DNA of 64,000 nucleotides from Argopecten irradians (taxonomy: Eukaryota; Mollusca; Bivalvia; Pectinida; Pectinidae), in the NCBI RefSeq assembly GCF_041381155.1, contig NC_091135.1, positions 4,109,620-4,173,619 on the forward strand. The letters run 5' to 3'. Shown here piece after piece: positions 1-64,000 of the stretch. The position numbers were made by a program, and so were the translations under genes. How positions within the stretch are numbered: the stretch's first letter is position 1; every line of letters begins with the position of its first letter. Below the pieces are notes generated by a model that did not search any database, was not told the origin of the DNA, and saw only the letters and a program-made list of their open reading frames with translations.

Positions 1-488
1 GCACATTAACAAAACCTAACTCTACACCTTGAAGCAAAACACTACTACCACATGAGGTCTCCTCAGACAAAGGCACTACGCCATCTAATATTAAAGAATG
101 AGAAGCCCCAGTATCTCTCAAAATCTTCACAGGTTTCAAGTTGGTGATATCACTAGTAAGTGAAACAAAACCTTCAGAAATGAAGGGAGAGTACTTCTCC
201 AAGACACTATCAGACTCTGAGCTCTTAATCTCAACAGACACTTTAGAATCTTCCACAATATCACTAAGTTTCTGACTAGGCTTTGACATAGCTAACACAG
301 AAGGAACTGACTGTTTACGCCTTTGCTCCTTACGCTGGAGAGAATAACATTCAGACATAGTATGCCCTACTTTCTTGCAGTAATTACAAACAGGACCAGA
401 AGGAGACCCCACACCTACCCTATCATCTGTTTTTTTAGAAGCAGACTTAGTTTTATCACCTAATTTAGGTTTGTCATTGGAAGGGCCA
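1..488 (-). mobile_element. Nucleocapsid zinc knuckle and retropepsin-like region of the Gypsy element
   Basis: A CCHC zinc knuckle (CNYCKKVGHTMSEC on the minus strand, about 343-385) is followed towards the window edge by an aspartic-protease signature containing DTGAS (about 90-115). Both fit the gag-pol order of Ty3/Gypsy elements. The region is cut by the window start. Confidence 0.75.
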
Positions 489-1556
489 CTAAAGGTTGGG
501 GTTCCTAGGTTGACCAAATTTACTAGTACCTGTGGTACTGTTTTTGTCTTGAGAACTGTTTTTAACAAATGAGCCTTTGTGGGTGAGAGCGTAATCATCA
601 GCCATTGTAGCTGCTTCACTAAGTGTTTCAACTTTTCTCTCATCTAAATGAGTTTTTATGTTTGTGTGGACACAACGTTTAAACTCCTCTATCAACAATA
701 ATTGCCTCAATTTACCGAAATCCTCATCAATTTCTTTAGAATCACACCACCTATTAAATAATTGTTCCTTTTCTCTGGCAAATTCTACATGAGTTTGTTC
801 ATCTCTCTTTCTCGAGTTTCGAAATTTCTGGCGGTAAGCCTCAGGAACTAACTCATAAGCTTTCAAAATAGCTTTCTTGACTACTTGGTAATTTGAAATC
901 TCATCTACAGATAAAGAAGAATAAATGTCTCTAGCTTTACCAATCAAGACACTTTGAAGAAGCATTGTAAGCTTATCTTCAGGCCATTTCATACTATCAG
1001 CTATTTTCTCAAAATGCAGAAAATACTTGTCAACTTCTTTCTCTTGAAAAGGAGGAACTAACCTAATGTTTCTACTGACATCAAAACCTCTGTTTCCTTG
1101 AACTGTCCTAAAAGTTAGATTACTTGAACTGTCTTGAGAAGCTAGCTCTAATTCTTTCATTCTAAGTTCTGTTTCAGCTTGAATTTTCTGCTTCTCTAGC
1201 TCTAACATCTGATCTCTCTCAATCTCTTTTTCTTTTAATTCTCTTTCAATTTCTTTTTCTCTTAACTCTTTTTCTATTTCCATTTGTCTTAGTTTCATTT
1301 CATGTTCAAGTTCCATTTGTCTAATTTGAATTTCTGAGCTGACTGTTTCCTCTATACTATCTAATGCACTAGAGTCAAATTTGTCATTGTCAACAAAATA
1401 TCTTATAATTACATTCCTAATTTCAGCTTTCCTCAAATTAGTTTTGATAGTAAGGCCTAAATGTTTACCCAATAACAGTAAATCCTTCTTACTAACTTGC
1501 AAAAGAACTTCCAGGGATGGCGCTTTAACAAACTGTTCTACCTGCATAGTAGTCAT
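489..1556 (-). mobile_element. gag (capsid) region of the Gypsy element
   Basis: A 355-codon open frame. Residues about 70-145 are a strongly charged, Glu/Lys/Arg-rich coiled coil. Residues about 165-330 resemble retroelement capsid and SCAN-like helices, including the segment LRQLLLIEEFKRCV. It is preceded by the primer binding site and LTR and followed by a zinc knuckle, the usual gag position. This is a fossil mobile-element part, not a host gene. Confidence 0.8.
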
Positions 1557-1660
1557 ATTTATCTAGCTGTTGGTTTCAAATGTAAACTCAAAGTTTGTAC
1601 ACAAATTTTGAAAATTTCTTAATTAATTTTTCAAAGTTAGATTTCACAAATTGAATATCG

Positions 1661-1680
1661 ATCTCGGACACGAGCCCCCA
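1661..1680 (-). other. Primer binding site of the LTR element
   Basis: On the minus strand the sequence TGGGGGCTCGTGTCCGAGAT lies four bases inside the LTR end. A TGGGGGCTCGT start is typical of retroelement sites that pair with a tRNA 3' end. The exact tRNA was not identified. Confidence 0.6.
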
Positions 1681-1684
1681 ATTC

Positions 1685-2468
1685 TGTTACATTAACGAAT
1701 AACAGAAAGGAGAAACCAGCAGCTAAATTCAAAACACAATTTAATTATATATACAATATTATACAGAGATGGTTTACAATATCTAAAGTAATTGGTGGTG
1801 GTACAAGACTAGTACGATGATTTAAAGTGTTACTTATCTGTATGCGAATGTCCTGGTATAATCCTTGATCCTTCCAGGTTTCAAATTAACAATAATCACA
1901 AATCCACAAGGAAATTGAATGTCCACCGATGATTTGTAAAGTTCCAGGCAATATGAATAAATCCACACACAGTGTTGTAATAATCCACAGATAAAGTCAC
2001 AATAGCTCTCCCAATAGAATCTTATATGGCGCTGTACAATTCTTGATATGTCTTATTACAGGTCTCATTACAGTTCTGATTAGCCTTGGGCAGCTGGAGT
2101 ATATATAGCTTAACCCTAATTCAAGAATATTGGAGAACCTTCTACTTCTAGAAATATCTAACCAAAAACAGTAAACAAGTAAACACACATAACTTTCTGG
2201 AAATAGATCATTCTAGATCTCTACTTAAAATCAACATGTTTACAAACATATTTGTTTATACATGATTAAATTCTAGAAAGTTCTATAACCTAAATCAATG
2301 ATATGACCTTCATAGGATGTATTGATAAAAAAAGCTATAGGAGTTATCTCCCTTATCTCATAACTACATGTATTTAGTGTCATACATAATTTTAAGTGCA
2401 GGTCCATGTAAGGATCAGGCAGGGGGTGATACATGATAGTCACCAAAATTTCTCATTTTTGCATCACA
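1685..2468 (-). repeat. Putative 5' LTR of the Gypsy element
   Basis: The boundaries are proposed from TGT...ACA termini on the minus strand (TGTGATGC at 2468, GTAACA ending at 1685) and from the primer binding site just inside. A TATA-like stretch on the minus strand lies near 2100-2107, as expected for a U3/R promoter. The partner LTR is outside the window, so the outer edge is uncertain. Confidence 0.55.
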
Positions 2469-4820
2469 GAAACATCTCACATAGATAAATGAAAAACACC
2501 ATTTTTTCTTGATAATTAGTTCACGCGCACGGTGCATTTGAAATATGGACAAATACATATCTCCAGGGCTGACGGCTGACCTAATTGAGTAATTATGTTT
2601 ACATCAATATGATCATTAATTTGTGATAAAGAAAACACTGGGGCATTTAGCATAGGCAGTGATGCGCGTTAGCGCACCATGATAGATGTGCTAGAACGCC
2701 CAATGGATATTACACACCAATGCATGTCAAAATATGACAACCAATGCTTATAGTAAACTGTTATATAGCCATTCGTATTCTAAAGAGAAAATAGATTAAA
2801 AAAGATGAAAATATAACTATTCTGCTTATTGAAATTTCATTTGATGGAACAACCTTAGACTTGGCGGGAAATAGTGGGCTTCCTGCGTGCTGCCATGGAC
2901 AAGTGACTAAACAATAGCAGTTGATGAAATACTCCTACCGATAAAGCAGACATACAATGATAAATAACAACACTTCAATCCATTTAAAATATTCTAATTA
3001 GAATATTTTTTCATATTGAACAATTTTAAGAATATTAACAGATTTTTCATGACTTCTTGAACTCTGATTATAGTATTAATACACAAGAGCCTAACTGACA
3101 ATGTTAATATTGGAAAATAACACACATTGGGCTTAGTAGCAACATATAGGTAATGTGTAGTGGCAATGTAAAAAATTTCAATGATATATATTTGCACCTG
3201 TTATAATACTAATTCATGTAGATATACCCAGGCATATCGAGATCTAGAAAATATCATTTGAACAGTGTTTTTCAATAGATGGCGACGGATGAAATATATG
3301 TCACAGTTTCTTGGTTTTGGTATGCAATCCATCGCCTCCTCGAACCCATGCACCAGGTATGAAATTCCAATGCCATATAAGAGAGGAAATATAGCGCAAA
3401 CAAGTTTAATATTTGTTAACTTGAGGTCAAAAATAGGTTTCAGTGATTTGATTTTGGTACGTCACAAACAACCTTACCACCGTGAAACCATACATCACAT
3501 GGGAAAAGGCCATAACAGATTTAGTACGTCACATGACATTCATTATGACGTCATATATTTGGTCGCGTGCTCATTCCCGGGGGACTATACTTTAGTAAAG
3601 TTCCCGTAGTCAGGTATAGTCTCCCGTAGTCAAGAAGGACAGGGAACTGCCGCAATATAGATCATGGCTGTTATCCAATCGCATTCCTAGTAATTATCAT
3701 GTGATGTACTAATGCTTTTTAGTATCGGGTTTAAGTCTAGACAAGACCATGTACGCAAGGATGAAAGATAGAGTGGAGGAAGGACGAATGTACTGACAGA
3801 AGGACGGTCAGACTGACGGAACAACGCGACACAAAACTATACGTTTGTCCCTTGTTGACCATGTACGCAAGGATGAAAGATAGAGTGGAGGAAGGACGAA
3901 TGTACTGACAGAAGGACGGTCAGACTGACGGAACAACGCGACACAAAACTATACGTTTGTCCCTTGTTGGCTATAAAAACAACACCAGTACATAGTTTTT
4001 ATTCATGCATGATTCAAGATGTTAGAAATTATCTATTTGTCAACCTATTTAATAAAATGGTGGTCCAATTGAAAAAAGGTGTCCGAAAGTCTTTTTTTTA
4101 CATTAATAACTTTCTTAAAGGCATCGGCACATAGGATTCTACGTATATTAAATTTCAAAATATGATTGACTGACAGTAGGGGTGGGGAGATAGAAAATGC
4201 TCTGGTTTATTGGATGTTTTACAATGATAAACCTCTTAATACATGTTCTACTTTTCAACATAAAAACGTAATACTACAAATACACTATATACTACATTTT
4301 GACGATTTTAATTTTAACACGCTTCCGTACACAAACCATACAACAGACCTCTCAGATGTCCCCTGCACTGAATGACATATGACCTGCGCATGCGTGGTAT
4401 GAATTGTAAGTCGTATACAGAAATGTTTTGTTTATTTCATATAAAGACAAATACAATTAACTTTAAACGAGCTTTGTTTTTCATTTTCACACGGTGATTC
4501 GATGTTGATAACCTGTAAAGTATTTTTTCTTCTTTATTTTCCATAGCTTTATGACAAAAATGAGAATATCGAGAAAACGCGACATAATTATATGACGTTA
4601 CAATAAAACCATTGATGTTGCATATTTATTTACATTTTACAAACAAAGTAAAGTCTTGATAAATCAATGGGATCGTACATCAATTTGTTTGAAAAAGTGA
4701 GTATAAGCACTGACGTCACTGTTTTTAATTTCTCATTTAAATATGAAAAGGTATTTAAAGGTGCAAATAGATTCACACTGTTTGCAAACAAAGTGCCCCA
4801 TGTCTCCATTACATCCAGTA
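2469..4820. other. Intergenic; one 112-bp tandem duplication and a repeat fragment
   Basis: No coding exon could be supported on either strand. The stretch holds the duplication at 3745-3968 and, at about 4690-4800, a fragment related to the repeat at 22478-22900 (the shared end containing TTTGCAAAC). Confidence 0.5.
3745..3968. repeat. 112-bp unit, two head-to-tail copies
   Basis: The copies are 3745-3856 and 3857-3968 and appear identical when read side by side; both start GACCATGTACGCAAGG and end near TTTGTCCCTTGTTG. Perfect identity suggests a recent duplication or assembly slippage. Confidence 0.9.
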
Positions 4821-5018
4821 GGGCCACGGTGGCCGAATGGTTAAGATGTCCCGACACATTACCACAAGCCCTACACCACTGGGATGCGAGTTCGAAACCC
4901 GTGTGGGACAGTTGCCAGGTACTGACCGCCGGTCGGTGGTTTTGCTCCACCAAAAAAACCTGGCAGTTTCTAACATGACCCTGGCTGTTAATAGGACGTT
5001 AAACTAATAAAGCCAAAC
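4821..5018 (+). mobile_element. tRNA-derived SINE, copy 1
   Basis: The head has a tRNA-like box A (GTGGCCGAATGGTTAAG) and box B (GAGTTCGAAACCC). The body and the tail (CTGGCTGTTAATAGGACGTT) are shared with the other copies here. It is moderately diverged and has an internal deletion. It resembles the molluscan V-SINE/MESC type; subfamily not checked. Confidence 0.85.
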
Positions 5019-5229
5019 TATTACATTAAGAAATAGCGACATCAAGTCCTAAATCAAGTGTAACGTGTGTAGCCATTGGGAATTCCAATGTACCATATGA
5101 TGTCCTAAAACGAGGGTCATACGGAGACTTTTGTAACATGGTTTGTCATAATCTTATCATTATTAATGCATGTTTGTTGCGAAATCAAAATTTAATATTT
5201 TTTTACACAATTCATATTTGTATCCACCT

Positions 5230-5386
5230 ATGTGGGACAGCTACAGGGTGCTTATTTCAGATGTAGATCGGCGGTTTTTCTCCGGGTAAGTGTTCTATGT
5301 AATTCCCTCCATTTACGTCGATACATTATGTAAATGTCCCATCCTGTTAATCGAACATTAAGTAAACCAAACTAAGCCAAACTGAG
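5230..5386 (+). mobile_element. Degraded SINE 3' fragment
   Basis: It keeps recognisable parts of the SINE body (TGTGGGACAG, GGCGGTTTTTCTCCGGGT) and of the tail (CCTGTTAATCGAACATTAAG), but the tRNA-like head is missing. Confidence 0.55.
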
Positions 5387-5547
5387 CTTTCCTAGTGATA
5401 TAACGTGTTATGTAACTTCGATTCAAAAATAAATCCAGGATGATTTGCTTTCTTGGTATACTTAGATTTAGTAAATCAATTTGATTTAAGCCACTAAACC
5501 CAACAAATCATAGAAATAAAAATACTGTTTTCAAATTGCGAATGTGC

Positions 5548-5553
5548 TTTATT
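5548..5553 (-). terminator. Polyadenylation signal of the Kunitz gene
   Basis: AATAAA on the minus strand, shortly after the TGA stop. Confidence 0.7.
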
Positions 5554-5570
5554 GTTACACTGTATTTAGA

Positions 5571-6242
5571 TCAAATACCATTCGAATGCCTCCGACAGGC
5601 ACGGCGACATGCTCTTCTATTCCGGAACCTGTTTGCATTTCCTCCACAGCCGTAGTAGGTAAGTTTCCTGCATCTCCCGCTGAAGTGGTCATAGTAGAAC
5701 CACTCGGTCAATAGACCTCCACATTGCCGACCGGGATGTGGAGGCATTCTACCTGTAGGTGGAACGTCAGAGAATATATACTCCTCACATGTTTTATTTG
5801 TATAAATTCAACGAACTATTCTTATTTTCACGTTTTTGTTCGCATACATGTAATTAAAGGTTGATGAAACGATACCAAAAAGCAATTTCTTTAAAATAAC
5901 CATAATACCATATTAAGCTACATGTAAAGTTTATTTGTTATTGCATATATCAATATGAAATCATAGTTTAATAAATAGACAAGCGTAATGTTTAAGGATG
6001 CAAGTTATCTAGCATGTTGCCCTATCATACATTTACTGAATTCGACGGTGAGAAAAGAAGAACCTAGGCAGACTGATATCATATAGCAATACATCTGGAA
6101 ATTGCAGTAAACACGTGTTCTTACACATTTTGGATTATTATAATAACTCATACTTACATCTACGACGGCCTCGTCTTGCGTCTATTGTTACAATCAGCAA
6201 CAAAACTACAAAAGCCAGCAGTAAGACTTTCGTATTCGCCAT
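5571..6242 (-). CDS. Secreted single-domain Kunitz/BPTI protein
   Basis: Two coding exons, 6158-6242 and 5571-5752, joined at phase 1, give 88 residues. Exon 1 encodes a signal peptide (MANTKVLLLAFVVLLLIVTI) and a short Arg-rich linker. Exon 2 encodes one Kunitz domain with all six cysteines and the hallmark segments WFYYDHFSGRC and YYGCGGNANRF. Cysteine spacings after Cys3 (7, 12, 3) equal those of BPTI, but Cys1-Cys2 and Cys2-Cys3 are each one residue longer. The residue after Cys2, normally the P1 Lys or Arg of trypsin inhibitors, is Gly, so classical trypsin inhibition is doubtful. The protein is very basic, especially at the C-terminus. The splice sites are canonical, an AATAAA lies about 18 bases past the stop (5548-5553), and a noncoding 5' exon with TATA box lies upstream. 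Other roles known for Kunitz proteins, such as shell matrix, channel blocking or defence, are possible. Confidence 0.93.
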
Positions 6243-6876
6243 TGTTCTCTGAAAAATGTAACAAGTAATAACAAGTGATCGATCTAAATTGTGACAGAAA
6301 ATTTACAATGAGTTAAATTTAATGATTGAATCAATATGAAGCTACACCAAGAAGTAATGTGTCTAATGTGTTAAGCAGAGAGTGTTAAGTGAGATATTGC
6401 TTCTGTTTTTCAGAACTTAGAACTGGACTAGCTGTTCATATAACATATCTACATATTGCAGATTGAGCGAACAGCGGCAACACACATTAAGGCAAATAGT
6501 GTATATCATTTTGATATTTCAAAATGTTCGCATGGGAATATTACTAAACCTGGTTTAATATAGTATCTGTATTCTTGTTGAGATGACTGACAGACGATAG
6601 ATAACAAGTACGGTAAAACAACTCTCTTTCGCGACTATTATACATCTCGCAATTTCTATGGCAAAACAATGCCACATTTCGGCAATTTAAACATAAAATT
6701 GAACTACCTATCCACATAGAGCATTTATATATACACTCGCGGAAATAAATTATCCCAAATTTACTTTAATCGTAATGATCGCAAAATTAAAACTTAAGCC
6801 AAAGGAAGTTGCTATGTAATATATATTGTGTTCGTATCATATAATGCTCAGATAAATAGAAATATGGTGTACCTAC

Positions 6877-6905
6877 CGTATGTAGAATTTCTCGATGATA
6901 TCCAA
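6877..6905 (-). other. Noncoding first exon of the Kunitz gene (inferred)
   Basis: On the minus strand a short leader ends at the donor GTAGGT (6876-6871). It joins the acceptor TTTTTCAG just upstream of the coding start (exon resumes at 6248). The start near 6905 is inferred from the TATA box distance. Confidence 0.6.
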
Positions 6906-6929
6906 TGATACAATGTAGAGACACAGATA

Positions 6930-6938
6930 CTTATATAG
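6930..6938 (-). promoter_or_regulatory. TATA box of the Kunitz gene
   Basis: CTATATAAG on the minus strand, about 30 bases before the inferred transcription start and the noncoding exon. Confidence 0.65.
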
Positions 6939-7877
6939 TGTACATGGTAACAGATGTAGCACCAGCCGTCACAGGTGCCTTTAGGGTCGTCAAAATATAT
7001 TAGTTTATTTTTGGAGAATGATGGGAAATATATTATCGTGAATTGGATGGCAAAGGGTCTAGAATTCTACAACAATACGAAGCTATCGAATCTCTGTTAA
7101 AGCTGTTAAGTTCGTAATAAGTGTTCTGATCCATCTTAATAATAACCCCGGACTTATTATTTTGACTAGTCTTTTGATGAGTACAATATTTCAATATATA
7201 TTTAGAACAAAATTATGCCACTGCGTCATGAGAGATGCACAATATATGAAAAGTCATTTTTTATTCTATTGGTAAAATGCAATGACATAGTGTGAATACA
7301 TACATAATACTGCTGTATATCAAAGGGAAATAGTGGAAAATGCTAAAAATTGAAGTTTGATTAAAATACATGAAAGTTAATATGAAATCTTTACTTAAAT
7401 ATTTGAAGTTACACATTTGAAACTGTTGATTGATTTTTTTAAAGTACAGGAGTATGTCTGTATTGACTTAGTTTTTTGTTTCATTTTTGTATTAATCTCA
7501 GTTTGTTTTCTTTTTGTTGAGCCAAGTGGTCTACACAGAAACTTCATTTTAATCTAAAATGACATGTGTTATTTATTGGTAGTTTGAATATTTACACTCT
7601 GCCACGCAGAGACTGGCATTACTCTAATAATAACCATGAATGAATTAATGCAGTCTAGACTTCATGTAGTTATACCTACATGTATACTAAGTTAGTCCGC
7701 GCAGGAAAATTGACACTGTAGTTAAAGTAACCAGTGTAGTTATATAATTATAGAAAATTATTTTAAACGTAAGGATTATTAACGGTAAACTGAAAAGTTA
7801 TTTGAAATTTGTTTGTTTGTTTGTCTCCCAAATTATTTATAGGAACTAATTTTATCATATTTAACTTGGCTGTTCAG
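6939..7877. other. Intergenic, nothing supported
   Basis: AT-rich sequence without a convincing exon, tRNA or intact repeat. Confidence 0.5.
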
Positions 7878-7887
7878 GTTAAGTAGT

Positions 7888-8109
7888 GGGGCCGCGGTGG
7901 CCGAGTGGTTAAGATGTCCCGACATATTACCACAAGCCCTCCACCTCTGGGATGCGGGTTCGAATCCTATGTGGGGCAGTTGCCAGGTACTGACCGCTGG
8001 CCGGTGGTTTTTCTCCGGGTACTCCGGCTTTCCTCCACCAACAAACCTGGCACGTCCTTACATGACCCTGGCTGTTAATAGGACGTAAAACTAAACAAAC
8101 CAAACCAAA
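7888..8109 (+). mobile_element. tRNA-derived SINE, copy 2 (young, with TSD)
   Basis: The best-preserved plus-strand copy: box A GTGGCCGAGTGGTTAAG, box B GGGTTCGAATCC, body GCCGGTGGTTTTTCTCC, and a CTAAACAAACCAAACC tail. It is flanked by a perfect 10-bp target-site duplication GTTAAGTAGT at 7878-7887 and 8110-8119, which fixes both ends and shows LINE-type retroposition. Confidence 0.95.
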
Positions 8110-8119
8110 GTTAAGTAGT

Positions 8120-8901
8120 TGCAATAGGAAATTCAAATGTCGTGTCTAAAATATGTTTTACTGTGGAAAAAAATAAAAATGCAAATATATCAATTGTAAC
8201 GAGTGCTTTTCTGTTCATCTGTCACCAATATAAATATCAATTTAACATTTCTTAATTGTTAAATAAAACGTTAATGTTTCGTTCTAAATATATTTGAGTA
8301 TTCATACATAATTATTTATTACACCGGATAAATTCATTCATAGTAATGTAAAATCCTGGACTAGAAAATGGTAATTTGTTTCCCGAGGTCAAACCCGTGT
8401 GATTAATGACATTAATTAGTGATGACATCTGTTGGCCTTGAGCTCCCCAGCCAGTCGTGAATAACAAAGTCGTGGTCACTGACTGGTCATCATGATAAAC
8501 AAGTGTACCTGATAGGTTATCCAAATAAACATTTAATTTGTGAAATGATATATAATTATTGTTTCTGTTGATTACGTTTGTATCACTTACATAATCATAT
8601 TTTACTGTTGTTTTCGTTCTAGATTTTACTTCGATGTCTAAGGATTAATTACGTAAACATATCATATGCACAATGCTGTAAATATGGAATTTTCCATGTG
8701 CGGGTATTGTCAGCTTGTAAGCTTACTGAGGTTTGGTAATTTTCGGGTTTTGTGGCTATGATCTAGTTTCTTACATGTCAAACGTTGCAAGTACCAATAG
8801 GCTTGCGGGGATCAAATGATAACGAAATTAGAAAAATAAATTCGCACTCAAGGAATAATTCCACTTTAACAATAACTGAATATTAAATATGTATGTACAT
8901 G
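8120..8901. other. Intergenic, nothing supported
   Basis: AT-rich; no exon with credible splice sites or homology was found on either strand. Confidence 0.45.
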
Positions 8902-9089
8902 TATTCCGAATTTGCATATTACAGAGTTATCTGCACTTCCGGGTAGGTATTGATCGTGACGTCATATGTTTCGGAGCGCAACGTCATACGTTTCGGAGAA
9001 ACGACGTGAAGTGCGCTCACAAAGTAATGACGTAACAATCGATACCTACCGGCAAGGGAGCTAACTCTGTAATATGCAAAGACGGAATA
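8902..9089. mobile_element. Palindromic MITE with TGACGT motifs, copy 1
   Basis: The ends are inverted repeats (TTTGCATATTACAGAGTTA on each strand), and the interior also folds back around GGGTAGGTATTGATCGTGAC and its partner. No coding capacity. It has relatives at 41521-41700, 42047-42225 and 61634-61838. The inverted arms contain several TGACGT half-sites. Confidence 0.85.
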
Positions 9090-9144
9090 ATATTATTCTG
9101 ATGTTACATGATTGTCTTTATACAAAAACTGTTAAGTTCAACAT

Positions 9145-9330
9145 CGCGGCCGTGGCGGCCTTCGTGGATTTCAGACCGACCCGAAAAACACATACACTTG
9201 GTCGGGACCATGTCAGGATCATTTCATGCAAGATTTAGATAAAATCGCACGGATAGAACTTGAGAAGAGGTTTAAAATCCGAAAAGTTTACGCACGGCGG
9301 AGGACGGACAGCGCACAGATGACTTAAAAA
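9145..9330. repeat. Dispersed repeat fragment
   Basis: The segment with TCATTTCATGCAAGATTTAG and CGGCGGAGGACGGACAGCG has the look of a common molluscan dispersed repeat, recalled from general experience and not checked. Only one copy is seen in this window. Confidence 0.35.
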
Positions 9331-9884
9331 TGTTTGTAACTTTTGATAGTAAATAAAGTATAAAAAGCTCGTTTTATTCGTCTTTATGAAAATTACGGCA
9401 CACATAATTGTAAGTACAGCTTATCAAACAAGCAAAAATTGAATATGTACCGACACTGATTTTGGTTCTTAAAATGTAACTGTAAAACGAGTTTGATGAT
9501 TTTGTAGATTCCCCAAAGTTTTAAGCTCTCACATATTATCGATTCGCGGATAATTTTTAATTGATGAATTCATTGCTAATTTCCATATGCAGGTTGTCCT
9601 ATGTTTACCAGCGTCGTTCTAATTACCGCGCAGGATTTTTTTTTAAAACTATTTTAGTTTCGGTTACATAGTGGGTATTTAATAGATACAATAACATGGA
9701 TCGATTATGTTTATATAAAAGACGTGACTTTTCGAAATAAATGGAAATTAATAATTAACTGTTTAATCTAGATGGTGTTGAGGTGTAAATTCATTATTCT
9801 TATATGGAAAATGTTAAGGCGTATTTCACATTAATTATTCTATGTCAAAACATACAGAGAGAAAATGCAACAATTTTTTTTCAG

Positions 9885-9975
9885 TTTTGTAAAGGGAAAT
9901 CCAAACTCGTCCCTTTACGAGGAAGCTGATATCATCGTCTTCTCAAAAGAGACAGCAACGACAACCGCACCTTAA
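9885..9975 (+). CDS. Possible orphan C-terminal exon
   Basis: A strong acceptor (pyrimidine tract TTTTTTTTCAG, ending at 9884) is followed by 30 open codons and a TAA. The product would read FVKGNPNSSLYEEADIIVF and then about ten residues rich in Thr and Ala. It could be the cytoplasmic tail of a membrane protein, because of the Tyr-Glu-Glu motif, but no upstream exon was recognised. It may be chance or a relic. Confidence 0.22.
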
Positions 9976-10649
9976 TGTGGTGAAACGATATTACCAACCC
10001 ACCTTGTGGTAACTAGAGCTGTCCAATATGACACATAAAATACTGAATGTACGTCAGATTATATTAAAGCAGTCATATTAATATCACTCGTTATTTGTTA
10101 AATAAATTGAAATTTTGACTTTTCCGTGGTCAATTTCTGTTGGATGGTATTGTATTAATAATGTGAAATACGCAATTACATTTTCCATATTAGAATCATT
10201 ATTTTCCAGTTCAACACTTTTTGATTTATTATCAAAACAATGGCGTAGGTCTACATGCTAATACCTCATGAAGCCAAGCATTGTGGCGAGAAATCTACTA
10301 AACTGTTAGTGCATCAACTTTTTTATTCACAATTTTTGCTTTACATGTGAAAACGGGAACATGATCTACATGTATATAATCAATAAAAAGTTATGTTAAA
10401 AGCACAAAACAGGTCAATTTAATGTTATCAAAGCTATGTTATCATTCTTATCATCCCTTATTTTACTAAGGGTCACAGGAAACGTTTTTAAACGTTGGGT
10501 ATTCAAAAATTTTCATTAGACTTCAAAATAGTAGTATTACTAGCTGCCAGTTGGAGTTTACATGTACAAAAAGTGACTATTAATCAGTTACTTATAATTA
10601 GTATATCGAACAGGTTAACCAACTGTCCATCAACAATATTTACAATTTG

Positions 10650-10945
10650 GGTAATAATTGATGTTTGATCGTGCATATATGTGTCCAATTAACACAAAAA
10701 TACATATTTATTTTTTACAACCAGAACTTCATTTCATAAAGAGCATATATAGTGCCGTGGTGTTTTTGCGGGATGCAATTAATTATTTTACTTTATTCAA
10801 TTTTAAAAGTAAAATTAGAAACTGAAACTTTTCAGTGATGGTAATAGTGTAAAGTAAGTAATTTTTGTTACCTAAACAATTACTAATATTCTTCTGCTTT
10901 TGTTTTAATAGATAAAAATACCATTTGTCGGCACCTTTAAGGAAC
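10650..10945. mobile_element. TTAA-type MITE, copy a (truncated)
   Basis: Shares the internal segments GGGATGCAATTAATTA, AAAATTAGAA and ATACCATTTGTCGGC with the complete copies at 40467-40836 and 53388-53787. The left terminus is missing. Confidence 0.75.
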
Positions 10946-11099
10946 ATGGATGAAACTTGGGCCAGATTTATGGTCACTTAATGTTATAAACGAATTCAAA
11001 ATAGCCGTTTATATCACCCTATATAGTATTAATAAACAATCAAATAGCTTTACATTATATAGCTTTATCGTGTCTTCACGAATAAAATCTGGGTTTCAA

Positions 11100-12656
11100 G
11101 TTCTATTACATCATTTCACTGTTTTAAAGTTCTATGACATCTATATATTATTTAACTGTTTTAAAGTTCTATGACATACATGTATTATTTAACTGTTTTA
11201 AAGTTCTATGACATCTTTATATTATTTAACTGTTTTAAAATTCTATGACATATATGTATTATTTAACTGTTTTAAAGTTCTATGACATACATGTATTATT
11301 TAACTGTTTTAAAGTTCTATGACATCTTTATATTATTTAACTGTTTTAAAGTAAATCATTTCACTGTTTTAAAGTTCTATGACATATATGTATCATTTCA
11401 CTGTTTCAAACTTCTATGACATCTATGTATTATTTAACTGTTTTAAAGTTCTATGACATATATGTATCATTTCACTGTTTTAAACTAAACTATTTCACTG
11501 TTTTATGACATATATGTATCATTTCACTGTTTTAAAGTGCTATAACATCTATGTATCGTTTCACTGTTTTAAAGTTCTATGACATCTTTGTATCATTTCA
11601 CTGTTTTAAAGTTCTATGACATATATGTATCATTTCACTGTTTTAAAGTAAATCATTTCACTGTTTTAAAGTTCTATGACATATATGTATCATTTCACTG
11701 TTTTAAACTTCTATGACATCTATATATTATTTAACTGTTTTAAAGTTCTATGACATATATGTATCATTTCACTGTTTTAAACTAAACTATTTCACTGTTT
11801 TATGACATATATGTATCATTTCACTGTTTTAAAGTGCTATAACATATATGTATCATTTCACTGTTTTAAAGTTCTATGACATCTATGTATCATTTCACTG
11901 TTTTAGAGTTCTATGACATCTATATATTATTTCACTGTTTTAAAGTTCTATGACATCTATATATCATTTCACTGTTTTAAAGTTCTATGACATCTATGTA
12001 TTATTTCACTGTTTTAAAGTTCTATGACATCTATGTATTATTTAACTGTTTTAAAGTTCTATGACATCTATATATCATTTCACTGTTTTAAAGTTCTATG
12101 ACATCTATGTATTATTTAACTGTTTTAAAGTTCTATGACATATATGTATCATTTCACTGTTTTAAAGTTCTATGACATCTATGTATTATTTAACTGTTTT
12201 AAAGTTCTATGACATATATGTATCATTTCACTGTTTTAAACTAAACTATTTCACTGTTTTATGACATATATGTATCATTTCACTGTTTTAAAGTGCTATA
12301 ACATATATGTATCATTTCACTGTTTTAAAGTTCTATGACATATATGTATCATTTCACTGTTTTAAAGTTCTATGACATATATGTATCATTTCACTGTTTT
12401 AAAGTTCTATGACATCTATATATCATTTCACTGTTTTAAAGTTCTATGACATATATGTATCATTTCACTGTTTTAAAGTAAACCATTTCACTGTTTTAAA
12501 GTTCTATGACATCTATGAATTATTTCACTGTTTTAAAATTCTATGACATCTATGTATCATTTCACTGTTTTAAAATGCTATGAAATCTATGTAATATTTC
12601 ACTGTTTTAAAGTTCTATGACATCTATGTATTATTTCACTGTTTCAAAGTTCTATG
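11100..12656. repeat. 37-bp satellite array
   Basis: About 40 head-to-tail units of 37 bp, consensus close to TTTCACTGTTTTAAAG followed by TTCTATGACATCTATGTATCA. A variant block with TAAACTAAACTATTTCACTG, followed by a shortened unit and then AAAGTGCTATAACAT, recurs near 11483, 11776 and 12236. That implies higher-order duplications of several units. No coding or RNA signal was seen. Confidence 0.95.
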
Positions 12657-13824
12657 TAACAGTTACATGTTGCCCTTATAACGTCGTTTGATAGTCATCG
12701 TCATTTTCGTCGTCGTTTTCGTCTGGTTATCGACATCGTCTTTTTTTCCTTTCAGCGCCAATTTATTACGGTATAAAAAGTGAAACTATTTTATTAATTT
12801 ATTACCGTTGTTAGTTCTGTCATATTGTCGTTCAAACAAGTGGAAACCGTGAGAATTATCATTTCTCTTTTTTACATTGTATAACTAAAACAAAAGTCTT
12901 CATTTCATAAGCAGTAAATATCTCAGAATTGATACCATGGTTGTGCCGATGAAATTCAGCTCACATGATAAACCTTATGCCATTTTCATCATGGCTGCAC
13001 TAAACCTACAATTTGGTAACCGGTCAAAGGTGACCGACTCGAGTGTAATGCTATATACATTTGCATTCATATTCCATTAGGTTTCCACATGATTTGAGAC
13101 AATATGCCATCTCTACAGAACCACTGAGAACAGTTAGATTTTAACGCTTCCCTTGTGGTCTTTGGTTACATGTAGAAGTTCATAGCTTTGTAAATGTACA
13201 TTGTCCTCTCAGGTTACAACTAATGGTATTAAATCAAATCAAAATAAGAAAATATTAATGTAATTGTATATTTATTCAACAAGCGTACTTCAGAAAACGA
13301 ATCAATAATTCGGGTATCAACATCATGCTGAGAAACCTTCATGCATTTAAGAAACATCTTTGGTGAGACAAATGTTAGACAAAAGTTTGACAAATGTTTA
13401 TCACAGACCTCTAGCAGGATCAGTATCTTTGGTGAACTCATAACAAATATTGAAGTGAACAATGAATGAGATATATTAATAACCTTTGTACTAATTTGTT
13501 GAAAGTGAAAGAGAAATTAACATCAAACATAAAAAATCTCACATAAAACGTTCTTATACCATGTAAGGCTGACAACAAATGGTATAGACGCACTAAAAAC
13601 TAAACGACTTTTTGCTGGGAGAACACATGCAATAAAAGTCTTACACATATCCTTACACAGAAAAGATAACTCTAATGGAAGAGTTTTCCGTAATGGAATA
13701 ACAAACATTGAAATGAGTTAAGATGAGTCAAAGATTATTTTCCTTGTTTCATTCATACAACGCTATCATACACAGTATTTCCAATTAATTACAAAGTCAC
13801 AATTGGAAATTCAGCATCCCTCTT
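12657..13824. other. 3' flank of the peptide-precursor gene; no second gene supported
   Basis: Short open frames occur on the minus strand (13229-13462 and 13523-13708) but lack homology or splice support. The stretch probably contains the 3' UTR of the precursor gene; the nearest AATAAA on the minus strand is near 13271-13276. Confidence 0.4.
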
Positions 13825-16389
13825 TTAAAGCGAAATTATCTCTGCGGCTTCCCTCTTCTTCAGAGAAATGATTTCTGGGGCTTCCCTCTTTTTCAGAGAA
13901 ATGATTTCAGGTGCGTCAGCTTCCCTCTTTCTCAGAGAAATGATTTCTGGGGCTTCCCTTTTCTTCAGAGAAATAATTTCCGGAGCTTCCCTCTTTTTCA
14001 GAGAAATAATTTCCGGGGCTTCCCTCTTTTTCAGAGAAATGATTTCGGGAGCTTCCCTCTTCCTCAGAGAAATAATTTCCGGTGCTTCCCTCTTCTTCAG
14101 AGAAATAATTTCCGGGGCTTCCCTCTTTTTGAGAGAAATGATTTCTGGAGCTTCCCTCTTCCTCAGAGAAATGATTTCTGGAGCTTCCCTCTTCTTTAGA
14201 GAAATAATTTCCGGGGCTTCCCTCTTCTTCAGAGAAATAATTTCCGGGGCTTCCCTCTTTTTCAGAGAAATGATTTCTGGAGCTTCCCTCTTCTTCAGAG
14301 AAATAATTTCCGGGGCTTCCCTCTTTCTCAGAGAAATGATTTCAGGAGCTTCCCTCTTCCGCAGAGAAATGATTTCTGGGGCTTCCCTTTTCTTCAGAGA
14401 AATAATTTCCGGGGCTTCCCTCTTTTTAAGAGAAATGATTTCTGGAGCTTCCCTCTTCCTCAGAGAAATAATTTCCGGGGCTTCCCTCTTTTTCAGAGAA
14501 ATGATTTCTGGAGCTTCCCTCTTCCGCAGAGAAATGATTTCTGGGGCTTCCCTTTTCTTCAGAGAAATAATTTCCGGGGCTTCCCTCTTTTTAAGAGAAA
14601 TGATTTCTGGAGCTTCCCTCTTCCTCAGAGAAATAATTTCCGGGGCTTCCCTCTTCTTCAGAGAAATAATTTCCGGGGCTTCCCTCTTTTTCAGAGAAAT
14701 AATTTCCGGGGCTTCCCTCTTTTTCAGAGAAATGATTTCAGGAGCTTCCCTCTTTTTAAGAGAAATGATTTCTGGAGCTTCCCTTTTCCTCAGAGAAATG
14801 ATTTCCGGGGCTTCCCTCTTTTTTAGAGAAATTATTTCTGGGGCTTCCCTCTTCTTCAGAGAAATAATTTCAGGTGCTTCCCTCTTTTTCAGAGAAATGA
14901 TTTCCGGGGCTTCCCTCTTTTTCAGAGATATAATTTCCGGGGCTTCCCTCTTTTTCAGAGAAATGATTTCTGGCGTCTCAGCTTCCCTTTTTCTCAGAGA
15001 AATGATTTCCGGGGCTTCCCTCTTTCTCAGAGAAATGATTTCAGGAGCTTCCCTCTTTTTCAGAGAAATAATTTCTGGTACGTCAGCCTCCCTCTTCCTC
15101 AGGGAAATAATTTCTGGTGCCTCAGCCTCCCTCTTTTTCAGAGAAATGATTTCCGGTGCTTCCCTCTTCCTCAGAGAAATGATTTCCGGGGCTTCCCTCT
15201 TTTTCAGAGAAATGATTTCCGGGGCTTCCCTCTTTTTCAGAGAAATGATTTCCGGGGCTTCCCTCTTCCTCAGTGAAATGATTTCCGGTGCCTCAGCCTC
15301 CCTCTTCCTCAGAGAAATGATTTCCGGGGCTTCTCTCTTCTTTAGAGAAATAATTTCTGGTGCCTCAGCCTCCCTCTTTCTCAGAGAAATGATTTCCGGG
15401 GCTTCCCTCTTCCTCAGAGAAATGATTTCAGGGGCTTCCCTCTTTTTCAGAGAAATAATTTCCGGGGCTTCCCTTTTCTTCAGAGAAATGATTTCCGGGG
15501 CTTCCCTCTTTTTTAGAGAAATGATTTCAGGGGCTTCCCTCTTTTTCAAAGAAATGATTTCAGGGGCTTCTCTCTTTTTCAGAGAAATAATTTCTGGTAC
15601 GTCAGCCTCCCTCTTCCTCAGGGAAATAATTTCTGGGGCTTCCCTCTTCTTCAGAGAAATAATTTCTGGGGCTTCCCTCTTTCTTAGAGAAATGATTTCC
15701 GGGGCTTCCCTCTTTTTCAGAGAAATGATTTCAGGAGCTTCCCTCTTTTTCAGAGAAATGATTTCAGGGGCTTCCCTCTTCCTCAGGGAAATAATTTCTG
15801 GGGCTTCCCTCTTCTTCAGAGAAATAATTTCCGGGGCTTCCCTCTTTCTCAGAGAAATGATTTCCGGGGCTTCCCTCTTTTTCAGAGAAATGATTTCAGG
15901 AGCTTCCCTCTTTTTCAGAGAAATGATTTCAGGAGCTTCCCTCTTTTTCAGAGAAATGATTTCCGGGGCTTCCCTCTTCTTCAGAGAAATAATTTCCGGG
16001 GCTTCCCGCTTTTTCAGAGAAATTATTTCCGGGGCTTCCCTCTTCTTTAAAGAAATGATTGGTGAATCAGTTGGTGCAGAGGAGCCTGTTGGATAGATAA
16101 AACTAGATATATTCTTTTGTTGTTTTTTTTCCATTAATTTTTTATCATTGCATTTGATTTTATTTTGTTACATTTACATCCCATTATGCATATTCTTTAG
16201 TTAAATTATGTTTTATTCTTAGTTTTCAATGGGACTGTTTGTATACTACTCTCATTTTATTGTCTTCACATACAGATATTACTAATAAAGCGTTTTAAAG
16301 CTGCGAGTATTACCAAGTAATTTAAAGAGGAACGTACCAAACGATGCCAGGCACACCACGGCAATAAGGGAGATCCAAACACACTTCAT
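13825..16389 (-). CDS. Secreted precursor with about 66 EAPEIISL repeats (neuropeptide/pheromone-like)
   Basis: Coding exon 1 is 16338-16389 (ATG at 16389). It encodes a classic signal peptide, MKCVWISLIAVVCLASF, and ends at donor GTACGT in phase 1. Coding exon 2 is 13825-16085, entered through acceptor TTTTATCTATCCAACAG, also in phase 1. The joined product is 770 residues: signal peptide, short leader GSSAPTDSP, a first divergent IISL-KKR, then 66 units of EAPEIISL separated by KKR or RKR, ending EAAEIISL-stop. Seven units carry an added dipeptide (EAEA, EADV, EAET, EADA). The unit is 33 bp. KKR and RKR are prohormone-convertase or furin-type sites; trimming by a carboxypeptidase would leave EAPEIISL. 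No Gly precedes the cleavage sites, so C-terminal amidation is not expected. I do not recognise the peptide. An uncleaved structural secreted repeat protein is the main alternative. Confidence 0.88.
13828..16052 (-). repeat. 33-bp coding minisatellite (EAPEIISL-KKR units)
   Basis: About 66 tandem 33-bp units, seven of them 39 bp, inside the precursor exon. Nucleotide identity between units is high, with variation mostly at third codon positions and at the KKR/RKR switch. That pattern fits unequal crossing-over under protein-level constraint. All length changes are multiples of three. Confidence 0.95.
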
Positions 16390-18279
16390 TATCTGTGTTG
16401 AGTCAACTCAAGTAGGGTTTCTGAAATCAAAAGGAACAGTATTAAATGGCTTTGCCTCGACTAATTCTTGCAACTTATTTAATGCCTTTTTATAACTATA
16501 ACCAAAATGCCCGAATCTATCATTGCGCTAATTGACCAGTTTAGTTTTAAAACAAAGGGTGAATTGCTTAAAAACAAACACTGATTGTAACATAGTTCAT
16601 TGTAAGAACAGATCGCTTAATCAGATACAGAACCAAAAAAGTCCTAAATAAAGATAGAATTTAAACATATACAACTGAAAATTATATAATAAAAAACCAT
16701 ATTCTTATTCTATAAGCTGAACCTGCATAGCAAAAGTTCTTAGTTTCATATAAGAAATGGAATATTTCATGCCAATAATCATGTATATTGTTTATGACGA
16801 CTATAGTTTACTTTCACTTTAATATATACATAATTCACTGAGTCAGCTTATGTTTTAGGCATAAAATAGAATGCCATTTTCCCGAGAGAATAATTATTGG
16901 CGATAAATACTAAGTTCAGTGATAACGGTATAAACGTATTAATCGTATCTTATGCTCTAATTACGATGTTGTATTACAAAATTACTCCAGACATCAGCAA
17001 AGTGCAAGATATGAATATATAAGTGTCCGTGCTGACATCACTTTGGGAGCGTTTAGTTATTATTGTAATTTCGCAGATTTATTTCAGATGGATTATATAG
17101 CAACTCTATACAGCAACATCACGCATAATCTAAAACAATTGTTAACCTAGGTTAAGTTCATCGTCTAATCTCTGATGAAACATCACTGTTATGCCAGAAA
17201 ATTATCTTGAACAAGCTACCAGATTGCGCAAGCGCGATAACTCTTATCCATATCGTTTAATATACTTCAGAGATACATTTTGTAAGTTATAGTAATCCTA
17301 TATTATATCTTCACATTCTACTGTAGGGGTATACAAACATCATACCAATTGTATCAGAACTGTACTCGATATTTGAAATTCAACAATTTAATCACTTAAT
17401 AATAGGTTTGAACATTTTATGGATTTGGGAATCGCAAAAAAAGGCCTAAACCATATACATAGTCCTTTTTGTCAATTTTATCATTTTTGACCCCTATCGC
17501 AGCCCCTGGTGGGTTGAGTGCATATGATCACAATTTTGAATGACCTTATACTAGAGAAGGTTTGTGCAGAAAAAACATTGAATTTGCTTCAGCAGTTTAT
17601 GGTGAAGAAGTATAAAATGTTATTTCATTACGACACACGACGGACAAAAGGCGATTAGATAGATATAAGTTACTTGAGACTTTGTCTTAAGGTGACTAAA
17701 ATGTTGAAAATAAAAAATAAAACTAAACTAACATACCCAATATCAACACTATTAAATCTTAATTATCACATATATGTCAGAAATAGATTTATATTGCAGT
17801 GCAATTTCTAGCTTAAGACCTGTATGAAACATGAATTAGTTCGTCCGTAAGAAACCTTTCTTTAAAAATTACATTTATAATGTTAATATCGTAAGCAAAA
17901 CAGAACAATAGGTTTTGATTTTGTATCAATATTTGTGTTGATATTTTAGCAGTCAAATCGTTTGCTAACAACTAGTGTATATACAATTTTACAATATCCT
18001 CACGATTAGCTATAAAGATATGGTATGAATAGCGCAAGACGGCACATTAGTATACAATGAAAAAAGAGGCTGGATTATTATCATAGTTCGGTTGATATTA
18101 CTTTCATTTACCCAATAGCTTCATATAATATTGTGTAAAATTCTGTATCAAATTAGTAAAGTTGAAAAAAGAAATCTTTAAGCAAATAATATTCACATGC
18201 AGAAAACATGTATTTGAAAAAATAACTTGTACGGTACAAAAAATATATCTAAAATGTAATGATGTAGCTTATATCTTAC
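16390..18279 (-). other. 5' UTR segment and leader intron of the precursor gene
   Basis: The coding-exon-1 exon extends upstream to an acceptor (TTTGATTTCAG, exon from 16420). The rest, 16421-18279, is interpreted as a 1.86-kb intron of the leader. Nothing else was recognised in it. Confidence 0.5.
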
Positions 18280-18350
18280 CTTGTAGTCAGAAATGGTATA
18301 TCTTTGCGTTCTAAATTCTGAAGTATCGGTATGGAGCAACAGGATGAGAG
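18280..18350 (-). other. Noncoding first exon of the precursor gene (inferred)
   Basis: It ends at a good donor, CTACAAG followed by GTAAGA, on the minus strand, and starts about 30 bases after a TATAAAA box. It is the only promoter-plus-donor arrangement seen upstream of the precursor's coding exon. The link is inferred. Confidence 0.5.
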
Positions 18351-18377
18351 GAATGATCTTGATCGGCTTGTCGTCGG

Positions 18378-18386
18378 CTTTTATAG
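18378..18386 (-). promoter_or_regulatory. TATA box, probably of the peptide-precursor gene
   Basis: CTATAAAAG on the minus strand, upstream of the inferred noncoding exon. Confidence 0.55.
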
Positions 18387-20698
18387 GTAATTTCTTGGCA
18401 GAAAACCTAACCATTTTTTGTTTGTTTGGTTTTCCACGTGATACGTTTCGTTGTATCGGTCAAATCGGGTAAACAAAAAATTTTGGTCGTTTCTAAGAAC
18501 TGTTTTCGTAATTTGGACAGGAAAGTTACAACGTATGCAAATGACAATAACAAGGCATTAACTTATCTTTCAAGAGGCGGAACGAGTATTCGCTAACCAC
18601 TAGTGATTGATGTGTGTGACAGCCGAGGACATGCCAATGGAAAACCCTAATAACCTCGTCAAATGTAAATATGCTGACCGCAGTCTGAGTACAATTCTAC
18701 GAATCCAGGTGACTCCTATTGTACCTGTGGCCCTTGTTTACCTCCAGAACGTAATTAATTGTACATAACATTTTGATATTATGTAGAATTAGGCCTTTTC
18801 ACCCTACTTTAAAATCTGGACTATCCTTCTCCCTTACCTTGAATCGTTAGAGTTGTGTTTGTACATGAAAACAACTGCAAGTAGCTTTCTAGGTCACATT
18901 GACGTCCTGTTACCAGTTCCACTTTCAAAATTTGTTTTTGTAGATATGATATCAACTTGTCTTTACTAAACAAATAGTTTATCCTCCCTTTTTAAGAACG
19001 TTTAACTTTGTGATAAAAACCTATAATGCTTACCTTAAATTAAGTTGATAGTACTTTTAAAATCAGCATCGAATGTTAAATACCTTTTCAAAAACGTTTT
19101 ATGCAAGACAAAGAAGTGTTTAAAATTATCGACTTTTTTCAGGACTGAGTTTTTAAAGTTGTTGAAAAAGTTTTATTTTCTTAAAAAAATGCAAAATATA
19201 ATGATTAATTACTGTTTACGACGTGTGTGTTGTTTTGCATAACGAAAAATAAACAAAATATAACGAATGTGCATCACAAGCATTCAATGTTTAGAGACAA
19301 TACTTAGAATGGTTTATGAATTAATTTTATTTTCACTAATTACAAGCAGTGTAATTTAAATAAAGGTATGGTACATTACCATACATTCATTGTTATGTGT
19401 CGCCATTGTATTACTAATACAATGATGACATGTGCATATAATTATTAATCGCATATTCATATTATCTTAGTCACTTTCAGTGTAAGAGACTACAATAAAG
19501 CAATTTATTTTCGCACATCATTTAACTTCACATATTTCGTGGCCGATATGAACACATATAAGTAATAATCGTTGTTTTTTTTTCAGGTAAAGTAACAGTA
19601 CATTTGTAGAACTATTTGACTCGTAAAGTTATGCATGACGTCGCAAAATTAAGTCACTGCGAAAATAAGTGATTTTGCGTATTGTATTGCGTCACCGTAA
19701 CTTCGAGTGAAGTTTTTTATGTTTAGCGATTCCAAAAGTGCATTTTTTATTATTTCATTTCACTACCGATTCGTGTTCAGTCATACAATACTGCATGAAT
19801 CCAAATCCATGTATTTTTTTTATATTTATTATTACCAATATCAGTTACATTTTCGTGTGTATCTGAGGTTGAAAAAAATGAATAGCTCAAAAGATACCAA
19901 ATCATTGAACGAATAAGCATGTAACAGTATCATGCAGTTGTCTCGTTTTCTAAGAATCGTCAGTGATAACAAGGGTCAAAGTACTTGACAAAGCCATGTG
20001 CTAATAAAACTATGTTTCGTTGAAATCATAAATTCATATTTCGTTGAAATTATAAATCAACCAAGTAAAATAAAAGTTCTTTTATTAATTAATGTGATGC
20101 AATTTAATTGCAATTTTATTTTTCGCTATCAAAAGAAGAAATGTGATAAATGGTATGATAAAAGACACATATATCATAGTGGCATTTGACAAGCTACTGC
20201 ACTCTGATGGACAATGTACCAGGATACAGCAGTTCACATGTAAAACATTTTTACAGCTTCACACCTATGTAAATATGTTAAGTCCTCGTCCGCCAATGAA
20301 ACGAAGATCTGTGGGGCTACTCAGACCATAATCCGATTATTAAAGATTACGATTGGAGAATTTGAATCAAAACCAAACGTTTACATTTTTTATCAAACTT
20401 TAATTACAGATTAAGATAATATATTTCTCCATGGTGAGCGTTCCGATTGCTCACAAATGTTTTACCGATCCATGCAGCAAGTAAGTATATCAACGTGTAG
20501 TAATAGAAATTTCATTTTCTGTATACTGTAAGTGCAACTTAACTACCAGAAACAATTATGCGGCACACAAGGTAAAAATATTCAATAATCTTCTTAATAT
20601 AAATATAATATAAATACTGGAAATTGCCATACATTGCGTTTAGTAGCAATAGGAAGCTACTGTGCAGTTGCAATGCAAAAAGATTAGATAAGAATATA
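18387..20698. other. Intergenic, nothing supported
   Basis: AT-rich, with short chance open frames only. No exon with both splice sites and recognisable protein was found. Confidence 0.45.
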
Positions 20699-21012
20699 TT
20701 AAAGATGCTCCACCGATGACAAATGGTGGTTTTTTTCACTGTCAAAGACAGGAGCAGACGAGTTAGTATTTTTCATCAGTTACTTACTTTACACCATTAC
20801 TACCATCGGAAAATTGAGCTTCCAATTTTACTTCAAGATAAAATATTAAGAATAATTAATTGCATCCCGATAATATCAAAGTACTGATTGTGTATGTGAC
20901 AAAACCAAAATAAATCCTTTTACATTATTTTTGTGTTAATTAGACAGATATATATATACATATATATGATTAAACACCAATTATTGTTCAAATGATGAGT
21001 ACCGTTCATGTT
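20699..21012. mobile_element. TTAA-type MITE, copy b
   Basis: Starts TTAAAGATGCTCCACCG and continues with the family interior (GGAGCAGACGAGTTAGTATT, AATTGCATCCCGA). The far terminal repeat is lost. Confidence 0.8.
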
Positions 21013-21867
21013 AAATGACTGTCGAACTATATATTTTGTGCAAAGTTAATTTTATATTATATGCTGAAATCAAACTGAAACCTATTTTCAGTTCTTAATG
21101 ACATCAGTTCCTGATGAATATGTGAAACAAAACATTGATATCGACGTGATTTAATGTTATCTTATATAAAATATCTTGTCAGAAAATATTGAAAATTTCA
21201 AAACTTTTATTAACGAACGAAGTCTCACTTTAAATGAAATATTGGATGTCAATTTAAACTTTCGGTATTATGTAACAAGACCGATACAGAAATGACATTT
21301 ACATTATTGTAATTATGTCGTATTTGGCATACAGGATAAATGCGTTCTTTCTCCATCTTTTTTTTAACTGACCGAAGTGTAACGCATAAAAAAATTGACA
21401 TTTTACCCTAAAATTATATAAAAAAACGTGAAATGCATTGAACCATAATCAATGGAAAACTAAAACAAATTGTGCTGCAGTATTTTTAATTTGCCATACT
21501 GGAAACATGACTTTTTTGCTAGTGCTTATTTTCGCGATTCGTGTCGTTGATGTTATCACGATTTATATAACTTCGGGCTTTTGGTAATATAGTTTATATA
21601 TTCACAAAATTTTACGAGCGGTAGAAATTTTCGCGGTGAAATGTATTCGCTTAATTAGAGAAAATCCCCTCGCGTAAATTTCAATGTTAACAGTATATTA
21701 ACCTACACGTTGACATTATCATTGAATTCCCATGGCTTCAAGTGTTTAGTATGAACTACACAGCGATATGTTTTATAACCAATATATATCAACATAACAT
21801 AGATTCAAAGTTTATAGATTTTAGCACTTTGTTTCAATTTGGGAGAAACTATCATTTACGCAAACTC
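21013..21867. other. Intergenic; weak inverted-repeat relic
   Basis: Around 21520-21690 there are segments such as TTTCGCGATTCG and TTTTCGCGGTG that recall the MITE at 28352-28531, but too degraded to delimit. No coding sequence was seen. Confidence 0.35.
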
Positions 21868-22193
21868 TTAAAGATGCTCCACCACTGACAAATAGTATTT
21901 TTACTCAATAAAAAAACCTAGAGCAGACGAATTAATATTTATCTTCAGTTACATACACGTACTTTACACCATTACCACCAATGAAATGTTTGAGCTTCTA
22001 ATTTTATTTCAAGAAAAAAAATAACTGCATCCCAAAAAAGAATCCGTGGCACTATGTTCTATATGGAATGAAGTAATGAGAGTGCAAAACCAAATTATTT
22101 TACATTATTTTTTGTTAAATATATACATGATTAAACACCAATTATTGTTCGAATGAAGAGTATCACATATGCTTTGCGGTGGAGCATCTTAAA
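21868..22193. mobile_element. TTAA-type MITE, copy c (both ends)
   Basis: Left end TTAAAGATGCTCCACC and right end GCGGTGGAGCATCTTA are inverted repeats. The interior matches the other copies. Confidence 0.85.
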
Positions 22194-22477
22194 ACTGACT
22201 TTCTAAAAAGTGGAATGCGCAATTTTCAAGCCAAAAACATGTTCTTTTATTTCGGTTTCACAATATACCTTAATGCAAATGTATGTTCATCATATGAGTT
22301 TTTCAGATAAAAACACTGATGTACCAAAAATGGAAAAAAAATAATGAAATATTTCAAACAAAACAAAACACCATGTTAAAACGTACATATATTCTAATAA
22401 TAAAATTATCAATGTTTAAACAACAGTATGGACCGAACACATTCACGAGGTGTACACATGAACCAAATTTGAAAGTT

Positions 22478-22900
22478 TTATTAGAAAATAATTAATTTTT
22501 CTTTGTTTTCATACCAAATCTGGCATTCTGATTGGCCAATATTTTTTTTGCATACCACTATGAAAAAAAAAAAAAAATCCGAGAATGGCGCGAAACCCCG
22601 ACGTTAACGTGACGTCACAATAGAGACATTGACGTTGCGTATTGATTTGGAAAAAAGAATCCCTTGAAAAACCACTATAATGTTACATTTAAACATACTT
22701 CATTTTATCAAATAGAGTATAAAATTAATTATAAGTATTGATGTCACTGTTTTTTTTAATTTTATCGGGATATGAAAGAAAATTGTTTGTAAACTTTTAA
22801 GCGAATCCGCTACGCGGATTCACACAGTTTGCAAACATTTTTTTTTTCATACCCCGATAAAATTGAAAAATAGTGACATCAATGCTTAAATGTAATTTGG
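22478..22900. mobile_element. Nonautonomous repeat with strong terminal hairpin
   Basis: The segment from TTTCATACCAAATCTGGC through GACGTTAACGTGACGTCAC to TTTTATCGGGATATG is found in reverse orientation at 63196-63510. Between 22740 and 22895 the sequence folds back on itself around the palindrome GCGAATCCGCTACGCGGATTC. No coding capacity. Confidence 0.75.
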
Positions 22901-23204
22901 CAATAAACACATGCATATGTAAAACGATCATAAAACGTCTTTTGGCACTTGTTGGTGTTTTATTCAAAACCACTCAAGAAATAAAAAATACAGCAGACTT
23001 GGAATAATAAATCATAATGTTTTAAGGGTATTTCTAAAGGGACACACCAACAAAAGATTTTTGGTGTACGTGCCAAACGGGAATTCCACCGAAGTAGGAC
23101 CGGTGTTTTCCAAGTTTTGTAAAATTCCAAGCGGGACATACGCAGAACTTGCCCGAATGATATAAACATATAACGAGGAGCGGCTAATCCCTTTAATGTG
23201 ACAG

Positions 23205-23212
23205 TATATAAG
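23205..23212 (+). promoter_or_regulatory. TATA box of the PHM-like gene
   Basis: TATATAAG about 56 bases before the ATG; transcription would start near 23235, giving a short leader. Confidence 0.7.
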
Positions 23213-23267
23213 GCAGAAGTCTGTGTGTAATGTATTTCTATAGTTAGGTGACAGCTCATCATCAACA

Positions 23268-26200
23268 ATGTGGGCAGTCGTTTTAACAGCCGTGTGTGTC
23301 AGTTCTGCTTTAGCCTTACCTCCCTACCGTATCGACAAGACTGAAGGAAGACTCGGTGTAGACTTATCACCTGTAGAACTACCTGTCGAGAACAATGACT
23401 TTTACTACCAGCATATGAGGCTTCCTCTCAGCATCTTTAAGGGACAAAACGTATGTAAGGTTACTTTTTAGCTGTATAGTTACCCTGACAATAGGTTTTG
23501 CTTTTTTGTTCTGTTATAATTGTATCTTTCGTTGTTATCGTGGTTGGTTGTAACCCCTCGATCACCAGGAATATTACCGTTACATGTTATGACGTAATCA
23601 AGGGTTTTCACAAACGGAATAATGAAATATGAATATCCCAATAAGTGCATGTTTATTTTATATAGTAAACCTATTTTGTCTTGTGACCGAATGGTTTAGA
23701 TGTCTAGAAATATCACCACGAGCCCTTCATCTCTGTGTCGCAAGTTCGATTCCTATGTGGGGCAGTTGCAAGGTACCGACAGTCGGTGTTTTTTCCCCGG
23801 GTCCTCCTATCTAAATATGAGACATCCTTAATGACCATTGCTATTAACTGGACGCTAAACTTATCAAACTAAGACAAATCCTGATGAAATTTTCATTCTT
23901 GCTGCATCTTTATCCTAGCATAAAACAGTTATCAATAGCTTCCAATGATGTTGTTATGTTTATAATTGCAGAGAAATCAAACACCTATCGTTTGTTAATG
24001 TATCATATCTATTACAGAAAGTTGAATATGGCTGTTCGGCATTTCCGCTTAAAGCAAATGAATATATCGGTGAGTACGTGCTTTATGATACTCGAATCGT
24101 CTGGTACATTTGTTGATATGTAATCCGTTTTATAAAAAATATATAATATCACATTTAAATTTCCAACAAAACAATATATTCGCAGTGACATTGCATTAAC
24201 ATTCCTTTTAAGTAAGATAATAACACTAAATTCGTGATACTATTAAATTATACTGAATTTTTATCGTGATTTTATTGAATTATACATATCGTGATATTAT
24301 TAAATTATACATATCGTGATATTATTAAATTATACATATCGTGATATTATTAAATTATACATATCGTGATATTATTAAATTACACATATCGAAATATTAT
24401 TAAATTATACATATCGTTATCAAATTTAAATTATACATATCGTGATATTATTAAATTATACATATCGAAATATTATTAAATTATACATATCGTTATTAAA
24501 TTATACATAACGTGATATTATTAAATTACACATATCGATATATTATTAAATTATACATATCGTGATATTATTAAATTATACATAACGTGATATTATTAAA
24601 TTACACATATCGTTATATTATTAAATTATATATATCGTGATATTATTAAATTACACATATCGTGATATTATTAAATCATACATATCGTTATATTATTAAA
24701 TTATACATATCGTGATATTATTAAATTACACATATCGTGATATTATTAAATTATACATATCGTGATATTATTAAATTATACATATCGTGATATTATTAAA
24801 TTATACATATCGTGATATTATTAAATTATACATATCGTGATATTATTAAATTTTACATATCGTGATATTATTAAATTTTACATATCGTGATATTATTAAA
24901 TTATACATATCGTGATATTATTAAATTACACATATCGAAATATTATTAAATTATACATATCGTTATTAAATTATACATATCGTGATATTATTAAATTATA
25001 TATATCGTGATAAATGTATTAATTTGGTTACAGTATGAAACAAAAATTAAAAAAAGAAGTCAATATGTACATTAATATCAATATTACGCTAAAATAAAGA
25101 TATAACAATTGTACTGGGACATGTTTTGTGAAACGTTCAAAAAACAATTCTGTCATTTAACAGTTGAATACAGAAAACAAGACATTAATTACTCATGGAT
25201 TGTCAGTTACGTATTTTTTTCACTGCGTAATGTAAGGTATTTAATTATCTCGTTCATAGAGAAGACAATTAGTTGTTTAATTTCCTGTTATATTTCAGCT
25301 GACTTTATATTAAATACAAACACAGTATATCAAAGATCAAAGGTTAAGATTCAAGACCAGCCAAGGGACAAACGAAAAATGGTCCTTATAGCCAGGTGGT
25401 TTTTACGTTGAATTGTGATTTTATTGAATCTGAACCCTGAAAAGTCTTTTAAGTAGGTGGTCTTGATACACAAGGAGTCGCTATGGCAGGTTTTATTGTA
25501 AATTGAGTGAAAGTTTTATATAAATTAGTTAATCTAGAATAACTAATTTGTATTAAATTTCTACTTGATTCACCAAGTTAATTACCGAAAAAAAAAAAAA
25601 AAACCAACAACAAACAAACAAAAACAAAAACCAAAGATTTTTTGGCAAAATGCAGGCATCAATGTTATTTTAATCTTCAAATGTTGACTATTTGTTTGAC
25701 TAGTTGAGTACCTACCACTTGGAGAACGTGACGATACCTACCACATCACTATCAGTGTTTGTGACGCTGTCTATGACGAGTCCCCGATTTGGTAAGTGTG
25801 TCTCGCACCACGTTACCTGTCATTCGACCTTGTTGTTGTAAAGGATGCTACATCTTACTGTCACATTTAACATAATTACACACATACAATGCAAGGGCGA
25901 TGAGTATGCATTCCCCCCAAGGGCATATTACATTAATAAAATCCAATGGTTTGTATTGAAGCGATACACTAACAGTGAAAGGCTATATTAGATGAATAAA
26001 AACTTTAATATCTGTAGTGTATACCAACCTGAACAGAACAAAATCTAATGGTGATAGCAATTTTCAGGATTTTAAGTATATGTAACGAAACTGTGACTAT
26101 AACTCACCATCAGAAGTTAACGTCTGGTTTTAGTTCCGTCCTTACCTGTAAAGTGTTAAATATTTTATTCAAACATACTACCTACATTGGTAAGTGCTTT

Positions 26201-29200
26201 TCCTTCACCCAAGGTAGGTTTCAACTGCCAACTACGGGGGATTTTTAGGGTTTGTGATAGGCTATAGAATTCAGAACACTTTAACCACGAGGCCGGCGAG
26301 GTTAGACACTGCTTGCTTTAACTGCAAATTTCGTTTTGCAGGGAATGTATGAACCCTCTTCATGTGTGTAAAGGCAAGAACAGGGAAGTGATGTTCGCCT
26401 GGACAAACGGAGCCCCTGGGTGGATCTTACCTGAATGTAGGCTAATATTTTATCTTTTAGTCTAGCTATTTGAGAGTTATATCTTTTATTCTTCAAAAAT
26501 TAAACGTATTTGTACTTGTCAATATGGATATTTGATCTCCGTTTATTTTAGAAAAGTTTAACTAAATTCTCAAACGTTTCTATGCAACATTTATTCTTTG
26601 TCGCTCGGAAACAAAACTCAGCAGAATGAGCAAGTGAGTGTTTTTGTAATAATGATGCAGAAAACGTTTATCTGATGGTTTAACATTAGTAACTTTTATA
26701 CTAGAGTATGGAAAAAAGAGTTTATTCATTCTTCATACATGTATACCGTTATGCATGGCATAACAATTCATCTGAAATAAGATGTTTCGCTATATTGAAT
26801 CTGCATTCATTTTCTTATATCATAGATGCCGGAGTATTTACAGGAAATACATCCAAGTACATTGTCCTACAGGTTCATGGCCGTGACGACATTTCAGGTG
26901 AGAAATACTAAAGAATTACGCAAATATATGTATTGAACTGGTCTACATCTGAGCGTTACAGTGTTGTCATGTTTTTGTTTACTTTTAGTTCACTTTTCTG
27001 TTTATTTTCTTCTTGTTTCGTTGTTCCTGTTTTGTTGGTTTTTTGTGTATTTTTTTACTATTTCTTTCACAACCTTCTTTTCAACATTTTCATATAGCAA
27101 TTTTATTAAAGAATTTATATTTACAAAATTGGTCGGAGAAATAGAGTAATTCGGAAAATGAAAACGCTTAAACCGTCGTTGATAGTAGTCAATTGCAAGT
27201 AATATTTATACATGTATATTGATTGTATGTTGTAGATGAGCGGGCTGCAGACTTTGCACATTTACGACTGAAAATTCAGAGAACAAGGTAGCTTACATTA
27301 TAATTGTTTCCATATGCGATGGCATTTCATGTGTTAATCCCAATTACAGTTGTAGCTACAATTTGGGAAATACATGACGTATACTTCACGCATCATTAAT
27401 TAACTAGAATCAGACAATGGATATGCAGTCAAATGATGGAAATGTATCATTAACCTTATTTTACACCCATGTAAAGATAAAAATTGTCAAAAACATTTCC
27501 TGGTAACCAAATACGTATAACTCAGGCCAAGCGATATTCAGAAGATATGCGTAATGCGTCTTTTTACGATTACGTAAATATTATATGATAGCAGCATACT
27601 TTGGTCTTCACGACATTAACATGTATGTATTTTGTTTCAGACCTCAACTCGATGCTGCCATTGGTATCTACGCTGTCGGTGGACATGTACCTGCAAATGT
27701 AGAAAGTAAGTAGGGTTTTTCGCCTATGTATCATAATGTCATATGTCGTAATTATTATGTTTTGAAGGCGTGACAATTATTCAATAGCTTCTTCTTTTAA
27801 TTTGCTAAATGATAAAATTAATTTGGATTCACTGCCAAACGTTTTCAATAAACTTGCCTGAAAGATTCCTTAATTAATATAAATGTAATTGATATGTAGA
27901 CTTGTTGAAGATCCTGTATATATTTTAATTATCTCAAAGTTAAAATTACAATGACGAAAGGACACTTGAACGAACGGAAAATGTTTTGGACGTAATGAGT
28001 TGCTTTTTTTTGCCTGTGATATAACTTCAAATTGTATTGTAACGTTGTTAAACGAATTAAATACGCCATATTTATTACCATCTAATTAACAGTTTTGAAT
28101 AACGAACTATTTTCCATTTAGATTTCACAGCTGATGTTGCTTGTGAGTGGAACATGACCACACCCGCCCCTATCATGGCATACGGATTGCATACACACAG
28201 CAGAGGTAACCAGATTGTTTATATTTGTCGCAAAAATATGATTACAAATATGATAAAATAATATTTAAAAACTTAAATAATGGAAATATATAAACATAAT
28301 AAATATTTACAGAAAGACTATTGAAAATAGACACAGATGAGAGCGATACTATAAACCAACTTCCTTTCGTGGCTATTAAATTTCGCGATTTTCATTTCCA
28401 AACAAGTTCGCGAAGATAAATATTCGCGGTTTTAACAATAATAATTGAAAATTATTTTTTATCCATATTGATGATGTAGATAATTATATTAATTCACGAA
28501 AGTAAATCGCACGCGAATGAAAGTTGGTTTACGATATTTTATATTGACGACACTTCTATTTGAAGCCATAGTCTAACCCTTGGCAGGAATAAAATATTTT
28601 ATACTTTATAAATGCATTTACAAAATATTAATATCTTGTTTCTTAGGAATAGCACAATCAGGTTACATCATAAGAAATGGCGAGTGGATCGAAATAGGAC
28701 GCGGGGATCCGTTGTATCCTTTGGTGAGTATAAGCACCTCAGTAACGTTATTACCAACTTCGATAACCAGAAGGCCCTGTTAATTTTATCGAGGGCACAT
28801 TTTCACTTGCTTTAACTTATGTGATTTATCAATCCATTAACTCATCAAAAGTTTTCGTAAAGGGAGAAAGACATTCCTTTAATTAATAAACAACATATCC
28901 TTGCTTTTATTTCTCTATTTCGCTACGTAGTCTGCTTTCGTAGCTCGAAGTTTATACATTTTAAACAAGCAACTAGATGTCCCTGGCCCTTATGTTACAA
29001 AGACGAGAGTTAAATGTTGTTTGAACAGCTATTCAAAACATAACTTTTGCCAAACTTTTGTTACAGGTATTGTTTGATATCACCGACAGAGACTTGTGGC
29101 TCCAGCCAGGAGATATCATTGTAAGTAATAGATAACTGTATAACCCATTAAAATGAAGTAATAAAGGTCAAGTTTCATCAAAGTTCCTTATTGTAAGATA

Positions 29201-30174
29201 ACATAATCTTTCATTTAAAATCATGCTAAAATTGAAAGGCTTCTTAAAAAAACTTTCCTTAATTTCTATAATGTTCATCTCTGGTAAATATTTAGTTAAT
29301 AAATGTAATATGAAACTGGGGTCGGATGATTCCACAGTACTGTTTACTCAAGTATATAATCATACTAATGCTGAGTTAAATTGGTAAGACAGAGACAATA
29401 ACTGCAGTGTACAATATTTGAGCTTGAAAGAAGTGTATATCATGTGTTTCTAAGGGTAAAGCGACTTCTAATAGGTATACATGATGCAAGTAGTTACTAC
29501 GTTTGACAAATGGCTGTACCACCAAACTTATTTCTTCTACTGTAATAATTAATATTTCAGGCATCAAGATGTACCTACAGAAACACAGGTAGTGCTGATA
29601 TCCCTATGGGGTAAGTGTCTCATATTAATACCCTCCGAGACATTCAATGAACTAAGCTCAGTTTCTCGAGTATAATGTGAATCATTTATCACATCGTAAT
29701 CAAGTATAAGCTGCTTTTCTTTTCAGAACGAATTAGGATAGTGGTAAAATGGTATTTCCGTTATTGAACTACCGAATTACGTTTATTTATAAATATTCAA
29801 TCTAATAAAATAAAGACGTTTAAAGCATTCACTGAGCAAACATCTTTGTTTCGTCTTCAGACTTAATCTCAATCGATATCATATTTTTATCAATTATAAA
29901 AATAGCTTTAGATAAGTTAATATACAAAGATGTACTAACAGACGGTTTTAATTTCCCCAGGTTCACCCACTTGAAAGAGATGTGTAATTTCTTCCTGCAT
30001 TATGGAGTGCCCCATGAAAACCTGGCCGAGACCAGGTATTTGTCGTGCTCCGCCAGTGCCCAGGAGTCAGCCTGGGACAAGTTCGACAACATTCCAGCTG
30101 ACGCTAGCAACCCGAACGGTGACACCGACCAAGCTAAATACGTTAAGCAGTACCACCTTACTCATAACTATTAA
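23268..30174 (+). CDS. Secreted PHM-type copper monooxygenase (PHM domain only)
   Basis: Twelve exons, all phases consistent: 23268-23450, 24018-24069, 25704-25791, 26342-26436, 26826-26897, 27236-27287, 27641-27705, 28122-28205, 28647-28723, 29067-29120, 29561-29610, 29961-30174. The product is 361 residues, about the length of the monofunctional fly PHM, with signal peptide MWAVVLTAVCVSSALA and no PAL domain or membrane span. The PHM family uses two coppers, ascorbate and O2 to hydroxylate peptidyl-glycine, the first step of peptide amidation. Conserved here: LQVH (CuH ligand H172 of rat PHM, with Q170), HTH (CuM ligands H242 and H244), EMCN (CuM ligand M314 and N316), and segments SGYIIRNGEW and LQPGDII. 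Altered: the HH pair of CuH is HI (H108 lost), R240 is Gly and Y318 is Phe. Classical amidating activity is therefore doubtful; a changed substrate is possible. Confidence 0.93.
23681..23876 (+). mobile_element. tRNA-derived SINE, copy 3 (old)
   Basis: In PHM intron 1. Diverged head TGACCGAATGGTTTAGATGT, box-B-like AAGTTCGATTCC, and tail with TATTAACTGGACGCTAAAC. No clear target-site duplication. Confidence 0.75.
24233..25014. repeat. 25-bp satellite in PHM intron 2
   Basis: About 30 tandem units of CGTGATATTATTAAATTATACATAT or variants (CGAAATATT, CGTTATATT, shortened CGTTATTAAATT). Extremely AT-rich, no coding role. Confidence 0.95.
28352..28531. mobile_element. Palindromic MITE in PHM intron 8
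   Basis: Ends TAAACCAACTT and AAGTTGGTTTA are inverted repeats. The interior has paired TTCGCG and CGCGAA segments. No coding capacity. Confidence 0.7.
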
Positions 30175-30788
30175 AGAAATCCTATATATCATTTTTTTAA
30201 CTTAACGCGAACATTTTAATGCTTATACGTTTTGTGTCCTCAGAGTAAATGACATTGTTGCGAATTCTACTTTATCGAGAAACGTCACGCGTTAAATGCT
30301 TTTGCTTTTGTATTCAGAGTTATAATGACCCGTGTTGGTAACAAGGAAGATTATTTGTCTTGTACGTGTAGAGTAAAATAAGTCCATAGTTGGTGGTTTC
30401 CTGTGAGAGAGTGTTATGAATTCAAAACTGTTCATTTGCGTATACGCATAATTTATTTCATTTACTGACAAAACATGACAGAGAATAAATATTGCAAATC
30501 TATGTTAAACTAGTACTGGACAGGTTTAACACGTTCATCCCAGAGAGCACTTTACCAGTTCTAAGATGTGGACAGTTCACGATCGTGTCACATGTATGAA
30601 TGAGTTTGACAAGACATTTAGCATTCTGAAACATCTTCAGCGGTGTTAAGTTAATTCCGGAGAATATGTTCAGTACTCAGGTTGTGCTGACGATGAGACT
30701 TAACCTGTCCCAAGCATGCCATGTATTCCAAAGACAATGTTTGAATTATGTTTTCAAACACCAATCTGATGTTGTTGTTCATTTCATC

Positions 30789-30794
30789 AATAAA
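30789..30794 (+). terminator. Polyadenylation signal of the PHM-like gene
   Basis: AATAAA about 0.6 kb after the stop; another AATAAA lies earlier at 30484-30489. Either could end the 3' UTR. Confidence 0.5.
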
Positions 30795-30799
30795 ATATT

Positions 30800-31990
30800 G
30801 CAACTCTTAGTTGGATATTAGTCTGATATTTTAACATACTCTTTTTCGCAATTACTTAAAGCATTTTTTCGCAATTCACATCTATGCATTACGATTCTGA
30901 CTTGTACGTTAACCCCACAATTTTTTCTTCATTGGTGATGTTTGATAAATATACTTCGCTGTTGCATATACATTCATTAATTTCATGGTTTATTTTTTCA
31001 TGTTTTACATACTAATTTATTTAATTACCGTCCATGTTTTTTTGCCATCTGATTCAAATTTAATATATATTCTGTCAATTTCGTGTCTTGTGATTTTATC
31101 GTTAATTATCCAGAAAATAAAGTAAAATATTTGTCAAAATATGTAGTATTTGTTGTATGTCCACGTATCAATCATAAAATTAGTGTACATTATAGTGTAT
31201 ATACTATATAGAAATGGCGAAACTAATCTTTCAATGGATGATTTAGTCAGGGATTGCATTGAAATCTTGATTTACAAAGAAAATTATCCCTGTTCTTATG
31301 AAAGTTGTTAATCCCTGTGAAGTGTCCATTTCCGGGAGAAGTGTATATGATGTCACTCTCCACCATTATACAGTTTACCTTTTCAGATGTACGATAATGT
31401 GTGAAAAGTACAAGAGAGGGAATTGGCAACTCACAGGTTATAGATATAGCATCCATATCCGACTTAATAAATCGTTTTCATGCAGCTATACGATCAAGAA
31501 TGTCAATGGTATCAATTAAGATTATTTTAATAATGATGTGGAATTAGTCGATATTTTGTGCGTTATTTCTCATACGGAATGTAGAACAATAAATTTAATC
31601 TATTAATTTGCTTCATCCTTTTAGGTTATAGCTATCATAACAGGGAGTTTTATATAGATAAATATCCGATAAGAGGATTGTGTTATTCTGGCGCGCACCG
31701 CTCATAGATAAAAGATCACTACAGCGCTTGCAGTAAATCACATCGTAATGCTCGTTTTAATTATTGTAAAGTTTATTTATTTTCCATTTTCACAACAAGT
31801 TGGCATCCATACTCCCATAATTTGTCAATTGAATGCAGTGTAAAGTTTAAATATGTACACTGATCTGGATTTTGCACAGGGGTCGATGCAAATTCATACA
31901 AAATGCACAACATCACTTTATTTTTTGTATTTTGCTTTAATTGTTGAAGACATTTTACAGTGATACATTTATAAACCATGACTCACATTC
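30800..31990. other. Tail-to-tail intergenic spacer between PHM-like and GTF3C4 genes
   Basis: No exon seen. Candidate GTF3C4 polyadenylation signals (AATAAA, minus) lie at 31994-31999, 31917-31922 and about 31771-31780. Confidence 0.5.
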
Positions 31991-31993
31991 ACA

Positions 31994-31999
31994 TTTATT
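31994..31999 (-). terminator. Candidate polyadenylation signal of GTF3C4
   Basis: AATAAA on the minus strand about 70 bases past the proposed stop; further copies lie downstream. Confidence 0.5.
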
Positions 32000-32070
32000 A
32001 ACCATACTCAAACAAGTCAGTACAAGAAACATACATTCTCTGATCCACTATATATACTCTCTCAACACTC

Positions 32071-35000
32071 TCAGTAATTTTTGCACTTCGGGTTCAACAG
32101 CTGCATAGAGTTGCTGCCTGATCTGCATAGAGCTTCCTGTCGATCTATAAACTATCATATCATAACTAAGCATGAAATGCCACTGCCGCGGGGATATGGG
32201 TATACAGTTGATATATCTCGACTGTTTTTACTTACAAGCAGGTACTATTTAAGCACCACTCCTTCTGCCACAATGAAAACTTAAATGTAAAGTAATTCAT
32301 TTACAAAACCGATGACCATTTATATACAAACGACGGATACTCAGCTTCCAACTATCTCACAGACAATTCTTTCCTTCAAGTGAATTGCACCATATCCTTT
32401 TGCTCTTTTTTCAGCGAATTGCATAATTCCTTTTCGCTTTTTCTACCGAATGGCATAATATCTTTTTGCTCTTTCTATTATGATGCACCATGTCGGTTTG
32501 CTCTTTCTTTCTAGTGAATCGAACTAAATCGTTTCGGTTTTTTTTGCTGTCTCTAGTGAATTGCACAATATTATTTTGCTCTTGCGCCACAATGTGTAGA
32601 TCTTTCTTGACCATAAACAAGATCACCAATCATAACTAGAATCTATAGTATTTAAATATCTGCTGCAAATAGCAGTGAGATTGTTACTAAGTCTTCCATT
32701 TGTGCCACACTTTAGACCTCACAAAGAAGACCCCTTGACATATTTACAACACTCCTGGCCGGAATGAGCATGTGTTAGGCGAATGTCACAGAAACTTAAT
32801 CACATACATAAATACACATTTTCCTATTTAGCCGGAATCAAATACAAGGAAATAAATAGTTTTCACATATTGTACAATAGTTCTTTGGCTCAACTAACCA
32901 AAATAGTCCTGAAATTGAAACAAAGTAGGGGTTTAGCAAAGAAATGTCGATCTATATGGTATATACATATGGTACAGTATACAAATACACTTTTTAAAAT
33001 GTACTTTAAAGCTTAAACTACGTCTTTATTGTGAAAACTACATACAGACTTCACACGCTTTCATACAAATTTCGCACTTCATTTTTTTTTGAAGACAAGA
33101 CAGCTGACTCGTATAAATTTCCATGTATAGAATTATACAACTTAAATATGAATGTGGGGCATGCCGTAATTGATAAACATTGATAGTGAAATCTAGATTT
33201 CAAAAACATAATTACAATGTAGGGGAGATCATCTCTACTGAAAATGTGCAACTACAGTCCTTAAGATTTATTAGGTTTTTTTTACTAAATTCTAGAAACA
33301 TATTTTTTTTATTTTCATACTGTATGACATGATCAAAAATAATGATTGATTAAAAACAATTTTAAAATAAGCAAATTCAAATTTTCAGCATCGATCTACA
33401 GTCAAATATATTTCTAATCTCAAAGAACACATTTACACTCACTTTTGTACATCAACACACGAATATATGGCCGAGACATTAAAGACACTTACCTTCTCTG
33501 TTGGCACAAGAAACGGACTGAACCTTACAGTTACAACAGTTTCTATAGGAAGTGTCCATTAGAGGCTGGAAGGTCTGACAACACAATCCTGTAATATCGA
33601 CCAAACTCAATTAATAATCTAATGGGTTGTATAATTAAGTCTGACAACACAATCCTGTAATATCGATTAAACTCAATTAATAATCTAATGGGTTGTATAA
33701 TTAGGTCTGACAACACAATCCTGTAATATCGACCAAACTCAATTAATAATCTAATGGGTTGTATAATTAGGTCTGACAACACAATCCTGTAATATCGATT
33801 AAACTCAATTAATAATCTGATGGGCTGTATAATTAAGTCTAACAACACAATCCTGTAATATTGATTAAACTCAATTGATAATCTAATGGGCTGTATAATT
33901 AGGTCTGACAACACAATCCTGTAATATTGATTAAACTCAATAAATAATCTAATGGGCTGTATACTTAGGTCTGTCAGCAGAATCCTGTAGTATTGATTAA
34001 ACTCAATTGATAATCTAATGGGCTGTATAATTAGGTCTGACAACACAATCCTGTAATATTGATTAAACTCAATAAATAATCTAATGGGCTGTATAATTAG
34101 GTCTGTCAACAGAATCCTGTAGTATTGATTAAACTCAATTGATAATCTAATGGGCTGTATAATTAAGTCTGACAACACAATCCTGTAATATTGATTAAAC
34201 TCAATTGATAATCTAATGGGCTGTATATAATTAGGTCTGACAACACAATCCTGTAATATCGATTAAACTCAATAAATAATCTAATGGGCTGTATAATTAG
34301 GTCTGTCAACAGAATCCTGTAGTATTGATTAAACTCAATTGATAATCTAATGGGCTGTATAATTAAGTCTGACAACACAATCCTGTAATATTGATTAAAC
34401 TCAATTGATAATCTAATGGGCTGTATATAATTAGGTCTGACAACACAATCCTGTAATATCGATTAAACTCAATAAATAATCTAATGGGCTGTATAATTAG
34501 GTCTGTCAACAGAATCCTGTAGTATTGATTAAACTCAATTGATAATCTAATGGGCTGTATAATTAAGTCTGACAACACAATCCTGTAATATTGATTAAAC
34601 TCAATTGATAATCTAATGGGCTGTATATAATTAGGTCTGACAACACAATCCTGTAATATCGATTAAACTCAATAAATAATCTAATGGGCTGTATAATTAG
34701 GTCTGACAACACAATCCTGTAATATTGATTAAACTCAATTAATAATCTAATGGGCTGTATAATTAGGTCTGACAACACAATCCTGTAATATTGATTAAAC
34801 TCAATTAATAATCTAATGGGCTGTATAATTAGGTCTGACAACACAATCCTGTAATATCGACCAAACTCAATTAATAATCTAATGGGCTGTATACACAATC
34901 CTGTAATATCGATTAAACTCAATTAATAATCTAATGTGCTGTATAATTAGGTCTGACAACACAATCCTGCAATATCGACCAAACTCATGTATTGGGTTGT

Positions 35001-38000
35001 ATATTAAGTCAATAAAAGTGGCTATATTTCGATGGGATGTCCCACTTCCTCAGGTCATCAAATATTTATACACAAATACTGATGATGTTATATGTTGATA
35101 TCAATGCTAATGGTTTAAAATTTGTAAATGATGATTGGAGTTTCGGAAAAACATCAGTTTCTCAAAGTTAATTAATATGACAACTATTGACACAATTGTC
35201 ATTCTCAATTTTCAGATTCATGGAGTTTTTTTTAAAGTTTTTGTTCAGCTCTTTGAATACTAAAATGGGAAAATGACAAATAAATGTAGATACATACCAA
35301 AAGTATGCCCTTCTTTACAAGTGATTGTGAAGTTGTCACCAAGTACAGCTGGTAAACGTTGGTCAAGGAAAATATATAGCAACTACATAACACCATTCTA
35401 CAATTAATCTTTTTTGGTAAATAAAAACAAACTTTACCAGAGCCTGGAATGATAACACTATCAATTTTTGTTATAACTTACATTGTAAAAACGATGCAAA
35501 ATAAAAGTTTGGAAGAATTAGGACAAAAATTATTGTTTAATAACAGATACTAATTCAAAAGCTTATTATAGCCAGTTTCCAATCTACCGGTAGTTGTAGA
35601 AGGTCAGGGGTGAAGTACCCAACACCAAATAACCAATACACAAACCCATATCTAGCTTCACCAAATGAACTATTCAATCTCACTCTTCACAAATTAAAAG
35701 GTTTGGGTTTGGTTTACTTTTGAAGAAAGTCCAATCAAATCTCTGGTCAATTAAAGAAAGTCATTATAAATGTTATATCAAACATGCACATGTGTATGAG
35801 TGCTTGCAGGGTTGGGAGACTGTGGTTCATTTAAAGTCTCGTTATATTTAGTACTATCCCGTCAAAGCTATGACACCGGCAGCACACTTATCTCATACGA
35901 ACGGCAGCCATGCAAAGCTACACTAGTTGACTCCCTCCTAAAATGTTGAGCAGTAAACAAGAGAATAAAACAACACTGTATATCATTAGCTGTTTAAGTT
36001 TGTGGAGAAAAAAATTGCAGTTTTATCTTTGACATTGTGCAAAAGTGTAAGTAGTCGGATAGATCAAATATCATGGCTCGGTAAAAATAAGGAGGTTTAA
36101 CTCAACTCGTTGCCTATAGTGTCATAGTCCAAAAGTCTAAACAATATCACCAACTTAAAATAGCATGAAAATTTGAAAATAAACACACACCGGCGTACTT
36201 TAAATCTTTATCTGGTACTTCAATTCATGTGTTATGGAATTCATAAGGCAGTTTTGATATCAGGTAATACTCATTTTAAGTCATCCATTCAGTACAAATG
36301 TTGGATATCAGGCGAATTATGTGATAAAAAAGTCAATGCAAAAAATAGCATGATAAGAAAAGGATATTTTCACCACATATACAACAGTTGTGATCGATGG
36401 TGTCAATTTCTTTAAATAACTGCCCTAAGGTCTCCATTTTGGCATGTAGAGGTGTATCGATATATTCATGCTGGTGATGTTTCAAAAATTGTAGCATACA
36501 TGAGCAAACATATCTATCTGCAAAAATAAAAAGATATTAAAGAAAAAACGTTTTAAAAAGATGAACAGTTATTTACAAAAGTGAGTCTAATGTTGATAGA
36601 AATAAATACTATTGATGGGTGGATTTTGTGCCTGCCTTATAACCAAACAAAATTAAAAGCTTTTCCTAAACAGGTATAATCAATAACGTTACACGTGTTA
36701 ATTAATTTGATATTGCACTTGTCTAGAGGATTATGACTTAAGATATTGTCGTGTCATCTTCTTCTTCTTTGACTTTATTCCTCCATAAATGAAGAGGTTA
36801 TACAAAACTTTAAGACAAAGAGTTACAAAAAGAAATATGCAAGCGATTACATAAATAACACATATTTGACGTCCTAAATCAGGACATTATTATAAGTAAA
36901 TTGAGAGAAAAAATATATAATAAAGGGAAAAAGGATTCACCAATAAGGAAAATGATTAAATACAATCTAATGTCTTCAAAGACATAATGATATAAATGTA
37001 AAAATGTACACATATTTGCTGAAAAGTTAATTTAGCAGCTTTCACAGAAAAGCAACAACAATTAACGTAAGCAAATCTTGCAGAATACCCATCATCCGGT
37101 AATAGTTCCTGTATATAATCAGGGGTGTACCCTAATTAGTCTCTGATTGACATTATATTTCAGTTTCCTAATATTTTATTAGCAAAAAGATGTTAGTGTC
37201 AATTCGATTAGACATCAGGCATAGCCTATCCCATATTATATCCTTTTTATATCAGAATTACATATACAAATACCAATGACAGATAACTTTGATCAATTTA
37301 CAAATTACAAAATGTAACAATTAGAAAATACATTTTTGTATGAATACATTTTCAATACACTTGCTCTAAAGTTTATAAAACATAAAAAAATATTAAACAT
37401 TGTTTTGGCCACATTTTGCAAACAATTTTCTTTTATAAAAATTGTTTGCCAGAATTACACAATTGTTTTCTGTTCAGCTGTTTTAGCCAGCATAAAATAT
37501 TGAAGTATAGGTTTTTGGCAGTGGAAATTCTGGTACCTTGGTATGTTTTGAATATTTCTATTAACCAAAGTCAGCTTTCAAACTGTTTGTCATGTGTTAA
37601 TATTGGTGCTGTATATTATCAATTAAATTATTCACAAGCCATCTTTGCACATGTATATTCACAAAGATTTAAAGATGTTCCGGATGCAATTAATTATTTT
37701 TTCTAATTTTAACTTGAAGTAAAATGAGAAGCTCAAACTTTTCAATGGTGGTAATGGTGTAAAGTAAGTAACTTTTGTAACTAATGAAAAGTACTAAATC
37801 GTCTGCTCCTGTTTTTGATAGTGAAAAAATACCATTTGTCAGCACCATTTTACCACAACACAAATAATTTGAGTTTTATAGTATGCGTTGGATGATTCAG
37901 ACCAGCATTGCTCACCTTTGTCTTGCATCATTTCCTTTCGACTTTGAAGAAGCTGTAAAGACTCCACAATGTATCGTCCTATGATTATCTGTCGCAGTTT

Positions 38001-41000
38001 CTGTATATTTTTCTCAGCATAAGCAACTTCCTAGAACAAACCAAACAGGCGAATAAAACATCATGTCCATTGCCTTAACAGTCGTCTGAAATCTAAACAC
38101 AAAGTTTAAAATTAAGGATTTAGCAATTCCATTTTCTATTAAAAAGAAAACTTATCTACAGAAAAGTCCTACTAAATATTAAATTCTCATACATATGGTA
38201 TTGGCAATTTCAATACTCCTCTCACAATGGTATTTCACACTAATTATCTTTAAGCATGTGCAATTTCTGCTCACTAGCTTTAGAAAAGTAGTGATATTTT
38301 TATATGCAGTAATGACATGTTTCTTTGAAATGATCTGTTCAGATATAAAAAATATTTGACATCTGTCCATATCTGATTAAAATCTACTTTGAATTTAGAG
38401 TAATTATCTATTAAATTTCGATTTTATTAAAATAATTATTTTAAGATTTTTGTTTTTATATCTTGCCATATTTTCACTACGATCTCCATGTTACCTACTT
38501 CATTTTCTTCTGAGGAATCTGGACTTCTTGGTATATGTAAAGTAATAGTGATGAGAAAATATCTGTCAGGAAAAAAAACAAATGAAGCCATAATAACATT
38601 CATTATTAATTTTGAAACATTCAAATTAAGTCTGGTCTATAGTAAGCTAAAACCAGACATCAAATGTGAAGCTTAGTATACATACATTCTATATATAGAC
38701 ATATTAACTGCCTAGTAAATAAAATTGAATAAAACATCTGGTTTTAAAACAACAAACAAATAAAAAAACTAGAAATATGTCTGTTAGACATTAAGTGCTC
38801 GCTAACTACTTCCTAACCTTAATTTCCAGTATGAAATAATCCTCGGCAACAGGTGTCCCCGTGTACATAGCACTTTCGCTCATTATCTCTGGGACTATTG
38901 CAAGGAGATGGTTTACACCCTTGGTGTATTGTAATAGATACATTCCTTTACTTCATCAGAACTTTAAATGTGAAATACCTTTGAACTTTGTTAAGTGTGT
39001 TCTTTGTTACATAGAAGCGTGTTTATTATTATATAGATATTGATACGATAGACTCAAGACTTGATTCGCTGTTCAAAATAGTCGTCCGCTAGAACACTGT
39101 CTAGTCTCTGTGCACATGGTGACTCACCTGTGCCACGCTTGAACGCCTTTCTGGGGTACATTAGATCTAGAGCTCAGACACCCAGACTGATATTTTATAT
39201 TGTCTTTTTTTGTTTCACTCGTATGATAATGCGCTTCACAATGCGTCTATATTTATCGACTATTTGAACCTTTTTAATACATCATCGGTGAGGTGCTTGG
39301 ATTTCTTGAGCGATACAAGCGTTTGTATGTTTATACGCTTCCAGTTCCATAATCCTTTATCGACTATTTAAACCTTAATGCACATTGGTGTACAAAATCG
39401 GCGAGGTGCTTGAATATATAGAGAGTTGCAAGCGTTTTTATGATTATACGCTTCCAGTTCCAAACGTATTTTTGTGATAAGTGTTTAATCCAGGTACGTT
39501 CTTGATTACTGACAATTGCATATGTAAATCGTTGCAAAAGAGTTAATATTTAATTTATGTTTATGAAATCATAAGCTGTGTATGTAACCATAAGCCAAAG
39601 ACCAACAGAATATAGTTATTCAATACGTAGATCTCACTTCCGGTATTTCATGCGCACTAGGCATAACGGATGTACACAGACTCTACACACGACAAGGAAA
39701 ACAATAGGGCGAGCGTACTCTGCTCGCCCTAAAAACAATATTGGCACCAAGATCATGAAAGATTTATAAATTTAAAACAGTCTTAAGGCTAGATTATGCC
39801 CATCACAAATGACATTACAAAAAGTTACATTCTTTTTTGATTGGCTACGCAAACCACACAGGATTTAGCCATTGTTACCTGAGGACCCGAAGCCTTTTTA
39901 GCGGTAGAGAGTACCAGGATGAAGGGTTAGAGATGTCTGTTGTGACAGATGTAGCCAAGTCTTTTCCTTGCCAAAGGTGAATTCGGAAGGTTTCCATGAC
40001 ATCAACCATCAATGTCAAGGGCACTTTGATTTCAAATAAAAAAACAAAAACTTTTTATTACATACAGTTAAACATATCCTCATTGGTATTAACTTATTTC
40101 AGATTGGTCAAGGGAGATAACTTCAACATCTTAATACATGTACATGTATGTATAATTTATATAATGTATAATATACAATGTGAATTCCAGGAGCTGCATA
40201 ATTATACAATGATATATAAATTTTATCTGGGATAAAGAACATCAATTTATTAATTAATCATGATACTAGTATAAAATGTCTACAACTCTCAGTACCTGTT
40301 TGATTTTCAATCATCATCTGTACTCTTTTCTGTAGCCTGCTTATCTCCTCTGTTTCCTGGTGCAGTGGCTGGATGTGAAACTGTAATATAATTGTATAGG
40401 AATAAAAAATAAATGTAATGTATAGAAACATTGCTATACTTTTTATGATATTTTCTCCATATTTCATTAAAGATGCTCCACCGCCGACAGAGCATAAATG
40501 ATATCCTTCACTTGAATAATAATTGGTGTTTAATCGTGTACATATATGTCTAATTAACACAAAAAAATAACAGAAAATAATTTATTTTGCCTTTTGTGCA
40601 TGCGCAATCAATACTTCATTCCATATAGGATATAGTGCCACAGATTTTTTTCAGGATGCAATTAATTAAATTATATTTTGTAATTTTAACATGAAGTAAA
40701 ATTAGAAGCTCAAACTTTCCAATGGTGGTAATGGTGTAAATTAAGTAACATTTGTAACTGGAGAAAAATACTAAATCGTCTGCTCCTGTTTTTGTTAGTG
40801 AAAAAATACCATTTGTCAGCGGTGGAGCATCTTTAACAAGTTACATATAATTATCAATAGTTCAGTAAAATGATATGAAATTAAAAATATAAAAATCATG
40901 ACATAGAAGGGTGATAAGGTGATGTAGGGGTTCTCCTTTCACCTAACCGCCCAGGGCATGAAAGTGAAAAGGTCAGGGGTCACCTACCTATTTATGTAGG

Positions 41001-44000
41001 CTTTCTATTGGCACTCCAGTTTCCTCCGACTCTAGGACCCCTTACCGGCTTATTACATCCGGGCCATCAAAAATCATTTGTATAACTTGTTTCTCAATCA
41101 ATGTAAAAAAAATGAAGTTGATGTAAGAGAATTTCTGGAGGGCAGTGTATGACAATTAACTCATTTATATATAAGTCACTTACCTCGAGTTGTTTCTGGA
41201 ACATTCTAATCTTTAATGCATCAAACTTCTTTTTTGATGATCTACAATCAATATAATGTATAGAACTCAAATATAATGTTAATTCTTAATGATCTTACTT
41301 TATGATTTGTAAGTAAGGACACTTTGTGACACCCTGCAGTTTGTACAAAACATTGAGCACATTGCATGTCACCCTGCTATGGAGGCTGTCTAGTGCCAAA
41401 TTTATAGTATAATCGCACTGAAATGAATACGGTGCTATGGAATGGGGTGGACGTAAAAACACTACACATATCGTATAAACTGCTTATGTTTCCGCACACT
41501 CCCACATCATTTTATTTCAAATTTGCATATTACAAAGTTATCTGCCCTTGCGGGTAGGTATCGATTGTGACATCATGTGTTTGCGAGCGTAACGTCATAC
41601 GTTTCCGAGATAACGACGTGAATTGCGCTCACAAAATAATGACGTAACAATCGATACCTACCCGCAAGGGAGCTTACTCTGTAATATGCAAAAACGGAAT
41701 AGTTACAGCTGCTGTAATTAAAGACAATAGTACATAAGTCATTCAATACTCCCTCCATCCTCCAACTTGTACACCCACTTCCTCCCCCTCTATTTAATGA
41801 TGAGATATTGTTTGATACGTACACGAGTAGAGCGCTGAATAGCATGGCGTTGTCCGACATATCTACCCCGTAACAATGCCAGTCTTTGTTTTGATCTGTT
41901 GTGGTAAAGCTGGTGTTCCACTGTTGCAGATTCACAGACACGCCTGTAACAAAGCAGTGAAAGATTGATGTTGATTGTAAAATTTTCTGGAGATGAATTA
42001 AACATGTGTGCAATAAAAATGTCTGCTTTTTAAATAAATATTATGTATTTGCACATAATAGTGTTATCTGCGGGTAGGAATTGATTATGACGCCATGTGT
42101 TTGCCAGCATAACGTCATACTTTTCTGCGAAAACAACGTGAATTAAGCTGCACTCACAAAATAATGGCGTAGCAATCGAGATCTACTGACAAGGGAGCTA
42201 ACTCTGTAATATGCAAAGACGAAAAATTAGGTCCATTAAATCCTATTCATGTTTTTAAGTACAAATGTACCTAATTTCAACCCAAAGCACATTGAGGACA
42301 TAAATGGCAATTTCTTCTGGTACTAGTATGCTCAGATATGTTTTATTGTGTTGTAACTACAGATTGCTATTAAGTACCTAAAATCATCATATATACAGCA
42401 GAAGTTTTACCAATATAATTCTTTATTTAACAAGTTTTAAAATTTGACAAAGTCTTGGATAAGATAATGCTGAACGGACAGACATGACAAAAAACCACAA
42501 GTCCCTTATCAACTCCCGTAGTACTAGTCTTCACAGGAGATTTGGGCCCAGTTTCACAAACATTACTTAAATTTAAGGAATCCCTTAACTTAAAGATCAT
42601 GCTCCACCTCCGACAGAGCATAAATGATATTAATCATTTGAAAAATAATTGGTGTTTAATCGTGTATGTATATGCCTAATTAACACAAAAAATAACATAA
42701 AATAATCTCTTTCACCTTTGGTGCATGCGCAATCATTACTTCATTCTATATAAGATATAGTGCCAGGGAATTTTTTCGGGATGCAATTAATCATATTTCA
42801 TATTTTTAACTTGAAGTAAAATTAGAAGCTCAAACTTTTCATTGGTGGTAATGGTGTAAAATAAGTAACTTTTGTAACTGAAGAAAAATACAAAATCGTC
42901 TGCTCCTGTTTTTGATAGCGAAAAAATACCATTTGTCAGCGGTGGAGCATCTTTAAAATTTTTCCTATGGGGAAATTTAAGGCATAAATAAAGATCAAAA
43001 CTACACAAAACTTTATAGATTTGCAATAATTTCATCTTATTAGCACCTTTTTACTTTTTTCAATATTTAAGACGCCCTGGGCGCTTATTTGGTCGAATAC
43101 AGTATATATACAGTATTAATCAATACACATGTTTTGTGTGAAGAGTGCAACTTTGGGGACCGATTACATCCTACCTTCCATCATTGAGCTGAGAACTTTC
43201 ACCTACCTTTATTTGTGACGACAACATTTCCCCTGAAAAGAAAACCTACCTTTATTTGTGACGACAACATTTCCCCTGAAAAGAAAACCTACCTTTATTT
43301 GTGACGACAACATTTCCCCTGAAGAGAAAACCTACCTTTATTTGTGACGACAACATTTCCCCTGAAGAGAAAACCTACCTTTACTTGTGATGACAACATT
43401 TCCCCTGAAGAGAAAACCTACCTTTACTTGTGATGACAACATTTCCCCTGAAGAGAAAACCTATCTTTACTTGTGACGACAACATTTCCCCTGAAGAGAA
43501 AACCTACCTTTACTTGTGATGACAACATTCCCCTGAAGAGAAAACCTACCTTTACTTGTGATGACAACATTCCCCTGAAGAGAAAACCTACCTTTATTTG
43601 TGATGACAACATTTTCCATGAAGAGAAAACCTACCTTAATACTTGTGACTAGAATACAACATTTCCCCTGAAGAGAAAACCTACCTTTACTTGTGATGAC
43701 AACATTCCCCTGAAGAGAAAACCTACCTTTACTTGTGATGACAACATTTCCCCTGAAGAGAAAACCTACCTTTACTTGTGATGACAACATTCCCCTGAAG
43801 AGAAAACCTACCTTTATTTGTGATGACAACATTTTCCATGAAGAGAAAACCTACCTTTACTTATGACAACAACATTTCCCCTGAAGAGAAAACCTACCTT
43901 TACTTGTGATGACAACATTCCCCTGAAGAGAAAACCTACCTTTACTTGTGACAACAACATTTCCCCTGAAGAGAAAACCTACCTTTACTTGTGATGACAA

Positions 44001-47000
44001 CATTTTCCATGAAGAGAAAACCTACCTTTACTTATGACAACATTTCCCCTGAAGAGAAAACCTACCTTTACTTGTGATGACAACATTCCCCTGAAGAGAA
44101 AAAAACCTACCTTTACTTGTGATGACAACATTTCCCCTGAAGAGAAAACCTACCTTTACTTGTGACGACAACATTTCCCCTGAAGAGAAAAAAACCTACC
44201 TTTACTTGTGACAACAACATTCCCCTGAAGAGAAAAAAACCTACCTTAACTTGTGACGACAACATTTCCCCTGATGAGAAAACCTACCTTTATTTGTGAC
44301 AACAACATTTCCCCTGAAGAGAAAACCATCACATGTGGAAAGTAGTAAGGTCTCGTCCTTGTATCGTACAGCTGAAACATATCACAGTACACTCAATTTT
44401 ACCTCCGTTTCACATCAAATTGTGGAGTCCAACCATGAAGGCCATTGAGAAAAAATCATCTGAACCCTATATATTAAAGTAATTTTGTATGTTTGTTTTG
44501 GTTTACTAGTTTAATGCTCTATCAACAGCCAGGGTCATTTAAGTATGTGTCAAGTTTGGATGGTGAGGAAAGCTGGAGTACCCAGAAAAAAAGCAGTACC
44601 TGGCAACTGCCCTACATGGTATATATTAGAACTTGAAACCCAGAAGTGGAGGGTGTTGTGGTAATTTTAACTCTACTCGGCCACTGCAGCATTTATATGT
44701 AAAACTCTACTGTATCATTAGTATAAAATGTTGATCTGAGTTACCTGTGATATTCAGCTCCGTCTCTACCTGAACATGAGTTGTGTGGTGTAAGACCATT
44801 TTGTCATCAAACAGATTAACCACATACACCATTAGGTAATACTCCTTGACTAATAATACCAAAATCTGGTCCTGGAAAACACAGCATTTAAATTGGTAAC
44901 ATATATGGTTCACAGAGATTTTTCATAAAACCTTGATGGACTTTTCAAGGAAGTTTCCCAGTTTCCAGGGACTGTATCACCGGTTATTATAATGAAAACA
45001 ACAGTGAACATTGTTAATTCACAAATTCACCTTATAGCCAGTTATGTTTGTGGGAATGATATTGTTTGCGCTTTCATGGGGAATTACTATGAACACAAAA
45101 ATTTGATATTGAAACCCAAAATTTTGAGAAATGGTTGAATTACATATACCATATTTGACTCAATAAGTGCCCAGAATGTTTGAAAACATGTTAATAAGAC
45201 GAAATTATTGCAAATCTATACAGTTTTGAGTAGTTTTGGTCTTTATTTATGCCTGGACAATTAAAATTGAGTCCTCAAAATGGGAAGGGACAATTATAGG
45301 GACATGGGCCCTTATTGGGTCGAATACGGTAAATTTGAAAGGCAAAATGCATAAACTCTGACCCGCATAAATTTTTTCTGAATGTCTACATCATTTGTAT
45401 TGTGATGTTTGGCTCCTGTACATCAGTTACACAATGTAATCAGTTGTACCAGTCAACTAAAGACGTTACCACTGAAAAAAACATGGCCCCTTTTCTAAAT
45501 GTCTTGAAGATATGTATTCTTATACACGTATATTACAATTGAGAACAGAAGACAGCTGAAATATTAACACTATTTCAGGTTCATTACCTTTGAAATCTGT
45601 TTGATTGTAATATCAATCACTGCCAAAGAATCTTGATCACTGTGGAGTGATATGGACGATACTACATCTCCGTTCTTTAAATTCACCACTACCATAACAA
45701 CCGTTCCATCCTGGTATCCAGTGACCATATAATCCAGGAGTGTGCCTATTTCAGCAAATAAAATATTAAAACAAAAAAGAGATTATCATAAGAAATCAAA
45801 AAGTGGTCAATAAGCTAGAGAGGAAATCAAAATTTGCACAGATAAAGGATTCAAATCAGGTGATTGTTAAATTAAAACAATCTATGTTTTGTTGTCTGGT
45901 CCCTTCTTGCTATAAGTATCAAAACAAAACACATAATAAGAAATGGTTATGTCATATACAATATATGCTCTAAAAATCAGATGGTGAAATTTCAAAACCG
46001 TTAAAATTTAATTTGCTTATTTTTACTTAGAATAATTACATGTATTGCGAAATTTTTGTAACTTATATAATTTGATTACCAACAACCTGATGAATGAAAT
46101 GAGCAATCATTTGAATCAATAAATAAGTGTTTCTTACACTGCCTGACCTGTACATGCATTGCTTGGATCACACATGTTTCCGGGATAATTGATGGAACTC
46201 TTTCCTTTTTAATGCACTACTATGATAACACTGAGTATGTATTAAAAGGATATTGAATGTGTAGAGTCTTCTAGTCATTTAAGGGTAAAAACTATCATGC
46301 AGTATTAGTTACACAGTTTGTTAGTGACCTAATACGAAAAAATATTGGGTCTAAAATAAAATTGTATCGCCGAGCCTGATACATGTTTATTTTAGACCCA
46401 ATATTTTTCTGTATTAGGTCACTAACAAACTGTGTAATGAATTTATCCCGTCGAAGACCCTTTCAATGAAGTAACTGCAAAATGCATTATGTACGGAAAC
46501 CCAAACGACTCAAACTTAAACAATTTTCACCTCATTGAAGACTCGAATGTGTTGTCATGGTCCATTTCTGTTAAATAATCCTAAATAAGTGTTGCCAATT
46601 TCGGTTTGCTTTGAAAGTGGTCATCAGCACTATCATTCAAACCTTTTGTCTCCATCTTTTGATTGCCGTCGTCGCGAAGTGTTACTTGACCGCCATCTTG
46701 TTGCTAATGACATTAGGGGCAAAGAACGATAACTCTATCGTCCAAACCTGATACGATTTCTACTTACCTAATACGACTATATATTGGATATCACGTGACG
46801 TCATTTTAAGCAATAGGAATACAAGATTTTTGTCAGAGGCGGGACAATACCTGTTGGCATGTGTACTGGCTTCTGTAACCATGCTATTGCAGACGGGCAA
46901 GTTGATGTAAAGGTCATTTTCTTCAAAAGTCTACATTGCTCCCTGTTATTGTAAATGAAAAAATAAATGTTAGCTATATATTAACATCATTTTTTGAACC

Positions 47001-50000
47001 GACACAAGTAATATCAGTAATATATATAATTCATTCTAAGAGTCTGAGGAGAAACCCTTTCAGACAAGTAATCACTTATGACAATATTTTAAAGAAATAT
47101 AACAATTTTCTAGATAATTATGATATTTAATATGTTGTATTTTACATATGATTTATATAAATGAATGTTAAAAAACATAAAATGACAAATGATTTATATA
47201 AATGAATGTTAAGAAACATTAAATGACAAATTATAACATAGAAATTTTCAGAATGTAACACAACATTGTTTGAAATCTTGCATACATTTATATATGTCAG
47301 ACACTTGATATGTAACTTACCGAGAATAACATGGAAACTTGATATGCCATAGTAAAACATCACCATTTCTCATAGCAACAGATAAAATGGCCGCCTCTGC
47401 TAAGCAGCTGACAGTGTTCTCTCCATATGCTGGCGTCCATGCTATCTCTGGATTTCATGTAGAAATAATAGTGAATATATATAGCTGTATGATTATGACA
47501 TGTCACAAATGTGTCAAGCATTTGAGAATTGAAAAATTTATTTATTACCATCTCCATCTTTGATCTTACACAGTGGACCTTCAATAAACCGGACACTTCC
47601 GTCCCTAGCCAAAACCACATTCATATTGGGAAATCTACATATTGACACATTCTTCCTACAATGTACTGTTAGTCAGTACATGTATTATACAGTTGTTTCA
47701 TGACTTATCAGTCAACAGTCAAAACTATTTTCCCAAGGTGTTGGGACTATCCTGATGAACTTTTCCTGAGGCTGGAGGCCAAGGGAAACTATTTATAGGG
47801 TTGGTCTCAACACTGAGGGGAAACAGTTTTGACTGTTGACTGATCACTAAGACAACTGATTTGTTACCTGAACCGTAATCTTAAACTTGTCACAGGTTTT
47901 CGAGAGAAAGACTTTGTTCAAAAAAGTATCAAGGTCCAACGTTCCAGTGTTTATGACATCAACATTGAATTATGATGTCAACAATTATACGCATGCAAAA
48001 GTTCTTCGCCTGTAAAGAGTCAAACTAATGACCGATCAATAGTTTCTGAGGATTTGTATATTTGTAACAAATTTCAAGCAATTTCATGTGAAAACAGTCT
48101 AAATAACTTTATTCACGTTTACATACAGTATAGAGAGTCAGGTAACAATGAAATCTGTTCCCTGGCATTTCATGCAGATTATGAATTTTCTTGTATTTTC
48201 TTGGATCCATTAGTAGTGTATTCATGTGTGAAAAAATAGATTGTATTCAATTGTTTGCTGTCATGAACGTGCAGTGAGAAGCAGAAATTATTTCCATTCC
48301 TTTGTAAATTATAGCACTTGTCCACTTCTTCTCATGAAATCTGTTTAAAATACATTTTAACCTCACTTTTACAAACCATTATAAGAGCTGTTTGAGAACA
48401 GCAAAGCTAAATTCTAGCAGCCTTATAAGACCTAAGAGCTTAATCATGCGAGTACATTTGTGCCAATTAGGCATGTTAAAATTCTCAAAATCCTGTGCTT
48501 TCCCTTTAAAATGATTGCCCATATCCATAACAATTGATCATGATTAGTTCTTTAATGGCTGTCACAGGCGAGCTTTGCTGTTCTCTAACAACTCAGTTGT
48601 TCAGCTTGATTATGACCTATCAAGTACATATAGCTATAATATGTACTTGCCAATTACAGTGGAACTCGGTTAATATGAACTCGAAGGGACCGAGATAAAA
48701 CTTTGAGTTATCTGAGTGTTTGAATTAAGCGAGTTCTCATGTCTAATGACAATCTCTTTACTTGGTATATATAGAGGAGTGCCATGTCGTAAAATGATGT
48801 GAACAAGAGATGTTAAAATTGCCGATTGTAGTTGCAAAATTATAACAATAAAACCGAGATATATATTTTGAAATGCTATTCTACAGCAGATTTATGGGGA
48901 AAAATCAGCATTTTCGTCGAACTCGTTGTCTAAAAATATAATTTCGAGTTATAAGAACATTTTATTTATGATTTTTGTAATTCGGACCCAAAATTAACTT
49001 TGTATTATCCGAGTTCTTCAAGTTTTCTGAATTCGAATTATCCGAGTTCTTTAAACAAAGATAAAGAGGGGATTCGGCCGGGACCGAAAAAGTACTTCGT
49101 TTTAAGCCAGGTTGTCGAATTATAATAAGTTCGTATCAACCAAGTTCCACTGTACATGTTACATTCATTCCCATTATAATACTTCATTAATTAGTTGACG
49201 GAATCCTTTCCTACCTAGAGCAGACACACTGTGCATTTTAGTTCTGAGGTAATGGATGTCCTTTGGATCGCCTGTATTCCACTCAGAGTTCTCTAGATAT
49301 AACGAGGACAGATCAGCCACCTGTAGAATCATGTTCAAAATAGGGAAATTGCATCATTATTCATATACATGTATATACAATTTATAACAGGAAAAGTTGA
49401 TGCAGTTAATTACATTATCAATGCAGCAATAATAGCGAAAGATCCATCGATGTATTGCTTATTTTTTTCTTTCAAATAATTTTTTTCTTTCATATACCAA
49501 GTAAATCAAAATGTAAGTCAGGGAAGGTATAGGTATTTTGTATATTAGTATCTGTACAGAGTCAGGCAATATACCACAAATATGACAGTTATATATAAAA
49601 GAATAAGATAGATTACATCCTTTAAATTAATAAATGTGAATTTAAGTGTTCTATTCTGATCATTAATCTATATCATAGCAGTTTTTCAGCTATTGTACAT
49701 TATTACAATACGACTATTTAATCACTTACCACTTTCCAGCTTGATTGGGTGTCGAAGGCACTGTGCAACAGTAGTTGGTGGTCATGTGACAGGGTTGCTA
49801 GGATACATCTAAAATCACCATTAATGCCAGGTATTTATAGTTAGAAATACAATATCATAATTCTACAAAAATCAACTTTATTGCGTTATGTATAATGTAC
49901 ATTCAATAACATTGTATTAAAATAGAACCAAGAATATTTGATATATATACAGTAAAAACTTCCTAATCAACCACCTCTATATCAATATACTGACTGCTTG

Positions 50001-53000
50001 TATTAATAATTAAGATAAATAAGACCACTTTTCTAGGATTCCAAATGACAAATAGCAACACAATTCACCTGTGTATAAAGACCAACTTGCAGTATAGCTC
50101 ATTTTGCCTCTGTCCCTTGGGTGGTCATTGAATTTATAATTACTAATGTGAGCATTATACTAAGCTCCAGGAATATTTGTATTATGTAACTAAAGGTAAC
50201 AAAGAACATCATCTCTCTTAATATCTACTAATGAGAGTATATATGAACCGACCTTAACTGGCAGTGTTACCTCCCTTTATATAAACTGGCTAAATTAACC
50301 TCCCTTTACATGTAATGACTAAGCAATACGTCCCTTAACACCGAATAGGATTGTTTGAAGTACCTTCATAGTACCAGGTAATGTAAGTTATGTAACATAA
50401 TGTAATGCCTTTCATTATATGTATTACCTCCCTTTACATGTTACTGATAGTATACATGTAATGAAGAGCATTAATGCCATTACTTCTCTTTACATAGAAT
50501 GTGAGAATTATCTCCCTTTACTTGTAATGAAGAGCCATAATACCACCATTAAATGTAACAGAGAGAATTACCTATACCTTGATAATGTAGGAAAGTATTA
50601 TTTCTCTGGTTAGAGATACAATGTATATTTCTCTTACCCCAGACAGGGATATCCACGTCACAGTAATAAGCCAGAGGGGAATTCATTCCTTGAGGGGAAA
50701 TTTACCCATAAACGGTAATAAATTAGAGCTAGATTGATCCCTGACATCACAATGACCACCACGCGTTGACAACAATGCATTAAGGTCATGTCATCCTCGC
50801 TTGCATTAGTGACACATCATTATTAGAGACACAAAATGATGCACAGGGTATGAGTCTATGAGAAAGAGAATTATTCATCCTCTTGGGGATTAGACATGAG
50901 ATCTCGACCCTCAGAGTTAGATTGTTAAGATGTCAAACACTCAGCAAAGCCTCATGTTTGACAACTTGAAAATCTTACCTTTTGGGTTGAGATCTCCTGT
51001 CTCACCCCAAAGAGGGTGAATGATTCTATAATGATCCACACGTCTATGCTAGTGGGGGAAAGATATCTATACACACACAACTAATGTATGATGTAACAAC
51101 ATTGAACAACACAATGACGTCCCTTGTGAGTGATACAATGTGAATCTGAACGTTAACTCTCATTGTAAAATTCTGGTGTTAATTATTGAAAACATAAGAA
51201 TCTTACTGGTACCCCTAAGATTGCGATTTTCCTGTCTCTCCCTCAAAGCCGTGAATTTTTATCATTAATCTCTCCTTATATAAAGGAGAGCATTACCAGA
51301 GTATCTAGTACACCCTTGAGAGTATGACTCCCAAAAATCAGATTTTATTCTCGAGATTTAAAACATGTGTCTATTTATCATATGTTTTGACTCTTCAGAA
51401 TTCTGAGAAATTGTGATTTGGCTTCTGAATCTGCTAAAAGTCAAGGGTCAACTGGATGTCCAGATCACCTCCCTTTATATTGTGGACATTACAGCTTCAT
51501 TTAAGTGTTACCAATAACATTAATTATCTCCCTTTATATTTAATCTACAACATACCTCTGGAGGTTGTCTCCACCCAACGGGGACCAGCAGACTGTCCGG
51601 TATCCCGTATGTGGATGTGCAGACTTCACAAGTGGACATAAAGTATGGTCAAGGGCAAGTTCCTGCTTTAAATCTGTACAGAACAATATATAATAATATT
51701 AAAATACCAGTGTTATACAGCCAAAGCTGTCCTTTTCACAGAAGTACTGGAAGGAGCTATAAACAATTCGCAGACTCAGTACATTTAGAAAATAAATCTA
51801 AGGCCGTTTTCGATTATACAGTTTGGCTGGTTGGACCAAGTTGTTCGTTTATTAATTAAAGACGAACCTGGTGATTTTATATTGTTTTCAGACGAGCCTT
51901 GGCAAAGCCCTCACAGGCCTGTATCAAAAACTGCAGGTCTGTCAGGTTTTATACTTGAACTAATGACTTTAACCAACGGTCGAACCGGTTGTTCCGAATA
52001 AACGAAAACGGCCTAACAAAGTAACAAGGGGAGGGCATTCCTCAGACAATAAAATACTCTGAAACCTATTCACAGCTTATTGCAATTTAAATAAATTTAT
52101 GAATTAATGAGGCAACCACATACAAGATACTACCCGTATCTAAATATATATAACAGGGTTGTCAAACCGGTCGGAATTCGCTAACCGGTTTCTCAGAAAA
52201 TCTTCCAACTCAGTAACCGCGGTTAATCAGTAAACTTAACATTGATATAAACAGTAATTTAAGTGGCAGCTTATGACAGTAAATTAAACCACAGCAAACT
52301 CTACCAATGTTTTGTTAACTGCTAATCATGATAGGCCTTTTGTTTATAATTGTTGTTATATAATCAATTTGAAACCGTTATCACAATAAATTGACTACGT
52401 GTATGTTAACCCGTGTGTCTAGCTATCGATCATTTGTTTACCGATATGGCTGCACAAATTATTGACTTATCTTGCGAGACTGAAAAGTGGCATTGTCTAT
52501 TTTTTTGTTTGCTAATTTGTTTAATAGTGTAATTCAAAAATATAAAAGTTCTGCCAAATGAATACTATTGAAACACATAATAGCCATTTTACATAATAAT
52601 CAACACAGTTTTCTTGATCAGCATATATGAAATGGTTTGCATAATGATCATCTTTCCCATTTATTTGGCATTTTACGACATTGCAGTCTAACATACATGA
52701 GTGATATCAGTACAAAAGTACAATATAAATGTTATTTAAATGTACATGTAATGGTATCTGTTTAAAAAATAAACATTGATAAATTTGGGAAACATACATT
52801 TATGTACATAAGTGTCGAACTGCTCTGTAGGTTAACATGGAGATTCCTGTTACACAATATTTATACAAACAGACACATATATACCAGTCTGCTTATTCGG
52901 TTAGGCAATTTTGCAACCGGTTATATTATATTTAGTAGATTTCCGACTGAGGTAATCGTAATTAACCAGTTAATCGTTGACAACCCTAATATATATATAT

Positions 53001-55436
53001 ACATACATATATGATATTGTTGAATTTGTTGGTGATATTACATCAATGTGGAAGAATTGACACACAATATATCAAATGTATTACTGTTACACAATACAAA
53101 AATTATAAAAACATTAATATGTATATATATATAGGTACAAACTTAAAGATGCTCCACCGCCGACAGAGCATAAATGATACTCATCATTTGAACAATAATT
53201 GGTGTTTAACCGTGTGTATATATGTCTAATTAACACAAAAAATAATATAAAATAATTTATTTCGCCATTGGTACATGTGCAATCAGTACTTCATTCCATA
53301 TAGGATATAGTGAAACAGATGCAATTAATTATTTTTCATATTTTTAACTTAAAGTAAAATTAGAAGCTCAAACTTTTCAATGAGTCTTTAAAGATGCTCT
53401 ACCGCTGACAAATGGTATTTTTTCACTATCAAAAACAGAAGCAGACGATTTAGTATTTTTCATCAGTTACAAAAGTTACTTTCTTTACACCATTACCACC
53501 ATTGAAAAGTTTGAGCTTCTAATTTTACTTCCACCATTGAAAAGTTTGAGCTTCTAATTTTACTTCAAGTTCAAAATATGAAAAATAATTAATTGCATCC
53601 CGAAAAAATTCTGTGGCACTATATCCTATATGGAATGAAGTAATGTTTGCGCATGCACCAAAGGCGAAATAAATTATTTTATATTATTTTTTGTGTTAAT
53701 TAGGCATATATATACATGATTAAACACCAAAATATTGCTCAAGTGATGAATATCATTTATGCTCTGTCGGCGGTGGAGCATCTTTAAATGAAACAAACCT
53801 GGAGATTTAGTTTTTTCCTGAATGTCTCGAAATTCATTTTCATCCAAACCAGACATGTTGTATTGAACTTCCAAAGCTGGTATTGATTTGACATGACAAC
53901 TTGATGATGACACAAGCTGATGAGGCGAATATTCAAGTTCCTATATAAGATTAGTGATAAAACATGTACATTGTCAAGCAAAAATATTTGTAATGTAAGG
54001 CAAGTTGTTTCAAATTTAATCACATTTCCTTCAGGGGTCGGTCCTGTTATACAATTAAAAAGATAAAACTTTATTTCGAAGTTTTTACAGTTTCTTTCAT
54101 TGTGACTTAAAGTTATGTGTCGTAACTGAGCGATGATTTTGTGTCGTAACTGATCATGAGCGATGATTTTGACATGCTATTTTTTCATCATTAATTCATT
54201 AAAAACCATAAGGTTTGATGAATAAAGCTGTATAAACCATTCAGATGACTTACAAACATTAGTTATAACACAGAAATTTTGTACCGAAAAATTGTTGTTT
54301 TTATGCCTTAAATATGTTTAAATGAAAACATACCTGCAGAATTAAGTCACTTTCTAATTACTAAAAACATTGTATCGGTAAAAATGTGTAATGAAATTGT
54401 AGACCACAATTTGGCTTCATGGTTTCACCGTATGTACTCATTTCACTTCACTATTGATGTAAATTAATGATTTTTGGCAGTTTCAGCTCTTATTTGTACA
54501 TGTAAAATTAAAACCTATGCGTTGAAAGCTCTGTAATTTTCAAAAAGTTGGTAATTTTTGGTGATGAATAACATATTAACATATTAAAACCTTATCTTGA
54601 TTCGTCAGTATGAAAAATACGGCACATATAACTTTAATAATATGGTACTCTTTTGTGTTGTGCAAGATTAGTGCGGGGGTTATCTCCCATATCTGTCAAA
54701 TTTGTGTGGGTCTATTTTTAGCATTGTTGTAGCAGACGGCCCAACATTCAAGAATGGTGGTTTGCTGAGAATTGACATTGGGTGAAAAGGAACAAGTGGT
54801 CTTATTAAAAAAAGACATTGCAAAAATTGTAGACATTGCCAAAATTGTTGAATTTTCTCATTTTACTAACTGTTATGTTTCAAAGAATTTCAAAGAAAGA
54901 GAAAGCATTGAAAATAAGTAGAGAAGCAGGCGGCCCAGATTAACAAGTGAATAAGGGGATCAACAAATTTTCCGCATATATGTAGTAAAACATGATCGCA
55001 GGCAAATATTAACCAATTTACCTACATTCAATTAATTTACTCATATAAAAGTTTAATAACTGTCCCTCACGATTGAATCCCAGAACACATATGTACAACG
55101 AATAAGGTTAGCAAGAATATTAAACAATTAGGCCAATTTAAACCCTCGGTAAAACCGATACATTTGTACAATACAATGTAAGTTACAGTCATGTACATAC
55201 ATAATGTATGTAACGTTACATTGTATGATCGATATTGTCAATAAGTAATCGTAAACAGGTATACGCGCTCACTGTTTGGGAAACGACGAAGCCTGTGAAG
55301 AGAAATTTACCGTTATAAAAACACATTCGTTTGTTGCTATGGCAATTCGGCCATCTCTCGACCATTTTACTGCGTTGTAGCAACTTGGTGTCAGGTTGAA
55401 CGAATATTTGCATTTCTCTGTTACATCTGCCGCCAT
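32071..55436 (-). CDS. GTF3C4: GTF3C4 / TFIIIC90, RNA polymerase III factor TFIIIC subunit
   Basis: Twenty exons with consistent phases: 55311-55436, 53799-53940, 51556-51673, 49730-49808, 49215-49320, 47549-47665, 47321-47447, 46851-46942, 45588-45745, 44745-44871, 41823-41943, 41184-41241, 40296-40380, 38810-38888, 38499-38562, 37916-38030, 36374-36517, 35298-35348, 33493-33588, 32071-32144. The product is about 692 residues (human is about 820). The N-terminus has propeller segments WSRDGRIAIATNECVFIT and GYRTVCWSPLGGDNLQRC followed by ILATLSHDHQLLLH, the TFIIIC delta-type hallmark. Later blades include ARDGSVRFIEGP and MRNGDVLLWHIKFP. The C-terminus has a zinc-finger region: CCIC, CKEGHTF, LCCQTF, then a Cys-rich segment. 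TFIIIC binds tRNA gene A/B boxes and recruits TFIIIB in the nucleus. Exon 6 uses a less obvious acceptor chosen by phase, and the last exon is the least certain. Introns are rich in satellites and MITEs. Confidence 0.88.
32390..32610. repeat. Diverged short tandem repeat in GTF3C4 last intron
   Basis: About six imperfect units of 33-40 bp with the theme TTTTGCTCTTTCT followed by GTGAATTGCAC or ATAATAT. It leaves a chance open frame on the minus strand, not taken as coding. Confidence 0.6.
33571..35010. repeat. GTF3C4: 66-bp satellite that carries the exon-19 splice acceptor of GTF3C4
   Basis: About 21 units of 66 bp (some 68). On the minus strand each contains ATATTACAG followed by GATTGTGTTGTCAGACCT. 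The last unit supplies the real acceptor and the first 18 coding bases of GTF3C4 exon 19 (exon start 33588). The array therefore seems to have grown from the intron-exon boundary. A 200-bp three-unit block repeats three times around 34020-34620. Units carry TATTACAG or the variants CTACAG and TGCAG. Confidence 0.93.
37669..37855. mobile_element. TTAA-type MITE, copy d (fragment)
   Basis: Shares GGATGCAATTAATTA, AAGCTCAAACTTTTCAATG and ACCATTTGTCAGC with the family; internally deleted at the left end. Confidence 0.75.
40467..40836. mobile_element. TTAA-type MITE, copy e (complete)
   Basis: TTAA, AGATGCTCCACCGCCGAC ... GTCAGCGGTGGAGCATCT, TTAA. It lies immediately upstream, in gene sense, of GTF3C4 exon 13, in the intron. 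No open frame of note. Confidence 0.92.
41521..41700. mobile_element. Palindromic MITE with TGACGT motifs, copy 2
   Basis: Nearly the same sequence as copy 1 at 8902-9089: ATTTGCATATTACAAAG ... CTCTGTAATATGCAAA, with an internal GTAGGTATCGATTGTGAC inverted pair. Lies in a GTF3C4 intron. Confidence 0.88.
42047..42225. mobile_element. Palindromic MITE with TGACGT motifs, copy 3 (diverged)
   Basis: Same family; the right half is well kept (GGGAGCTAACTCTGTAATA), the left half diverged. Only about 350 bp from copy 2, just upstream of GTF3C4 exon 11. Confidence 0.8.
42590..42956. mobile_element. TTAA-type MITE, copy f (complete)
   Basis: TTAA then AGAT-CA-TGCTCCACC (two extra bases) ... GCGGTGGAGCATCT then TTAA; the interior matches copy e. 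Confidence 0.9.
42957..43105. mobile_element. GTATTCGACC MITE fragment
   Basis: Shares CGCCCTGGGCGCTTATTTGG and TCGAATACAGTA with the element at 58763-58959 (in inverted orientation). One end only. Confidence 0.6.
43196..44327. repeat. 43-bp satellite in GTF3C4 intron 10 with paired splice-site motifs
   Basis: About 26 units of roughly 43 bp. On the minus (gene-sense) strand each unit has a good acceptor context, TTTTCTCTTCAG, followed by about 26 bases (GGGAAATGTTGTCATCACAA then GTAAAG) and then a donor-like GTAGGT. Whether any unit is spliced in is unknown. Confidence 0.9.
44497..44690 (-). mobile_element. tRNA-derived SINE, copy 4 (old)
   Basis: Reverse orientation in GTF3C4 intron 10: tail AACAGCCAGGGTCATTTAAG, body with CTGGAGTACCCAGAAAAAAA, degraded head. 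No clear duplication at its ends. Confidence 0.8.
45148..45333. mobile_element. GTATTCGACC MITE copy
   Basis: Begins ACCATATTTGACTCAATAAG and ends CCTTATTGGGTCGAATACGGT, an imperfect inverted pair; related copies at 56388-56643 and 58763-58959. Confidence 0.75.
46309..46437. repeat. Near-perfect inverted repeat, 52-bp arms, 25-bp loop
   Basis: Left arm 46309-46360 and right arm 46386-46437 are reverse complements except for one or two bases. The arms carry GTTTGTTAGTGACCTAATAC and AATATTGGGTCTAAAATAAA. Lies in GTF3C4 intron 8; likely a foldback MITE. Confidence 0.9.
47707..47844. repeat. Foldback element with about 27-bp arms
   Basis: ATCAGTCAACAGTCAAAACT at the left pairs with AGTTTTGACTGTTGACTGAT at the right; the remaining arm bases (ATTTTCCC / GGGGAAAC) pair nearly fully. 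In a GTF3C4 intron. Confidence 0.85.
48657..49152. mobile_element. Tc1/mariner-type (Tigger-like) MITE
   Basis: Terminal inverted repeats CAGTGGAACTCGGTTAATA and its imperfect complement ending CAAGTTCCACTG, each flanked by TA (48655-48656, 49153-49154), as for Tc1/mariner insertions. No transposase frame remains. Confidence 0.8.
50220..50700. repeat. Degenerate repeat of TTACCTCCCTTTACATG theme
   Basis: The motif or close variants recur at least five times between 50227 and 50540, and again near 51470-51540. Not a clean tandem array. It lies in GTF3C4 intron 3; no other content recognised in 49809-51555. Confidence 0.45.
51674..53140. other. GTF3C4 intron 2, part without recognised features
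   Basis: No exon or delimited repeat was found; two segments (about 52140-52230 and 52880-52990) share the theme of CCGGTT and GTTAATC and may be ends of a decayed element. Confidence 0.35.
53143..53385. mobile_element. TTAA-type MITE, copy g (truncated)
   Basis: Starts TTAAAGATGCTCCACCGCCG and stops within the interior after CAAACTTTTCAATG, directly against an oppositely oriented copy h. Confidence 0.85.
53388..53787. mobile_element. TTAA-type MITE, copy h (complete, with small internal duplication)
   Basis: TTAA, AGATGCTCTACCGCTGAC ... GTCGGCGGTGGAGCATCT, TTAA. A 35-bp internal stretch (from CCACCATTGAAAAGTTTGAG) occurs twice. It ends 12 bases from GTF3C4 exon 2 (exon ends 53799), so it sits at the exon's 5' splice site. 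Confidence 0.92.
53941..55202. other. GTF3C4 intron 1, nothing else supported
   Basis: AT-rich sequence between exon 2 and the start of the duplicated segment; no exon or intact repeat recognised. Confidence 0.45.
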
Positions 55437-55601
55437 TTTCGCTTTTCGGAATATCTCTGACGTTTTCTTCCGAATTTTACAAAACGGATGCTGATTGGTT
55501 ACTTTTCAATATCACGAACCAATGATAACTCTTGTCTCATATTCGTTTTTGATATCCCACGTGTGCTTCTACTTTCATTTCACCGAATCGAGAACTCAGT
55601 G
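55437..55601. promoter_or_regulatory. Bidirectional GTF3C4/METTL18 promoter, copy A
   Basis: 165 bases between the two ATGs. No TATA box. Two CCAAT boxes in opposite orientation (ATTGG 55494-55498, CCAAT 55519-55523) and a CACGTG E-box (55558-55563). NF-Y plus E-box is a usual design for housekeeping head-to-head pairs. Confidence 0.75.
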
Positions 55602-57030
55602 ATGGCATTTCGATTTAATTTTCCGAATCCAGATCACCCATCGGATAATGATAGTGCCATAAATGATGAAGCAAAAGGTACCAAATAAGTGACGATGACC
55701 ATTGGAATGATCATTTTTACTTTAATGATATCGATAAGGAATGTAAGCGAAATTATACAATTTTTTGTATGTATATACTGAGTGTGCAATAGAGGATGAA
55801 TACATTTGTTGTACAAACTGTAGACAAGGCATGTATATTTATAGTCATACAATATGTATCTTATAAACTGATTTTTAACGTGTTAATTTCTGTAAAATTT
55901 TGTTGTAGTTGAAGAAATCACTGAGAAAAAAGAAAAGTCAGAAAAGGAGCATGTGGCAGAAATATTTCTAAAAGATAATGATGTAAGTAGCTTATAAATG
56001 TATGTACATATATGATTATACACAATGCAGCATACAATTTTGTATGTATATGTACATGTACATGTAAATTAGTGTGGAAATTATATGGTTTCAAGCCTAT
56101 ATAGCATGTGTACAAACAGAGTAAGTATATGATATAAATTAATATGAGTGAATTAAGGCAATTAAATTCATAAAGGACATAGTTAGATATCACATTTCCA
56201 GATATTTTAGTAAACATGCAAATAAAAACTGAGGAATCTATTGTGCAATAAGACAAATTGAATTTAATGAAGATATACATGTACACGTAATTAACTGAGC
56301 TGGTTTTTGTATATTTTTTTATTCATATATTTCATATTCTGTCTTTCACCTCTATCCCCATTTGAAAGAAGTATCATTTCTGTATCAGATACCGTATTCG
56401 ACCCAATATAAGCGCCTGGGTCCCCATTTTGAAGCCTCGATTTCAATTGCCAAGCATAAATAAGACTAAAACTTCACCTTTTAGTTTGAAGTCTTATTCG
56501 ATTTCAATTGCCCAGGCTTATATCGAAAGATTAAAACTGGTAAATAACAAAACTTGTAGGTTTTGAATAACTTGTGTCTTATTGAACGCCACCTTGCAAT
56601 CAATTTCTAATATACCCTGGCGCTTATTGGGACGAATACGGTAACCTTTTTTAAAATTCTAGATTACCGATTTTTAATTAAAAATGAACTCGGCTTTATA
56701 AAATTGTCATCATGCTTTAGATCTGATGAAACAAAATCAAATTACATAGTAATAAAATAGTATATAGTATAAATCAAATCAACAAAACTTTTGTGGTTCA
56801 TATTGAGTGTTATATTAAAAAAAAAATTTTTTTTTTTTTTATTTAATTGGCCTTACAGTTTGATATGCCAGATGATGTCACTGCCACCATACATACCTTT
56901 GGTGACACAGAAGTTCACTGTTACAACAGCGAGTCTGTGGAGGAATACTTGTGCAGGAAGAGACCCGAATCATCAAACTTTGTTACAGCAGTGTCTGCCC
57001 ATTCTGATCTTGTTCCGGATAAATATGAAG
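55602..57030 (+). pseudogene. METTL18: METTL18 exons 1-3, duplicate copy A (orphan 5' part)
   Basis: Exons 55602-55677, 55909-55982 and 56859-57030 match copy B exon for exon, with open frames and intact splice sites. No exon 4 follows before copy B. On its own this is a truncated gene copy lacking the methyltransferase fold. Exon 3 ends in phase 1 and copy B exon 2 begins in phase 1, so read-through splicing into copy B would stay in frame. It could serve as an alternative promoter or be inert. Confidence 0.8.
56388..56643. mobile_element. GTATTCGACC MITE in copy A intron 2
   Basis: Begins ACCGTATTCGACCCAATATA and ends GCGCTTATTGGGACGAATAC, imperfect inverted repeats. It corresponds to the one at 58763-58959 in copy B but is rearranged inside. 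Confidence 0.75.
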
Positions 57031-57386
57031 GTTTGAACTTGTATAGTCATTTCTGTATATTCGCCGTAATTAGCGCTTGAATAATTTTATCACATAATCC
57101 GCCTGATATCCAGTGATTACGCCTATGTATTATTTTTGCATATGCAATGTCACTAGTGTAATATGACCTGGATCATTTTTCATCTGCTGGAAATTCATTG
57201 TGTGACGTTAGACAGAAACAATAAAATGACGTCAGGAAAAAATGACATGACGTCAAGATTACGAGAATGACGGGACAAAATGGCGGCTTCTGCTGGATTT
57301 TAGCAATACATTTTGACGTAAATTCTTTGTTATATAGGTATTTGTAATTATGTGATAAAAGAATCTTAAATTTGTGTTCAATTTAT

Positions 57387-57485
57387 ATGAGATTTTACGA
57401 AACTCGTCTCGAAGTTTTAATTTTTGCTCGCCAAGGCTCACAAAAATAAAACTTCTTAGACTCGTTTCATAAAATCTCATATGAA
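57387..57485. repeat. Hairpin in METTL18 copy A intron 3
   Basis: ATATGAGATTTTACGAAACTC pairs with the segment ending GAGTCGTTTCATAAAATCTCAT-like on the right, with AAGTTTTAATTTTTG and CAAAAATAAAACTT paired inside. The same hairpin is at about 59849-59953 in copy B. Confidence 0.7.
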
Positions 57486-57658
57486 ATGATCACTCATGTA
57501 AAGATCCTATATGTAACAAAGGGGAAGCACTTATTAGTAAACCAAAATGTAATGTATGTAACGTTACATTGTATGATATTGTCAATAAGTAAGAAATCGT
57601 AAACAGGTATACGCGCTCACTGTTTGGGAAACGACGTAGCCTGTGAAGAGAAATTTAC

Positions 57659-57784
57659 CATTATAAAAACACATTCGTTTGTTGCTATGGCGATTCGACC
57701 ATCTCTCGACCATTTTACTGCGTTGTAGCAACTTGGTGTCAGGTTGAACGAATATTTGCATTTCTCTGTTACATCTGCCGCCAT
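57659..57784 (-). pseudogene. GTF3C4: GTF3C4 exon 1, duplicate copy B
   Basis: A 126-bp open exon with donor GTAAAT, differing from the active-position exon (55311-55436) by a few bases; the last codon is ATG (Met) rather than ACG (Thr). It is separated from GTF3C4 exon 2 by copy A of the METTL18 exons, so it would have to splice across them. Possible distal alternative first exon. Confidence 0.75.
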
Positions 57785-57949
57785 TTTCGCTTTTCGGAAT
57801 ATATCTGACGTTTTCTACCGAATTTAACAAAACGGATGCTGATTGGTTACTTTTCAATATCACGAACCAATGATAACTCTTGTCTCATATTCGCTTTTGA
57901 TATCCCACGTGTGCTTCTACTTTCATTTCACCGAATCGAGAACTCAGTG
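57785..57949. promoter_or_regulatory. Bidirectional promoter, copy B (proximal to METTL18)
   Basis: Same layout as copy A: ATTGG at 57842-57846, a CCAAT about 20 bases on, and CACGTG at 57906-57911, with only a few substitutions. Confidence 0.75.
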
Positions 57950-60900
57950 ATGGCATTTCGATTTAATTTTCCAAATCCAGATCACCCATCGGATAATGAT
58001 AGTGCCATAAATGATGAAGCAAAAGGTACCAAATAAGTGACGATGACCATTGGAATGATCATTTTTACTTTAATGATATCGATTAGGAATGAACAATTTT
58101 TTGTATGTTCAGTATACATTGTACATTGTACGTGTGCGTTTCTGGAAATACTGAGTGTGCAATAGAGGATGAATACATTTGTTGTACACACTGTAGACAA
58201 GGCATGTATATTTATAGTCATACAATATGTATCTTATAAACTGATTTTTAACGTGTTAATTTCTGTAAAATTTTGTTGTAGTTGAAGAAATCACTGAGAA
58301 AAAAGAAAAGTCAGAAAAGGAGCATGTGGCAGAAATATTTCTAAAAGATAATGATGTAAGTAGCTTATAAATGTATGTACATATATGATTATACACAATG
58401 CAGCATACAATTTTGTATGTATATGTACATGTACATGTAAATTAGTGTGGAAATTATATGGTTTCAAGCCTATATAGCATGTGTACAAACAGAGTAAGTA
58501 TATGATATAAATTAATATGAGTGAATTAAGGCAATTAAATTCATAAAGGACATAGTTAGATATCATATTTCCAGATATTTTAGTAAACATGCAAATAAAA
58601 ATTGAGGAATCTATTGTGCAATAAGGCAAATTGAATTTAATGAAGATATACATGTACACGTAATTAACTGAGCTGGTTTTTGTATATTTTTTTATTCATA
58701 TATTTCATATTCTATCTTTCACCTCTATCCCCATTTGAAAGAAGTATCATTTCTGTATCAGATACCGTATTCGACCCAATAAGCGCCTGTGTCCCTATAA
58801 GCGCCCTTAATTCCTCCATTTTGAAGCCTTGATTTCAATTGCCCAGGCATAAATAAAGATTAAAACTTAACAAAACTGTATAGGTTTGCAATAACTTCGT
58901 CTTATTGGCACCTTTTCATTTTCTAAACGCCCTGGGCGCTTATTGGGTCGAATACGGTTTTCTGTTTTTGGTCAGCTGATTTCACTGGAATCTTGTAGGG
59001 AATGTGTGTAATTGAACGCCACCATGCAATGGCAGATTTATAAATATACATTGATGTATTGGGACTTTGATATCATGTTAACCTTTTTTAAAATTCTATT
59101 GCATGTAAATTTCTTTCAGCCATACTAGTTCTATAACAGATGACCGATTTTTAAATAAAAATCAACTCGGCTTTATAAAATTGTCATCATGCTTTAGATC
59201 TGATGAAACAAAATCAAAGTACATAGTAATAGTATATATCAAATCAACATAACTTTTGTGGTTCATATCGAGTGTTATATTGAAAAAAAATATTTTCATT
59301 TTTTTTTTTATTTAATTGGCCTTACAGTTTGATATGCCAGATGATGTCACTGCCACCATACATACCTTTGGTGACACAGAAGTTCACTGTTACAACAGCG
59401 AGTCTGTGGAGGAATACTTGTGCAGGAAGAGACCCGAATCATCAAACTTTGTTACAGCAGTGTCTGCCCATTCTGATCTTGTTCCGGATAAATATGAAGG
59501 TTTGAACTTGTATAGTCATTTCTGTATATTTGCCGTAATTAGCGCTTGGATAATTTTATCACATAATCCGCCTGATATCCAGTGATTACGCCTGTGTATT
59601 ATTTTTGCATATGCAATGTCACTAGTGTAATATGACCTGGATCGTTTATCATCTGCTGGAAATTCATTGTGACGTTAGACAGAAACAATAAAATGACATC
59701 AGGAAAATTGACATGATGTCAAGATTACGAGGACGATGGGACAAAATGGCGGCCTCTGCTGGATTTTCGGAATACATTTTGACGTAAATTCTTTGTTGTA
59801 TAGGTATTTGTAATTATGTGATAAAAGTATCTTAAATTTGTGTTCAATTCATATGAGATTTTTTGAAACTCGTCTCGTAGTTTTAATTTTTGCTCGCCAA
59901 GGCTCACAAAAATAAAAACTTCTTAGACTCGTTTCATAAAATCTTATATGAAATGATCACTCATGTAAGATCCTATATGTAACAAAGGGGAGCACTTATT
60001 AGTAAACCAAAATGTAAGTTGTGGGCAAAAAAAGTCAGCCATATTTTAAATTTTTTTGTACTCTTGGTACATTAATCTGTTATGTAGTAAACATACATAT
60101 GCCTTTTATCCTTTGAAATGCATTATTATATTGTGATTCGCATGTAAAAGACTCTCAAGGTCATGTAATGCGAGATACAATGCTGATGTTAGAGGCATCA
60201 CGTGTTGTGAAACACATTTGTTAACTCTATGAGATGGGGGCGTTTATACAACTTCAACTCTTTTCCAGAAACAGTGCTCTTTCTAGGGGCTTTTTGGGGC
60301 CGAGAATGGGCCCCATTCCAAATGCAAAATAATTTCAAATTCATGCAAACTTAAAAATAAAACAATTTACTCTGGAAATTTACTTAACAATTTGCCTATT
60401 TCTTTCCCAAAATAAGGTAAAAAGGCCTCTTCCCAATTAAGTGGAAAAAAGCCATGAGAAAAAAGGGTCCAGGGGCACCTATAAGGGGAGGGGCGCTAAT
60501 TACGACGAATACAGTTGTACATGGTCCAGGATACATATACATAATATATAACATTGTTTCTTCCCATGCAGATTAATTTATACAATTGCACATTCAGATG
60601 TTTTTGTATCCTAGTATTCATAACCTGTTTTAAAATTGTAATTAGAGTGTCTTGATTGTGAGTTTTAAAGTAAATGCCTCATTTAATACTTCATCAAGAT
60701 CAGTACATTTATAACGGCCTTTACTGGGTTTATTGTCCAGACAGATTCAGGATTATTTTAAAGGTGTTGTACGTTTTTAACTGGTTGCTATGTTATTACT
60801 CTATATGTGAAGCTATATACATGTACACATGCTGTGGATCAAAGTACATAGATGATAGTTTAATTCTGACAAAAATTTGATTACTGGTTAGGTAGTGTTG

Positions 60901-62798
60901 ATTTTTGCTGATTTATGACTCGTTGATATTTCTTCAATTCATGTCTATATACAGTGAAACATGTTTATAACGAATATGATTACAACAAATTCAGTGTTAT
61001 ATTGTACATTCTCATTTCCTGTAAAGGTTCCTGTAAGATGTCTGTGAAATGTGTATAAATTATAAGCTATGCTTATAATGAAATAACTTTGTTGGTCCCC
61101 AGAGGTTTGTTCATTATAACCATGTTTTATTGTATATTGTATGTTCAGATTTATATTCAAATATTTTTCTGATGTTTATAGGAGGCCTGACAGTATGGGA
61201 GTGCTCACTAGACCTGGCCGAGTACCTAACTACCATAAAGACACAGGTACAGGACAAAACAGTCCTGGAGGTAATTAAGCCATTCTATTATTGATTTACA
61301 TTTACCCTCAGTTTGCAAATCAATATTTGCATCATTTTCTGACAAAAAACAATTTTAACAAAAGAAAGTACTTTCAATTAATGCTATTCAATATTTGTAT
61401 CAAAATTAATTAGCTCTTAAAAATAAAAAGCCTATAATCTAGTAAATTACTTGAAAGTCTCAAGTATGGCTGAAAGAAATTTACATGCATGTACATGCAA
61501 ACTGGAATTTAAGTACAGAATTATTTATTATTATTTGAAAAAATGAGATATAATTTGTATCTTGGTGATGTAGGTAGGTCATACACATTTCTGTAACATT
61601 ACAAATGGTCTATAATTTGTTGTTGATTGTGTTCTTCCGTCTTTGCATATTATCGAGTTGTCTCCCTTGCAGGTATATATAGGTATCATGATTGCAATGT
61701 CAATATTATAATTTTACACTCAAAACTCATATAATTTTCTCTGAAGAGTATTATGGCTTTATGCTCAACACATACATGACATTACAATCAACAACTACAA
61801 AGAAGGGCAGATAACTCTGTAGTATGCAAACACAGAATTAGATCAACCATATTTCTGTCTGTTACAGCTGGGTTGTGGAGCAGGAATTCCAGGTCTATGT
61901 GCTATGCAATGTGGGGCATCAGAAGTTCATTTCCAAGATTATGTAAGTCTTCTAAGAAAAAAAATGAATGAATAGATTGGAACCTTTATAATTTTCATAA
62001 TGTTTTTTTCAGCATCAAGCAGCTAGATTACTTAAGTAATCATGAACACATGGGGTATTTTTTTTGGTTTGATTAGTTTAACGTCCTATTAACAGCCAGG
62101 GTCATTTAAGGACATGCCAGGTTTGTTGGTGGAGGAAAGACGGAGTACCCGGAAAAAAACCACCGACCAGCGGCCAGTACCTGGCAACTGTCCCACATGG
62201 GATTCGAACTCGCGACCCAGAGGTGGAGGGCATATAGTAATATGTCGTTACATCTTAACCACTTGGCCACCGTGGCCCCTATACACATGGGGTAACTGAG
62301 GGGGTACATATATTATTTGTTATTACTATATATACCTTGTACATACATGTATACTGGCTGGGTAATATAGTGGGGCCAAATTTAAACCTATTTTGATTAG
62401 TATTATAATATGGATTAGCACTGTCAAGCCAATGAAAATGGCTTAAAACTTTATTAATTATTGGTTACAACCTCCAAAATATTTATAACTTTACCTGAAA
62501 TCATATATTATTAATGTAAATATAATCAATGCTATTATTCTGAGAAACTTTTTTTTTTCATCTTTCCGGCATGATAATTTTAATTAAAATTTGCAGAATT
62601 AATTGCAAAAATCTAATAAATTTCATCACTATGAAATAGATAGCGAGGTTAGTAAAATCATATTGCTTTACTTTTTCAGAACTCGGAGGTATTAGAATAT
62701 TTTACAATTCAAAACGTCCGCTTGCATGAGACATGTTGCCATTGTCGTTTCTTCTCCGGAGACTGGTCATATTTTCACGAAATTGTAAGACAACAAAA
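57950..62798 (+). CDS. METTL18: METTL18, protein-histidine N-methyltransferase (5' part; continues past window)
   Basis: Exons 57950-58025, 58282-58355, 59328-59499, 61182-61270, 61868-61942, 62680-62798, all in phase. The N-terminus [10 protein letters not shown] matches the METTL18 start. A low-complexity acidic/basic linker follows, then [20 protein letters not shown], the SAM-binding motif [15 protein letters not shown], and HFQDYNSEVLEY and CRFFSGDW, all typical of METTL18. The enzyme methylates a histidine of ribosomal protein RPL3 (uL3) in vertebrates, affecting ribosome function. About 200 residues are visible; exon 6 ends at donor GTAAGA in phase 2 and the rest of the seven-beta-strand domain lies beyond the window. 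An in-frame TAA right after the exon 6 donor would truncate an unspliced form. Confidence 0.93.
58763..58959. mobile_element. GTATTCGACC MITE in copy B intron 2 (best copy)
   Basis: TACCGTATTCGACCCAATAA ... GCGCTTATTGGGTCGAATAC: clear terminal inverted repeats of over 20 bp, about 195 bp in all, no coding capacity. Another decayed relative may lie at about 60270-60515. Confidence 0.85.
60952..61132. mobile_element. Short Tc1/mariner-type MITE in METTL18 intron 3
   Basis: CAGTGAAACATGTTTATAACG at the left and CATTATAACCATGTTTTATTG at the right are imperfect inverted repeats, each bounded by TA. Confidence 0.65.
61634..61838. mobile_element. Palindromic MITE with TGACGT motifs, copy 4 (ends only)
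   Basis: Ends TTCCGTCTTTGCATATTA and ACTCTGTAGTATGCAAACACAG are recognisable; the interior has been replaced or decayed. Confidence 0.65.
62058..62282 (-). mobile_element. tRNA-derived SINE, copy 5 (young, with TSD)
   Basis: Reverse orientation in METTL18 intron 5. Full body and head (GGGGCCACGGTGGCCAAGTG on the minus strand). A perfect 12-bp duplication ACACATGGGGTA flanks it at 62046-62057 and 62283-62294. Confidence 0.95.
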
Positions 62799-63195
62799 GT
62801 AAGAAGTGTAAAATTCTTTAGATATTTTATAGCACTTTATTTCTTCAGGGATTGTTTCTCCTGATCCACTTTGCTCAAACTACATAGTGTACTGTCTATG
62901 TGTATAGTTCATAATTTTACACAATGCCATGAAAAATGGTCTTAAAAATATTGATCCAAATGTTACTATATACATGTAGTTGCTAATATTCGCATGGGTT
63001 TTAATTTCTCCACATTCATGGATCCATCCCAAATCGCCACATTAAATACCTTGTAAAATTTTATCAAAATCATGATTACCGTTTCACCTACATGTAGTAT
63101 AGTCTGCCATAGGAATGAGACTTTAAAAGGCTTAGAAAGACATTTCGAGAAAATAAACTCCCGCGAATAAGTTCAAAAAAGTAAATTGCGATAGC

Positions 63196-63510
63196 GCTTT
63201 TCTCACAAAAGTTTGCAAACAAAATTTATTTCATAACCCGATGAAATTAAAAAATATTGACTTCAATACTTATAATTAATTTTATACTCTGTTTGATAAA
63301 ATGAAGTATGTTTAAATGTACCTTTATAGTTGTTTTTCAAGGGATTATTTTTTCCGAATCAATACGCAACGTCAATGTCTCTATTGTGACGTCACGTTAA
63401 CGTCGGGGTTTCTCGCCATTCTCAGAATTTTTTTTCATAGTAGTGTGCAAAAAAAATAATGGCCAATCAGAAAGCCAGATTTGGTATGAAAACAAAGAAA
63501 AATTAATTAT
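63196..63510. mobile_element. Nonautonomous repeat, second copy (reverse of 22478-22900)
   Basis: Contains TTGCAAACAAAATTTATTTC, TGACGTCACGTTAACGTCGG and AGCCAGATTTGGTATGAAAA, i.e. the reverse complement of the first copy without the terminal hairpin. In METTL18 intron 6. Confidence 0.75.
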
Positions 63511-64000
63511 ATACAAATATACAAATTATTGATTGTTCAAAGATTGTATAATCAAAACAATGTATTATGAGGTAGTTGTTAATATCGCAAATATATGACT
63601 AGAAATTAGGCAAGGAGCAGAGAGGTTGAGTCGTTTTGATCCATTACAACTAATTCTTACAACATAGATTTGTATGCTCATGATTATATATATGCAGCTG
63701 TGTTGAAATCGACATCGAGCATTGATCTTCTTCATTCATTTTGAGGACAACTTGTATACGTTTACACCTTTGTTTGATGAAGGTGACCATACATGTCCGT
63801 ACTAGTTATCTTAATATCATACATACATATTTCACTGGTTGTACACCATATAACTATATTATTACATAAACCATACACTTTCCATACTTGTATGGTGCAT
63901 TCACCACTGTGATGAAGGCACTTCTGTTTCTATCTGCACCCAATAGAAGATGCATTCGACAATATAATAATTATAGTTTTTGTATCTGCTACATACGTGA
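63511..64000. other. METTL18 intron, nothing further seen
   Basis: No exon recognised before the window ends. Confidence 0.4.

What the first reader, a model, noticed from the sequence alone, without database searches (positions are those of the whole stretch)
13825..16389. Undescribed-looking secreted precursor with about 66 copies of EAPEIISL
Seen: a signal-peptide exon joins in phase to an exon of 33-bp units, each EAPEIISL bracketed by KKR or RKR, plus a plausible TATA promoter and noncoding exon at 18280-18386. Known: multi-copy peptides between dibasic or tribasic sites are the hallmark of neuropeptide and pheromone precursors. Inferred: the secreted product is EAPEIISL with a free C-terminal Leu. 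I cannot match it to any peptide family I know, and the copy number is very high for such precursors.
Basis: partly seen in the sequence, partly recalled or inferred. Interest (0 to 1): 0.92.

Follow-up and report, generated by a model that had tools for sequence, protein, structure and literature searches.

The report
Secreted precursor packed with repeated peptides
An animal gene appears to encode a secreted protein made of 66 near-identical short peptides separated by standard cutting sites, probably a precursor that releases very many copies of one undescribed messenger-type peptide, though neither the peptide nor its function has been shown.

Summary
On the minus strand a leader exon (ATG 16389, ends 16338) joins in phase to an exon at 16085-13825 in the predicted model. 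The 770-residue product is a hydrophobic leader, a divergent first peptide, then 66 units of EA-(XX)-PEIISL between KKR (45) or RKR (21) sites; EAPEIISL itself occurs 61 times. Every unit begins with EA and the KR is invariant. Among the 58 regular units every codon variant outside the K/R position is synonymous; dN/dS is 0.04 in this frame, 0.15 in the next best. Best reading: a secreted precursor cut after KR and trimmed to EAPEIISL with a free C-terminal Leu. Seven units carry an extra dipeptide after KR, like the XA/XP trimming motif of fungal alpha-type pheromone precursors; dipeptidyl trimming would turn them into octapeptides, a testable prediction. No relative was found, but no animal genome was searchable; the full texts searched do not name the peptide. 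Transcript, processing, receptor, function and species are untested. A known kind of gene with an apparently new peptide and an extreme copy number.

The parts
18380..18385 (-). TATA box (TATAAA) of the putative promoter
   Evidence: sequence match only
18280..18358 (-). putative noncoding exon 1; 3' end at 18280 with donor AAG|GTAAGA, 5' end inferred from the TATA box
   Evidence: for the donor; start is inference
16421..18279 (-). putative intron 1
16338..16420 (-). exon 2: 31 nt 5'UTR, ATG at 16389, hydrophobic leader MKCVWISLIAVVCLASF-
   Evidence: (9-residue hydropathy up to 3.17); no trained signal-peptide predictor was available
16086..16337 (-). intron 2, phase 1
13825..16085 (-). exon 3 coding part: first peptide ...SSAPTDSPIISL, then 66 peptide units each starting EA and separated by KKR/RKR; stop TAA at 13825-13827
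13789..13824 (-). in-frame continuation past the stop, KR-DAEFPIVTL-stop: looks like a vestigial last unit
   Evidence: 'vestigial' is inference
13271..13276 (-). first AATAAA downstream of the stop (candidate polyadenylation signal)
   Evidence: sequence match only

Best explanation
A secreted multi-copy peptide precursor of an animal. SHOWN in sequence: a hydrophobic leader in an exon that can join in phase, 66 units with an invariant KR before each, and purifying constraint on the peptide within the array. INFERRED from established biology: signal peptidase removes the leader, a proprotein convertase cuts after each [KR]KR, and a carboxypeptidase removes the C-terminal basic residues, giving 58 EAPEIISL plus a few variants, with free Leu. 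A further inference: the extra EA in the seven long units is removed by a dipeptidyl-peptidase-type enzyme, leaving octapeptides (EAPEIISL, DVPEIISL, ETPEIISL, DAPEIISL); a Pro after the second residue then stops trimming. The released peptide most likely acts as an extracellular signal (neuropeptide, hormone or released cue), made in bulk from one transcript.
For: Gene model and 66 units. KR at P2-P1 is unchanged in 65 of 65 inter-unit sites while its codons vary, P3 varies only K/R, and EA follows the site in 66 of 66 units. Units were cut at [KR]KR, so a lost site would show as a fused unit; unit lengths are only 11, 13 and the last 8. Sense-frame dN/dS 0.04 against 0.15-6.3 in the five other frames. 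All 15 distinct variant codons outside the K/R position in the 58 regular units are synonymous. No frame-breaking indel in 66 units; the only length change is +2 residues, at the peptide N-terminus. The array is 43.9% GC, introns 25.8% and 29.9%. XA/XP with X often D or E after the basic site is the trimming motif of alpha-type pheromone precursors (PMC9769878, passages).
Against: No transcript, peptide or receptor evidence is available here. The coding donor is mediocre (6 of 9). The leader was judged by hydropathy, not by a trained predictor. No relative in other species was testable, so constraint is inferred only from repeats within one gene, which share ancestry and may be homogenised by conversion; the seven long units may descend from few insertions. 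An 11-residue repeat can also make an extended helix, and AlphaFold drew one long helix (pLDDT 73.7, pTM 0.20; two of five models fell to 31.1). A stop appears to have cut off an older last unit, so some decay at the 3' end is possible. [quoted passage not shown]
Confidence: 0.7

Rival explanations
1. The peptides are released but serve a material or surface role (coating, fibril, adhesive, mucus), not a signal; the high copy number reflects demand for mass.
For: 66 nearly identical hydrophobic-tailed peptides is a bulk-production design. [quoted passage not shown]
Against: EAPEIISL is only 8 residues with Pro at position 3; the precursor holds nothing but leader, first peptide and units. No direct test.
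Confidence: 0.15
2. The protein stays intact as an extended charged helical repeat (11 residues = three helical turns), like an apolipoprotein or a desiccation-type protein; the basic triplets are part of the helix surface.
For: AlphaFold on the first 165 residues of exon 3 gave a single helix, residues 9-160. The weak PDB matches include apolipoprotein A-I, E 0.07, and a 'CAP repeat', E 0.091.
Against: Pro recurs in 65 of 66 units; the seven 13-residue units break the 11-residue phase and do so right after KR; KR at P2-P1 never varies while P3 does. Confidence in the global shape is low (pTM 0.20; two of five models at pLDDT 31.1) and it was a single-sequence prediction of a repeat.
Confidence: 0.09
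3. A chance open minisatellite without a protein product, or a decayed gene.
For: The window is rich in tandem arrays (32 rows, some overlapping); an antisense frame of 755 aa is also open; a stop seems to truncate an older last unit.
Against: Variants fall 4:19:111 on codon positions 1, 2, 3 and sense dN/dS is 0.04. The antisense openness is explained by wobble positions that coincide in the two frames (inference from the coordinates), and its dN/dS is higher, 0.15.
Confidence: 0.05

Closest known systems
Multi-copy neuropeptide precursors of molluscs and other animals (e.g. FCAP, FYFY, FMRFamide precursors)
   Same: Leader, then many short peptides between basic sites; some, such as the FCAP peptides listed in PMC5996578 (passages), are written without a C-terminal amide.
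   Different: 66 units against 41 (Lottia FYFY), up to 28 (Lottia FCAP) and 24 (scallop FMRFamide) in the passages read; no Gly for amidation in the units; no family motif that I recognise; EA invariant after every site.
Cnidarian multi-copy preprohormones
   Same: Up to 50 copies (PMC7523074, passage); acidic residues before the peptide core and proposed N-terminal trimming.
   Different: Those have Gly for amidation and lack basic residues on the N-terminal side; here tribasic sites lie on both sides and there is no amidation Gly.
Fungal KEX2-processed repeat proteins, including alpha-type pheromone precursors (PMC9769878, passages)
   Same: Leader, repeats, KR sites followed by XA dipeptides with X = D/E; here one EA in 59 of 66 units and a second dipeptide (EA, DA, DV or ET) in 7.
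   Different: The window's Kunitz and SCAN domains and long predicted introns point to an animal (recalled taxonomy of those domains); no homology shown; EA is followed by Pro here, which should limit trimming to the extra dipeptide (recalled enzyme property).

Membership tests
Secreted multi-copy peptide precursor (general kind) | N-terminal signal peptide | tested here: inconclusive
   Hydrophobic core up to 3.17 over 9 residues and several sites allowed by a simple -3/-1 rule; no trained predictor available
Secreted multi-copy peptide precursor (general kind) | Repeated peptides bounded by dibasic/tribasic convertase sites | tested here: met
   66 units, 45 KKR and 21 RKR; KR in 65 of 65 inter-unit sites and no fused unit
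Secreted multi-copy peptide precursor (general kind) | Peptide sequence kept by selection | tested here: met
   dN/dS 0.04 among 58 units; within one gene only, no other species
Secreted multi-copy peptide precursor (general kind) | Released peptide detected; acts on a receptor | not testable with these tools
   needs peptidomics and receptor assay
Amidated neuropeptides | Gly before the basic site for C-terminal amidation | tested here: not met
   one Gly in 770 residues, at the end of the leader; every unit ends in Leu
FCAP | FCAP-like peptides such as SLDRLGGAFIHGY or MLDRVGMGLI (scallop, PMC5996578 passage) | tested here: not met
   compared by eye only: EAPEIISL shares no such motif
FYFY precursors | ten-cysteine peptide and C-terminal FYFY/FY peptide (PMC8398477, section 2.7) | tested here: not met
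   no Tyr and two Cys in the precursor, both in the leader
Fungal KEX2-processed repeat proteins / alpha-type pheromone precursors | leader + repeats + KR sites + XA/XP dipeptides after KR | tested here: met
   in form only: EA after KR in 66 of 66 units, a second dipeptide in 7, of which 4 are XA and 3 are DV or ET
Fungal KEX2-processed repeat proteins / alpha-type pheromone precursors | fungal gene, homologous core | tested here: inconclusive
   the window carries Kunitz_BPTI and SCAN domains, animal-type by recall; no fungal collection was searched
Pfam T4_y05I_C, Colipase-like, ORF29 | a domain match that passes on its own | tested here: not met
   whole-protein scores (103.7, 71.3, 68.6 bits) exceed the cut-off of 27 but 0 stretches pass alone: sums of weak repeat matches; a fourth family, GST_C_8, is just below its cut-off

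The most novel reading that the evidence does not exclude
An animal has evolved, independently of fungi, the alpha-factor style of peptide mass production: one transcript gives 66 peptides, each released by KR cleavage and proofread at its N-terminus by dipeptidyl-peptidase trimming of EA down to an X-X-Pro stop, so that mixed 8- and 10-residue units end as octapeptides XXPEIISL. The product is a new signalling peptide family with a free C-terminal Leu, possibly an externally released cue, which would explain the need for quantity.
Probability: 0.25. Interest if true: 0.72.

Novelty: new member of a known kind. Interest (0 to 1): 0.55.

Why it matters
If real, it is a peptide not named in the full texts searched, with more copies per precursor than any figure I read. 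It gives simple test masses. The mixed 8- and 10-residue units make a natural test of whether an animal trims peptide N-termini by dipeptides, since trimmed and untrimmed products differ by one EA.

Tried and rejected
Whole-genome search for paralogues: no genome is held. Scans of viral and prokaryote genome collections with a repeat peptide: 34 and 322 stretches matched a pattern and none was confirmed as a relative; neither collection is meant to hold animal DNA, so this says little about conservation. Pfam hits to the array were rejected as repeat artefacts; NCBIfam, a prokaryote library, gave none. PDB sequence search gave three matches with E 0.07-0.51. In some searches the query was the exon-3 open frame (780 aa), which lacks the leader and holds 27 residues of intron translation. 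Masked-window tblastn for another copy of the leader or repeat gave four weak matches, E 1.6 or worse; no other stop-to-stop ORF of 50 aa or more in the window has five or more [KR]R sites. The Rfam scan (gathering threshold) and the tRNA scan (bacterial settings) of the window were empty. Cationic antimicrobial peptide: rejected because EAPEIISL has two Glu and no basic residue. Literature: EAPEIISL in 0 papers; PEIISL in 1 paper, a scanned 1856 medical text; six related strings in 7 papers, judged unrelated from the listing alone. Subscription papers and supplementary tables were out of reach, so 'undescribed' is limited to this. The neighbouring ORF at 29836 looked like a copper monooxygenase end (Pfam E 0.081, below cut-off) but the PDB search did not support it; ORFs at 23244 and 55269 were likewise unresolved.

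Full report
OBSERVATION. The ATG is at 16389, the leader exon ends at 16338 and the next exon begins at 16085; the join leaves one open frame of 770 residues ending at a TAA at 13825-13827. The protein is MKCVWISLIAVVCLASFGSSAPTDSPIISL-KKR followed by 66 units: 58 EAPEIISL, 3 EAEAPEIISL, 2 EADVPEIISL, 1 EAETPEIISL, 1 EADAPEIISL and a last EAAEIISL. There are 66 cleavage sites, 45 KKR and 21 RKR, and 61 exact EAPEIISL strings.

GENE MODEL. The noncoding exon ends at 18280 with a strong donor, 8 of 9 consensus positions; the leader exon's donor is TTG|GTACGT, 6 of 9; of 125 GT sites counted on the minus strand in 13.8-18.4 kb, 25 score 6 or more. A second donor, 24 bases downstream, is also phase 1, so the leader could be eight residues longer in some transcripts. 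The acceptors before 16420 and 16085 have pyrimidine fractions of 0.76 and 0.65. TATAAA starts at 18385 and the first AATAAA after the stop at 13276. Without the splice, the exon-3 frame has an upstream ATG but no hydrophobic leader (by eye), so secretion depends on the predicted junction. That junction is not shown by any transcript here.

CONSTRAINT. Among the 58 regular 33-bp units the minor variants fall 4:19:111 on codon positions 1, 2 and 3; Nei-Gojobori style dN/dS is 0.040 in the sense frame and 6.29, 1.43, 2.25, 0.153 and 0.794 in the other five, which were made by rotating each unit and so approximate the codon across the junction. All non-synonymous differences among these units are K/R exchanges at the first basic position. 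The other positions have 15 distinct alternative codons, 15 of 15 synonymous; the chance of that with equal or transition-biased mutation is 3e-10 to 1.3e-8, treating the 15 as independent. In all 66 units, counted from the core, the only change inside PEIISL is P to A in the last unit; K then R holds in 65 of 65 inter-unit sites. Units were cut at [KR]KR, so a lost site would appear as a fused unit; the lengths are 58 of 11, 7 of 13 and 1 of 8 (the last, at the stop), so there is none. The long antisense ORF (755 aa) is explained by its third positions lying on the same bases as the sense third positions (worked out from coordinates); its dN/dS is nearly four times higher. The units are not simply fresh copies: 43 distinct sequences among 66, mean identity 0.90 among the 58, with one exact 146-bp repeat at a distance of five units that points to a recent block duplication.

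WHAT THE VARIANTS SAY. Every unit begins with EA directly after KR (66 of 66). The seven long units have exactly two more residues, giving EA followed by DV, EA, EA, EA, DV, ET and DA. These seven may descend from few insertion events. This is close to the XA/XP motif with X often Asp or Glu, located after the KEX2 site and removed by STE13, that is described for alpha-type pheromone precursors (PMC9769878, passages read); three of the seven second dipeptides (DV, DV, ET) are not XA. From recalled enzymology, DPP IV-type enzymes cut after X-A but not where the next residue is Pro. If so, EAPEIISL would be stable and the long units would be trimmed to DVPEIISL, ETPEIISL, DAPEIISL and EAPEIISL. 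This is inference; it predicts masses that can be looked for. [quoted passage not shown]

EDGE UNITS. The first peptide, SSAPTDSPIISL, and a peptide that follows the stop in frame at 13789-13824, KR-DAEFPIVTL-stop, both end like the core (PIISL, PIVTL, EIISL). I read the latter as a vestigial last unit. Together they suggest that a C-terminal I-[IV]-[ST]-L type ending is older than the array; this is a by-eye comparison.

RIVALS. An intact helical protein is possible in principle: AlphaFold, given the first 165 residues of exon 3 alone, drew one helix from 9 to 160 at mean pLDDT 73.7 and pTM 0.20; the five models had mean pLDDT 73.7, 72.4, 70.5, 31.1 and 31.1. Single-sequence predictions of short repeats are weak evidence. 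Pro in 65 of 66 units, the phase-breaking long units and the invariant KR speak against it. A bulk structural use of the released peptides cannot be excluded.

KNOWN RELATIVES. Full-text search found EAPEIISL in 0 papers and PEIISL in 1 paper, a scanned 1856 text. Four short strings (IISL, PEII, EIIS, SLKKR; two or three per paper) were sought in the main texts of bivalve, mollusc and spiralian surveys (PMC8398477, PMC5996578, PMC4200219, PMC6425005, PMC8557429; passages read, and section 2.7 of the first) with no match. Supplementary sequence lists were not readable, and that is where such precursors are usually printed. Copy numbers seen: up to 50 (PMC7523074, abstract passage), 41 (PMC8398477), up to 28 (PMC6425005), 24 FMRFamides (PMC5996578). 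The last literature query, with 50, 60 or 70 copies among its terms, listed 15 of 594 papers and none of the 15 had those phrases. So 66 is higher than all I read, not proven to be a record. No viral or prokaryote relative was confirmed. Animal genomes were not searchable, so conservation is untested and the species unknown; the Kunitz and SCAN domains fit an animal by recall.

VERDICT. A real, constrained multi-copy array in a plausible precursor gene, of a known kind, with an apparently undescribed peptide, an extreme number of copies and an EA-after-KR design that resembles the fungal trimming motif. The claim of a secreted precursor is strong; the claim of a signalling function is plausible and untested.

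Noticed in passing
13789-13824 (-): In-frame continuation after the stop reads KR-DAEFPIVTL-stop, a likely vestigial last unit whose ending resembles the first peptide's PIISL.
   Followed up: partly
489-1562 (-): 357-codon frame with a SCAN domain (Pfam E 6.2e-14); probably part of a retroelement gag (recalled).
   Followed up: no
5571-5807 (-): Kunitz/BPTI domain in a 78-codon frame (Pfam E 1.2e-14).
   Followed up: no
about 55200-57100 and 57600-59600: Tandem duplication with an offset of about 2.35-2.37 kb: several ORFs recur almost unchanged (e.g. 55918-56322 and 58291-58695).
   Followed up: no
33571-34987: 66-bp (200-bp higher order) array with a 239-codon open frame on the minus strand; no KR sites by eye, coding status not tested.
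   Followed up: no
11113-12656, 24262-25012, 43201-44327: Further minisatellite arrays with basic units of 37, 25 and 43 bp, not multiples of three (the first also scores at 111 bp).
   Followed up: no
4652-4978 (+) and 7843-8088 (+): Two related frames with VAEWLRCPD.LPQALH, probably copies of one dispersed repeat.
   Followed up: no
3745-3969: Two perfect copies of a 112-bp unit, so probably recent.
   Followed up: no
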